Source: Branchiostoma floridae (taxonomy: Eukaryota > Chordata > Leptocardii > Amphioxiformes > Branchiostomatidae). From it: a stretch of DNA of 64,000 nucleotides. The stretch lies in assembly GCF_000003815.2 (NCBI RefSeq), contig NC_049993.1:12198106-12262105 (forward strand). The letters are read 5' to 3'. Both the position numbers and the translations under genes were made by a program. Each line of letters starts with the position of its first letter. Positions within the stretch are counted from its first letter, which is position 1. The notes under the pieces were generated by a model that worked only from the letters and a program-made list of their open reading frames with translations, did not search any database and had not been told where the DNA came from. Below are positions 1 to 64,000 of the stretch, piece by piece.

Positions 1-484
1 TTGCAGACAGATGTCAGTAGACAAACGTAATCAGCAGCACAAACAAACATTGTTACCAAAGTCTGTTGGTAGTCAACATTGCAAAGGCAACGTACAAAGA
101 CAAGAGACTGCTTGGTTAAGACTTTATTAAGACACTAAAAGTTTATTTCTTAGTGGTAAGGCGTGGTCTATTGAAATTGTATGAGAAGACGTTTTCTCAT
201 GAAGCTAGATGCATTGCTTGTCAGTCATTGCGTCGTCTTTAAAAGCGTGTGAGTTTTATTCTATGGCAACTGTTCTATCGTCTTGCCGCTAGGTGGGGAC
301 AAACACTGTACACTTGTAGCGACGAAGACTCCGCGGTATGTTGCTTCTTACTCGAGCGTAGAGTTGGTCAGTAAGGCAGTAAGTAGCACATTCAGCTGCC
401 GATCCGCGACACAGGTAAGATGCGCACATAGAGCTCCTACGTCTGAAAGCGCTACTTGCGAATATCGCCTTTCTGTCTTCTCAC

Positions 485-780
485 CATCGCAAGCATGTCG
501 TGCTGCCCGAATCTGCCGCTGTTCCAAAGCGTAGTTGTAGATCTGAAGACAGGCGATTCTCCCATGGAACGCTCTCGACTCAAGATCCCCATCTCTGTAC
601 CCCAATCTGATTGGTCCGCTGATGTTGAGCTCCGTGTTTCCTATTGGCTCGCTGTCAACGGCCACTCCCTGATGCCACAGCTTGGTCTCCCCGGACGTGA
701 CGTCATACGTCACGCCGACATAGTTCCACTTGTTAGGCCTGAGAACGCTGGCCGTCAGGACGGTTGGGTCCAGCGCAAAG
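485..780 (-). CDS. LamG/ConA-like domain exon, second half
   Basis: The exon opens in phase 2 after a pyrimidine-rich acceptor ending TTGTAG and completes the serine codon AG|C from the previous exon. The peptide runs from SFALDPTVLTASV through NKWNYVGVTYD and ETKLWHQG to HGRIACLQIYNYAL and ends HACDG. This is the carboxyl half of a pentraxin/LamG jelly-roll fold. The GRIACLQIYNYAL stretch is the usual final strand motif, followed by a closing cysteine. The donor ATG|GTGAGA is in phase 1, matching the phase-1 start of the domain, so LamG is a symmetrical 1-1 module. Reading through the donor would add about 45 residues of unrelated sequence to a stop at 348; I consider that less likely. Confidence 0.88.
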
Positions 781-3700
781 CTACAACGATGGGACATACA
801 GCATTAAGGTTTATGCTTCTACTTCCTCCAGCTGTTTTAATATTCTCTTCTTTCGTAACCCACTACAATTCTATAATAGTGATATGTTGGTTGATATGCA
901 AGCACTGAGGTATAACCAAAACGTGTTAAGCGTGTATACGCCAAAGTTACATTCTTTTTTTTTTTTTATTACCAAGCAGATTGGACGATGTGCAAAACTC
1001 CTACTGACCATATCATGTTAGCCATTGCCGGGAATACTCAGTTGTTTCTCCTTAATTTAAATGTGTTTTTTTTACAGTTCACTGACCCAAGGGTAACTTT
1101 GCGATGACTGATATGTTTGGCATGGCAACGCGATCAACTAGCCTGTAATCCAGTCTTGTTACGACTGCGCTTCGAGTGGTCGCTACCCCTTCAGCCTGGC
1201 GACAAGACTGGATTCGAGGCTAGCGATCAACAGCTGCCTGCACCTGGAGGTGACGTACCTCCCGAACAAGCTGTTATTGGCCAGCTGCCAGAGAGTGCAC
1301 CCTTCACTGCTGACGGGATAGTTCACGACCAGACCGGACTCCCCCATGGGATACACGTGCGCCAGCACCGTGACAGAGGCGTCCAGCACGTCCAGCGCAC
1401 CGTTGTTGGGGATCTCTACGAACGAGCTGGAGTTTCCCGCGAAGTAGAAAGCGCCTTCGCTGTCGTCCAGGGGCCCTTCCGCGAGCTGGATGCCTGAGGC
1501 GTTTCCATGGTTACCGAAACGGCTAGTGTCGTCTGCACCGTGACGCTGGCTTAGCGGCCAGAGTCCTACCAGACCTGATATGATATGATATGATATGACA
1601 TGATATAGAAGACTAAGGTACAACGTGATAGTGTACACATTTGGTAGTGGCTTTGACTACCTCTTTTTCCCTGTGCTCACTTAAAGTTACAGATTACATT
1701 CAGCTGCATTGACTTGTAGAAAGCAGACCTACTATTAGTACTAGCCCAATCTGTAAGCTATACAACAATCATCTTCAAGACACTGTTGGCCGATTCTACC
1801 TTGGTATGACTGTAGAACAGATGCATAGCACAGCTTTCACGAATCGGGCAGCAGATTTTAATTGGCTCCAAAAGGACCCCCTTCAACTATTCAGCGGTGC
1901 CTTTTTTGCCTTTCAAAGGTATTTGCTGCTTTTCAGCATAGACTAACCCCCTGACGCCCAGTTTGGGATGAAAGTGCCCACTGTCCATGAAATGGCTGGA
2001 AGAGGTTTTCTACCTACACCGATACCAAGGTAGCGGTTCTCAAGGTAGTGGTGTCACTGACAGACGGACCGTCTCATGTCGTTAGGAACGTCGTGCAGCA
2101 ATCCTTTAGAAATATTGACGTATAGACCAAGGCAACTGTCCACTTAACTTTCAAGACTAAGGACAAAGTATTTTGTCACAAATAGCTGACAAAGAACTCC
2201 CGACCTTCTCAGGACCATGGATGGAAGTCAGTGGGTAAGCAAAGCCATCTGTCGTTTGGATTCAGTTGGCGAATTTGCCCACTAGCCTTTGAAATTCGTC
2301 TTTGCCAGCCGACTACGAATTTGGACAAATCAAACTCGGGAACTGTTCGTCGTAGATGCGATCAGAAGATGCGGATCGAACTGCAGTTAGAGTAGGATGG
2401 ATTCCAGACAACTCCTAACTTATTCCACCATTGATCACCTTTGGTTTAGTAGTGATCGGAAATGAAGTCGTGGGAGGGTTCTGGATGTGTGAAAATGAAC
2501 TTTAAGGAAGTAAGGTATTTCACAAAATAGGTACAACAGACTGCATCATTGGCATCTTAAAGAACCGTTGATCATTGATAGCCAAATAAAACAATAAGAT
2601 TCTAACCTTGTTCTGGTGGCACCTGGCACTTCTCTCCGGAATAACCAGCTGGGCATTTACACTGAAAATCAGCATCTGGCAAAACAAGAAATAGGACTCA
2701 GTATGTTTTTTCAGTCCAAATATTTTTGCATTTTCGCAAAAACAAACGGTAAAATATATCCGGTTGTAACGTACATTCCTCTCTTTAAATCTATTATGTT
2801 TACATCCATCAAAATACCACACATACATTTCGATATATACATGTATTTCAAGCTCTATTCTTACATTGTTGACCATCGTATGATGCATATGGTAAGATGA
2901 AAATATCTTACCTTTATCTGTCCATTCCGGTTCCACCGCCCAAAAGTCTTTTGTTCCTGAAAAACAACATGAATGTTCTGGTTATGCAACTAAACTAAAC
3001 GAAAGTTATCCAGGCCAAACCCATGGACGCGAAGTACCAGAAATATCAACGTTTTTGCCTAGAAATATCATATCTGGAACTCGTTGCCACCGGTCACCCA
3101 GTACTGTAGAGGCATCCTCCTTTAGATAGCTTGAAACGGTACCTACAGATAGATGTGCAGGTTAGGTTATGACAGTGTAACATAACCAGCTGCTGCAGCG
3201 CCATGTGCCTGCGATGCTGGTGTATTACGCCGAAGGACTGTTATACTGGCTATTTAAATCTGGATACAGATACAGACACAAAAAAGAAAGACGTATAAGA
3301 TACCTTGGTAGGTAACATCTACATTGGCATCGGTATAGAGTCTACAGACCATGCCCCTAGTTTATGATACTCTGTAGTTTAGCCTGTTTACAAAAAACGT
3401 CTCACCTATCTCACAGATAAAGAAATTCTTATGTTCACATCTGGCGTCGTTCCACAAGAAGTTGTGTTGCCTCCGCAGCTCGATGCAGTTCTCGTTCCGC
3501 CTGCCGTTCGGCTCTCCTGTCTTCCAGCCGCCGGCCGTGACGTTACTTCCCGTGGCGTTCCACTTGAATACGCCCTCACTAGACTCGTCTGTTCCACTGG
3601 TCCAAAACGAATCTGTGTTTTACAAGGAAGAGTCAAAGATTTGCCCATTAGCTACAGAATGGATGTTTTTTTGGCCACGAAGCCAACTACCGTGGCAAAA

Positions 3701-6700
3701 CCCATAGTGAATAGAAAGAAAAAAACACACAATCGACTTTCGAAAATTCAAATATAAGTACAAATTGTTAATATTCTATCATGTAGAGTCCATTCCAAGA
3801 CACCATGCGGATGTTTGTGGCCATTGTTTAGAATTGATTTTAAAGTTTTGTAATTATATGTCTAGGACATTTGATACTTCAGAAATATTTGTAACACTGT
3901 TTCAACTTTATAAATATTTCCCTGGTCCTGTAAAACTTTGGAAATATTCATGGTGTGGAATTGGATACTTCTAATGGTTTCTAAATAATGATAACAGCAT
4001 TCTACCATTATTTACCATTTTCTACCATTTTCTACCATTTTTTGTAAATGGTTCAGTGGGCTGGGAAGATAGTAATTCACACATCCTTGCAAAGTATGGT
4101 TGGGTGCCATGCAACAATGGCCCACCACGAAGGATCCACCAGTGCCCAGCTGTGAAATCTAACAATATACAGATGAAACAATAGGGCTTACTTTTATGGG
4201 GGCAATAAACTAATTTAACCATTTGGCCAGGTTTACCATTTTTTTATATGTTTGTAAATGTGAAATAATCACACAGAGGTTTCACAATAATTCTAAATAA
4301 AGATATTTTTGTACAGTAAGTTTCAAAATGTTTCTAAGATATTCAAAGGAATTCAAATATATGAGTACTTTCTCAGTCAATTTTTTTAAAACAATTCAAT
4401 TATTGTGGCTCAGATATTCTTTTATTCAAAATAATTCAGACTAATTATAAATATCGCCTAAAAACCCTCATGGTGTCTTGGAATGGACTCTAGTATCTTT
4501 CATTAAAATGCCCGGCCCCTGTAATAAAAAGAAATGCTTTCTTCCCAAAGCATACAAAATTTGTATAATCAGAATCAATCAATCAATGTATCCCATACTT
4601 GAGGCAGCCATGTAAAAGAACGGGACATCCTGATGATTTTAGTACTACTATGTTACAGAATATTGATACCCACACCAAAAGAGTTAATTCAAGTCCCCAC
4701 ATGCAAAACCTTTCAACCCATTTATGCTGTCAATGAGCGATGCAAAAGACAAAGGATGACAGACACAAGCAGATGAGAGACAGAAGGTGGTTCAATTTGA
4801 GCGGGTGGCAATCTCGGCAATTATCGCGAGAAACCCAGAGTCTTGCAAGCAATGATCATAAAACATAGCCGCAGGGTAACACCTAGCAGTAAGTTCTTCT
4901 TGAACTACTTAGGCACCTTGTCACCATCCGGATTCCTGCAATTGTTTCCTACTCTTCCGGAATCCGGATATCTTTGCGAGGTTCTAAACTATCGACTACG
5001 TTATTACCGTTGCCGTTCATTGCCGTTGTGGATAGTGGCATAGTGGTACTTTGATGTTGTGCCCTTCCGTCGGCGCTGCGCCTCCGTCTTCCATTATCAG
5101 CATTTTCACGACCGTTGTTTTCCCTATCATTGTTGCCATTGTTGTTTTGCTGGCCATTGTTGCCGTTTCCTCCAGCGTTGTTGGTGCCGTTCCCTCCGTT
5201 GTTTCCGTTCCCTCCGTTGTTTCCGTTCCCTCCGTTGTTACCGTTCTCTCCGTTGTTTCCGTTCCCTCCGTTGTTTCCGTTCCCTCCGTTGTTTCCGTTC
5301 CCCTCGTTGTTTCTGTTCCCTCCGTTGTTTTCGTTCCCCACGTTGTTTCCGTTCCCTCCGTTGTTTCCGTTCCCTCCGTTGTTTCCGTTTCCTCCGTTGT
5401 TTCCGTTTCCTCTGCCATCGTTGTCACCATCAACTCCATTGTCGTCAACGTCAGCATCATTGCCATTATCATCATCATCCTCATAATCGTTGCCATTTCC
5501 ATCAGCATCGTCAATATTACCACCATCGGCATCACTGCCATTGTCATTAGCATCATCGATATTATCATTGTCATTGTCTCCCTCATTATTGACATTGTCA
5601 TCGTCATCACCACCAGCATCACTGTCATCAGCAACATCGTCATCGTTGTCATCATCTTCACTATTCCTTTGACTTTCGTCGTCATCAACATTTCCGTTGA
5701 CATTGTCTTCCTCCTCACCATCGCCGCTGTACCCATCAGTTGTGGGAGGTATTGGGCTACCTCCTGACATGTCAAAGAATAAAACGTATAGTCCCATACA
5801 TGTTTTTCTAAAGGAATAGCTTATATTAGAAAGGCGTTACTTGCTTTACGTAAGCACAGCTACATTATCGTTGGATGCAAAGCAAACCTTGATGTCCACA
5901 AATACGTATGACAACTTTTGTACAAAAATATCATTAAATGGGAATCCTTATTTGCAATTCTTGCTGCCTTTCTATTTTGACATCTTCCTTTTATAACGCC
6001 TTCTATATGTCGCATCAAAAGAATTCCTCTGGTGCATAAAGCTTGATTTAACAAGCAGATTGCCCTCTACAGCAAGTCTACAGCCACCTTGCAAAGTACT
6101 CATGGTTTGGTACCTGCTGACTGATTACACAGCGCTTTCACATCACAGAACCCAGTTCCGTTGCGCGTTTCTGTTCCATTCAAGTCTGGGTTGACCACGT
6201 TTTATTTAGAGGAGGAAAGAAAGAAATACACGTGAGACAGACGGCTTGTTCACACGATGAATACCTCCACCTCCACCAACCCCGCCACCAACCAATGATA
6301 CGAAACGGCCTCCTACGGCTTCCTACCTCCACCGACATCTCCATCCACTTCACAGACATAACTGAAGCTCCACTGATTACAGTAGGCATCCGCCCATTGG
6401 TCCGTCCGGGAGTTCCCTCTGTTTCCCCGCACAATGTGAGAACAGAGCCGGCTCTTGTTGTTCGGTTCTCCCGGCGCCCAGGGCTGGAACCCACCAGCCT
6501 CCGTGCCATCACTGAACACCCAACTTCCGTTGACTTTCATCAACCCTAGCCAAAACTGTTCAGTTCTGTCCAAACAGTTCTTGAGAAATACGACTCTCGT
6601 ATAAGACTCGGCGTCCTTTGGGGCGACCAGGCGACCGCCCTTAGCCTGGCAAACTTCAGAAGCTTGGGACTGAGTCAACTTTTCCAAGGAGGCGGTATAC

Positions 6701-9700
6701 GTTTTATTGTTGTAGAATAGAGTGTTGTTCGTCGGACATTCATCGAATAAGCCTAGAAACAAACGTGTACAATACATACGTCGTCTTTACAACAAGGAAT
6801 CAGATGCCTTCCTCTTATCAATGGAGAGAAAGAGGCCATGGTCACACACTCAATGGTCAAGTGCATCACCAGTGAGAACATTGTCTATGCTTTAATTTGC
6901 TGAAAATGGTCAGCTGAATTTTTATGTATCATTGGCATGTATGTATGATACCGAATGGCATAACGTATCACCATTGACATAAATCACCAAAAAACACATG
7001 CAGACAGTATTTCATCAACAGCAAAGCAAGCACAAACACACAAATATAGTGATTCCGGTATGTCTTAACTCTCGAGATTTCACTTTTCTTATAAAATCAA
7101 AGGGAATAGTTTCTGTGCAGTACTTCAACCACTTGATCATAAGTTTTTTTCTTCACATGAATGAAAATAAAAACATTTATTCGGAATATTGCAAACAAAA
7201 TTGCCACGAGGGACGCTCCTCTGATGAGGTGATCTGCAGCTCCAAGCTCTTCCTGACATCCGGTGCTGATATGGGTGAAGATCGTGTCTTCAAGCTAACA
7301 TATGTCAAGATCCACTGTAACCACATGTCACGGCAAGCCTCTCTGTGCACTCCTTTAGGCACTCTATCTTCTCATTCATTGATTTTGTCATCGACACCTT
7401 GTTTCTCTGTGACCCACCGACATCTCTACATACGAGAATTAAAGCCGATATCTCATTTGCTTGTGGAGCCAAAGTGGTGATCTCGCTATGTTCTGCTTGA
7501 GCTCTTTAGAGTTAAGATCGTGCCGACAAGTCTTGGAACGGAATATACGTGTAGATTAGGTTCCAGCTTATGGATGATGTTCATTGAACCAGGCTTTGTC
7601 CATGTTGATTTGGTTATATGGATGACATTCGCGTATCAATTTTTTTCGGCCAGAAAAAAATGTTTTGAATCATACTGTAAATCGTACAAAACACCTACAA
7701 AATGAGCAAATATACGCCGTGGGTTGAAAACAAATCGTAATACGTGTCCTGACGTTATAGAGTATCAACGTTAATTTAAGGCCAAAGGAGAAGATGTCAA
7801 AGAAGGAAATGAAACAAATCTATCGTTCGGTATACCATACTCTGTGTGTTAGGTCATCGTTGAACCTTCCCGGCTTATATTTCACAATGAAGCAAACTTT
7901 TTTCCAAACTTTTTTTTAAAATTCGCACGCTCGCATCAGTTTTGGGATTCCAAGAGGATGCCATCCATATAATTTAATCAACATGGCCTTAGATGTACAT
8001 TTTGTACTTCTAACAGTATGTCAGCAAAGTGACAACGAAGTGGACACCATTATTCCTATTAGTAAAACATATTTGCCAGTAGACCAACACTTTGCCCCCT
8101 TCCTCCTACATGTATTACGAACACCCCCACCCCTTTTCCTTAAACTATTTGAACCAACAGCCAATAAAAAGCACGTAATTTACTTTTACAACATCCTCGT
8201 GCTCATCCCAATATGTATCCCTTCAGCAGAGCCAAAGCTTTTACACTCCATCTATTTCCAATTCAATTTTCCCTCTCTACCAATAAAAGGAACACTTTCT
8301 TCACATGTCAGTTTCATCTGAAAACAGGTCAAGACATATTCCTTTTAATGTGCAAAATGCTATTCCTGAGTTGTCGACCATGACGTCTTTCCTGGCAAGT
8401 CAAAGTCAATTGAAATGTGAAATGATAACTTTGTAAACTGAAGTCACACTCTTTCCCAACTACATTGATTGCTTCGAAAAGACGAATCACATCTTCTAAA
8501 CGGCGTCCTTGGTTTTCTGCACATATAGAACACCTGATTACCCACTAAGTGGTGCCTTGCTCCGCACATCCATCTCCAGTGTCGGACAAATAGTAGGCAA
8601 TTACTCGGCGTGACAGGGCCTCATTCACGGCTTTTATACTTTCTTGTTGTGACTTGTGGGGGTTGTTGGACCTTATTTCCCAGTCATGAACCGAACGCCT
8701 TCAGCAGATGTGTCCGTGTGTAGCTAAAATGACTCACACTAAATCCTGTACATGATAGCAATAAGGGATCTGTCAGCACAGTAAATTGGACGCCATTCCT
8801 TCCAGAAGGGTGCAACAACCCTGCCAACAACCCACGTTGTCACCGAAAAAGGTCTTTGAACAATCTGTCAAGTGCGCATACGCCATACGCCCGGAGAAAG
8901 AACAGGGATGTGGCATTGACCGCCACGACTTGAACTTTTTAGAAACCAGAGACTGCTTTTAAATTCAGACCACACAATTGGTATGACATAGATTTATACG
9001 AGTTCAATTTTACCTACAGCACTTTGTACAGGAATTCACAACAAAATATGTAGGTTGCCCATGATGCTTTGCTGTTAGGTTTCCCATGTTGCTTTGCTCT
9101 ACTTTCCAATATGGCGTACTAAGTTTTCACCTGTTATCGTGCGCACGCAGCCCAGTTGTTATGTGTGTATGGCAACTGTGGCTATGGCTCAACAGTTCAC
9201 TCATTATAAAATCGAACAGTTTTTTTAATCTGATGAATAAAGATCGTGAAAAGGTAAATAACAGAAAAAGGCAATGAACTTGAGAGTGTGTTAAGGTGGA
9301 CAATTACTTTGGACTGGAGGTTTTCTGTTGGTTAAGATGTTGTTTTCTGCTTTGAAGAAAGTTATACATTAACCATCAGTGCTTTTCTACAGGCCGTAAA
9401 CATCAACTTTCATAATTTCCCCGGTGCCATGATATCGTCACATAAAGACCATTGGTAAAGAGACCTTTTCAATATTAAATGAACACCTAAATATCTGAAG
9501 CATATTCCTGAGGATTACTGATGCTGCATTGGTACATCTCTTTAAAAAACTTTAAATTCATTATTTTCTCATGTGGTGGTATTATGGTACTCCCCAAGTT
9601 GATGATACGTGCAAATGGGAATAATGAGAAACAAAAGCGCCATACTAACATCACTTCAACTTTTGACCAGTAAAATAGGGTAGAAAACTCACCACTGTAC

Positions 9701-9992
9701 AAGCCATTGACCGTCAGCGCTCGGAGGAAGTCGTGTTCTTCCTCCGTTTCTATGGAAACCAACTCTGAGGACTCCCCTCGACAAGTTTGCCTCGCCTCCT
9801 CCCAGCTCTTCCTGTCGTTGATGTGAAACTTGTAGCAGGACCCTCCCTGCCTGATCCAGCCCTCCGGACAGTTCAGACGGACCGGTAGCGAGTTGGGATG
9901 GCTGGAGGATGGAGTCACTGGTACGCATGTGCCGTTGTTCGAACATGGCGACCCGGCGCAAGACCCGGATGTAAAGGTTGGCAAAAGGCTCA
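485..9992 (-). CDS. Mosaic C-type lectin / EGF / LamG protein, partial gene (outer exon set)
   Basis: Six exons join in frame: 9992-9693, 3612-3406, 2956-2912, 2675-2607, 1574-1259 and 780-485. Together they give 1233 nt (411 codons). Every acceptor is AG and every donor GT, and the phases agree throughout (1-1-1-1-2-1). The order is an EGF amino-half, a long-form CTLD with EPN and WND motifs, a short linker, an EGF carboxyl-half and a LamG/ConA-like domain. In other CTLDs, EPN plus WND mark Ca2+-dependent mannose-type sugar binding, so a secreted or surface lectin is inferred. The last donor (ATG|GTGAGA) is strong, so the gene probably continues left of position 1. The first acceptor at 9993 shows that a 5' exon, presumably the signal peptide, lies at higher coordinates; I did not find it. 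The largest intron (3613-9692) contains another set of lectin exons on the same strand. I do not recognise a specific orthologue. Confidence 0.78.
781..1258 (-). other. Intron inside the LamG domain
   Basis: 478 bp intron in phase 2 between the two LamG exons, donor GTACGT and acceptor TTGTAG. Apart from a T-rich run near 954-967, I see nothing in it. Confidence 0.8.
1259..1574 (-). CDS. LamG/ConA-like domain exon, first half
   Basis: The exon starts in phase 1 after a repetitive acceptor tract made of ATATC units and ending CATATCAG. It encodes GLVGLWPLSQRHGADDTSRF, then an NHGNASG segment, AFYFAGNSSSFVEIPN and ASVTVLAHVYP. 'Glycine-leucine-x-x-x-WPL ... D.S...NHG' followed by 'F.G..S.FVEIPN' and 'VTV.A.VYP' is the amino half of a LamG_3/ConA-like domain. 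The donor GGGAG|GTACGT leaves phase 2, which joins exactly to the exon at 780. The two exons together make a domain of about 204 residues, the usual size for this fold. The ATATC tract at 1576-1605 is a small simple repeat overlapping the splice acceptor. Confidence 0.88.
1575..2606 (-). other. Intron between LamG and EGF half
   Basis: About 1 kb of phase-1 intron. Apart from the ATATC/TGATA simple repeat beside the acceptor, I recognise no element. Confidence 0.6.
2607..2675 (-). CDS. EGF-like carboxyl-half exon
   Basis: This 69-nt, phase 1-1 exon has a very good acceptor (TCCTATTTCTTGTTTTGCCAG). It encodes DADFQCKCPAGYSGEKCQ, then VPPEQ. The pattern C-x-C-P-x-G-Y-x-G-x-x-C is the second half of an EGF-like domain, holding cysteines 4 to 6. 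The exon immediately upstream has no cysteines 1-3. Those appear instead as CAGSPCSNNGTC in the exon at 9693-9992, on the other side of the CTLD. A nearer AG at 2662-2663 would create an immediate stop, so the longer exon is preferred. Exon size and phase fit a shuffled EGF module. Confidence 0.8.
2912..2956 (-). CDS. Short linker exon between CTLD and EGF half
   Basis: This 45-nt exon, phase 1-1, has the acceptor GTTTTTCAG and donor AAAG|GTAAGA. It encodes GTKDFWAVEPEWTDK in frame between the CTLD end (FFICEI) and the EGF half (DADFQC). It matches no domain I know. It is supported only by consistent splice sites and phases on both sides, so it is less certain than its neighbours. Confidence 0.6.
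2957..3405. other. Intron containing a LINE 3' tail fragment
   Basis: Phase-1 intron. It holds one copy of a dispersed 3'-tail repeat at about 3185-3280; otherwise I see nothing. Confidence 0.6.
3185..3280 (+). repeat. Non-LTR retrotransposon 3'-tail fragment, copy 1
   Basis: The core GCTGGTGTATTACGCCGAAG, followed by TTATACTGGCTAT and ending in GATACAGATACAG, recurs with small changes near 13741-13830, 43478-43545 and 52976-53040. Short dead copies sharing one 3' end that finishes in a short tandem repeat are typical of 5'-truncated CR1/L2-type LINEs. That family assignment is inference. Confidence 0.55.
3406..3612 (-). CDS. C-type lectin domain exon, second half (EPN/WND)
   Basis: This 207-nt exon, phase 1-1, has the acceptor AAAACACAG and donor ATAG|GTGAGA. 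It encodes the back half of a CTLD: SFWTSGTDESSEGVFKW, a GGWKTGEPNGRRNENC stretch, then FLWNDARCEHKNFFICE. EPN, the downstream E of NENCIEL, and WND are the Ca2+ site-2 ligands of mannose-type lectins in this family, so sugar binding is plausible. The front half of the domain (NCPEGW, SCYKF, WEEARQTC) is not in the 5 kb directly upstream. The exon at 9693-9992 supplies it: its split codon G|AT reads aspartate and gives the natural junction LYSDSFWTSG. Confidence 0.92.
   Translation of the reverse strand: MRFGPVEQTSLVRAYSSGTPREVTSRPAAGRQESRTAGGTRTASSCGGNTTSCGTTPDVNIRISLSVR
3613..4948. other. Interval between CTLD second half and the Asn/Asp-rich exon
   Basis: No CTLD first half can be found here on the minus strand. 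The interval is largely filled by the inverted-repeat element at 3784-4492. From 4493 to 4948 I see no gene; AATAAA or ATTAAA on the minus strand just past the stop at 4949 was not seen. Confidence 0.6.
3784..4492. mobile_element. 709-bp terminal-inverted-repeat element, TA target site (mariner/Tc1-like, non-autonomous)
   Basis: The first 24 bases (TAGAGTCCATTCCAAGACAC, then CATG, 3784-3807) are the exact reverse complement of 4469-4492. The outermost TA at each end fits a TA target-site duplication, leaving 22-bp perfect inverted repeats that begin GAGTCCATTCC. The interior is AT-rich, includes tandem TACCATTTTC units near 4013-4040, and has no transposase-like reading frame. TA duplication plus short perfect inverted repeats suggests a Tc1/mariner-mobilised MITE. 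The element lies in the intron between the Asn-rich exon and the CTLD second half. Confidence 0.85.
4949..5763 (-). CDS. Asp/Asn/Gly-rich low-complexity terminal exon
   Basis: The acceptor TTGACATGTCAG opens phase 1 at GGSPIPPTTDGYSGDGEEED. After that come about 85 acidic residues with runs such as EDDDNDDD. Then comes a minisatellite-encoded (GGNGNN)n region with single changes to E, V or R, then GRENADNGRRRRSADG, and a stop after IRIPEE. The RRRR|S motif would fit a furin-type cleavage site if the protein is secreted. The Asp-rich part could bind Ca2+; both are inference. A possible donor (AACG|GTAATA at 5007, phase 1) could instead splice onward to 3612, but it lacks the +5 G and is weak. 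Several antisense and shifted frames are open here simply because of the repeat. Confidence 0.75.
4949..6752 (-). CDS. Inner C-type lectin with acidic Asn/Gly-rich tail (nested gene or isoform)
   Basis: Three exons, 6752-6327, 6185-6114 and 5763-4949, join in phase 1 and end at a stop at 4949. The protein part seen is about 437 residues: a complete CTLD (about 1-140), a linker with three N-x-T sites and two cysteines, then a long low-complexity tail. The tail starts Pro/Gly-rich, becomes strongly acidic (Asp/Asn), turns into about 14 GGNGNN-type hexapeptides, and reaches an RRRRS basic site near the end. No signal-peptide exon was found between 6753 and 9692. All three exons lie inside the intron that splits the outer CTLD, on the same strand and with the same phase. 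They may therefore be a nested gene, an alternatively terminated isoform starting from exon 9992-9693, or, if the weak donor at 5007 is used, an insertion into the outer protein. Confidence 0.72.
5180..5425. repeat. 18-bp minisatellite encoding GGNGNN
   Basis: The plus-strand unit GTTGTTTCCGTTCCCTCC is repeated about 13-14 times with single-base changes and no frame-breaking indels seen. On the minus strand it reads Gly-Gly-Asn-Gly-Asn-Asn. The trinucleotide-multiple length has kept the reading frame open, so copy-number change would lengthen or shorten the protein without frameshift. Confidence 0.93.
5764..6113. other. Intron, nothing recognised
   Basis: 350 bp phase-1 intron (donor GTACCA, acceptor GTCAG). 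I see no repeat or exon in it. Confidence 0.5.
6114..6185 (-). CDS. Short Asn/Thr linker exon of the inner lectin
   Basis: This 72-nt exon, phase 1-1, has the acceptor TCAACCCAG and donor GCAG|GTACCA. It encodes DLNGTETRNGTGFCDVKALC, then NQSAG. It carries three N-x-S/T sequons (NGT twice, NQS) and two cysteines. No known domain fits. It is supported by phase agreement with the CTLD exon on one side and the low-complexity exon on the other. Confidence 0.62.
6327..6752 (-). CDS. Complete C-type lectin domain exon
   Basis: This 426-nt exon, phase 1-1 (acceptor TTTGTTTCTAG, probable donor GGAG|GTAGGA), holds a whole CTLD. Visible landmarks are FDECP at the start, SQASEVCQAKGGRLV, the WLGL variant of the WIGL core motif, GSWVFSDGTEAGG, WAPGEPNN, RLCSHIV, and QWADAYCNQWSFSYVCE. 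EPN is intact, but the usual WND is WAD here. The aspartate remains while the asparagine ligand is lost, so Ca2+-dependent sugar binding may be weakened. A single-exon CTLD contrasts with the outer CTLD, which is interrupted in the middle, so the two are probably not recent duplicates. Confidence 0.93.
6753..9692. other. 2.9-kb interval without a supportable exon
   Basis: This interval lies between the inner CTLD exon and the outer CTLD first-half exon. I looked for a minus-strand signal-peptide exon with a phase-1 donor and saw none. The plus-strand open frames at 6998-7480 and 7983-8321 have no recognisable content and unconvincing composition. Confidence 0.5.
9693..9992 (-). CDS. EGF amino-half plus C-type lectin first-half exon
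   Basis: This 300-nt exon (100 codons, phase 1-1) has an excellent acceptor (CCTATTGTTTTTTTCTTGCAG) and donor AGTG|GTGAGT. It encodes VSLLPTFTSGSCAGSPCSNN, where CAGSPCSNNGTC looks like EGF cysteines 1-3. A Ser/Pro spacer and the CTLD opening follow: LNCPEGWIRQGGSCYKF, then KSWEEARQTC, ELVSIETEEEHDFL and TVNGLYS. The domain is cut just before its WIGL region. Its natural partner in frame and sequence is the exon at 3612-3406. The next exon physically downstream, a full CTLD at 6752, is phase-compatible too. Confidence 0.92.
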
Positions 9993-12900
9993 CTGCAAGA
10001 AAAAAACAATAGGAATTTTGTTTAAAAACTACAATGACATATCTGTAATCATAGATCTTTGAGAGAATATCTATTTTTTTCATAAGTGAGAATATGTACA
10101 GCGTCCAAACCTTTGACTAAGTATAACTGCAACAATGCATTTTAGTATAAATGAAACATTGCAATTTTAGGTAACTTAACTACTTTCTGATACGTACATG
10201 GAAGTGATTACAAAGACAAATAAAGTTGTTTTGTCTTAAAGACGAGAGTACTTAGACGCCGAGAAGTGCGTGCGGTTGCGGAACATCTGTGTGTCTTCCA
10301 TACGTCTATAAGTAAAAGGAGCCCCTTATACACTCTTCTACGCTCAAGCCGCGACGTGCCCAGTCTCTCAAGGGATCCTACTCAACGTACTCGTAAAGCG
10401 CCTGGCAGACCCCCACAGCCTTTCAACAGTAAATTGAATCTACCCGTTGAAAAGTTCAATCCTGATTGTGGGCACCGATACCTGATGAGGCTGATAGTAC
10501 TAAGGTCAACAGTTACTCCATCTATTCTGCAAGATGTGGGTGAAGGACGAATGAGGACGAACACTTTGTCATTAGCATGCAACTGCTTGCACTGCATGTC
10601 AAAATGATATCTATAGGTTTTTATTGACTCATCAAAAGGTCTGCTACGGCTATATATGTGAACAAAGAAGTATCAATGTATCAAACATGTTGCGTTTGGA
10701 GTATCATTTGCACCATTGGTTCCAAGGTGTAAACATTAAGGTGTTACTTTTATGTCCTTAGTGCAATCAAGATATCTTACAAGGCGCACACAAGGATAGA
10801 TAAAACAGATGGTTGAGCATTTTTAAACAAATTTCATTGAGGATTCTCATTTTAGAGATTCAAAGTCAGAAATCTCGACATTTCATGTTTGTCCTAAAGT
10901 ATTCGTTATAGGTTTTGCTCCTTCTGGATGGAAAATGCTCAAATTATTGGCATCGATTCAAATCGTAGAAGCCTCGTTCACATCTCGAGTTATATCAACA
11001 CGTCGTTCTGAATGTTTACCTCAACAAGCACATGGCGAAAGGCGAAAAGTTATGCACGGGACAACTTCAATGTTTCCTGTCAAAAAGAAGTCAAATGTGT
11101 AGACAAGTTGCTGTCTGGAGAGTGGGCGCTATTTTTGTGCAATGATTATATACCACTCATTAGGTACGAGGTATTCAGTGAAGAATTTAATGAAGTGAAT
11201 GGTCTATTTACGCCTGGATATTTTCCCTACCTCTGAATAAAAATTGTGTCACGGTTTGTAAATTAAGACCCTATCAGTTTGAAATTTACGTTTAACCTCA
11301 CAAAAAACAATCAAGCAAAACTTTCTCTTAAGTGGTAATATACTTGGCAAAAATTGGTGATTTCTTTAACAAAAGACATGGATAGAGGGTTTGTGTATTG
11401 ATTGTATATCTGTGTACAACAATGGTACTGCCTACGGCATAGATCTCGAAGATAGCCATTGGAGTGACAAATTCTGTGCCGCCTTCTTCCCAAGTCACAG
11501 ACTAGTTGCTTAAAGTGACTCAAACGTTAGATATGAAAAGGTATTTGTCACTTTGTAATGAAGCTTTTGAACTCTGTTGACCTTGAAGAGGCACAACATG
11601 CCCTCTTCTCTCCACCAAGTTGGCGGCACATTTCCCTCAACTACGCGAACCCAAACAATGACGTCACCCCGAGAGGTAAATCACTTTGGCGCTAGACTGG
11701 CTAACGACCAACACAAAGAATCGGAGGTCGCGAATGTCGCGCCATGTAAATGATACATCTAACTGGTGCGAGGTTGTTTGGTACCAGACGAGCGAACCGA
11801 ACCACCTGCGGGGGCTTAGTGGGGCAAGGGTTAAGCAAGGATCGTCCTTGATAAGAGGACGGGAAATGCCTTGGCCGTGAGAAAAAAGTGGAGGCTGTCC
11901 GACAATCTTTCGCATGTGATGGCCTTTTGAGCTTTTCTAATCTCTACACTTTCTTGGTTGTTGGAGAAATACATAGTAGAATTTTTTTTAAATAGGCTGC
12001 TGAATTAGCCGGCAGAGTCTGGATGGCAATCTCCCGATCTCAAAATATGTGTGTGTGTGGGGGGGGGGGGCTGTTGTAGAATTTCCTTGGGAGGATGTTG
12101 GCCCTAGAGCCAAGAAGTTGGCCTATGGAGGCCCGGGAAACAGTCTGGCCAAGAAGTCTTGCATTTTTACTATTTCGCTTCATCGGACGGTTTTCACTAT
12201 TTTTCAGCAACCCAAGGAGTCTGACAGAGACTAATGTAAAAGCTCTTCTCTGACTTACTCCTCAGGAAAATAATTCTTAGTATTTGGCAAGTTTTTGTCA
12301 TTTTTCCTCAGCAATCCAAGGAGTCTGGTAGAGAATGACTTGGCTGGCGTACTCCTCTGGCAAATCGTTTAACCAATTTGGCCGACTTCTAAAACTTTTT
12401 CTGCAACCCAAGAAGCCAGCCTTCTCCGTATCCCATCCCATCCATTATCAGAAGTGAAGGAAGAAGTGAAAATGCAACCTTAACATAAGCGTATGGATTT
12501 TGTGTGACGCCGTCGTGTAATACATTTATGTATGGAGCCAGGTTATGGCCTCCCGAATGGCCTGAGCTCATGCCTAAAGCCACCGTCATATTGTCGGAAA
12601 ACCTGTCTAATGTCTTGACAACAGAGAAGGGAGCTGTAATTCTAGGTTATCGCCGGTTCCCTGATTCTACGTTAGCATCCCTAATGTATACAATTACGGC
12701 GACACCGCTATTTAGTCGTTCCTATCTGCCTTCCTAATCTCTCTATTTTGGGATTGGAAACGGTAACTATGGGTACTTCAAGATAAACAAATTAGGGGGA
12801 AAGTGGTAGTTATAGAATACATGCTTCTTCCGCAATTCCCTGGGATTTAGTATTTACGACGAAGGTACTGTAGTTGACACACAAACCAAGGATGGAATAG

Positions 12901-13740
12901 CACTTTGGCATGATATGCCGTCAGCACCAAGGACAGGGTCAGTCGCCCTCCATATAAACGTTTATCATTCTTCCATTGAACAACGGTTATCCCCGTATTC
13001 CTCTTCTGCGTACGATTCAAGCGTACAGTCGATCATGAATGAGTAAACGTTTTCCTTTAATGCCCAGTCGATAATGTAAAATACTATAGATTTTATAATT
13101 GACTGCGTGATGCCTTCATTTGCGAAAGGCAGGAGGAATATATCATACTCCACCCCTTTTATTTCAGTTATCATGTCTCACGTATTATAGATGACCCTTT
13201 CATTTGATCATATGCTGACAGCACCCCTCCCAGAACTTTAAAATGAGACCGTCCAAGAGGCAACCACACGCACACACGTACAGCATCACAGAACAGGCAA
13301 TATGTCTCCATTCAGTCTCCATCTAACAATTGCAATTTTCCAACACATGTAGCCGTCGGTACCAAATGCTTCTAGAATCCATTACCTTACCGTAATAAGG
13401 AGTTAAACAGCTTCATCTGAACGTCTATATGCCTTTCGTTAGTACAGAACTGCGTTTGCCCATATTCTGTGATGTCAATGGTTAAGCCAGACAGTTCATG
13501 TTTGGTCTGCTTGTTTGGGCAGCCACGTGTATTAGAACTCCTCGGCTGATCCTAGATAAGTATTAGTCAACTAGATAAAGAGTTATTGCTACCAGTTTTA
13601 TCAACCCAGAATCGACGAGTTTACTCCACAAACTTTTGCAAGATGTAGATTGTTGTTATCAAGTATGGCGGAGCGTGTTCACTACATATTGGTTTAAACG
13701 GCAGTTGAGTTAGATATGAGCTGTGTAAGTGTGATACGTC
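9993..13740. other. Gene-poor interval; degenerate ~100-bp repeat inside
   Basis: The 5' exon or exons of the outer lectin gene should lie at or beyond this point, but I cannot identify one. At 12140-12425 a motif CAGCAACCCAAGGAGTCTG recurs about every 100 bp in three decayed copies. There is a G-run at 12059-12071. Otherwise nothing is recognised. Confidence 0.45.
12140..12425. repeat. Decayed tandem repeat, ~100-bp unit, about 3 copies
   Basis: Landmarks near 12208 (CAGCAACCCAAGGAGTCTGA), 12309 (CAGCAATCCAAGGAGTCTGG) and 12401 (CTGCAACCCAAGAAGCC) are each preceded by T-rich sequence. The copies differ at many positions. Confidence 0.55.
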
Positions 13741-13832
13741 ATTCGCGTGCCTGCGAAGCTGGTGTGCTACGGCGAAGGGCGGTTATACCGGTTGAACGAT
13801 TTAAGTTCCGGTTTAGATTCATATTGAGCTGG
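13741..13832 (+). repeat. Non-LTR retrotransposon 3'-tail fragment, copy 2
   Basis: GTGCCTGCGAAGCTGGTGTG followed by CTACGGCGAAGGGCGGTTATACCGG matches the copies near 3185, 43478 and 52976. The terminal GATACA tandem has decayed to TTAGATTCATA. Confidence 0.55.
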
Positions 13833-14412
13833 TAATCGCTAGCAAAAACCGAACAAATGGTTAAGATCGCTTTTACATAGTGATAGACTCGCCTACAGTA
13901 CTCAACACGAATAAAAATACAAGTAAATGGTGTTGTTTTTATTTGGTAGGGGGAAGGTTAAAAAGTCAAGGGTATGTGAAAACTGTTCTTTTTAGATTGC
14001 ATGTACAACATCTTGAACTATTGTGTAAATTTGATTTCGTGACAATGTTTTGCCATTTATATTACTATTACCTCGATCATCACGCTTTACCTATGCCTTA
14101 ATGACTCTTCAAACATCTTTAAAACATTCTGACAACATTACATATCCTGTCTGTTGTCACCAAACAGCACATTTAGACATGTTGACACTACTGTATGTTG
14201 TCATGTGACGAAGGTATGTTCAACAAACAGGCACTAACTCCCACCCGATGGGTTAGTATTTCATCACTACGCTCTTCCCATGTTGTGCAAAGAAAGCCTG
14301 TTTGATCACACATCGCAGTTGAAAGCCTGCTGTTTTAGCGACAGACACACAACACTATTACTCATTTACTGTTATGTTTGTGCAGACGCCATATTTGTCT
14401 AGCCATATTGGA

Positions 14413-14623
14413 CAGCCTTTTATTTTAAGGGGGGGGGGCGGTTTTCAATGTTGGCTAGGTCCTCGTGTGATGGGGTAGGGAGTTTGCAGAGGAAGGGAGT
14501 TTTGCCCGCCTCGAACTAGCCTTCCACGGCAAACTCCCGTCAACGGCAAACTTCCTTCAAAAGAACCTAGCAAATGTTATAAATCGCGAACCGGGGCCCC
14601 CCTCCCCATAAAATAAAAGTCTG
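14413..14623. mobile_element. Foldback element with ~60-bp imperfect inverted arms
   Basis: The left arm begins CAGCCTTTTATTTTAAGGGG and runs to GTTGGCTAGGTCCT. The right arm (about 14560-14623) is its imperfect reverse complement and ends AAATAAAAGTCTG. Between the arms is a GGGAGTTTG/CAAACTCCC pair, so the element can fold further. A decayed relative may lie near 25710-25815 (GTTTTCAACGTTAGCTAG ... AGTCTGCAAAGGAGGCTAG). Confidence 0.65.
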
Positions 14624-15840
14624 CGAAGGAGGCTACTGTTTGCCAACCACATGTAAGCTGCCGTTCTAAAGCCGTTTAAAGTCTAATCCTGTACATGACG
14701 TCATTTGTAAAATCATTCCATTAATATTGTATGTGTTAGCGCAATTTGACGTCAAAATGGACGACTTAAGTAGGGAATTATAGGCCGAATTCCTCAGGAC
14801 ATAGAATAGCTAACGCGAAACCAAGTCGTGAATCTTTAATGAGAAGCGTATTTATGAACATTGTACTGTTGATCGCCATCGTATTATGAAGAAGACATTT
14901 AGTTCTTGTTGATGTAGTCTTCGCTATTTCTGTGTAATTGCATGCATCATTATGATAAAAAAGCCAATATAAAGTATACAGAATACAGTTATAACAGCTG
15001 CAACTAAACAATACGCATCACGCCGCAAAAAAAAAAAATTTCAAGAAAAAGGGAGGGGGGGTCAAGGATTTACATAGAATGACGGGCGCTCAACTGGTCG
15101 AATCACATAGCCATGAGGCACAGATAACAGACAATGTTCGCAACCACGCACGAAATGAGATAGTGTCTAGTCAAAACAATAAAGGATAGCAAGGTCCTCT
15201 CCTGTTACCTGGCCGCTAAAAATAAACGCACTTTTCTGACAGATGGTTGAGGTACTTAACTCGCCTGTCGCCCACTTAGCTATGTACATGTGTTGTTCCT
15301 GCTAGGTAACCTGTAGTGTTGTGTGTTTGTTCACTTTTAAGATTTTTATGTGCTTGGTAGTGATGTCTGGAGTCCAGATGCACATATTTCTATGCCATCC
15401 TGATTTACAATTGGGATCTATGTCGTTACGAGATACCTGAAAATGGCATACATATCCGCTGAGTTAACCTAAATACCCCATGGTTCTCGAACTTGGACAT
15501 GCTGAGCACATTCCTATCATTTTTATCTGTTTTCCCTGCATCATTGCTTATACAAGGTCCGGAGTTTTGCAGGTGATGGAAAGCAGAAGCTGTCTAGAAA
15601 AGGTGTGGGAATCGAACCCTTAACCCTTGATCAGCGACCCGGAACGAGGGCCGAGCTTCTCAGAAGTCTGTTTTTAGAAGCTGAAACAACATAATCACCA
15701 TCCATGGAGGAAATGAAAGGATTTGCCAGTTTCGCTAAGGGCATTTTGAATTAGGAGTCATTAGTAGCTTGAAATGAATGAGAACATGGTGAAGCCACGA
15801 AATAGGGTATTCATTTGCATTGCAAACTTTACTAGTATTC
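14624..15840. other. Interval, nothing recognised
   Basis: I see no exon. There is an A-run at about 15027-15039 and a GGGATTCGA-type B-box-like stretch near 15610, which I rejected as a tRNA. Confidence 0.4.
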
Positions 15841-15974
15841 AGGGTTGTCTCTGTAACTTAACTGGTAGCAGCCTCACAGTTGAGCTCCTGATTCCAGTTG
15901 GTAAGTGGGAGATCCCAGTTTTATCCTGGGCAGGGCACTATGTAGGGTACACGTCTTTTTGAGGAGACGTAAAA
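15841..15974 (+). repeat. SINE-like, tRNA-derived repeat fragment
   Basis: CTTAACTGGTAGCAGCCTCA resembles an A-box region. It is followed by GGGAGATCCCAGTTTTATCC (B-box-like, decayed) and by CTGGGCAGGGCAC and CTTTTTGAGGAGACGTAAA. This is the layout of tRNA-derived SINEs. Confidence 0.45.
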
Positions 15975-15975
15975 T

Positions 15976-16024
15976 TGTTTGTGTGTGCGTGTGTGCGTGT
16001 GTGTGTGTGGGGGGGGGGGGGGGT
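15976..16024. repeat. (TG)n / (G)n microsatellite
   Basis: GTGTGTGCGTGTGTG tract running directly into a homopolymer of about 15 G. Confidence 0.9.
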
Positions 16025-16087
16025 AGCTGTTAGAGTAGGCGCCGCGAGCATGTTTATTAAAGGTGAAGGACTGGCAACCCCATAAAT

Positions 16088-16200
16088 ATACATTAAACGT
16101 CACATTTCCATGGAAACGAAAAATAAAAAAAATATACGTAACAATATACACAAAGTTCCCGAAAGCTGCCCGGCCGAGCCCTAGTTTAGCGTATGCCTAG
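16088..16200. mobile_element. Decayed MITE related to 29593 and 49477 elements
   Basis: AACGTCACATTTCCATGGAA at the left and GCTGCCCGGCCGAGCCCTAG at the right match the arm sequences of the better-preserved copies. The outer ends have drifted. Confidence 0.45.
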
Positions 16201-19200
16201 TAGGCACTATAAGGGCCCGAATGAACAAATAAAAAAACTGAATCCATAGACGTTCATAATGACTATCATCCTCATAAAGAATGATGTGGAGCAAACGACA
16301 CGATACAAGCCCACAAAGGTTCGAAAACATCTAATCTTACAGCATGTTGTCTCCGACAATGCGATGATGATAAATTATTCAGACAGGTGAAAAATTCCCT
16401 GTGTCAGATCGCACATGTAGTCACGGCACCTCAATTGTGTTGAGGAACCCCAGGGCCCAATTATAAAGACATTATTCAGCATGCTCGATGATTTTCTTCT
16501 GTTGTTTGCGTCATTGAGCTGGAGGGCATGAACAAGAAAGACGGGAGGGCGCTTTGGGGTCTTTGATCGCGCAAGACCTGTCAACTGCACGAGAGAACGT
16601 TTGTGCTACGCCTACGGGTAATGTACGTATGCGTAACATGAAATATATTTGCACACATTTTACTCATGATTTTGTTTCATCATATTATGATCAGTTAATG
16701 AATACACTTTGACGGCTCATTATCAGTAATTAAAATGTTTTCTTCTAAAAGATTAACTCGATTAACTCAATAAACATAGAATGTAACAATCTATAGATCA
16801 TGTTTGCCACACCCAATTTTCTTCATTCAAAACGTGTTGATGCAATCAACACTAATCATCGAACTATCATTGGTCTTTTCTCTAGAATGTCTATCCGTTA
16901 ATTGGAAAGATTATGGTATTAGGCAATACTAATTTACTGATCGGTGGCGCGAAAACCCCTATAGATCCCCAAGAAAGTGAACAATTGAGTACCCATTTAT
17001 CTTCCCAAATGATGACGACATTTATGACGTTCTTACACTCACTTGCGACAGTCTTTGTCAGTTTGACTGATAATCGACATTTTACAACACATTTGTAACA
17101 AATCTTTAAGTAATAAACTATTCTCAAACAGTTCAACGAACCCAGGGGTTTATCCCACTTAATGCGACAGACATCGGGTCAGTGAACAAAACTATCCATG
17201 TTGGTAATTGACCCGATACATGTCCAGATCACAACGCATTAACGTTGTCGACACTTTTACGTCAACGTCTACCTTACCAATGTTGTGAAACGAAGGTGAT
17301 GACTATGATAGGCAGTGTCTGGTTGAAGTTACGTGTAACATTACACGTTCTAGAGACTGTATCGATCCTTTTCACTCCCCTGAGTAACATGTCACACTGT
17401 GTAACCTTGTGTAACTCCGCCGCGGGCCTTCTCACCGCCCTATATAATTGACAAACTCCTACGTCACGCTGATTACAGTAAAAATAGACGATTACGCCCT
17501 CATCAGATTATGGGTCAGAATAACAAGCATAAACAAACATGTAACAAGGTCCCATTCCCACGGTTCAGGGACCTGTATCTCACATAGAATCTGACATAAC
17601 ATTCTTGTGCAGTGACTCCATTTCTGCAGTTTCAAACTGCACGTATAGAAAAGGCAGTGATAATAGACCATAACAGACGTAGGTGGGCAATGGTGGGTTT
17701 AACTGTGCAGATTTTCTGTGACGATGTTTAGAACAATAGTATGCTAAATGCACATATGATATATCGACTACAGAGAACCTCTTAAAATGTATACTGTATC
17801 CACTAACCGCCCACGGAGCCAGGATACACAGCTTTAGGCTTAAAAGAAAACTATTTGTACAGGAAGCCCTGCCTTGTGATCTTTGTATGTTTCTCTTAGC
17901 TAAGCCGGACATAAAGGCGTCAAGAAATGCGGCACAAAACACCGAACTCACCTTTCAGACATGTTGAGAACTGTCTTTTCTTATGTGCACTGAAACGTAC
18001 GGTTCAATCAATGTGTCTGCTTTTAAATTATGGTTGTTATTGTTATTGTAGAGAATCGAAATTTGGAATTGAATTAAGATATCCAGATGCTGTTTTCATA
18101 GACTTTAAGATTTAGAATCGATGTTAACCATTTAAAGTACCACACAGGAAGCTGAAAATTACGTTTAGGTCAATGTCAATAAAATCCCCAATCAATTAGA
18201 AAACAGACTATACTTGTGCGGTGAAGCGAGTTACGGAACCAATTTCGGTTCGTGTGTAAGCATGAAATTGAAGAAGGAACAGATTTCTGGTTTGTTAGGG
18301 CAAATTCGTCATATTGTCACATTCGTCGTGCGATCGTCGTACGACCGTCGTACGATCGCAAACAGAACATTCTTGTGAAGGCCGTGTAAAATTCAGCTGA
18401 AAGGGTTGTGTTAGATCTTTGCCGTCGGTTGGTTCTGTCACAGCCTGCTTGAAAATTCTACAGCACCAAAATCGCAAGACGGCCCGCGGTGAATTGGACC
18501 GCATCGTAACTATAAAGATAACAACAGCAAAGTCTATCTACAGAGACTTGATCCTCTGTTTATATCAAACCTCAACCACTAGGATTAACACCGTTTGGAC
18601 ATCACTTAAAACACCGAAAAAACAAACACAAACTTTAACGACTTGCACTCCTCGCGTGTTATTCCTCTCTCTCTAGAGTTCCGCAGCGAGGGGAACAATG
18701 GCACCCTTCAAGAAGACGGGGGAACTGAAAATATTTCTCTTCCCATAGCTTCTCGCTTGGCAGACTGAAGTGTTTGTACGCCTATGTACATGAAAGTCTG
18801 TGTGTTTGCCTGAAAATATTCATTTGGGACTTCCACGGCGCCCACATGAAAAGATTGAGTAGCTTGGGCCGTACCCAAATACAAATTGCCGCTTTCCTGC
18901 AAAGAGTAAACCCAAGTGACTTTCATTATCCGTGGTGTAATTTTTGCCTTGTCAGAGAAATATAACAATCTGGGAACGGCGAATATAAATAGATTTCCTG
19001 GCTTATTTTCTGAACGCTTCCTGACTGTCAAGTTCAGATAAACGCTGTCGCTGGTTATCATTTTTATAAATCACCCCCTCCCATTTTTACTTCCTGGAAA
19101 GCCACGAGGGTTTCCGTCTTAGCAATCTCTTATCCTCTTATGGATATATATCTATAAAATTTGGACAACGGCAACGGAAGGTCCCCTATCGCCGACAGTA

Positions 19201-19619
19201 CCCTTAATCCGGCGAACGAATTCTTGTTTGTCTTTCTAGCAGAAGCCTACCATTGTTTTTATCGAAGCAGAACTTAAACGTTCAGTAGTTCATATCATGA
19301 AAACGCAAAATATTTCTCACAATTGCCATCGCTGTACTGTGATGTTGAAAATAGATACCGGCGTTCGAAGTTAGGGACCCCATCGATAAACAAGTGAATA
19401 GGAGATACAATTCTTGTAAATAGTTTACAATGTAACTTCATGATTATATTTCACCGCTATGTATTAAATCAAGAGGTATAGAAAGACAAAGCGCTTGTCT
19501 ACTGTAGTATTTTGAGCTACGCTAGTATGTTGTCTCAAATGACATGTTTATGAAATATATTTCGGTTGGAGTGTTGGACGTTATCTATCTGTGATTATGT
19601 GTATCTGCTAATTAGATTA
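16201..19619. other. Interval without genes
   Basis: I find no exon with supportable domain content. A CpG-dense run of CGTCGTACGA-type units lies at 18325-18360. Several small open frames on both strands lack recognisable features. Confidence 0.4.
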
Positions 19620-20026
19620 AACTTAACAACATCCAATCACAATTACCCTATGATACTGTCCCTTAATGACACGTTTCATGATATGAGCAAGCGATGGCAA
19701 CAACTTAATTGTCACTAATTGATTTGTTATGATCAGTTATGTACATCCATCCCAATTGCCCTATAGAATCGTTAACATTATTGTAGACTAATATAATCAC
19801 CATCGCCTCCAAACGACACGTTTCACGCTTATACATTAGTGATAACTACAATTTGATTGTCACTAATTGAATTGTTATGATCAGTTATTTACATCTGATC
19901 CCAATTGCCCTACAAAATCGTTAATATGATTGTAGACTAATATGATTACCATAAAACATCGCCCCCAAACGACACGTTTCACACCTATACATTAGTGATA
20001 AGTACAATTTGATTGTCACTAATTGA
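19620..20026. repeat. Tandem repeat, ~150-bp unit, 2.6 copies
   Basis: The segment ending GTCACTAATTGA recurs at 19722, 19870 and 20026, giving periods of 148 and 156 bp. Each unit contains TTATGATCAGTTAT, CCCAATTGCCCTA, and AACGACACGTTTCA. The first copy is the most decayed and lacks the front part. Confidence 0.8.
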
Positions 20027-20227
20027 GTTGTTGTGTTCCGCTGTGTTTGCAGGCGTGAGCAGTGTCCTTGAGACATGTGTTTACGTGTGACAGACGTGCG
20101 TACCGCTGTGTAAACATGCCACAGACACCTAAACATCGCACTACACTACACGGGCTCTTCTGATGGAGCAAGGCGAAGGTGAGACCTGTTCAGAGTCACT
20201 GATTCAGAGTCTGAACAATCGAGAATC

Positions 20228-20372
20228 GTATCTTCCATAGAAGAGGAAGAGAGATGGACGGAAAAGAGGAGAGGCAAACAGATAGACGGAAAGGACAAAG
20301 AGAGACAGAGTGAGAGAGAGCGAGCACGGTGGAGAGAGAGAAAGAGAGAGAGCACGGTGGAGAGAGAGAGAG
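20228..20372. repeat. Purine-rich (GA)n low-complexity tract
   Basis: GAGAGAGA runs are interspersed with two AGCACGGTGGAGAGAGAGA units. A nearly all-purine strand of this length can form H-DNA; that is a structural inference only. Confidence 0.85.
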
Positions 20373-20450
20373 AACATATCTCTTCTTTTGACGTCTAGGC
20401 CTATATAAGGTTGTGAGTTGGTCAATGATTCAAATTTTGTCGAGATGTAT

Positions 20451-20574
20451 CGAGTGAGTGAGTGAGTGAGTGAGTGAGTGAGTGAGTGAGTGAGTGAGTG
20501 AGTGAGTGAGAGTGAGTGAGTGAGTGAGCGAGTGAGTGAGTGAGTGAGTGAGCGAGTGCGCGAGTGAGTGAGTA
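20451..20574. repeat. (GAGT)n microsatellite, ~30 units
   Basis: Nearly uninterrupted GAGTGAGT with a few GCG interruptions in the right third, which makes that part older. It is likely length-polymorphic. Confidence 0.97.
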
Positions 20575-20885
20575 CTAAGCGATTGGTTGCTTAAGTGAGA
20601 GGGTGACTAAAATAAAAATAGATAAAAAATCAAATGGGAATCTGCCAAGGATAAAGAGAAAATATTATTATCGACAGCCGCAATAGCTACAGACCTTGCC
20701 TAAGTAAATCCCCAGTTGCTGCCAGTGTTTCCATTATCAGCTGCCTCCTACCGATGACCACAAACTCGCCCTGAATGATAAACCCCGGCCCGGACGGGTC
20801 TTATTATCCAGGGACACGTGCCAGGCTCACTGTCACAGGCACGGTCTGGTAACCGCCAATTAGGCAGAGTTAAATCAGCCTCGGT

Positions 20886-21092
20886 GTCTACAGACTGGCT
20901 GTGCTGGCCATTATAGGGAGAGCACTTTGGGAGTTTTGATAATAATAGGGGATTTTTCCTACCAGAGGAGTTGGTCGGCCGCGCAGGGGAAACATGAACC
21001 TTAGCGTAGACTGACTCCCCTGGCCAATTTCCCGATTTTTTTGCCGAATTCTACGATCCCCGCATCCCCGTAGGAAGGCCTGGTGGAGAAGA
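20886..21092 (+). repeat. Dispersed repeat, copy A (pair with 38583)
   Basis: It shares TACCAGAGGAGTTGGTCGGC, CCCTGGCCAATTTCCCGAT, CCCGTA and GGCCTGGTGGAG with 38583-38790, in the same order and orientation. The centre includes AGGGGATTTTTCCTACCAGA. The element class is unknown. Confidence 0.65.
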
Positions 21093-24000
21093 AGAGTATG
21101 GACACTTCCTGATCTCGTATTTATGTATTCTTTTTAGACCTGTAGTAAAATCGCGGACTACTACTACAACGACGAACAAAACGCCACAAAAACACGTCTC
21201 AAGCACTAAGACATACAATTACATCTGCATAGAATAATGCTGCCTACGGCTCATAGTGGTTGAATATGGCTCTGTGGAGGCGATGATCACCTTTGTTGAC
21301 GCCAAAGAATAAGTTTAATGAAACGTCGTGAAATGCAGCTTTGGGGCTGTACCGTTAGAAGATTGCGACGTATTCGTTTACTGTGATGCTTGGGGTACGT
21401 GTGGACATATCAGAAAACCTGAAACATTTGGCTCTAGTTTAAATTTTCATACTTCATTCAAAAAGGTCATTGGTCCTTTTGGTATCAATCAACCGGCTTT
21501 TTGCGTTCAATTGCTACGTTTTAGAATACAGTTTTCATGTTTGTTACACTGTTTGGATGTTTGTGTCCTCCATGATTTCACATCGAATGCACCGCCGAAA
21601 ACCCATGCGGTATGGGGTCAAGGAGGATAGGCTATGGTCGATAGGACTTGCATGAAATATTTACTGCACTAGCGGCACAGGAGATATGAAACACGTGCAC
21701 GAGAGGTGCGAAAGAAAATAAAAAGGAAGCCATCCATTTCAATCCTACATTTAGGTACAACATTCGCATTTAATCTTTAGAATTCTAGATGCCCGTTCTT
21801 TTTAGGGGTCTAAGCAGATGTTGGGGGTAGGAAATCGTAATACTGGCCTGGCGTCTGTGTTGGCCACTACCTCACAGTAGTCATACCAGTCAGAAAACAT
21901 CGCCCTACCTAACATCTGCTTGGAGATGAGGAAGACGAAGACCATGAGATGGGTCGACGCGTTCCAGATGGGATACCCGCTCATTTCCAACTCTCTCTGT
22001 CACCTTGACCTTGTTATATGTTTTACCGAGGTTTCGTGAGAACCTCTTGAGGATTCCTTCACGTGCCCGTTGTTGTAAGAAGCACAGATTGTCTCAGATT
22101 AAAGACAGGTAAAGTTCCACCGGGCCAGGCCCGTGTCTGTCAGTAGTGTTAGAGTGGGTAGTGTATCTTCATCTGTTGTTTATGATCGTTGATATATTGT
22201 AGCTAGCTCGGTACTACAGCTCTCCAAACAGATGCAAGCTGAAGGGTCGGACTGAGTGTTCTGCGCCTGTTTTTGGAACATTTGACGCTCCTTTCTATTT
22301 TCTTTTCAAACGATTCCCCGCCTACGCTGTAACCTGGCAAACCGACTTATGGTGTCTGTATCAGTCTCCAATCAGATGTGAGGGTTCATATCTGGCTCAA
22401 TTTCGGGGTTATTGCGGCCGATTTAGTACGTTACTTTAGTAGCGCACATTTTAAACATAAAGTTTGTAAAGAAAACAAAATAAAGTTTAGAAGTCTGCCG
22501 GTAACCCCGTTACTGAGTCGATTCGGTATTTTCAACGTCTGTATTGAAAACGCGAGCCGTAGTAAAAACACGTACATTGCATGCACTACTCTCTAAGGCC
22601 GCGAGACATCAATAAAACAGTAGAAAATAGAAAGCCCGATAAAAACGCATAAAAACGTCCAAAAACAGTTTGAGCCTTACCTCTGCTTGGAGAGTAATAT
22701 TATACAACTAACTAACGAAACATCGCCATACTTCGTCCATAGTCCGAACCTGGGCCCGGGACAACCAGAAAGATAATATACTACCATAAACAACACATAA
22801 TATACCCCTGCCCAGTCAGCAGTGGCTAATTGAAACTACAACAAGTATATTGTCAAGTGTTTGACATCGTGTGCCTCATAATATATTTACAACCCATAAA
22901 CAGGTTATTGTACTTTGGTTGCAACATCGCTACACAATGGTGGGGACAACTCACTTTCACCCTACCTTCACCCTTAACTAACCCAACATCTGCCGTTGTG
23001 TAGGGTTGTAAAAAGGTCGACTGGCAACGAACATGATATAGTCGGTTGTCTCTGGTGTTCTCTATTGTCGCGGGATGGATTATCATGTAATGTGGTAATA
23101 TGATATCTTACTATTTGTGGCATACATGGAAACGCTGCAATTGTAATGATGTTTATCTAATGACGTGTGGTTGATGAGTTTTTAATTCAATTGAACCATC
23201 TGTCACGAACATTGCTGGTAGTACATTCGAAGATATGTACGGGCTTTAATATATGCATATAGTGTATCATATCATGTATATTATACAAATGTGTACGCTC
23301 ATGTATATATATTTGTATGATACTTCGTATGTTTTTTGTAAGAAGTGTGACGAAGCTAGGCTTATAAATACTGCTCATTTCTGGATGCGAGATGTCCTCT
23401 GAGAATTCTCTAATATTTCTTTTTTAAGAGCATCTATCTATCTAATGATACCGGAGTGTTTGGGCTGCTATCCTCTGTATCAACACACCCCACACATTCT
23501 CATGTATGTCTGTCGCTGCTCGACTTAATATGTTTGGCTTTCTATTGATCCACTCTACCGGCTGTCAACACATGGGACAGGGGAAAATAAACCGTCTGGG
23601 AGGCGATCCCGACCCCGTGACCCGGCCAGGTGCATGGGTCCCGCCCCAGGCCGTCTGTACCGCCGTCTGTACCGCCGGCTTACCCGGGGTACCCGGGATA
23701 AGGAAACGTGCCGCACCGCCTGGGACGCGGAGCGGAAGGCATGGAGACGCTTTGGTGGCAACAATCTCCCCTTAGCAAACTGCTGGCACGGTTCGCTTCT
23801 GCCCCTTATGACTACCTACTTGAGACAATCGCTTGGAAAGAAAGGAAACGAACAAAAGTGTGCATGTCGTGCTTGCTTCACTATACACCTTAAGGTTTTT
23901 CTATCCTGTGGTAACATGGCATGAACAAATATTCTGGTTAGCAGTCTGGCTACTAAGGGCTTCTTTGTTGTCCACGGGGCGCATCGGGAGTGCCGCTGGA

Positions 24001-27000
24001 ACGACTTCGCATGCAAGGGGTCGACATGTCAGCCCCGGCACGGGAGAGAAGTGTGGCAGCGCGAGATGTTGTAAGAAGTTAGCGGAGACATAGCTAGTGC
24101 TTACCTGGTAATATTAGGACACAGAGAACCGCGCGAAGGCGGATATGGCTCAGCGGGCTGGCGTCCTTCCAAGCCGAAGTCTGTCGTCTTCCTCTATCCC
24201 CCATATCTTGTCGGTGCCAAGTGTTGTTTCAGATGGATGTATTCTGGGCGGATAACGTTCAACTTGAAGTGAAGAGTTTACGATGTAGTTATGCCACAGT
24301 TCGCAGCAATGTGGCCACAGGTCGCTGGAGATGATCAGCCCGGTCAAGGCCACTCGTCCCCGCCAACCAATTTCCACTGGGTCGGTCTTCAAGTTGCGCT
24401 GGCGGTCTTCCTTTTTAGCCAATAGTCCTACAACAAAGAAGTGATTTTTCCATGGCAGCTTTAGTCCATGCGGGTGAGGTTTGTTTTGGCTGAAGGGGGA
24501 TAGACGATCGAAGCCCACACCTGTAACTCAGCGGGGATGTGTCAACTCTGACTCACACCGTGGTCTCGCACCGTCTTACCACATAAACACAGCACGACTG
24601 GTTAATGACGACTACCCACAACACCGCTCACATGTGCCCAAATCTTCCCTTCTAGGCTTCTCAACGTTGAGATTTTCACCAGATGAGCGTCATGTAACGT
24701 CAGCTTGGCGTCAACGTCGACGTAATCTTGATTGGACGGCAGGAGAGGACGTAAAATCGTGGCGACGGCGCGAACTCTTGGCAGTCTCTGTATGACTACG
24801 AGAGAGGAGAGATGTTCTTGGAAGCTACTAACTGCGATTTTGTAATAGGGGTGGGCAGGGTAAGAACCGGTTGGGTGTGTTCCGCACAGTATCATTAGGC
24901 TATGCAATCACATGGAATATGTTCTAGTTCCCATTTCTCTCTATTATCGCCTAGTAACAATGTTTGTATTATTGCTCTCAGTCCCACAATAAACAGAAAG
25001 TGTAAACGACGTTATAATGACAGTGAACTTGTTTACCCATCTTTGTACGGCCCCACCTGTCAGTTCCGGCGGATCGCCCTTTGATATGCAAATGAGGGGC
25101 ACACCTTAGAGAAAAGACCACTCATGATCCACACGTCATAACAAATGTTGAGGGGTAAGAATTAAGTGCACCCCTGTCCAGACTTGTGAGGTACGTGCGC
25201 CCAGGGCTGTCACTACTGGCTTCAAGTGTTATTAGGCAAAAGTGGCGGGGTTTGACAGGGTCATGTGGTTAGGGTTAGGGGGGCCGAATTAAAGACCAGA
25301 CACGAATGAAAAGAATAAAGAATAAAGTAAAACAAATGGAACGAATGAAGGACGAAGAGATGAAAACCATGTGTCAGTTGAAAATGAAAGAATGGCAGAA
25401 CAAAGAAGAACGACAGAAGAGTCATCGATCAAGGTGACAAAGACTCATGAAAAATTAACCCAATATGGCGGGAAAATGACGTTTTCGTCTGATTCAAAAC
25501 AGTGGCTGTGTTTTATGATTAAAGTAGTCTGTACGAAGATAAATGTATTTCCCAATAAAGAATATCAATTACAAGGTTGATATCGCACGCAAGGTACAAT
25601 GTGACCTACTGTAGATAGTTCAAACCAATTAATCAGTCGCATTGACCTGTGCGTGTATCGACTATCTGTGTCAGTATCAGGGCATCAATGACGTAGACTT
25701 CTAGCGGGGCTGGTTTTGATTTTTCCCGGGGGGGCACTGGTTCGCAGTTTTCAACGTTAGCTAGTATAGTATAGGTTCTCTTATAAAAGCAAGAAGTCTG
25801 CAAAGGAGGCTAGCAGGCCCCGCCTGATTTCTTTGCTCGTGGGACGTGCTAGTTCTCTCTGGATCCCCTGACAGGATGATTAATGGAGTCTAATTGGTGG
25901 GCTTGATATGAACTTTGTTTACATTCAAACTTCCGAGAGACTACTGGAAAAGCCCGGTGTGTTTAAAATATGACCGCCTTGTCGAGTCTATGTGGTCGGT
26001 ACGACTGATGTATAGTCTGGAGACCAGCCATCTAAAAGGCTCCGCTTTCCCGACATGTCGACATTCGTATGTCTTAACTGCCTAGGGAACTAAAGAACCC
26101 ATTGACTGATATGGTGGCTAACCACAATTTATTCCGTGTTCCCCAAACGCAGTCTAGCCAGGAAACGGTTTGTTTTGCTTTGTTGTCTCTATATATGTGG
26201 TAGGATAAAAACCGGTTGATTTTCCCATTTCAATTGCGACCATGAGAAGCCTTCCCAGTGCACGGTTTTCAAGTCCTATTTTCTTCTTATTGACCAACAA
26301 AGGGGCTCTAAACAGCATACATAGGGCATGCTGTATTAATGTACAAATAGAATAGAAAGGTCTAGAATTTTTCTCAAACTTAAACTCGATCGGACACTCC
26401 ATTACTGAACATTTTGAGATGGCATCGAAGGTGGGAAACGTCATTGCCTTTTTTACGCACGTACAATTACTGCTAAAAAGGCAGATTGGGAAAATAAATA
26501 CACATAAAACAAGGGAATCAGTCCACCCATACCAAACTGATACCGAGCAATAGAGTGGATATGTATAGAATAGATTATATTAGATAGACAATGGTTAATA
26601 CAGTTCAATAAGCAAGCCACTATGCTTCGCTTTTCGGGAAGTTTTGAGCTGCATTGGTGTCGTGTGATACAGCACAGAACGGCACGTGCACGTCATATCG
26701 ACGTTACGCAGACATAATCTGACTCCCGATAGTGATGATTATGACAGACATGTTTGCTGAGAAAACCATATAGTGATGACAAATCGACTTCCCTGTAGCT
26801 AGCCTTCAAGTCTGTGAACCTGACGTCATGCTAACAACGATGAAACGGTGAGTACATGACATCTAGCAACGGGGTTCCGACTCACAGACAGACTCCGGGC
26901 GATTCAAAGAAAGATAAACCAATAATAAGCGAAAATCATTACTCTTCTAGGGGAAAGACTCAGTCAGGTGATTCGTCTTCATTTTCTGACCAATCGTTGC

Positions 27001-27671
27001 GCAACGCCCACCCAAACGCAAATACATCTTGCATTCAGGGAGACTGAACGGAACGTTGCGTTGTGTTGCGGTTTGTGAGTTTGGGCACTTCGTCTTGGTT
27101 AGAGTAGTGCATGTATCGATTTGAAGGCTTCGTGATGTTTTGGGTCGGTGTTTTCACTTTCTTAAGCACGCAACCGTGTAGAGGAATGCATAAATATTTT
27201 ATGGTGTGACAGTCAAGCTCTAGTTGTACGCCCATAATCTTCTTCTCTGTCTCTAAACACAGATGCCAAGATATTCCATAGATCACAAAACGGGATAAGG
27301 AAAATCGAAAGAAAACCGAGCTTTCCAAATGATATTCCTCTCTATAAATCTATCTGTAAAATTGGATACGCTGAGGATTTTTACGGTCGTGACTATATAT
27401 TTACGGGGATTATATTGAGGACCAGATATACTGATAGGGCATGTCTAATTTCATCCCGAGTTATTTTTAGCGCACGTTATGCCAAGTACGAGATAGATAT
27501 TGAGATAACATGCTGTTTCCATCAATGAAAATAGATTAATAAAGAATGTAATAACTGTGTATGATGAAATGGGGATCCGAACGTCATCATCGGGATTAGA
27601 TTGTAAAGGCTCTGGCGATGATAACCTGGTATGGAATATTATTGATATGACATCTATAGGGACTGTGCGGC
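21093..27671. other. Interval without genes
   Basis: I read both strands. GC-rich sequence at 23600-23740, with repeated CCGCCGTCTGTACCGCC, gives overlapping open frames but no domain. A possible SINE-like A-box (TGGCTCAGCGGGCTGGCGTC) sits at 24146. A decayed foldback is near 25710-25815. No exon can be supported. Confidence 0.4.
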
Positions 27672-27925
27672 GTCGTGTTGGTGTAATAGTTAGGGTGCTT
27701 GGCCAAGAACATAGAGGTCTTTGGTTCTGAATCTCATACATACCACTCACGATGTGCCATTGGAACACGGCTTTCCTCGTTCCACCCTTTCAAAATGGGT
27801 ACCTGACTTTGGTTGAGAAGGTAAAATCAGTGGAAGGAGAGGGATGGGCCTCGCCTTCCAGTACCGTATCCTAGACACAATGGATAACAACTCACTACCC
27901 ATACGGCCCCCAAAAGGCTACAAGA
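27672..27925 (+). repeat. SINE-like repeat, tail-sharing family, copy 1
   Basis: The head TAATAGTTAGGGTGCTTGGC resembles a tRNA-derived A-box region. The tail has GGTACCTGACTTTGGTTGAG, GGAAGGAGAGGGATGGGCCT, CGCCTTCCAGTACC, and TAGACACAATGGATAACAAC. The same tail order occurs at 31135-31400, 33550-33800 (reversed) and 56104-56362. Confidence 0.6.
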
Positions 27926-29592
27926 CTACCTTCAGGTAATGTTTGAATCTTCTGTAGGTTTCCATTTTTCCGCCAGACACTCTAGCACTGCCATATCGAA
28001 AAAAGGTGGTTTTGAGAGATCTATCCATGTTGCATCGGTAATCCCCAAAGTATGTATACTTCGTATAACCAGGTGTTCAAGGCATTCTTGAGACGGCTTC
28101 GATATCACTTTGGGCGGTCTTAGAGTACCAAGCGGAATACTTTAACGGGAACTCAAGTATTAGGTAGTGCATTAGAAGGACAAACACGTGTATACCAACC
28201 ACACGCACACCACCTGTTTTCTGAACACTTCACCCTCGATGGAAAGGAAATCATGTGACGCTTAGTGTATATTTACCTTAGGGAATGGTAACAGATTGGT
28301 TGCGAATAAGGAAAAATGAGAGTACTTCATGCCAGCTTATCTTGTCAGTAGTACTAATACCTTTATATAGCTCTAAGTTAAGACTGAAATTGGCAATCAC
28401 TATTGATCTGTTACGGACGAGGAGCCCAAAACTAGCAGGAAATTATGACGTCACGACGAAGAAGGAAATGACGTCATTGCCTTTCCTGTCGTCCGTTCGT
28501 GCTTTACTTTCTTTATGAATATCAACTAATGCGAGGAAAAGATTTCAAAGGCTGGAAAGATAAATATTCAGCAAATGCCTTTGCCATCTTATAGAACAAT
28601 GGGCATTTTGTGTGAGCTAGCGAGTAACAGTCTCGACTTACCTTTCGTAGATATGGTACGGAAGCCAGGCACACTGATTTGAGTGTCTGTGATTATTAGC
28701 TTTTCTACAAGCATTACAAACCGCCAACCCGGGTCAACGCATGATTTGTCAGCTATTTATGAAAAGGAAAAGATCATATTTCTCTTAATGTTTCCTTATG
28801 AGGCACTGAGTGTTCTTTGACTACTGGTCGTCTCACAAAGTCAATGATAGGCTTTCGACACAATGGACCATATGAGCAGAAATCATTGTAATTAGAACAA
28901 GTAAACTAGTATCCATTTTGTTGTCCTGTTCCCTTTATTATGACATGCATCTCTTCACTTAAAGAAAATGATTGAGTCCTCTTTAACATAAACAAAATAT
29001 AGTTAGTGTGAAGAAAAAGCAATCATTATACTACTTTACTGGTACGGAGCGGTCACATTCGTTGAAGGTTGTGGTGCGATTCTGATTTCGTAGGATTTCT
29101 AAGTAGGTTATGACAGAATTAACCACCAACAAGGATATTGCAAAGACAGCTAAAACTGTGTACGACACACGCACAACCATAATCAAGAATACCCTTAGTT
29201 TGTGGTCGTACGGCAATTGCAAAATGACTGGTCCTTAAGTTATCATTTTTTTTAAATGGACAAATGACCTAACCCTAACCGTTTGTTCCATGTATGTTCA
29301 AGTCTTTTGTTACTGCGTGGGTTTTCTCCTCCTCTGGGTTTCCTGGCTGCCCTTTGACCCAACTTAAACAGCCCTGTTGAAAGGCTGACTACCAGAGTGA
29401 TAACGTAACGACTTGTTTTTGGTCCACAGGGCCGTTCTGTGTCTATAATTAGCCAGTCCTTGTTGTGCCTCTCTAAACCTGTTCTGTTACGCCGGTGGAC
29501 TATTATACCTGGTAGATATAGAAGGAGAGGTTGGTGGGGAAAATTGTGATCTTATTATTATATGTCCTGTTTTCTGTATGCCGGCCCCACAA
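27926..29592. other. Interval, nothing recognised
   Basis: I see no exon, tandem array or inverted-repeat element here. Confidence 0.4.
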
Positions 29593-29763
29593 AGGCTAAC
29601 GTCACATTTCCAAACCGGGGCCCGGCCGGGCTGTTTGTGGAAACGAAAAATGTAGACGTAGATTATTCTCATTACGTCTTGTGTACTTTGGTTTCTTTTG
29701 CATGATAAAGTTTTTGTTCCTGAAAGCTGCCCGGCGGGCCCCAGTTTGGTGTGACGTAGGCCT
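29593..29763. mobile_element. MITE with ~37-bp inverted ends
   Basis: The left end, AGGCTAACGTCACATTTCCA then AACCGGGGCCCGGCCGGGC, is matched at the right by GCCCGGCGGGCCCCAGTTTG, then GTGTGACGTAGGCCT. That is an imperfect reverse complement. The 171-bp element is non-coding. Relatives are at 49477-49684 and, decayed, at 16088-16200. Confidence 0.75.
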
Positions 29764-29928
29764 AACATACAGCTTACTTGAAGAATGTCACAATCGTCCA
29801 TACCAACATCTGCTTGGCTAGAGTAGATGCATGGACATACAGATTAAGATACTAACACAAATACGGATGCAGTGGTACCACTTCGTACCTGTCTCCTGGT
29901 ACGTAACAAAATACCTGTCGCCCCCACC

Positions 29929-30750
29929 TTATACCCCCCTCACAATAGGCGCGATTCGATCGGAAGACTAGTTTACGAACTCTGAATGACATTTTCGTGA
30001 GTAAGACGTCCGGTGTTCTCACGATCATCTTGCGATTTTTACGGATCGCCGGCAGTTTTCAGGAGTCTTACGACGGTCGCGGTGCAGCGAAACATGTTCT
30101 TAACATATGCGACTAGTCGAAGGAAATCTCCAAAATCGCACAGCTCGTTACCGAGTCGCAGATTGTGCGTACAAATCGTGCGTACCTTACAAGGGTATCG
30201 GTCAATAGTCTTGCGTCAATCCAACGATTGAAGACCGATAGGCGAGCAAAGACATAGTTATTAATAATCGAGAGCAAATCGGATGGCGAACGCCCGTCAA
30301 TTGGGCAACGTTCGGGCGACGTTCGCCCGACTTCCGTTTGTTTACAAATATTGAATTTCTGGGAATGTGAGGGTAATTCTAACATTGTGGCCGCTGTGGC
30401 AGTATGTAGGCTGGCTTTGTGACACACTTTCTTTTCTTGCGTCATTTCTATTATGCCCGCGCATTCCATTCATTGGTTAAAAAGATTACGACAACAAAAT
30501 AAGCAACATTTATTGATCTCTTGCCTTTTTTGAGGAACGTTTTGTGTTACCTTGTCCGCGTGCAAGAGGTCATGGGAGGTTTATTATCATAGATTTATTC
30601 ACCGTCGATCTCACGAGCCTCGCGGATATGTGAGGGGGACAGTTTTGAGGCGAAAAATACGCAAGACCATCTTAAGTTCTTAAAATCAGCCGACCTTCCT
30701 GCGATCGCGAAGAACGTCCGAAGATCGTATATAATGTGAGGGGGGTATTA
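29929..30750. mobile_element. 822-bp TIR element with TTA target duplication (Harbinger-like, non-autonomous)
   Basis: The left end reads TTA|TACCCCCCTCACA and the right end TGTGAGGGGGGTA|TTA. This gives a perfect 13-bp inverted repeat flanked by a 3-bp TTA duplication. More divergent complementarity continues inward (GATTCGATCGG against a CGAAGATCGTA stretch). TTA/TAA duplications are typical of PIF/Harbinger elements. The interior has many CpG-rich short palindromes (for example GGGCGACGTTCGCCC near 30315). One small open frame (30113-30469, minus) does not resemble a transposase or Myb-like protein as far as I can see. Confidence 0.75.
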
Positions 30751-31134
30751 ATGACACCCCCATACAAGCACCTGATGACATCATGGTGACCTGGACATAT
30801 TAGATTTTATCCCTCTTATATGATAGCAGAATCAACGTTTGTTTCAAGAGATTTAATTGTAAAAAACGTGACTGAGTGATACTGAAAGGTGCTAAATACC
30901 ATACAAAATGTTCCTGAATTTGTATCACGAAGAGCAACAGAAATTAACGGTCCAACCCCTCTGGCTGTGCTCTTTTCTCATTTCCTAAAATAGAAAGCAC
31001 TTGACATCGAACAATTTATTACATCTACACAACTAAGCCTTTCTAATTTCACTTTATCTACGACTGTTATCTGTGGAGAACAGGTACCTAGGCTTCTGTT
31101 TGGGAATACATAAACTTCAACTTCATAAACTTTG
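30751..31134. other. Interval, nothing recognised
   Basis: No exon or repeat recognised. Confidence 0.4.
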
Positions 31135-31400
31135 AGGGGGCGTGTTGGCATAATGGTTTGGGTGTTTGCCGGCCAGTTTGGCCCCAAAACCAGAGGGCCT
31201 GGATTCAAGTCCCCTGATATGCCACCGATGTTGTGTCCCTGGGAAAGACACTTAACATTCTTTATACGACTTTCCTTACACACATGTAGGTGTAACATGG
31301 CTACCTGATTTGGGCTGGGGAAGTACAAGGCGGTGGAAGGAGAGGGATACCGTGCCCTAGACACAGTGGATAACAACCCACTGCACCTGCGGCCTAAAAA
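31135..31400 (+). repeat. SINE-like repeat, tail-sharing family, copy 2 (best tRNA-like head)
   Basis: GGCATAATGGTTTGGGTGTT and GGCCTGGATTCAAGTCCCC sit at A-box and B-box spacing, as in tRNA-derived SINEs. The tail carries GGAAGGAGAGGGATACCGTG, then CCTAGACACAGTGGATAACA, ACCCACTGC and GCGGCC. Confidence 0.68.
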
Positions 31401-33549
31401 AGTCTATGGTACGACATTTTCCTTTACCTTATACTTCAAACGAGAAAGCAATAACGTTTGAAATGTATATTCAAAATCTATAAGCTAGCTCTTCTGGACT
31501 TCGCAAAAGTTTGAAACATTTAAGGTCAGGTCATTATCCTACCGGTTACTGTAGCTTCAACTTGTCCTCAAAACATATATGAGAACACAGGAAATAAACC
31601 CTGCTCTAAACCCATAGTTTAGTCCCCCAGGCTTGACCAGAGAGCCAGAAGGATGGCATGTGAGGAGGAGATTGTGTAGATGAGGTATGAGTTAGCGGAG
31701 AGTAGATAGAACGCAGGAAATGGAAGCTCTCGCGGGTGTAGCATTGAAGTAGAGAGAACTATAAATCAGTCGATACATCATATAGATGTGCGATAACGTA
31801 GGTAAACACTGTAAAATGCCCTTATTCTGCAGGTAGGTTTGAAATGTTTTCGGTTTTAGTAGTTTAAGCGAGACGTAAGGGTTATAAACAGCATACGTAC
31901 ACAGAGCTATGTCTGAAAGGGAGAGTGAATACGAACTCACTACTTTCACTATTCGAAATGGAAGAATTTGCTTTCGTATGCTCTGTCAGCAACTTTCAGT
32001 AAACCAGCATTCTCTAACATGAGTGAGCGCATGCAAATGAACTTTCTTTCGGGTGAACGAACTAAGAAGCCCGCCCATGCACTTACAGTTGTTTTTGCAT
32101 AGAAAAGCTTTAAAATGTTGTTAAAGCGTCAAAATATGTTGGTTAAGCTTTCGAATGTTGTTAAAGCTTTCAAATATTGTTCTTGAAGCCCCGGGGTCTT
32201 GCTATGTGAACTCGTGCGATCAAGACGACTGAGAAAGAAAGGAGGCTGTGTGCACCCTGCGAGAAACAACAACAAACAGAACCGGCAGGACTTGTTCCCA
32301 CTTTGTACAGAGGCACGCAAATATCTGTGGGGTTTGAAACAGCTATGACATGTAACGGTTGTCCCCACACAAATGACTATTACACTGATTGGACATCATG
32401 ATGACAGAACACAGGGTCATCATTAAAATATGTATTTTTTTCTTATCTTTAAGGACGTTGTGTCTATTTGTCGAAGCTCCAAGATGATTAGTGGGTGATA
32501 GAACACCCACAAATCCTTAGACAAGATAGACAAATCCTTAGTCTTTCTTCTTTCTTCCTCAGGGCAGTATTGACTGGACTGGACCTACTTCTCGTCACTA
32601 GGTGGCGCTGCAGTGAGAAGATTGTGGTCCCAAACATGACTAAGTCTGTATCCCCCTACTCATGGTACATAACCGATGAAGATTTTAGATGTTAGTTAGT
32701 ATAGTGAAGCATTCTGTTCCACTGCGTTTTTTTGCTATCTTAGTGGCGCTTAATCTAAATATCATAAGATCTGATGTACCACTTTTTACGTTGGTTTGCG
32801 ATGATGAGTGCATGGAATGAATAGCTAAAGCCGCTTGGCTTATCAATCCCTGATTTACAGATTAGTTGCTGATCGGATATTGGCCGGGAATGTATAAAGC
32901 CGGCTCACGGATGTACAGAAGACCCATTATGTACCATTAGCTCGAACTTAACCTTGAGAACGTTGGCACCTAGATCAAGGACATCAACCTCTAAGTACCC
33001 TCTTTCTTTATGACCTTATATGTGTATACAAGAAGACCTTACGGCGGCATGTTGTTTTATGTTGTGTCTAAGCAAGGTTAAGTATGTGAAATACTGTATT
33101 GCGGCGGCCAGCTGGTACAGTAGAGTACATGTCATGCATGGCTGCCATGAGAAGTGTCGTTTGGAGAATGGGATTTTTGTTTATTTGACAGGTAACTATG
33201 GATACCATAATCTCACGGGAGTTGGGAGAGAAGCCTGGTACATTTTTATACTTATGATGGCATTTTGATTCTTGTTCATGTATCATATTCAAGCAACAGT
33301 TGATGCTGACACAAGCTTTGCTGGATCCCAAGATCAAATGGTAAACAATGCCTCTAAGGAGATTCACGATTCTAAGTACGCATGTGCAGTGAAATGCATT
33401 GTGGGTAGTATGTCAAAGATGAAGGCCCTGAGACGACACAAAACACCTAAATATTAATAAGGTGGTCTCAGAGACTTTTTTGATCATGACGCCATAGTGG
33501 CAATAGGTTGTTAACGGGCACTGTGTCTAAAAATGCAAAGGTCCATTAT
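31401..33549. other. Interval without genes
   Basis: I see nothing supportable. Small open frames on both strands show no domain, signal peptide with donor, or coding-like composition. Confidence 0.4.
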
Positions 33550-33800
33550 CCCGTCCATAGACTGTTTGAGGCCGTAAGGGCAGTGGGTTGTTATCCACTG
33601 TCTTGGGCACGGTACTGGAAGGTGAGGCCCATCTCTCTCCTTTAATCGCCTTTTGCAATTCCCCGACCGAAGTTATGTACCCATTTATGCACCCGGGTGG
33701 CGTGAGGAAAGTTGTGTGAAGTGCATTTCTCAAGGACACAAAGTCTAACCGGAAATGTAAGAACAATTGAACCCATGACCTCTTCATTCGTTCAGCAGTT
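33550..33800 (-). repeat. SINE-like repeat, tail-sharing family, copy 3 (reverse orientation)
   Basis: GGCAGTGGGTTGTTATCCAC, GGCACGGTACTGGAAGGTGA and CCCATCTCTCTCCTTTAATC are the reverse complement of the tail seen at 27672 and 31135. GAACCCATGACCTC at the far end corresponds to the B-box region. Confidence 0.62.
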
Positions 33801-34700
33801 ATCACAAAATAAATATTCCTTTTTACAGGCGCAAATTTGTTGGATGTTATGGTGATCTTCAGAACGAACTGTTTCTCGATGATGCAACGTGAATTTTACA
33901 GAGAGGTAGCAACATAGGTTCACTTACCATTTTATGCTTTTACTAACAGTCAAAAGTTCCCAAACTTCTTCTCGAGGAGCTACCTCAATATTAGACCATA
34001 AAATAACAATATGTCAATATCTGCCCCTTTTCACCCCGTAAAGCTACCTTTATGGACGTTTGTATCATCCGTTTCTGTACTTATTGGAAAGCTAAAATGG
34101 ACAGAACAATAAACAGATCATCATGTATTAAAGTTTGATCCCTGAAATATGTGACAGCCACGTCAAATGCTTTTCCTGAAGGGGCCATAAAGGAGGGAAA
34201 ATTGCAATGTTACACCGCATTTAACGGACAACTGGCCACAACGACGCTGTGGTTATGGTATACGTTTTATCTGATATCATTAGCTTTAACCTTTTTATAT
34301 CTAGCATTTAGATATTCTTAAATTAATACCACCGTCAAAATTTGTTGAGATCATGCCATATATCTACTACGTCTGTGTGTGTGACAGAATTTACCTCATA
34401 TACCAACCTTCATTGTAAATAATTGAGCAAAGAATAAAGAGTGCTGAAGTGTACTGCAATGGAAAATCAAATCTATTTTTACGGACATTTATATAGCCCC
34501 CCGAGTGCAAGAAACTTGAGCTTTATAACTGTTCATAGGTAGATCTAAAGGTCGTTCATTTCCATAACAGCTTTTATGACTATCAACTAGAGTATATAGC
34601 TGTCTTCGGGGTCATTGACCTGGGGTCATTGACCTACCGTTGTGAGGCTAGATTTGAATACGAGTATCATCTGTGTTCGTTTAAAAGTTTTATCTATCTA
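33801..34700. other. Interval, nothing recognised
   Basis: AT-rich and non-coding as far as I can see. Confidence 0.4.
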
Positions 34701-35412
34701 TTATCCATCACAACAGAATGGCTCGAATTTCCAGCCTTATGCATAAGTCTACGTCAGGAATTTGACTCATTTTCCTAGCGCGCACTGACTTTTGGGATAC
34801 GTGACGTCATGGGTGGGTCAAAGGTGCCAGGGAGTCAATACCTGCCGCCGTCCCGATTCAGCGTAAGGTTTTGCTTATACTCTCCCTATGGTACAGCATG
34901 ACCGTCAGGATACCTCATGTGTTTCATGACCTTCAGATCGACACTTTTGGGCAGATCTAGATTCAAATCCAAACGCAGGATTATTTTACCCCTTTTTGGA
35001 ATACATTGTTGATCCCTGTTTCAGCAAGGCGCTTAACTTTAATTCCTGACCCAGAAGATAGTTTATCCATCACAAGAGAATGGCTCGAATTTTCAGCCTT
35101 AAGCATAAGTCTACATCAGGAATTTGACTCATTTTCCTAGCGCGCACTGACTTTTGGGATACGTGACGTCATTGGTGGGTCAAAGGTGCCCGGAAGTCGA
35201 TACCTGCCACCGTCCGTTTATATGGTTTATACTCTCTCTCTCTTGTACAGTATGACTGTCTGAAAAGAGAATACCTCATGTTTTTGATGACTTCAATTCT
35301 AGATGAACAGATCTAGATTCAGATCCAAACGCAGGATTCTTTTTACCTTTTTTTCGAAGCACAGATTGAGCGAGGCGGCTAACTTTAATTCCTGAGCCAG
35401 CAGATAGTTCAC
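34701..35412. repeat. Tandem duplication of ~355 bp, each copy with a full CRE palindrome
   Basis: Copy 1 is 34701-35062 and copy 2 is 35063 to about 35412. The best-conserved block in both is AATTTGACTCATTTTCCTAG, then CGCGCACTGACTTTTGGGAT and ACGTGACGTCAT. Both copies keep TGACGTCA (34802-34809 and 35164-35171). Copies have diverged more at the 3' half (ATCTAGATTCAAATCCAAAC versus ATCTAGATTCAGATCCAAAC). Confidence 0.88.
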
Positions 35413-35480
35413 TTAAGTTGATGACGTGCGTGGCTTCAGCTAACTTCTTAGGTATTCTATTGTAATGCTCATGTCAAACC

Positions 35481-35700
35481 TACGAGGGGCGTTCGCGACA
35501 CTCAACTGGCTCCATTTCACACCTGGTCCATTTCACACCTAACTCAGTTCAAACGCCAGTAAATCAGAAACCACAATTAGTTCAGTGCTGTTTTTTGCAA
35601 CATAAACTATAGAGATATGAATCATTACACATGCAAAATTTCATCTAGATCAGACAACTGGAAGTGGGTTAGAGTTATTACTTATTGAACGCCCCTCGTA
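35481..35700. mobile_element. 220-bp mariner-type MITE
   Basis: The left end is TA|CGAGGGGCGTTC and the right end is GAACGCCCCTCG|TA. These are perfect 12-bp inverted repeats with a TA at each boundary. The right arm continues as ATTACTTATT, resembling mariner-family ends that begin CGAGGG..GTTCAATAAGTAAT. The interior has no reading frame. Confidence 0.82.
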
Positions 35701-35796
35701 CAAGGACTACGTACTTAGATCTCGTCTGCATTCATGTCGATCATCGATGTCCCGAACCTCTTTATTGCAAATGTCTCTGACTCAGCTTAATTGCGC

Positions 35797-36118
35797 AGCG
35801 CAAATATCTGATATAGCATACTTGACTCTCCATTTCGACTACACAAGCACGAAAAATAGCTGTGCTTTGCGTCAATTTACTTGTTGTTCCCTCTTGGCTT
35901 CGCTCACTTTTGATCTTTTTAGTGGATCCATTGCGTTACAAACGCGCAAATTTTTTGATATAGTATACTTGACTCTCCATTTCGGCTACACAAGCGCGAA
36001 AAATAACTAAAGACATCTGAGAAACGCGAGCTGTGCGTCAATTTACTTGTTGTTCCCTCTTGGCTTCGCTCACGTTTGATCTCTGAATGAATCCATATTG
36101 CGTTACAGACGCAAGGAG
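35797..36118. repeat. Tandem duplication, ~146-bp unit, second copy with a 19-bp insertion
   Basis: CTTGACTCTCCATTTCG at 35821 recurs at 35968. GTCAATTTACTTGTTGTTCC, with TCTTGGCTTCGCTCAC after it, recurs at 35871 and 36037. The two periods differ (147 and 166) because the second copy has extra sequence around AAGACATCTGAGAAACGCG. Confidence 0.85.
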
Positions 36119-36589
36119 AACGCACGCAGTTTTAAAACTGATGCAAAAGCACTTTAGAGCGCCCTTCCAATTTTCACAAAGTCGCTACCCTCCCTCGGGG
36201 ACGTTTTGAAAAACGAGGCCTATGAAATGCGTTCTTAATTAACAGTGTAGGGGTATATGGCTTTGGTGAAGGTTGCGTACTTACGAAAAGTTGGAGATTA
36301 GAGTTCATCGACCTCCAGTCTCCAAGCAGCAATGGTCTAGAAATCCAGCCACACGGTAGGATAAAAACGGTGTGGAATCTATGTCAAATATCGTTGTTGG
36401 AACACGGAACATACCAACAGAGCGAAAAAAACTGAATCTTGGTATTTTGATATAAATATCATTTACATATTAGAATGTCGACCAGGGGCTATAGGGGCCA
36501 GCTAACTCCTATGACAAACTAATTTGCCCTATTTGGACAAGTTGTACCATTTTCAGTCCCCAAAGATATAATCTACTCCTGTTATGTAG

Positions 36590-36960
36590 ATATTTGCCAG
36601 AGCTGCGCGGTTTATAGTCTTTCAGCCTCCGAGGAGTCTGGAGGAGGCTATGTTGCTCTTGAATGTTTGCCAGAATGAACGAACAATTTTCAGCCCATAA
36701 AGGAGACTGATTGAGACTTTACTCCCCGTTATGTGAATATTAGCCAGAGGGGATTTACAACTTTTCAGCCTCCAGAGTCAGGACGAGACTATATGTATGT
36801 GAATGTTTGCCAACGGGAGTGTACAATTTTGCTACCCCAAAAAAGTCTGAATGAGACTATGTATATGGTGGATGTTTGCCAACGGGAGTTTACACTTTTG
36901 CTACCTCCAGAGGAGTCTGGAAGAGACTATGTATATGATGGATGTTTGCCAGAGGGGATG
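36590..36960. repeat. Tandem repeat, ~70-bp unit, ~5 copies
   Basis: The landmark GAATGTTTGCCAGAGGGGAT (and variants) starts units near 36591, 36661, 36731, 36801, 36869 and 36939. Each is followed by TTTCAGCCTCCAGAGGAGTC-type sequence and GAGACTATGTATATG. Later units are more alike than earlier ones. Because the unit is not a multiple of three and copies vary, the open frame across it has no coding meaning. Confidence 0.85.
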
Positions 36961-37060
36961 TGGATCGCCGCGGGAAGGCCGGATCAGACAGGGAAGCGAC
37001 ACCGCGGGACGCTGTAAACAGAAGGGATTGGGGTTTGGCGGGGCACGGAAACACCTTGTG

Positions 37061-37960
37061 GTCTTGATTGACAAGCAGATCGGACGATCACATAGTACGT
37101 GACATTATGACTTCGAGTGAATATAACCTCCTTGGAGTGACAGAGATCAAATGAGGACAAACTACGCAATTTTGTCGACTTGATTGAAAAAGAGAAAACG
37201 TGATGACACAGAACGTGACCTAATGGGTTTGATTGACAGGGAGATCAGACGGTGACAAAGAACACGTAATTAGCTCAGACTGATGGAGAGCAGATTACGC
37301 GATCTTGTCGTTCCACTTGAACGACAAAAAATGGTGACACATGCAGAACGAGAACTCAGAATGGGTTTGATTGACAAGAAGATCAGACGATGACAAAGAA
37401 CACGCTATTAGCTCAGACTGATGGAGAGCAAATGAGGTCAGAATACGCGATCTTGCCGTCTCAACTGAAGGGCAAAAAGGGAGACACGGAACGAGACCTC
37501 AGAATGGCTTTGATTGTCAGAAAGAGCAGAAGACGACAAAGTGCATAACACCTGAAGTGGCCTAGGACGATGGAGAGTAATTGCATTACAAAATGATGAC
37601 GCAGATCGTCACCTCGTCGAGGATTGATTGACAGCTAAATCGGGCGATCTTAATGGCGGAACACACACCACTTGAAGTTGTGACTTTCCTTTTTTCAACC
37701 TCCTTGGACTATTATAAATGGGGAGCAAACGATGCACTGCACACGACCTTGACCTTTTGGTTGAAAAAAAAAGAGATAAAACGAAAACATGAGTTTGATT
37801 GCCAGGGAAATCAGACAATGACAAAATACGAGCTGGGTCGACAGCGTCTTGATTGAACGAGCAGAAACTAAAATCAACACACAGAATGTGACGTCATGGG
37901 TTTGGAAACTTTGGTTGACAGCTACGTCTGACGATGACAAAGTAGGAGCTCTCTCCGCTG
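37061..37960. repeat. Decayed satellite-like array, 7 irregular units
   Basis: A core TTTGATTGACAAGAAGATCA, then GACGATGACAAAGAACACG, recurs near 37061, 37227, 37365, 37508, 37621, 37793 and 37905. The last copies are the weakest. Spacing ranges from about 110 to 170 bp. Subunits GCTCAGACTGATGGAGAGCA and TACGCGATCTTG are shared by the middle units. Confidence 0.75.
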
Positions 37961-38582
37961 ACTTCAACATGACATCTAATGGAACGAAAACGCATATTTT
38001 TTAAAAATGGTGACAGTCTATCTCCAGGCGTATTTACATAAGACGTCGACGGTAGCAAAAGTAGCAACATTTGATACTTCCTTAAGCCATGGTACATGTA
38101 TGCCTGGATTTTACTATCAAATGCTGACAACCTATAGCTATATATGGACTTGCAAACAGTTTCTTTGACGACAAACATGATCTTTGTAACCCTTTAAGCC
38201 ATAAAATTAAGTGTGTTTATCAAGTTGTGAAGTCCAAAAGAATTTTCCCCTGAAGAGTTTATAGAATCGAAAATGGATAGACTGTAAAAACTTTATATGT
38301 TTAGTTCCAAAAGATCAACAGTCAGATCAATTCATTACCTCGACCTTGAGACGTTCAAGTTCACAAATTAACTAATCAAAAACCGACAAAAACGCATATA
38401 AAACCATATCTAGCCTCCATGGAGGAGGTAATTCGCGGCTGCTTCTGTCAAAGTAACGACATTCATAGAGGCTTTACGGTGTCACGTAATACATGACCCG
38501 TACATCATTGTTAAAGCCTACACGCATCAGTTCAACCATGATTTGAGGAAGAGTGGCAGAAGTTCTGCACTTGCATGTGTAG
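37961..38582. other. Interval, nothing recognised
   Basis: No exon or defined repeat seen. Confidence 0.4.
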
Positions 38583-38790
38583 TCTCTACCAGACTGACTA
38601 CGCTGGCTATTATAGGGGAATAATTTGCCAGGGGAGTTTTTCTACCAGAGGAGTTGGTCGGCCACGAATGGTAGAGAGGGGGAACATAATTAAACCTTGG
38701 CGTGGACTGACCCCCCTGGCCAATTTCCCGATTTTATTTTTCGGAATTATCCCCGTGTCCCCGTAAGACGGCCTGGTGGAGGCTAGCACT
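38583..38790 (+). repeat. Dispersed repeat, copy B (pair with 20886)
   Basis: It shares TACCAGAGGAGTTGGTCGGC, GACTGACCCCCCTGGCCAAT, TTTCCCGATTTT and GGCCTGGTGGAGG with 20886-21092. The two copies differ by small indels in the centre. Confidence 0.65.
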
Positions 38791-40143
38791 TGTGCGACGA
38801 GGCTACATAATGCATAATACTAGTACCTCATTTGACGAAGTGTTTGATAAAGCCTTTCCGACCACCGGTACCGTGGTTGCAGAAACTTGCAATGACTTAG
38901 GCAAGACCTTCGATAAGCGTTTTCCTAAGCAGTTCAAATTCCATTGAAGTGAGGCAACAAGATCACGACTACATGCCTCCTTCTGCATAGGGACCACTAG
39001 CCATTGTAGCTGTTATTGAGCACCAAGAATCCTATCTGTAGTGACCACCTGTCGTAATGTGACCGTTATCCCTTGAGCAGTCACTTTAGACTGATTTGAC
39101 TGTCAGCAAACGTGAACAAGTTTACGTGTAATGGCAGTACAGAAAAGTTTTAAATTAGCATACCTCTTTCGTGTCTCATCCTACGTCAATCTAGTTACCC
39201 TGGTTATCAGAGTATAACTCCAGCCGACCAAGGGGTTATGCCGCCTACGCAGGGGCAGGGCGGCGTATCTCCCCGGGACGGCTGATTCGATTTACGGGGC
39301 TATATAGCCCGGGAAAGAATCGTAGCCGCGAGCGCTGTTCTCTGGCGACCAGAGTACAATCTGGTTTGAAGTAGGAATATCTAGAGTATGGGTTACCGCA
39401 TATTGATTTGCCAGTATTTACGCCACTTTTCAAGACTCCCAAAGTCAATGCAGATGAACCTTACAATACCGCCCCTTACTACTAATGCTGTCATTCTGTC
39501 AATACAGACTATGAATCTACGCAAAGAAATTAAACGACAATGGACACTTCAATACTCGATACAATACAAAAGACATAAACTTAATGTTACAACTTAGCAG
39601 TTATTAATATAAAGTCCAGAGTTCATTTCAGGGAGCTTGTTTGCCGATGCCTTCATTCAGCCTCCTTGACCTCCCATCCTCTGTGAACCGCTTACAACAT
39701 AACAACTATTCCTTAGCAGCGCTGCATAGTCACTCATCAAAACATTCCGTCAAACCCCTGTAGTTTCAGTCAAAGAACAAATCTCGCGAAGGTCAAGAAA
39801 ATCAATCGCACATAGAGATCGAGAGTGCATTAACAGCAGAATAGGTCAACTGAAGTGGAGATTGTAGTTTCCTTTGCTGGGGATTGTTTAATGCAGTCAG
39901 TCGGCACGCAGTGTGCGTGTGGTCGGCGATCAGCAGCTCACGACTGTGAGACTAAATTTAGATGGAGAAGCGGAAGTAACCGTAAGAAATTAAACTCAGC
40001 TCACTGACGGAGCAGAATTAACTTTTCTTGAGAGGCTGAGGTTTTTACCTACCCCGAAAGCGCTTATCATAAACACTATAGGCCAAGTGAAGGACTCTGT
40101 AAACTTTTTCCCGTCCTCTGGCAAAAACCGAACTACCTAGACA
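38791..40143. other. Interval without genes
   Basis: A GC-rich stretch at 39230-39350 includes the palindrome GGGCTATATAGCCC and is probably an old repeat. I recognise nothing else. Confidence 0.4.
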
Positions 40144-40245
40144 TACTGTAAATGCAGAAATGTTCGCGGTGGATTAATGTTCGCGGTTTTCGCGGTGACC
40201 ACTTCACCGCGAATTTAAAACCACCGCGAACATGTTTCTATTATG
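40144..40245 (+). mobile_element. Half copy of the CCGCGAAC foldback MITE
   Basis: TACTGTAAATGCAGAAATGT, then TCGCGGTGGATTAATG, through CTATTATGATATTAGA is almost identical to the left half of the element at 48475-48669. The right arm (CGCGAAATTAAATCCCC ... ATTTACAGTA) is missing. Confidence 0.8.
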
Positions 40246-42761
40246 ATATTAGATTCAGAACGCAAAGACCAAGGAACATCTTTCGTCGATGAAGGTTAGA
40301 CAACAAGACACCCAAGTTATTATGTTACGATTTTAACCATGTTTTCAACCTTGGAATGTAGGCAAACGAAAGGTTACATTTGAATCCTTCTAAAACATTT
40401 TCTTCAAATTCATCTTGCTCTACAGAAAGGTAAACAAGAAAGCATGCTACACACCATGTACTCTCAGAATGTCTACAATGTCGGACAGATTCTTTTCTGT
40501 CTGGGCGGCATACTACAGAGCATTATTAGTCTCCACATCAGACTCCTTAGGGTCCACATAATGGATACACAACATTTGTACTGATATCAACGCCACAAGC
40601 TGTCTGTTTAAGACAGGAATATCTTTCATTGCTGCGTTTAGAGACTGGTTAATGGGGCTGTGAAATAGTCCTTTGGGTCTTTGTAGGAATTAACGGTCTT
40701 AAAATGTCTAAAGAAGAAAGAAGCCTTCAAGTTCTAATGACTTCAGACTACAAGATAAAAGAGTTCCACAATATCCTAATGCGTAAAATTCACATGCCAG
40801 TCTCTCTCTCAACTGAGTAGTTTTTAACGAGCTCTGGGCTTTGGCAGTGACAGGCGTCACCATGCTGGAAGATTAGTCGATGAGCATTCCATGCAACAGA
40901 AGTACAATTTCAAAGAAGCTAGACAATTGTTATAATCATATCAATGACTTTAAAGGGCTTTTATCATAGGTTTAAGTTCAATATACATATGCTGTGTTGG
41001 CACTTCTTTTTGTCTCTTAGGAAACTACCAGTAAAGACTTCTGTCAGGGTGGCATTCAAAGCTCCTCTGCATTATCTCCAAAGCACACTGAAATATTAAT
41101 AAAAGTACAAATATTTTTATTACAATAAAATCTAATAATATCTAACAAGGCTAAATAAAAAAAAACTATACTGTGATCTGTGATACACATGTTCATCAAC
41201 AAATTTAAGTTAATACTAACTGCATAATAATAAATACATAGAATGTTGTAAAATGCAATAATAAAAGCTAATGCATGTAGAATGAGCCAGTCACATGGTT
41301 AAAAATAGGTTTGATAATACATTTGTATCTTGGAATGATAAAAAAAGTACAATTTCAAAATGATGAACTGGAATACCAGTGCTCTACTACTCCAATACAA
41401 CTTAAAAACGGGAGTATATGTCATGTGTGTATGTGACATTGTACATGTATGTCTCTACTACTACTACTACATGTCTTTTTTGTAACTGAAGAAATAGCTT
41501 AGTGTACATACAAGTACATGATTGTCGATGTATATGGCTCCAGGCCACTGCAATAGGTATCCATTTTGACAATGGAAATACTAACCCTTGTATTGACAGT
41601 AAAATTCATCATGTATAAAAATAATGTGTTTGACATATATGTAGAAAAAGAATGGCTATAGACTTGTCTTTAGTATCATATTCATGGTTGAATACTGAAT
41701 TAATGCAACACAAGTCATAAAATATCATTGTGGAATGATTGTTTGGTACTCTGTATTGACTATCTAGCTCTACACTTGAAATAACACAATTTAGTGTCCT
41801 AAAAGCTACTGCTACATCTAATAAGAAGATCCCTTCATCTATATTATTCTTAATTGGCAATCTTCTTTCATATGCCTGCAAAATTGCAAAAATGATTTTG
41901 GTCACAAAAGCTTTTGGTTGTAATCAAAGTATACCAAACATTAAAGTTGTATCATAAAAAATGTCTTTATCTCAACACTTAAGTGCAACCATTAAAATTG
42001 GATAAAAATGCAACAAGATTTTGGCACATGGGTCAATTTTGGCATGGAAATGTAAACAACAACATGCTTTATCAAAATGTACCCTGGGAAAAACCTAGGG
42101 ATTTACATGACATTGTGCAATGTATTTACACTTTTAAAAATACTGCATGGATAGTCATCATATGGAAACATTGAATGTTTGACATCTAATCACTCTTGCA
42201 TATCAAAATAGCCTTAGTTCCCACATATTATGGCAGGTACTGTAACTGCAACATTGGGGCCTAATGGCTGCCATTTAGCGACAATTCGCACTTTTGCCAT
42301 TTCAGGTGATGACTTCGCGCTCATTGGCACCTGTTCGCAACCAGTTGCAAAACTGTCATTCACGAAGAGTTGCCCACCAGTCTCGTCAAGTGAGATATCG
42401 CATTAATGCTTTAAACAGTGTGCAAAATATCCACTTGCACAATGCAACCACTTTTTGCTTGGTGCAACTTACTTCTAAACTCAGGTTGCACAGAGTGCAA
42501 CTTAGATTTTGATCCTCAGAACTCGATTTTGTTGTCAATTTAGGAAGAAATAGATGGACCGAGGTAGCTCCATTTCATATCAGCCAAACATGTATTGTAC
42601 CTTTTTTTCAGAAGTTAGTAAATTGTAGGTGGTGCAACTTGAAATTCAATTGTGCAACCTAGTTTTTGCCCCAGGTTGCACACTGTGCAACCTGGCTCAG
42701 AAAAGTATTTTGTACACTGAACTCTTGTAGTATCTTTATAGTATATCTATCATCCATCTAG
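40246..42761. other. AT-rich interval downstream of the reductase gene
   Basis: No exon seen. Near 42420-42710 short motifs GTTGCACAGTGTGCAACC and variants recur, making local hairpins. Both ends of the reductase gene's 3' UTR are undefined. Confidence 0.4.
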
Positions 42762-42875
42762 TCATCCAGAGTTCATGACCAGGTTGGCTATAGAGCTGAG
42801 TTCACACATCTTCCTGCCATCATGTAAACTGTCCAGGTGGGCCATGTCTTCTCTGGATAGACTGAAGTCAAACAC
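42762..42875 (-). CDS. Aldo-keto reductase alternative last exon, distal
   Basis: The acceptor CTAATTTTGCAG is in phase 0. The exon codes VFDFSLSREDMAHLDSLHDG, then RKMCELSS and a stop after MNSG (37 residues). VFDF.LS.EDM..L..LH.GR is the standard carboxyl-terminal helix of this AKR group. Confidence 0.88.
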   Translation of the reverse strand: MFDFSLSREDMAHLDSLHDGRKMCELSSIANLVMNSG

Positions 42876-45800
42876 CTGCAAAATTAGGGGAAACTTTGGC
42901 ATCAAAACATCTTAAACATTTTCTGAACCGCAGCACCTATGTGTACGCACCAAAACCACTTCTTATATCAGTACTCGAAATTCTATTTTCCGCCAGGTTG
43001 TTTAGGCAGCAACCTGAGTCAAAAGCCAGCCTGCACCATGGCCATTTCAGGTTGCCCCAAGTTATTACTTTCTTCAAGTCGGCTTCTTATCTATCATCTT
43101 TTCTTCCAGTTACATATACATGTAACTGCTTATCTTTAATATCTTTAATAACAAGAAATCAATACAAAAGCTTATGCACATAGGTGGAGGAAAAGCGGTA
43201 TTCCAACTGCAAAGTTTCAGGTTGTGCACTGCGCTACCTTGGTTTAAAACTAAGTTTTGCCAAGCAAAATGTGGTTGCGTTTGGAAGTGTGCATGTGGGT
43301 ATTTTGAGCACTGCCAGATCTAAAAAAACAACAACATGGAACCATTATGGCTACAAGTATCAGAGTTATCAATGCAACCATGGATTGAAGTGTTCAAATT
43401 CTTTTTATTTCCAAGAAGAACTATGGTTAAGTGGAAGTTATCATCACCAAATAATTTAGAAGCAACATGTACACATAATATAACCTGCTGCACCATGTGG
43501 CTGGTGTGTTATGCCAAAAGGCAGTTATAACATTTATACAACAAGGGCAAGCTACTGTATTTGGAAAATGAAATAAATTCAACTTCTAGATGTTAGTCAA
43601 ACAACACCTCATGTTAGCCATGGACCCAGTACGTGTAAGCCTGGTAGTCCCCACAGACATCCAAGCACCGTAATCAAGTCATTTGTAACACACTGTGGAA
43701 CAGGAAGCACCAGGAAATGAGTTATACAAGACCTTTCAATAGGGGTGATGAGAGCTGGGCTGATCTGTTCCTCCCAGTGGGACTGATTAAAACTTCTCAA
43801 GTCATGAAGGTGACACTTTTAAAAACTTTACAAGATTTAATAGTCTCTGGAGACCTCAGCGAGCACAGAGTCAAGGTCTTCAGGTAAGCCAAGGTTAAGC
43901 CTATCACATGGTTGAAAAGCTTTGGCCGCTTCCGCTGAAGTTGTTGATTGCTTGAAGGTTGCAAAATCTAAAAGTCAAGCATGTTTTTCACGCCAATATT
44001 TATTGCATCACATCGGATGGGTCTTGGGGCCTGCGAACATTGGCTGCACTCTCACAATGATAATGAGAACACCAGACGTATTACTGCAAAACATGTCACA
44101 ATTTGGGTACCTTGTGTATGTGCTATAATGATCAATGTGATGATTGTTGGCACCAACAGAAAAAGAAGAAAGTCATTTAGAGCAATTTCTGCCTTTCAAT
44201 TTCCTATTGTGTGACAGAGGAACTAGAAGAAGGAGTCTTTCCTGCAACTCATGCCTTGAATAGGAAACACTTCAATGTAGTCACTGTAGATAATGTTTCG
44301 AGCAATTTTTATTACAGAAACTGCAGGAGGTACAGATTCCTACAAGGTAAAGGCTATGGTAAACTCAAATGAAGTAAGCTAGAGTTCTTGACCTTCCAGT
44401 TAGATATGTATAGGAGTTACTGTAACATTTGATCTCACTATCAAGGTTAACTTTTCTTTTGACCATGAGGTATTTTTCAAGTTGATCTCCAAATAAAATT
44501 CTATCTAATGCACAAATGCACAATGTATCTACTCATGACAAGCAATCCAAGGATCAACTTTAATTGGATTGTATGACTGATTTTGCGGAGAATTACTATT
44601 AGCTACTTATTAAAAACTAGTCATGTGTAATTTGTCATTTGGTAATCAACTATTTGTATTTGATTTTGTCTATAAGCATGATAATTGTTGACTTAAAAGT
44701 CAGCCAAGCTGAATGAAAGTCAGTGTCATGTAATAATAGTATTAAATTTGTATTAGATTTATAATTTGATTTGGTATTGTATCTAAACAGATGTCTGGCT
44801 AACTATTTCACTGCTCTTTTTAGATCATTTCTTCTGATCATCTATTTGACTGTAAGCTTTCAAAAACAGATACAAACTGATGATAGATGTTAAACATGAA
44901 CTTCCAACATCTACTTGGAGATCAGGAAGTCATGGAATTCCAGCTGGATTCCAACTCATGTGCAGATCGGCATGTAAGCCATTCAGATATTCCATATCAT
45001 TTTCTCTCAGCTGAAAGTCTAACACCTGCAATAGAGAATGAAAACAGGTGGCAGAAAGTTGCCTTGGACTCACTCTCCTACAAAGCTAGTCTGAGGCCTA
45101 TATAAGAAAATCTTTAGAGGCTCTGATAAACTGGGCAGAGGTTTCCACTTTTGTGGGCGTGGCTTGTAACCACAGCCAATCGGAGAATCAACTTTATCAA
45201 AAAACAATGGGCAATTCTCTGATTGGCTGACAGCTGGTAAGAAGCTATGCCCACAGAAGTGAAAACCTTACCCGAGTTTAGCTAAGGTTTTAGATCATTA
45301 CAGAAATATATGACGTCATTGCTGCAACTGTGAAATCATAGAACACAGCAAAAAAAGACATCTTGCAGTTCATGACTTGTTAAAATAGATTCAAGTGCAC
45401 CCTGTAAGGTATAATGTCTGATACTAAATAGGGGCACATAAACATTCTACTCTAAATACATGACTTTATTTCTTAACTCACCTGGCAATTTTCCCTGATC
45501 CTCTCTTCTTTAGTGGACTTTGGAATGGTGACCACACCATTCTGAAACAACACAACAGAAGGCATCTCTATCAATGGGGGAAAAAAAGAATTCCATTTTT
45601 CAACTAACATGAAAAATCCAGAACAGTTTGGCAGATCATTTTAGGAAGAAGTTTGCTACATTAATCATTTTTGTTTTGTTTATTCCAAAAAATTAACAAC
45701 ATAGCATGTGGATAGGGTGAGAGAACAGAAAAAGAAGAGTGTCATACAATGATTTGCATGATATATAATAATACATATGATATATATACATAATACAATT

Positions 45801-48800
45801 CAAGTTAAAAAAATTCAAGATAGATAAATTGGTCATCTAAGATATAATACAATTAGCGTAATAAAAATATATACATCATACAACAACAACATAATTTAGC
45901 ATACATTGACAACAAACTACTGTGGCCTTGATACTAGGCACAAGGCACACCTGCAAGCTTGCAACATTTCCACAGATAAATATTGTCTGTAGAAAAGTGA
46001 CTTCTTTCACAAAAATACATTTGAAAAACAGCCCTAATGTCTTGGACTGAGACATTGAGTCTGTTCTAGGTATATAAGACATGGCAAATGTTCATCTTTT
46101 ACATTGAAATATATGTAACGGATTAATGCGACCATATAGACAGTCATGACAATACATTTTGTACAACACCGCCAGATGGCCCTTGGAGGAAAACTGTGGT
46201 TTAGATCATTCCTACAATGAAGACTTTGATCATGACAGGCCTTTGGTTACTACTCAAGGCCATATTCAGGAACATTAATGGCTTTCTGAGCCATGAGAAC
46301 ACCTTTTAGTCAACCAGTAGGCAAGTGTCACCTGTGAGCTATGAGTGGGAGTACTCCACTCTATGGCTCTGAGCTGGTATGTTTTCAGCCTCACTGACCA
46401 TGTCAGAGTTTCTTCCACACAACATCAATAATCCAATATAGTCTTTGCAGTATTCTGCTCAGGTGTGCCTGCACTAGTGCTATGTACTGATATATAGTAA
46501 TGGTACAGTACTGCAACAATCATTCAGGTACATGTCCAAAATACAGGTAAATCCATGCACAGGTTTTATACTGGTACTGCAGGGCTCGAAATAATACCCG
46601 CATATGCAGGTTAGTGCAGGCAAAATTGGAGCTGTGCAGGTATTTCTGGTGTCTAACTGCACCTAACATACACTGGTCCATGTGCAGGGTTTTATACATA
46701 AATATTCAAAGGTGTGGGTGCATGTCGATTGTTATTAGCTGCATTGACTGTTGCCACGTATTAGGTATAATGGTTCCTGAACCCTGTACTGTATCTGAAC
46801 ATATCATAGACTAAGTCTTGTATACTCAAGTGCCAGACATGTGTGTAACTTTTTACTTATTCTGTTACTGATACATTACATCAATGAAGATTAGACATTC
46901 AGGTAAAGTGTAGTAAAATATGCCAGATAATACTTGCTAAGTGAATGTGTTTCTTGAGTATCTCTTATTTGGCTTTGAAAAAACTGATGAAATCAGTGTC
47001 GCCTTTTCAAATGTGATATTCTCTTGAAAGCATGGGTTCTCTGCATGAGATAATGTACCCCAGGTAACAGAAATCCTGTTAACTGTTAATTTATGTTTAT
47101 ATCATTATTAAAGACCACAACACATTGTCCAAAATAGGACAGGCACAAGTAAAAAGCTGGACCTGTACCTACATCTCTGTACTGGTACCTGTAAGGTATG
47201 CAGCCTTTCCTCTTAGTATTCTGCACAGAACCTACCTAACACCCGTATCTGTGACACTACAACAACATCCAATACTGCACAGGAATCAAAGTAATAGTCC
47301 CATAATGACCATGTCCTCGGTAATGAAAAGGAAGGTGATGAGAGTGAATGGGAAAACAAGGTGATTACTGAGGCAGTAGATACAACCATCAGGAATCCAT
47401 TTAGGACACGACAGGAAATCAGTTCTCCTCAAGGGATGCTGTTCCTGGTGCTGAAAGGATGGCTATTGTAGCAGACTGGCAAAACAAGTACCGAAAATTC
47501 CCTTACGCTTGCAGAAAATTAAGAGTTGCAGGTATCATTGAGTCTGCGCTTCAAACAATTGTAGCAACACAATGGTAGACAGAACATGTAACATTACTTC
47601 AATGTGTGGTGAGTTTGTGGTGAGAGGACAATGCAAAAACAGTGCACTTAGATCTACAACATAGCAAAAATTTCAAATGTTATCCAATTTTAAGCCATAG
47701 GACATATTCCAACAACTTTTATGTTTGTATGTACTATGTATGTATATATGTATTTATGTTTTTGATTGTTTCAAACCTTTTTCTCAACTTCTTTCTTTTT
47801 TCAGATTGGTAAATATTCATAGTAATAGTAAAGTTCTTCAAACACAACCAAAGTTGTACTCAATTCCAACGTTTCGATGTCTGTCAGACACCATCATCAG
47901 GGTTGGAAAGACTGCCTATAAGTAGCAGCGCAAAGCAAATCCAGCCATTCCAACCCTGTTAATGGTGTCAGACAGACATCAAAACGTTGGAAGTGAGTAC
48001 TACTTTGGTTGTGTTTGAATAACTTTACTATATGTTATGTTTTCCTATCCAAAGAATGCGATTTCTCCCATGTTTTTTAATGACACCACTATATTCTCTC
48101 TTTATATTCCATCGAGCTTCTGACTCAATCCTGAGTGTGTGTCTACCAGCACTAGACTTGCTTGTTATTGAAATTCGTGTTCTTCAGCCATGCAGTAATC
48201 TTCAATCACGCTCTCAGAGAGTCTCACTTCATGCTGGAAGAGTTGATTCCCCCCTGATACAACCCCGTGATAAGGTTGCCCTTGCTTGGCCTGATATACA
48301 CTTGTAGGTCAATCACAGATACAAAATTCCATCCATAATCTATCTGTAATTTCCTACCCTGGCAAACTTCCCACTTTCAGCTTCTGAACCTCCCAACCAT
48401 TCAGGTGGAGCACAGTCTATTGACAGTCTTTGTGAATGATTTTCCAGTTTCTAATTGATTACTTCTATTAGTAGTACTGTAAATGCAGAAATGTTCGCGG
48501 TGGATTAATGTTCGCGGTTTTTGCGGTGACCACTTCACCGCGAACATTTTTCTATTATGGTATTAGACTGCAGTCTATGGTGTTACCGTGAACTTAAATC
48601 CACCGCGAAAAGTCCTTCTCCCCGCTACCGCGAAATTAAATCCCCACGAACTTAAATGCATTTACAGTATTTGTATGTAAGTAAGTAATTGATTAGACTA
48701 GCTATGGAACAAATGAAGTAGCAACATGTAAGACCAGTTGAAAGCCAAACTTGAGCCAATTAGAACAAGGGGTTTACCTTTGGACTCAATGTTCAGTGAA

Positions 48801-51800
48801 ATGAAAGAATTCAATCATTGATTCTGGAATTGAGACTCAAGTTTGGCCTTGTAATCTTCCATCTAACAAGGTTTGATGCTTGGGGGGAATCCAGGAAGGC
48901 TGGATATGTTATGTAAGTTTCACTTTCATTGTGTAGTAAGCCAGATTCTACTACTGCCAGAATATACCTGGGGCTATTCTAAAAGGGGGAAACCTCCAGA
49001 TTGCTACACCCAGCTATTTCAAGAATTAGGGATTGTCATCTAAATTCAAGAGTGAAACAAATGTAATCAAAAAGAGGGGGATAGCACATCCATTCTTGAC
49101 TTTTCAAATGAAGAAGATTACAACATGACAATATGACATTGACTTTGTCTTTCACACTATAGCACCACTGACAAAATTACACTTGAACGATACAATCATG
49201 ATGAAGTTTCTAACCTTTCTATAACCTTTACATCATCTACGAGAAACGCCTAGGGTACATGGGGCAGGGAGCTGTAAATTAACCTCACAATGATATTTTT
49301 CATAAGGAAAGGTCAAAACAGTGGAGTCAGCTCCCATGGCTATTGATGATGAAGTTATACTTGATGGTCTAATGAATCAAAAGCACACTAACCTAGTTCT
49401 ACTGAGGTAGTAAATATCATCACTCTAAGTACTCCACAATGACCCAGGTCATCTGAAGGATATGAAAAGTACCAGTTAGGCTAACGTCACGTTTCCACAA
49501 AGGGGCCTGGCCTGGCAGTTTTGGGGAGCGAAAAGTATGATATAAAAGACTACAAAAACACAAAATGGACCAAAAATAATTCAACGGCATGCTTTGTGCA
49601 TATTTACTTGAAAAATTCATAAACTTAAATTCTTTGTTTACGCAAACATCCTGGTCGAGCCCCAGGTATGAAATGTGACGTAGGGTTGTTAACTTGGGAT
49701 CTAAAGATTCTGGATTTGAATCCCTAGCAGGTCGCAAAGTTGTGCCATTGGGAAATGCACTATACACCTATTCACTCACTCGACTCAATGATTACCTAAT
49801 TTCTGTCAGGAATATCCTGTTGGATGGGATATAAAGCTGGAGGTCCCATGTTTGAGGACAGCCACACATTAAAGAACCCACCACACTTATCAGTAAGAGT
49901 AGGGGTCCTTCCTGGTATGGATCCTTCAAAACCTTCAGACCTCTGCTTGTACGTAACGTACAGAGCTTGTGTTTTACATCCCCAGCATGTTTTATGCACA
50001 AACGAGACACCCCGTCATAAACTTTTACTTTCTCCTGATACTCTGGAGTGCCTGTGAACTTCGAAAGAAAAACCTCTTGACAGGAGGTGTTGAAGCATGT
50101 TCTGCATGCATACATCTTGTAGAAGTGCATTTGTACCTGATTTACAGTGCTTTCAGTAGAGCAGTGGATACTGCTGCCCGGGGATCACAGGAAATGGGAA
50201 GTGAGTGGGCAGTAATACTCCTAAGTAGGGCTGTGTATCAGTACATGTACCTGTATGATATCCCGGGTACATCATTTAGGTACAGGTTCAAATACCAACA
50301 CATTTGAATAGCATTTGATAACACTTGTACTCATATACATGTAACATTATATTCTTATGTTGTTATATCTGTTAGAATCTGTTATTCCTACCTCAAAGAT
50401 ACAAATTTAAGCACTGGAACGTGCATGAGACAAGTGAAGTCCAAATTAACATTCTGTTAACTGCTCATTCATTCTGTTAACTGCTCATTCATGCTGTTGC
50501 TGTCACCAGTGAAGACCACAGATTACCTTGTGAAATTATTCAGGTATAGGTACAAACCTGTACCTGAACATACGTAATGTAGGCTTTTGGCCCCACTCCA
50601 AAGGATACATACCTAGTTTAAGTTACAGGTCCTGGAGTAACATGCATTTGTCATGTGTCAAATGTCCAAAGTATACCCCCTATATGGCAATTGATATACA
50701 TTTGTCACAAAAAATGGCTAAGAATGATAATGATAATTTGTGTCAACTCCCCTGTTTATCAGTCTTAACTTAATGTATTTCCTAACTAAAAAAGAAGATT
50801 ATATGTCAATGGATGGGACTCCAACCTATGAGCCATGTAAATGTTTCAGTTAGGCAAGGCTCATTACACGAATCTATAACCTTTAATGCTAACATATAGA
50901 CACAAAAAATTGCACCTATGTAAAATTTATTGTATTTCTATACTCCACTCCACCAGGAAAGCCTTTCCTAATGGGTCTTTAGTTTCACAAAGTTGTTCTA
51001 AAGCTTTCAGCTGAAATGAGCTTGGGAGGACTTATACTTGGTAATAGTTCCCATGTGGCCCTGTACCCACTTAGTAAGAACTGAAGTATATCCACATTAC
51101 TGGGGAAGGAAAGCAGGTCAAATGTCCCATCTGTAACAGTGCAGGTATAATGAGAGCAGTATATCTTACCTTATGTGTAAGTGATAGGGGTAGGAGTTAG
51201 GTGTGTGCTGGTAAGAGGTGAACCTGGTACTTTGTAAATCTTGTGGCAGTGGTTTGAGGACATTTTGTTAATGTTAAAGGGAGGGGATGACTGAACAAAA
51301 TCTAACTTTTTTAATCCAAAATATTTTCGAATAGGGTTTGGGCATTGTATAGAAGAAACTGGGGTTTTAGGAAATCAAACCACACATAAAAGAAGTAGAT
51401 CATTCTAAAGAAGAATTCTTTCTTCCTTTAAAATATAGGCAAATACATTCAGTATTCCTTGCATCATTAAAAAAGTTGAATAAAATGCAGGGGTTAATAC
51501 CTGTGGGCATGGAAAAAAAGAGATGACAACAGATCTATACTGTACGGTACCCTATGAAACTTTTTTTCCAAATACCGTAATGTATATTATACACATGACT
51601 TACGAAAGTAGAATAACGAATATTTGTAGCAGAAATGTAGTTCAAAATATTCCATTTCTACAAAAACATTGCAGTTGATTGTCTTTGCATTTTTCTAAAT
51701 TAAGTCACCTTGTTTTCTAACAGAAAGAAATCATGGAAAATTTTACATGTCTATCAATTGAAAAGAAGAAAAGTTACAAAAGAAGTAAACCTTTAATTTC

Positions 51801-54800
51801 ATACTACAGGTGTAGCATGCTGGAATATACTGATGGCCAGAATGTACACGTACCCAGGTATATTCTGGCTAGGGGTACATTGTAGCCTGCTACACCTAAC
51901 AGTAACACTGTAATGTTTTATCATAGACTAACCTGTATGCTCCAACGTATGAGGATCTGTGCTGGTGTCTTCTGGTATTTAGTTGCTATTGTAGTGATGG
52001 CTGGCTCCTTGAGTGCACTCCCCTTGGCCAGTGGACAGTACCCCTCTACTGCAATACTGTGTGCCTGACAAAACCTCATCAAGTCTTTGGGATTTTGGTA
52101 AGGATGGTATTCCACCTGCATTAATACAAAAGAATGTAAAATATTACAAGCTGAAAAAAAATCTGTATCGTACAATGTGCACTTAAATAGCAATAAAGTT
52201 TTTGGCAACCTACACAGTGCCGACTCTAAAGACAGAGCCTGCTGGTAGCACATCTAATCGTCGCCTGACAGGGAACAACAGATGATAAACCAGATAGCCT
52301 GTGTATATGAGTGCCTAAACTTATACAGTATGAAAGAAAATTATCAAAGCCTAGGTAGGTAGGTGTAGGGAATTGGACACCCTGGTGTGTGACCTTGGTA
52401 CTGCAGTAAAACTTCCCATTTTTGTATCTTTTGTCCTGGACATGCTATGGTCTTGATTTTTTGGAGGTACATGTAGATAGCTTTTGATGTAAGGAAAAAG
52501 TGGTGTAAGTTTGGGCCACCTGGCAGCTTGCACTGGAATTGCAGAGGCATTTTTGTTCAAATATTTCAAGGAGGATAACTGAACAAAGCAACAATGAATT
52601 TCCATGATATTCGGTATGCCATGTCAGTTCAATATTGAAGTGGGTGCAGGTGGTTGACAGCTTTTTTCAACTACCATAATTAATAATGCAGTTGTCAGGT
52701 TTTTGATATGCAGCATATCAATGTACTTTAATTCTAGAACTGCCTTTGAAGTGAAATTGAGTAAAAATTCTATCCCATGTAGTGGAAGACCTACTGGCCC
52801 CTGTAACAGCTATCATTTAATGAATGAAGACCTTTATTGTACATTCATACCCACTGGGTTCAGTACAGGTCACAATAAATGATACAACACGATATCATGA
52901 TACAATGAATCTACACTACTCAAGAATCGTATTCTACTGCGTACATTTGGCTTCTTCTCGTTTCTTTGTGATATATAAGCTGGTGTGTTACGCCAAACGG
53001 CGGTTATACCGGCTATATAGATACAGATACAGATATTGAAAATGTAAAAACAGATATGCTTTATAAGTAAAGGTTTGTCTAGATTCATAAGGAATATAAA
53101 TTTGTCTATATTACTTAGTCGTATGAAGTGGGGGAACATGAAATCTATTAGTCTGTAGAGTTAAATGACAGTCACTCTTCTCTGCTCTGCTGGTTAGACC
53201 ACACTGATTTTGTTACATGGACAACAAGATCCTCTCGACTCATTTAAGCGGGTCAGGAAGGTTAAGCAAATGATGGAACACACAGAACATGGCACTTACA
53301 TATGATACTTCAATATTTTTGTTCACATCTTCTTTGACGATGGAAGACTTTGTCTAGGGATCAAAATACATTCTATTTTTCAGTTTATCTATACTGATAC
53401 ATGGCCAGGATGAAAGTCATGCAATGACATTGGTATCATGATATTTTCTGATATTTGTTATGCAGTTTACAGCATGTACTTGCTAAATTTGTAGCTTTTT
53501 TGTACATACTTACAGTATGGTTATAAACTTTTTTTTGACACAAAAGAAAATTGGAGTGCGCACAGATGTCATCCATAAAATAACTTCAGTACGGCCTTTG
53601 ATCAACATCTAATCTTTCCACCTACAGGACCTAGGTTTATTACTTGGTAATTATAATGGAATATTAACAACAAGTGGGGGGTGTTGGGCAATTTAAGAGG
53701 GGCATCAGTTTCACAGCTCTGTGCTCTCTCTGATCTTTCAAAGTAATTTACTGTGAGATATCAGTTCAAAGCCTACACACTATGTTTGATCTAGCAACCA
53801 GATAGCACTCAAAGTGACGTCAATGACAACAGCCCAGGATTTACAAGTTTGTAATTTGCAATTTGAAAGAAAGCTGTGAAGAGGGGATCTTCTCATCTGT
53901 ATGAGGGTGGGGGTGGGGGTGCGGGGTTCCCAACAATGCTTTATGTTAACTTCAGGAAAGCTGCCTACTACTAGTATGAGCATGAGTCCTGATAAATAGA
54001 AAGCACCATGATGCTTATTGCTATGTGGTTAGTGTGCGTAGTACAGTGGTTAGCAGCCCTGTCAGTGGAACTAGAAGCCGTGAGTTTAATTCTGTCTGTG
54101 TCACTCACCCGACATGCACTCTTAACCAGAAATGGCTGCAGTCCTTTAAGGACAGGGTGTTAATGTGTGTTTCACTTCATTGTGCTAGTCAAAAAGCCCT
54201 TGGGGAATTTCCCGGTACAATGAACCTGTCAATACTGTCTTCTCTTTTATGACCACTGGAAGAACAGCTCTCCAGTGAGCTGATATTGATATAACTTTCA
54301 CTGTTTTTGCTAAATTTTTCCCACCTTGCTAGGAAGTACATGAAATTGAAGAGCTTTCCTCCATGAATAGGTTGGTTAGGGTATTAAGAGGGTCTGCATG
54401 GGGGTTCCTGACAACGATTTACGCTGAATTCAGAAGATAACCCTACGTATTACGCTAAATCACGGAAGGCAATTACGCTAAATTTGGTCGCCTTGCTACG
54501 AATTACATAGATATAATAAGATGGTTTTCCCTACGAGTTACGCGAAATAAAAATAGGCTGCCTACGCCTTACGGAAAAGAGCATGCAGACCCTCTATCAA
54601 GGTTCTCTCTTCTACACAACCACTAACAATTCCCTACTGATGTTTGGGTAGTCTTTCTCCCTTCCTCAGGGCAATACTGACTGGTTCTATTTCCTACTAA
54701 TCCTAGTGCCAGAAGGAAGGTAGCAGAAAGACAACCCAAGCAATGGCAGGAAATTGTTACTGTAGAAAGAACCTTATTACCATCTAAAGAGGTTTCCCTA

Positions 54801-57800
54801 CCAACTTCAGGAAATTAAAATAGCTTGGGTATAGCCTCACAGAATTGGTACGTACGCCTCCAAAGAAACTCACTCCTCACTAATGAAAAAGCTTGCTTAC
54901 ATAAAAAGTTGTACCTTTTAGCTACTTTGACTACTACTACTACTACTACTCTCCGGTTTAACGTCTGTTGTTCCCCATCCTGTGGGGGTCAGACGTGCTA
55001 ATAGAAATATGGAATCTCCTAATCTTAACATCTCTTTGACAGGGCATTTTTGTTGGATGAACACCACTATCTATATGTAGCATCTGCCTCTTGTGCATGG
55101 TGCTGTAAAATAACTTAAATTCGCAAAAAGGGGACAAAGGTGTTTGTGGTTAAGCAGAAGACTCAATGCATTTCCATAATATTCTAAGTTGGAGGTGGAA
55201 AGATCACCTCAGAAATCGTGAACATAAGACCACCACAAATATTCCTAGACGTACAGTGTACAACAGTGCACAAAGACACTGTTATAAACAAGATGAAAAG
55301 ACTGCTGTTGAACAACAAAGCCTGGTCCTGATAAGAAAAGCTTTGCCACATTAGTAACACATATCCATACATCCTGCCATAGTAATTCTCCCACTGGAAC
55401 TGATAAGGATTCATTTGGCACAGGTTTATCTGAGGTCATTGGCTTTGCTCCAAGCCAAATGTTCTGGGGCAAAATGAACAAATGAATAGAAAACAACCAT
55501 CGCCAAAGTGGAAAGGAGTGTTTCATCCATAACTGAATTCAGATAGACTTCTGAGGTGGTAAGTGGAACAAGATGAGGTGGGGTGAACTGGGATTTTGGA
55601 AAAGATACAGCTCTGAGTGTCGGCAAATTTTAATATAAATTGTTTCATGTTACAAATTCCTACAATGGGCCAAATAATGTTGCATTTGTAAAGCTGTTAC
55701 CAATTATTCAATCTGTCAATGGCTATTCTTGTATCTAGGATGAAGAACTACATCTGTAGAGCATTTACAGAATTTGACATTAGAAAATTAAAGTTGTTTC
55801 TATAAGTATATCAACAAATAGCCTTGTAGGACAAAACAAAAAATTCAATGTAAACGTACATGCATTTTCATTGCTAGCAGCACTCTTCTAATGATTAATA
55901 TTAAGATCCAACTTAGGCTTGCACAATTGACCAGTTTAAGATGGGGACAGGTGAAGTTTATGGTAATTCAGCACAGTGGCAATTTGGTACATGTAGTTGT
56001 GTAGCCATTTGAAGGAATGTGTTAAGTATTCAGAAAGGGTGGATGGGTGGTCCACTATTTCTGGTAAAACCAGAATACATTTAGGGATAGTCCAATTTAG
56101 AGCATTGATAGCTGAGTGGCTGTGCTAGCAGGCACAGGATTAAGAGGTCATGGTTTCCATATCTGGCTTAGATGTCCTTAGAAAAGGAATTTACCATGGA
56201 TTTCCCTCACTCCACACAGGTGTAAAAAAGGGTACCTGACTTTGGTGGTGGAGGTAAAAAAGGTATACTAGGTGGAAGAAAAGGAATGGGCTCTGCCTTC
56301 CAATACCCATTCCCATGACAGGGAATAACAACAAAAGACACCAAAGAGGCCTAGGCTATGGTATTTTTACTCTTTTGTAACACTAATTCAGAGACAGTTT
56401 GACATACCTGATTGACATGTGGCACTACTGTACAGTCTTGTATGAGCTGCTCTAGATGGGGGACAAGGAAGTTACTGACTCCTATAGCTCTGCACAAACC
56501 TGAGGGTAAACAAACAATGAAGAAACCAGTAGATGGGCCACAAAATCTGTCAATGAGTAAAAAAATATCTTAGAAAAAATGCATATCAACATGGTTCCTA
56601 GCTCAATTTCTCATAATTTCTCATCTTTGATTAATATTTCGTCTGAGAATGTCTTGTACAATTTTAATGACAATGCCACCTGCATAAAGCAAGGAGGACC
56701 TACAGTACCATGTCAAGACACATACAAAAGCGTATTTTGTTTGTTAAACCAAACATATGCTATCTACACATGCATGTTTGTGGATAGCACCATCTTTGCC
56801 CATAGGTATGGAATATATATGTTATACATACATGCAGTCATGCCAGTGTAGGGTGACATAACCATTCAGCAATGCCCCCTTTTAACATTGAACAAAACTG
56901 CAGTGTCCTACCTTTACTGTACAAGTCTTCCAGCGCCCTCCATGTCTCAGCTCTGATGGTTCTGTTGTCTTGTCCCTTTCCTCGTGGGCAGTCAGGCCAG
57001 TGTATCAGGTAGAGGTCTGTTCAAAAGAATGCATTTTGTAATTGTTTAAAGTGTTTTCAAATTGTTGAAGATGTTTGCATTTCTACACTGTCAGAATGCT
57101 AATATCTATACATTGTACATGCATCAAGTTGACTATCCAAAACTGTTATGACAAAATGAAATGCGAAACACTCAAAAACTAGGCTGCAACTGGAGTCTCC
57201 CTGATAATATACAGCATTGAATTGCTAGTGAGAAACCTAGGAAGAGCAGATAAGGATAAATAAACAATGATGAATAAACAACAATAATATCAATGTGTAG
57301 ACTGTAGACATACTAATCCAATGGTCTATGCTTACATGTATCACATGTGGGTGCCACAAGGAAGTATACTGGGCCCCTTGTTATTCTACATAAATGATCT
57401 CCTGGTTATAAAAAGGTAAAAGTTACTAGATGCCAGACTGCTGCATTCTACTGACTTGTGTCTCTGATGACATAAATAGGCTGAAACGAAAACTCAAAGT
57501 GAACGAAAGAAAAGTGTCCTTACCCAAATAATCCACCCCAAGTCTCTTGCAAGACTCCTTGAATGCAGTTTTCGTGGATTCGTACCCATAGTCCAGCGGC
57601 CACAACTTGGTGGTAACGAAGATCTGCTCCCTGGGAACCCCGCTCTGTTTGATGGCTGCTCCGAGCTGTTCCTCGCAGCCGTACCGTTTAGCGGTATCTA
57701 TGAGTCTGATTCCGCAATCTCTGAGCGCGTAGACTATCGCTGACTGAGAAAAGCCTCCATGGTGGGAAGTACCTACAAGAAAAAGGTTTCCTCTAGCTTT

Positions 57801-58389
57801 CCAACTTAAAGTATTTGAAGATATAATAATGCGTCCATATCGGCCCGAATATGCGCATGCATGCAGGGGATGCATATTTATTGTGATTTGCGGATGGCGA
57901 TTTTTTCCCTGTCAAATAAAATTTTGTTATGCTACTAGTACTTGATTAAAACATGCATCTCAATGAAGTTGATATATACTAGTAAACAAATAGATACTCA
58001 AGTCAAATCTCACTCACCAAGAAACAGCTGACCTAATGATTATGTTATGATGTAATGGTTTCATAAAATAATTCATTCTTTCTATCTATGTTTTACAAAT
58101 TCATTCTTTCATCTTTAAGTTACTGTAGCTGAGAGTCTCCAAAATTTGCAAATTTCCGCTAGCCACAGGGGACCGCTATCCCTTGTCTGGTAGTTGTGTA
58201 TGGGGCCATCTTTTATACAGCAGTTTCATACATTGTAAAAACCTACAGTGGAGTTCTACAGCACTCTGGTAAGTCTACTATACATAAAACACACGAACAT
58301 GTCACAAAAACACTCTTACCTAGGCCAAGAATCGGCATTTTAACTCCATTTGACAGCACAACACACTCAGTCGAAACTTTGGCAGCCAT
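42762..58389 (-). CDS. Aldo-keto reductase, complete gene with alternative last exons
   Basis: Coding exons: 58389-58320, 57772-57524, 57016-56912, 56499-56408, 52115-51933, 45541-45482, then either 45025-44930 or 42875-42762. Splice sites and phases (1,1,1,0,0,0) all agree. The protein is 290 residues with the distal last exon or 284 with the proximal one, normal for the family. Visible AKR marks are LIDTAKRYG (catalytic D and Y), TTKLWP (catalytic K), LIHWP (catalytic H), GVSNF, VNQVEYHPY and the NADP-binding loop IPKSTKEERI. The sequence resembles the animal group often called 'oxidoreductase ZK1290.5-like'. An NADPH-dependent carbonyl reductase in the cytosol is expected; the substrate cannot be told. 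ATG at 58389 (AAAAATGG) is chosen because the family starts just before VLSNGVKMP. An in-frame ATG 13 codons upstream overlaps a donor-like AAAG|GTATGT. Confidence 0.95.
42876..44929. other. Intron between alternative last exons
   Basis: AT-rich. It contains one LINE-tail fragment (43478-43545) and short GCAACCTG/CAGGTTGC motifs near 43005-43075. No other exon seen. Confidence 0.5.
43478..43545 (+). repeat. Non-LTR retrotransposon 3'-tail fragment, copy 3
   Basis: ACCTGCTGCACCATGTGGCT, then GGTGTGTTATGCCAAAAGGC and AGTTATAACATTTATAC, aligns with the copies near 3185, 13741 and 52976. It is decayed and has no terminal tandem. Confidence 0.5.
44930..45025 (-). CDS. Aldo-keto reductase alternative last exon, proximal
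   Basis: The acceptor CATTCTCTATTGCAG is in phase 0, directly compatible with the exon at 45482. It codes VLDFQLRENDMEYLNGLHAD, then LHMSWNPAGIP and a stop (31 residues). The SWNP ending is the more usual AKR carboxyl terminus (compare family endings of the form S/T-W-D/N-P). It shares V-x-D-F-x-L....DM..L..LH with the distal exon, so the two look like an exon duplication giving mutually exclusive carboxyl ends. Confidence 0.85.
   Translation of the reverse strand: MLDFQLRENDMEYLNGLHADLHMSWNPAGIP
45127..45280. mobile_element. Foldback MITE, 154 bp
   Basis: The left arm TAAACTGGGCAGAGGTTTCC, then ACTTTTGTGGGCGTGGCTTG, and AGCCAATCGGAGAATCA, is matched in reverse by GAATTCTCTGATTGGCTGA-like sequence on the right, ending CCCGAGTTTA. 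Arms of about 65 bp with a short spacer make a near-complete hairpin. It lies between the two final coding exons of the reductase. Confidence 0.8.
45482..45541 (-). CDS. Aldo-keto reductase exon 6 (cofactor loop)
   Basis: This 60-nt, phase 0-0 exon codes NGVVTIPKSTKEERIRENCQ. IPKS with the following R is the AKR motif contacting the NADP 2'-phosphate. Acceptor GTTGTTTCAG, donor CCAG|GTGAGT. Confidence 0.95.
47826..48030. mobile_element. Foldback element with ~80-bp nearly perfect inverted arms
   Basis: The left arm starts TAGTAAAGTTCTTCAAACAC and continues AACCAAAGTTGTACTCAATT, then CCAACGTTTCGATGTCTGTC. The right arm mirrors it and ends GTTGTGTTTGAATAACTTTA, then CTA. I count only a handful of mismatches in about 80 bp. 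The centre is about 45 bp. TA lies at each boundary. High arm identity suggests a young or gene-converted MITE. Confidence 0.85.
48475..48669. mobile_element. Complete 195-bp CCGCGAAC MITE
   Basis: The left end, TACTGTAAATGCAGAAATGT, then TCGCGGTGG, pairs with the right end CCCCACGAACTTAAATGCAT, then TTACAGTA. Several internal repeats of CCGCGAAC/GTTCGCGG make nested hairpins. A half copy is at 40144-40245. Confidence 0.85.
49477..49684. mobile_element. MITE related to the 29593 element
   Basis: The left end TAGGCTAACGTCACGTTTCC, then ACAAAGGGGCCTGGCC, pairs with the right end GGTCGAGCCCCAGGTATGAA, then ATGTGACGTAGGG. It is non-coding and AT-rich inside. Confidence 0.68.
49684..49790 (+). 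repeat. SINE-like fragment
   Basis: CTGGATTTGAATCCCTAGCA is a B-box-like stretch. AAAGTTGTGCCATTGGGAAA and GCACTATACACCTATTCACT follow, as in other SINE-like copies in this window. The head abuts the MITE ending at 49684. Confidence 0.5.
51808..51897. mobile_element. 90-bp hairpin element
   Basis: The left end AGGTGTAGCATGCTGGAATA pairs with the right end TACATTGTAGCCTGCTACAC, then CT. An inner GGCCAGAATGTAC...GTATATTCTGGC pair makes a nested hairpin. Confidence 0.6.
51933..52115 (-). CDS. Aldo-keto reductase exon 5
   Basis: This 183-nt, phase 0-0 exon codes VEYHPYQNPKDLMRFCQAHS, then IAVEGYCPLAKGSAL and PAQILIRWSIQ. (N)QVEYHPY, EGYCPLAKG and TPAQI.IRW are AKR barrel-strand motifs. Acceptor ATTAATGCAG, donor ACAG|GTTAGT. 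Confidence 0.96.
52340..52600 (-). repeat. Interspersed repeat, diverged antisense relative of 62300-62640
   Basis: Read on the minus strand, GGTGGCCCAAACTTACACCA, AAAGCTATCTACATGTACCT, ATAGCATGTCCAGGACAAAA and TTTTACTGCAGTACC align in order. Their partners are GGGGGCCCAAACTCACAGCA, AGGGCTATCTACCACTC, ACAGCATGTCCAGAACAGGA and TTCTGCTGCAGTACC near 62355-62475. Confidence 0.65.
52976..53040 (+). repeat. Non-LTR retrotransposon 3'-tail fragment, copy 4
   Basis: AAGCTGGTGTGTTACGCCAA, then ACGGCGGTTATACCGGCTAT, ends in AGATACAGATACAGATATTG. This is the cleanest copy of the tail, with the GATACA tandem retained. Confidence 0.65.
54020..54250 (+). repeat. SINE-like repeat
   Basis: AGTACAGTGGTTAGCAGCCC (A-box-like), CGTGAGTTTAATTCTGTC (decayed B-box), a CTGCAGTCCTTTAAGGACAG hairpin and a tail containing CCGGTACAATGAACCTG. 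Confidence 0.5.
54387..54595. mobile_element. 209-bp TIR element
   Basis: The ends AGAGGGTCTGCATG and CATGCAGACCCTCT are perfect 14-bp inverted repeats. The interior carries repeated (C/A)TACG..TTACG(C/A) units but no reading frame. Confidence 0.82.
56104..56362 (+). repeat. SINE-like repeat, tail-sharing family, copy 4
   Basis: TGATAGCTGAGTGGCTGTGC is an A-box-like head. GGTACCTGACTTTGGTGGTG, AGGAATGGGCTCTGCCTTCC, AATACC and GACAGGGAATAACAAC follow the same order as copies at 27672 and 31135. It ends 46 bp from the donor of reductase exon 4. Confidence 0.6.
56408..56499 (-). CDS. Aldo-keto reductase exon 4
   Basis: This 92-nt exon, phase 1 in and 0 out, codes GLCRAIGVSNFLVPHLEQLI and ends VVPHVNQ. 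GVSNF and VNQ are AKR core motifs. Acceptor GTTTACCCTCAG, donor TCAG|GTATGT. Confidence 0.95.
56912..57016 (-). CDS. Aldo-keto reductase exon 3 (catalytic His)
   Basis: This 105-nt, phase 1-1 exon codes DLYLIHWPDCPRGKGQDNRT, then IRAETWRALEDLYSKG. LIHWP carries the catalytic histidine. TWRALEDLYSKG is the next helix. Acceptor CATTCTTTTGAACAG, donor AAAG|GTAGGA. Confidence 0.96.
57017..57523. other. Reductase intron 2
   Basis: 507 bp. WVPQGSILGPL-like plus-strand sequence at 57346-57384 (TGGGTGCCACAAGGAAGTAT, then ACTGGGCCCC) followed by TTATTCTACATAAATGATCT resembles a reverse transcriptase core motif, perhaps a tiny LINE relic. Otherwise nothing is recognised. Confidence 0.5.
57346..57405 (+). 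repeat. Possible reverse-transcriptase relic (VPQGS..GPL..YINDL)
   Basis: Plus-strand reading gives WVPQGSILGPL, then LLFYINDLLV after a small adjustment. This is the 'GVPQGS.LGPLLF.LYINDL' core of non-LTR reverse transcriptases. Only about 60 bp is recognisable and no flanking domain was found. Confidence 0.5.
57524..57772 (-). CDS. Aldo-keto reductase exon 2 (catalytic Asp, Tyr, Lys)
   Basis: This 249-nt, phase 1-1 exon codes GTSHHGGFSQSAIVYALRDC, GIRLIDTAKRYGCEEQLGAA, then PREQIFVTTKLWPLDYGYES and CKRLGVDYL. D and Y of LIDTAKRYG and K of TTKLW are catalytic-tetrad residues. Acceptor TTTTTCTTGTAG, donor TTGG|GTAAGG. Confidence 0.97.
57773..58319. other. Reductase intron 1
   Basis: 547 bp, AT-rich. 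Nothing recognised. Confidence 0.6.
58320..58389 (-). CDS. Aldo-keto reductase exon 1 with start codon
   Basis: ATG at 58389-58387 opens MAAKVSTECVVLSNGVKMPI and the donor CTAG|GTAAGA follows LGLG in phase 1. LSNGVKMPILGLGT is the typical AKR beginning. Confidence 0.94.
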
Positions 58390-58689
58390 TTTTACTTGAG
58401 ATAACCATGGGCTGCCTACTGTACACATACCTTTGCCTGATTACTTTTCTAAAATTTTCCTGTCAGTAATATTATATTTTATGGAAAATATTACTCTAAA
58501 ATTTAACAATAATAGATAAACAAATACTATCACAGTATAAGGTATAAAAACTACGGAAAATTTAACAGTTTTACATGTATTATTATGAGGCACTAAAAAT
58601 TGCGATTGCTGCCAGACATTCACCTTTGACCTATAATTTTGTCGTCTGACACACGTGAAGTGAATCTGGAAAGAGATTTTTGGTGAAAA
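58390..58689. promoter_or_regulatory. Head-to-head intergenic region, probable bidirectional promoter
   Basis: Only 300 bp separate the start codons of the reductase (minus) and DPH5 (plus). The region includes both 5' UTRs. It contains a CACGTG E-box at 58652-58657, close to DPH5. It is AT-rich (ATTTAACAATAATAG, TATTATATTTTATGG), with no evident CpG island and no clearly placed TATA box. Shared control is inferred from spacing only. Confidence 0.6.
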
Positions 58690-58824
58690 ATGTTGTATCT
58701 TGTTGGACTGGGGCTTGGCGATGCGAAGGATATCACTGTAAAGGGTCTTGAGGTTGTGAGAAGGGCGAAGTGGGTATTTCTGGAGGCGTACACGTCCATT
58801 CTTACGTGTGGAAAGGATGCGTTG
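58690..58824 (+). CDS. DPH5: DPH5 exon 1
   Basis: 45 codons from ATG to GCGTTG|GTGAGT, phase 0 out. It codes the first beta strand and glycine-rich SAM loop (YLVGLGLGD) and the substrate-side helix, ending CGKDAL. Confidence 0.96.
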
Positions 58825-61800
58825 GTGAGTACGAGTGTGGGAGGGGGGTGCTTCAAGCAGACTAAACATCCTTTGACCACGTTGATTTGATCATATGGAT
58901 GAAATGCTTTGGAATAGTTTAAGTATTGCAACATGTGAATGACTGAAGGTAATCATTATTCCACAGGAGGAATTTTATGGCAGAGAAGTTATACTTGCTG
59001 ACAGAGACATGGTGGAACAAGAATCAGGTAAATTGTCTTTTTGTGTTCAACTTTGTTGTTGAATGAAAGATTTTATGTGTTCCCAAGAACCTTGCCATCA
59101 AACTATAGGTCTCTGACATCGGTCTGTGGTAAAGTGCTCGAACACATCGTGCACAGCCACATGATGAAACATCTAGACGCTCATGGCATTCTGTCCCCTG
59201 CGCAACACGGCTTCAGGAAGGGTCTGTCCTGCGAGAGCCAGCTGGTGCTTACCCTCCAAGACCTGGCCAAGAACATGGACCAGAACAAACAGGTCGATGC
59301 CGCGGTGCTTGACTTTAGCAAAGCATTCGATACTGTGCCACACGAACGTCTGCTGAGCAAGCTCGAGCACTATGGTATTTCTGGCCTCCTTCAGTCTTGG
59401 CTTAGGGCCTTCCTTACGGAGAGAACCCAGAGGGTTGTCTTTGACGGTGGAACATCTAAAGCTGTCAAGGTCACCTCTGGAGTTCCGCAGGGTACTGTGT
59501 TAGGCCCTCTGCTATTCCTGCTCTACATTAATGACCTACCCGATTCCGTAGACTCACATGTTCGACTGTTTGCTGACGATTGCTTGATTTATCGAACTAT
59601 CAGCAAGCCTTCTGACGCACAAGGGCTGCAGTCCGACCTCGATGCGCTAACAGAATGGCAAAATCGTTGGCTCATGTCGTTCAACCCCTCTAAATGTCAC
59701 ATCCTCCATATCACCCGTAAAAAGCACCCCATCATAACTCAGTACTCCCTCTGTGGAGAAGCCCTTACCGGTGTTAAGTCCCACCCCTATCTTGGAGTAC
59801 AACTGTCCGACGATTTGCGGTGGGACACCCATATCAACCACGCCACTAGCAAAGCTGGTAAGGTCCTAGGAGTCATTCGGCGCAACTTGACCCATTGTCC
59901 ATCTAGGGTCAAGGCCACTTGTTACAAAGCGCTGGTACGGCCTCACTTGGAATATAGTGCCATCGTCTGGGACCCGTACACTAACAAAGGGATACAGGCG
60001 GTGGAGGCCGTCCAGCGCAGGGCAGCCCGAGTGACCCTAAATGACTACCGGCAGACTAGCAGCGTGACACAAATGCTTTCAGACCTGCAGTGGCGCCCTC
60101 TCTCCGAAAGGAGGAGGAACGCCCGCCTCACCTTTTTCTATAAAGTAGTCAACAATAATATTAACATAGACGCCAGCAATATTCTGAAGCCTGCCCAAGG
60201 GCGCACCCGGGGTAGTCACGACTTCAAATATCAACACATATTTGCACGCACCGATATCTACAAACATTCTTTTTTCCCACGCACAATTCCCAAGTGGAAT
60301 GCCCTGCCTGGCACGGTTGTAAGCGCTCCCAACGTTGAGCACTTCCGTGCCAGGCAGGCGGCCTGCCCGCCCTAACCCGGGAGCCTCAGCTCCCCCCCCT
60401 ACTTTTGCCCCTCGCGGGGTCATTTGGGGGTATCCTATGCAGATGCAGATGCAGATAAGCCAATTCACCTCTTCGAGCGCGCATGTGTGGCAACATGAAT
60501 TGTGTGTAATATGTCAAAAGTGAAGGCCCTCGAGATATTAGCAAATTGTTATGCTTATGCAAATCAAGACAATGTTGAGACAAGCTGTTTACAAGTCAGG
60601 GGCCTTCACCTTTGACATATTACCTACAATTCCGGTTGCTACACCTGCATACTCGAAAAGTACTTATAACGGTTAACCATTAGACTAACGATACAGGCCC
60701 TTTACATTTAGACCCATGAATGTTTCATCTGTAGAATAGATTCACTTGTGGCATCTCTTTCTTTCAAAAATTACCTGGCTAAGAATTTCTAAAACATATA
60801 ATGTACAAATATCATCCGAATACAAGCACAAAAGCACAGACCTTTTTTTATAGAAAATTCAAGGTGTAACGGTGTACATGACAGGCTAGGAGTACATGCA
60901 CTACTGTCTGTATAACATTCTAACTTTTTTTTTCACAGATGCAATATTCAAAGATGCCAAAGAGGAGGATATTGCCTTCTTAGTGGTGGGAGATCCTTTT
61001 GGGTAAGGAAAGACATTTACAGCATCTTGATGTTCCAACTTCTACTTTAGTACAGGTTGTAGCATCCATAGTACATTGTATGTACTATTTACATAATAAA
61101 ATGTGTAGGTTTGTAGAATCAACATAACTTTTTATTTCCTTACCTCCTTCTACATGTGTAATAGTGCAACAACCCACAGTGATCTCGTGTTGCGGGCAAT
61201 AGAACTGGACATTCCATATAAGGTCATCCACAATGCCTCCATCATGAATGCTGTAGGCTGCTGTGGGCTCCAGGTGTGTTTATTATAGCTTACTGCTTTT
61301 TTTTATTACTTCTTCATTGTTAACTAGAGTTCCACGAACACATACCTTTGCCAAATAAACCAGGTTTGTTATGTAGAATGATGTCTGTAGACAAATGCGT
61401 TACTCATTTCATTTTCATCATAATTATATGCTTGGAGTTGGTTTATAAAATTTCGGCATTGATTATGCAAATTAGATCCCAAGTTACAATTAATTGATAT
61501 CAAATTGTATCAAGCATAACTTAAGCTATCAGCATACCAAAAATCATGATGATCCTTTGATCCATTCTTGACCTATTCTCTTTCAAAGTCTTTAAATACA
61601 CCCCTTACTCTCTTCCCTCTTTCTCAGTTACATATGTGACAACTTTGATGAAAGTACTATAATGGAATGCAGTGGATTTATAAACTTTCCCTCATCAATT
61701 ATGCAAATTAGCTGTTAATTTGCATAATAAGTATCACATTATATAAGTCTTCACTTAGGCTATCTACATGCCAAAAATCATGACGATCCGTCAACACGTT

Positions 61801-63785
61801 CACATTTTCTCATTAATTATGCAAATGAGATCATCATTTGCATGATAAATATGTATTGACATTTCTCTCTTTCTCAGCTACATATGTGACAAGTTTTAAA
61901 GTCCAATCATGGAACGTAGTGAATTTATAAAATATCCTCATTAATTATGCAAATTAGCTGTTGATTTGCATAATTGGTATCTCATTATGTTTGTCTTCAC
62001 TTACGCTACCTACATACCAAAAAACATGATGATCCGTCAACATCTTCATATTTTCTCATTAATTATGCAAATGAGGCCATCATTTGCATAATTGATATCT
62101 ATCGACATTTCTCTCCTTCCCAGCTACATATGTGACAAGTTTGAAAGTCCTATCATGGAATGCAGTGGATTTATAAATTTTCCTCATTAATTATGCAAAT
62201 TAGCTGTTGATTTGCATAATTAGTATACCATTATGTAAGTCATCACTCATTCTATCTACATACCAAAAATCATGACGATCCGTCAACACGCTGTAGAGTT
62301 ATTCTCGTCCAAAGTTTGAAAGGAAACCGGCGCCTGCAGTTCCAAAAATGCCGCTAGGGGGCCCAAACTCACAGCACTTACTCTCTGCCTCGAGGGCTAT
62401 CTACCACTCAAAAATCATGATCACAGCATGTCCAGAACAGGAGATATCAAAAATTGAGGTTCTGCTGCAGTACCTTAGCAAGCCGCTAGGGGGCCCATTA
62501 TCGAACTTGACCTTTGTTTTCCCGACCCCTACCCACCTACCAAATATTATCGGGATTCATCCAAGACTTCTCGAGTTATGCTGTTAACAGACACACACAC
62601 AGACACACACACAGACTCACAAGCCCAAAACATAACCTTAGCCATTCTGGCAAAGGTAACAATGATTTTTTATCAACTATTGTAAAGTATTTACCAGTTG
62701 ACTTGAACCCTTCCATATTGCCTGTGCATCTGTGTGGTCCAAGGGCTATAGATGTGGATATGGGAAAACTTTATATAACATAAAGCATGGGAACAATTTT
62801 AACTTAAGTATCTTTTATACCACAGTATTATTGCTTGTTCTGGTCAAGTAGAAAAATTTGCTTGCAGTGTGCAGATCAGAATATAGATACAACATTGAAC
62901 AATAACCAATTTTTATTAGACTTTTGTCTGTTATAAACTAAATGTATAATGTACAGCAAACTCATTATATTTCTATAATAAATTCAATAGACACGTGTTA
63001 TCAAACACTGAAATAATGTCTACATTATTATATTAGTGCAGGTACAAACTGGTAAAATGGGATTACAATGTACTGATACAATGATTGTGTTTCCTCCCAC
63101 AGCTGTATAACTTTGGTGAAACCGTGTCTGTAGTATTCTGGACAGATGACTGGAAACCTGACAGCTACTATGACAAGATAGCAGCCAACAGGGAGAAGGG
63201 ATGGCACACGCTTTGTTTGTTAGGTACTACTAGAAATAATCAATCTTTTGTTTTACTGAAGTGTGGTCCTCGTTCTTAGTATCAAAGTATATATCAAGTT
63301 CTCTCTAAGTTTATGCAATGGACTTCTATTTGCTTGCTTGAAATATGGTATGAGTCATATACTATAAAATGATTTCAGAAATGATTTCAGAAATGAATCC
63401 TTAGCATCTTTTTCTAATACAAGTTTATTTCACTTTTTTTCAGATATCAAAGTGAAGGAACAGTCTATAGAAAACTTGATGAAGTAAGTATTACATTTTA
63501 TAGTCTGTGACTGCATGTCAACTATTCTGCTTTTATTCCAGTATAAATGCCTTTTTGTTGTTCTTCCGTCATGTTCATGTACTATAACTGACTATCAAAT
63601 GGTACATTTCCAGTATCAGTTAAAGATACCCTAAGCTCTGACACAAAAATATTCACTTTCATTTATCTTGTTTCACAGGGGAAGGAAAATCTATGAGCCT
63701 CCTCGATACATGACAGTGAAGCAAGCAGCTGAACAGTTTCTGGAAATAGTGCAGAAGAAGAAGGAGCAAGGGGCAGAAAAACAAG
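58690..63785 (+). CDS. DPH5: DPH5, diphthine methyl ester synthase (3' end outside window)
   Basis: Seven exons: 58690-58824, 58967-59027, 60939-61002, 61165-61273, 63103-63223, 63444-63483 and 63679-63785. Phases 0,1,2,0,1,2,1 agree and give 212 residues; the family is about 285, so the last exon or exons lie to the right. DPH5 transfers methyl groups from S-adenosylmethionine to the modified histidine of elongation factor 2 in cytosolic diphthamide synthesis. Visible motifs: [20 protein letters not shown] at the start (SAM-site glycine loop), [18 protein letters not shown]-like [67 protein letters not shown] and the [14 protein letters not shown] segment. These follow the order of tetrapyrrole-methylase-fold enzymes. 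The start ATG (AAAAATGT) precedes the conserved first strand directly. Intron 2 carries a LINE and intron 4 a satellite. Confidence 0.97.
58967..59027 (+). CDS. DPH5: DPH5 exon 2
   Basis: 61 nt, acceptor ATTATTCCACAG, donor TCAG|GTAAAT, phase 0 to 1. It codes [20 protein letters not shown]; 'FYG..V..ADRE.VE' is the matching DPH5 family segment. Confidence 0.96.
59073..60462 (+). mobile_element. 5'-truncated non-LTR retrotransposon (Jockey/CR1-like) in DPH5 intron 2
   Basis: The open frame 59041-60375 (444 codons) contains reverse transcriptase blocks. They are [73 protein letters not shown], the catalytic [21 protein letters not shown] and [19 protein letters not shown]1-type carboxyl region ([24 protein letters not shown]) follows. 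The family normally has NYRP-I/V-SLTS; here two residues are missing at NYR|SLTS. Endonuclease and ORF1 are absent, so the copy is truncated at about 59073. It ends in a short (ATGCAG)n run at 60437-60456. The frame is otherwise intact, so insertion looks recent. It lies in the same orientation as DPH5. The exact 5' edge is uncertain. Confidence 0.95.
60463..60938. other. DPH5 intron 2, part after the retrotransposon
   Basis: ATGTCAAAAGTGAAGGCCCT at 60510 has an inverted partner GGGGCCTTCACCTTTGACAT near 60600, giving a possible foldback about 110 bp long (60510-60620). Nothing else is recognised. Confidence 0.5.
60939..61002 (+). CDS. DPH5: DPH5 exon 3
   Basis: 64 nt, acceptor TTTTTTTTTCACAG, donor TTGG|GTAAGG, phase 1 to 2. 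It codes [20 protein letters not shown], then FG; VVGDPF is a hallmark of the family. Confidence 0.96.
61165..61273 (+). CDS. DPH5: DPH5 exon 4
   Basis: 109 nt, acceptor ATGTGTAATAG, donor CCAG|GTGTGT, phase 2 to 0. It codes [20 protein letters not shown], then [22 protein letters not shown] and HNASI.NA...GLQ are conserved DPH5 segments. Confidence 0.97.
61441..62284. repeat. Tandem array, ~240-bp unit, rich in ATGCAAAT octamers
   Basis: The landmark CATGATGATCC/CATGACGATCCGTCAACA recurs near 61545, 61780, 62026 and 62270, giving a period of about 238-247 bp. ATGCAAAT occurs six times and its reverse ATTTGCAT five times. They are often arranged as ATTATGCAAATTAGCTGTTG, then ATTTGCATAAT, a palindromic pair. 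Each unit also has TACATATGTGACAAGTTT and CTCATTAATTATGC. Confidence 0.88.
62300..62660 (+). repeat. Interspersed repeat following the octamer array
   Basis: GCCGCTAGGGGGCCCAAACT and CCGCTAGGGGGCCCATTATC occur 125 bp apart. CCCGACCCCTACCCACCTAC, CGGGATTCATCCAAGACTTC, TCGAGTTATGCTGTTAACAG and an (ACAC)n end follow. This order is common at the 3' ends of abundant marine-invertebrate repeats. A diverged antisense relative is at 52340-52600. Confidence 0.7.
63103..63223 (+). CDS. DPH5: DPH5 exon 5
   Basis: 121 nt, acceptor TTTCCTCCCACAG, donor TTAG|GTACTA, phase 0 to 1. It codes [20 protein letters not shown], then [36 protein letters not shown]...G.HTLCLLDIKVKE is the family pattern. Confidence 0.97.
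63444..63483 (+). CDS. DPH5: DPH5 exon 6
   Basis: 40 nt, acceptor CTTTTTTTCAG, donor TGAA|GTAAGT, phase 1 to 2. It codes [13 protein letters not shown] and part of K; the preceding exon supplies LCLL. Confidence 0.95.
63679..63785 (+). CDS. DPH5: DPH5 exon 7
   Basis: 107 nt, acceptor TTGTTTCACAG, donor AACAAG|GTGAGT, phase 2 to 1. It codes [20 protein letters not shown], then [15 protein letters not shown]. 'K.YEPPRYM.V..A..Q' is conserved in DPH5. The remaining roughly 70 residues are beyond the window. Confidence 0.95.
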
Positions 63786-64000
63786 GTGAGTTTTATTATT
63801 GGTACCCAGGTTGTAACATTCTTCTATTCTGGAACTGGGATTCTGGCAATTCAGAATTGCAATTTGTCAAATTCTGCCAGGACAATTTTGGATCCTATTA
63901 GGAGGAATTCAGATCAAAATGTTTTGCAGAATGAGTGAATCATTGCACAACTAACATTTCAGTTGGTTTCATCATACATATAGGTAAGCCTACATTTATC
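63786..64000. other. DPH5 intron 7, start
   Basis: Intronic sequence to the window edge; no further DPH5 exon is visible. Confidence 0.6.

Follow-up and report, generated by a model that had tools for sequence, protein, structure and literature searches.

A second C-type lectin unit in the intron of a split C-type lectin domain of Branchiostoma floridae: a candidate nested gene

The stretch of Branchiostoma floridae DNA analysed here (the window; 64,000 nucleotides, contig NC_049993.1) contains on its minus strand a predicted gene whose C-type lectin domain (CTLD) is divided between two exons, and the intron between these exons contains the exons of a second lectin. On balance, we lean towards the following scenario to explain this locus. 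A host gene may encode an EGF(CTLD)-LamG lectin, with a separately transcribed lectin gene of the same strand nested in its intron. The host transcript would join 9693 to 3612, skipping the inner set of exons, and would give a lectin, secreted or on the surface, whose long-form CTLD lies between Cys3 and Cys4 of an EGF domain, with a Laminin_G_3 domain after it. The inner unit would most likely be its own transcript, with its own promoter and first exon, giving one complete CTLD, possibly a Cys-linker, and a tail, acidic and Asn/Gly-rich, that ends at a stop of its own. The inner unit probably arrived by 1-1 exon shuffling, and a role of the proteins in carbohydrate or microbe recognition may be proposed. 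The nesting of a lectin gene in a split lectin appears to be an unusual arrangement and, if the outer product is real, would involve two levels of nesting, a gene within the intron of a domain and a domain within a domain.

The host gene and its two split domains

The exons were read from the minus strand of bases 12000–1, and their boundaries were checked by script; splice sites were scored with approximate frequencies as weights. In transcript order, the minus strand carries A, I1, I2, I3, B, linker, EGFb, Lam1 and Lam2. Exon A (9693–9992), with junctions AG/TGAGCC...TACAGTG/GTGAG, encodes the front half of an EGF domain (Cys1–3; Pfam EGF positions 1–14), a Ser/Pro linker and the front half of a CTLD. 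Exon B (3406–3612), with junctions AG/ATTCG...GAGATAG/GTGAG, encodes the back half of the CTLD, including its EPN, ENC and WND motifs. Downstream lie a linker exon of 45 nt with zero cysteines (2912–2956), the exon EGFb with the back half of the EGF domain (Cys4–6; 2607–2675) and two exons of a Laminin_G_3 domain (PF13385; 45.6 bits over positions 4–150 of 151, cut-off 27.6), whose boundaries and Pfam matches place the front part in Lam1 (1259–1574, exiting in phase 2) and the back part in Lam2 (485–780, ending at a phase-1 donor). A stop codon was not found in Lam2, and the outer gene thus continues towards or past the edge of the window. All junctions bearing on the nesting are AG/GT and in phase 1, the phase that the first-pass annotation of this DNA had given for all boundaries, but the junction between Lam1 and Lam2 is in phase 2. 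Compared with the other sites of the strand, exon A has an acceptor in the top 0.0% and a donor in the top 0.4%, and the splice sites of A, I1 and B and the acceptor of I3 all fell within the top 0–4%.

The first-pass annotation proposed one CTLD split across 9992–9693 and 3612–3406, and the profile searches agree with it. Pfam Lectin_C (PF00059) matched exon A alone at positions 2–35 with 30.1 bits and exon B alone at positions 41–106 with 38.1 bits, whereas the joined outer protein matched positions 2–106 of 107 with 73.2 bits (E 3.3e-20; cut-off 22.6), exceeding the sum of the halves. The predicted halves of the outer CTLD are complementary and score better joined than apart. The join reads LYSDSFWTSG, and the canonical EPN/WND domain expected from it is present in the joined sequence, in which the cysteines at 41, 52, 70, 142, 158 and 166 conform to the long form; we take the EPN, E-N-C and WND motifs to predict a full calcium/mannose-type site. 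A search of the sequences of solved structures with the joined outer CTLD returned 219 distinct sequences at E ≤ 0.001. Furthermore, a CTLD-back pattern had two matches in the six frames of the window, in the outer and inner domains, versus none in 40 dinucleotide shuffles, making a chance origin unlikely. The same annotation named a CTLD front half near 3.6–4.9 kb as the feature to look for against such a split, and no hidden one was found there: tblastn of the outer CTLD gave no second front half beside exon B, a strict CTLD-front pattern matched only exon A and plus-strand position 46823 in the six frames of the window (average of 0.275 matches in 40 shuffles), and Pfam returned zero lectin matches in 10 of the 22 minus-strand fragments of at least 22 residues at 3613–4948.

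The EGF domain of the outer gene is also split, a feature recognised here for the first time, as the earlier note was silent on the EGF halves flanking the CTLD. Exon A opens with SCAGSPCSNNGTC, containing the first three EGF cysteines, and EGFb carries FQCKCPAGYSGEKC, containing the last three, the two corresponding to positions 1–14 and 18/19–31 of the 32 in Pfam EGF (PF00008). The halves alone scored 18.2 and 20.2 bits, and 24.8 bits as two stretches when swapped, whereas joining them in order, with the Ser/Pro linker, the CTLD and the second linker excluded, gave 36.8 bits. Only the joined halves passed the cut-off of 21.5 bits, the intact outer protein scoring 20.0 bits. Across the six frames of the 64 kb, the EGF-front and EGF-back motifs matched once each, and 40 shuffles gave no match to either. 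Twelve cysteines are encoded by exons A, B, linker and EGFb together; six suit a long-form CTLD and the remaining six make up exactly one EGF domain, and nothing lies between the EGF halves except the CTLD and two linkers that lack cysteine. This pattern appears to be most simply read as the outer CTLD being inserted in the EGF loop between cysteines 3 and 4, the loop to which we assign the predicted split. The disulfides of an EGF domain join cysteines 1-3, 2-4 and 5-6, and the two ends of a CTLD are adjacent, which makes CTLDs natural guests for insertion in a loop. The folded arrangement of an EGF domain around a CTLD is a prediction from cysteine and profile positions; if true, an EGF hairpin that hosts a CTLD would offer a clean test of how disulfide-rich domains tolerate insertion.

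Base composition was consistent with coding in the large exons. The five large exons (A, I1, B, Lam1 and Lam2) all had a GC3 of 0.60–0.75, compared with a GC content of 43% over bases 1–10000. GC3 was at the background level in the small pieces, namely I2 (0.43), the linker (0.43), EGFb (0.36) and the tail of I3 (0.43), and compositional support is thus absent for the short exons.

The lectin unit within the host intron

The intron that interrupts the outer CTLD (9693 to 3612) is 6.08 kb long and in phase 1, and provided that A joins B, the inner exons I1–I3 (6752–4949) lie wholly within it. The full CTLD exon, the linker and the acidic Asn/Gly-rich exon with its stop that the first-pass annotation placed between the halves were all found, the linker with weak support. 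I1 (6327–6752, phase 1-1) encodes a complete CTLD according to its Pfam Lectin_C match (50.8 bits over positions 2–106 of 107, cut-off 22.6), its splice ranks and its relatives in the PDB, with 65 distinct solved sequences matched at E ≤ 0.001. AlphaFold, run on the inner CTLD sequence alone, gave a model with a mean pLDDT of 50.2, too low in confidence to use. The inner CTLD keeps EPN but has WAD for WND and RLC for E-x-C, residues that we regard as degenerate calcium/sugar-site motifs; with WAD for WND and the glutamate before the cysteine missing, its calcium site is probably incomplete. The inner domain is thus classed as a CTLD by its sequence, a classification that does not imply sugar binding.

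I2 (6114–6185, phase 1-1) encodes a 24-residue linker rich in Cys and Asn-glycosylation sites, and its boundaries have weak splice signals, the acceptor ranking in the top 48% and the donor in the top 9% of the AG/GT sites of the strand. I2 may be skipped, since the junction from I1 to I3 would also be in phase 1. I3 (4949–5763), entered in phase 1, encodes an acidic stretch and then an Asn/Gly-rich tail; it contains the acidic stretch, an 18-nt tandem array (5187–5412, 12.6 copies, coding mostly for GNGNNG by repeat and codon reading), a run of four arginines and the stop TAG (4951–4949). The tail of I3 is low-complexity, and its open frame alone is thus weak evidence of coding. Across 13 blocks (780 nt), the pattern [GA][AG]N occupied 9–20 of the 20 codons per block in the frame of I3 versus 1–11 in the other two frames, and in the first 11 blocks (660 nt) it occupied 13–20 of the 20 codons of that one frame. 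This one-frame pattern favours coding, though triplet-based repeats could mimic it, and by codon position the 18-nt array shows too few changes (1, 4, 5) to establish coding.

The inner and outer CTLDs share 24% protein identity, and the inner CTLD is thus not a recent tandem copy. A recent tandem duplication of one lectin was rejected on this identity and on a self-comparison, in which no inner exon matched an outer exon at the DNA level. One study describes exon shuffling in lancelets as extreme, with a bias towards the 1-1 phase (PMC4284660), and the inner unit, if it did arrive in this way, would show concretely how shuffling of 1-1 phase exons can nest one lectin gene in another. Another study disputes a high innovation rate in lancelets and reports a gene model that erroneously fuses a Lectin_C gene with its neighbour (PMC4967905). 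This documented error also bears on the reading that the inner set has been misplaced by assembly or is a presence/absence variant between haplotypes, as does the over-representation of C-type lectin domains among presence-variable lancelet genes given in a third report (PMC12373286). However, the window contains zero N, and the inner set has no duplicated flanks in a self-comparison of the first 13 kb against the window; an artefact of assembly or haplotype thus has a low probability in our estimate.

Alternatively, I1–I3 may be decaying or unused intronic exons. The degenerate calcium site of the inner CTLD, the weak signals of I2 and the failure to find a convincing first exon in 9692–6753 are in line with decay, but I1 is open over 141 codons, has a GC3 of 0.60 and is bounded by good splice sites, and we give this alternative only a slight chance.

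Self-comparison also revealed two elements with terminal inverted repeats in the host intron, one of 709 bp (3784–4492; 33-nt repeats of 91% identity, starting with TA) between I3 and B, possibly a Tc1/mariner-type miniature element in our view, and one (7600–7986; 29-nt repeats of 86% identity) between A and I1. The idea that transposons carried the inner set to this place was rejected, as neither element encloses the inner exons. Elsewhere in the window, an open frame of 447 codons on the plus strand (59032–60375) matches reverse transcriptase (PF00078, 111 bits) and is a retrotransposon remnant or copy. Self-comparison further detected, at 34701–35409, 47825–48031 and 60469–60660, a repeat of approximately 360 bp next to a direct copy of itself and two inverted, palindrome-like stretches of approximately 200 bp, and a tandem array with a unit of approximately 246 bp lies at 61433–62290. 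An open frame on the minus strand at 20204–20590 runs over a GAGT-type simple repeat and is probably not a gene. Upstream of the lectin locus, two minus-strand stretches match aldo-keto reductase (PF00248; 57429–57911, 56.8 bits; 51924–52253, 28.3 bits) and are parts of one or two reductase genes.

First exons and splicing of the locus

The nested gene was one of two readings offered by the first-pass annotation, the other being two lectins from one start. The nested gene is the best-supported reading, and its location within the phase-1 intron agrees with the exon map, but a convincing independent first exon was not found in 9692–6753. First exons were sought under strict and relaxed settings. 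A scan for ATG frames that combine a hydrophobic run with a phase-1 donor scoring above 0 returned none in 9692–6753. The gap contains 35 ATG frames of at least 15 residues, and in several of them a hydrophobic start is accompanied by a phase-1 GT; 18 frame-and-GT combinations from seven of the 35 frames were scored, with a maximum of 0.8, but a weak donor is conceivable, since the presumed donor of I2 scores 0.3. The candidates rejected as the inner first exon were the ATG at 9643, whose start is the most hydrophobic of the gap but has no phase-1 GT, the ATG frames at 9651, 6999, 7015, 6881 and 6839, whose phase-1 GTs scored from -9.0 to 0.8, and the ATG at 6777, which reads through the acceptor of I1 but has a short and weak hydrophobic run. 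Elsewhere on the minus strand above 6753 the scan gave 10 rows, none convincing for the outer gene, and on the whole plus strand it gave 8. An in-frame ATG at 10083 could also start exon A, but this reading was discounted, though not disproved, since most of the hydrophobic stretch of this frame comes from translating the polypyrimidine tract of an acceptor in the top 0.0% of sites. The scan thus found neither an inner nor an outer start, and it does not discriminate between a nested gene and a shared start.

In a shared-start arrangement, one upstream phase-1 signal exon would be spliced to 9992 for the outer product or directly to 6752, skipping exon A, for the inner product. A and I1 are each entered through a phase-1 acceptor, the gap before 6752 yields no convincing signal exon, and the cholinergic locus offers a precedent of embedded genes combined with multiple promoters and alternative splicing (PMC3053374). 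A convincing signal exon upstream of 9992 was not found in the same scan either, however, and we consider a shared start unlikely, while allowing it some weight.

The first-pass annotation also held that skipping or including the inner set keeps the frame. Skipping does so, but including the whole set breaks the frame into exon B, because I3 ends in a stop, and only a version of I3 shortened at 5719 reads on. This candidate short I3 (5719–5763), a 45-nt phase 1-1 exon, would end at the internal donor ATG/GTGAGG (5719/5718), which is in phase 1, ranks in the top 0.8% of GT sites and is the sole GT in I3 scoring above 2. Such donors occur at 0.45 per kb on the strand, giving approximately 0.12 expected in phase 1 within I3; as the site was also noticed post hoc, it is suggestive only. 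Joining A, I1, I2, short I3, B, linker, EGFb and the laminin exons gives a stop-free product of 591 residues, or 567 without I2. I1, with or without I2, and short I3 (5763–5719) might then serve as an in-frame cassette between A and B, placing a whole CTLD inside the outer CTLD, itself within the EGF domain. An extra exon within a CTLD has been reported for mouse CLEC9A (PMC3322459), and the small number of such phase-1 donors expected in I3 points the same way. The outer CTLD would, however, have to tolerate a long insertion at the junction of A and B, presumably in the segment of the fold that connects helix 2 to strand 2, and the acidic Asn/Gly-rich pattern kept in one frame over the first 660 nt argues that the long I3 is coding; we therefore rate the cassette as decidedly unlikely. 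That splicing could switch the locus among three lectins, namely EGF(CTLD), a CTLD in a CTLD via I1 (with or without I2) and short I3, and a form with the acidic Asn/Gly-rich tail of long I3, by selecting among splice sites of a single intron, seems similarly hard to credit, and we rate it slightly lower still.

For two lectins from one start, the first-pass annotation had foreseen an outer lectin-EGF-LamG form, which the exon map bears out, and an inner form of a half domain plus a full domain, which is unlikely. In the latter, exon A would be spliced to 6752, giving half a domain, a full lectin and the low-complexity tail. The phases permit this junction, but Cys1–3 of the EGF domain and Cys1 of the CTLD would be unpaired next to half a CTLD fold. 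With four cysteines and a half fold left partnerless, the cysteine pattern makes it the least likely productive form, and most likely a non-productive splice product; as an explanation of the locus, it is very improbable. A shared start that skips A, or inclusion with a shortened I3, would be a better two-product version than the junction from A to 6752.

Taken together, the evidence that we count for the nested gene comprises the complementarity of the CTLD and EGF halves, the cysteine tally, the 24% identity, the GC3 of the large exons, the strong splice ranks, the failure of the searches made near 3.6–4.9 kb to find a second front half and the 1-1 shuffling in lancelets. Against it we count the lack of a convincing first exon, the less common same-strand orientation, the 20.0 bits of the intact EGF domain, the background GC3 of the small exons, the weak signals of I2 and the low-complexity tail. 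On orientation, nested genes are mostly opposite to their hosts (PMC3933685). The splicing of the host from A to B and an independent start of the inner unit are predictions, and if the outer product is real, this would be a locus where a handful of junction reads separates alternative splicing from gene nesting.

Comparison with known lectins and nested genes

Literature titles and the beginnings of abstracts, searched with queries that were partly off-target and that left subscription journals mostly uncovered, gave no case of an EGF domain interrupted by a CTLD, which is not proof of absence. Among the best 60 of the 219 structure matches of the outer CTLD, the mannose-receptor family (yolk sac IgY receptor, PLA2 receptor and macrophage mannose receptor) scored highest, partly because several CTLDs per chain are summed. 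The outer CTLD resembles the CTLDs of this family in its match over positions 2–128 of 130 and in the classical pattern of cysteines and EPN/WND. However, the family has tandem CTLDs, whereas here a single CTLD would interrupt an EGF domain and be followed by Laminin_G_3. In Group XIV CTLD proteins and selectins, a CTLD is followed by complete EGF domains. The predicted host product is like them in combining a CTLD and an EGF domain in one secreted or surface protein, but they have a whole EGF domain after the CTLD, whereas here the EGF halves flank it.

At the level of the gene, VAChT and ChAT have the same orientation. The locus resembles VAChT in ChAT in that a coding unit lies in the intron of another gene, a setting for which multiple promoters and alternative splicing are described (PMC3053374). 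VAChT, however, is a single exon in the first intron of ChAT, whereas the unit found here is a multi-exon lectin unit within the CTLD-coding part of its putative host. Mouse CLEC9A, with an optional exon within its CTLD (PMC3322459), resembles the candidate cassette, but it gains one extra exon, whereas the cassette here would be an entire second CTLD.
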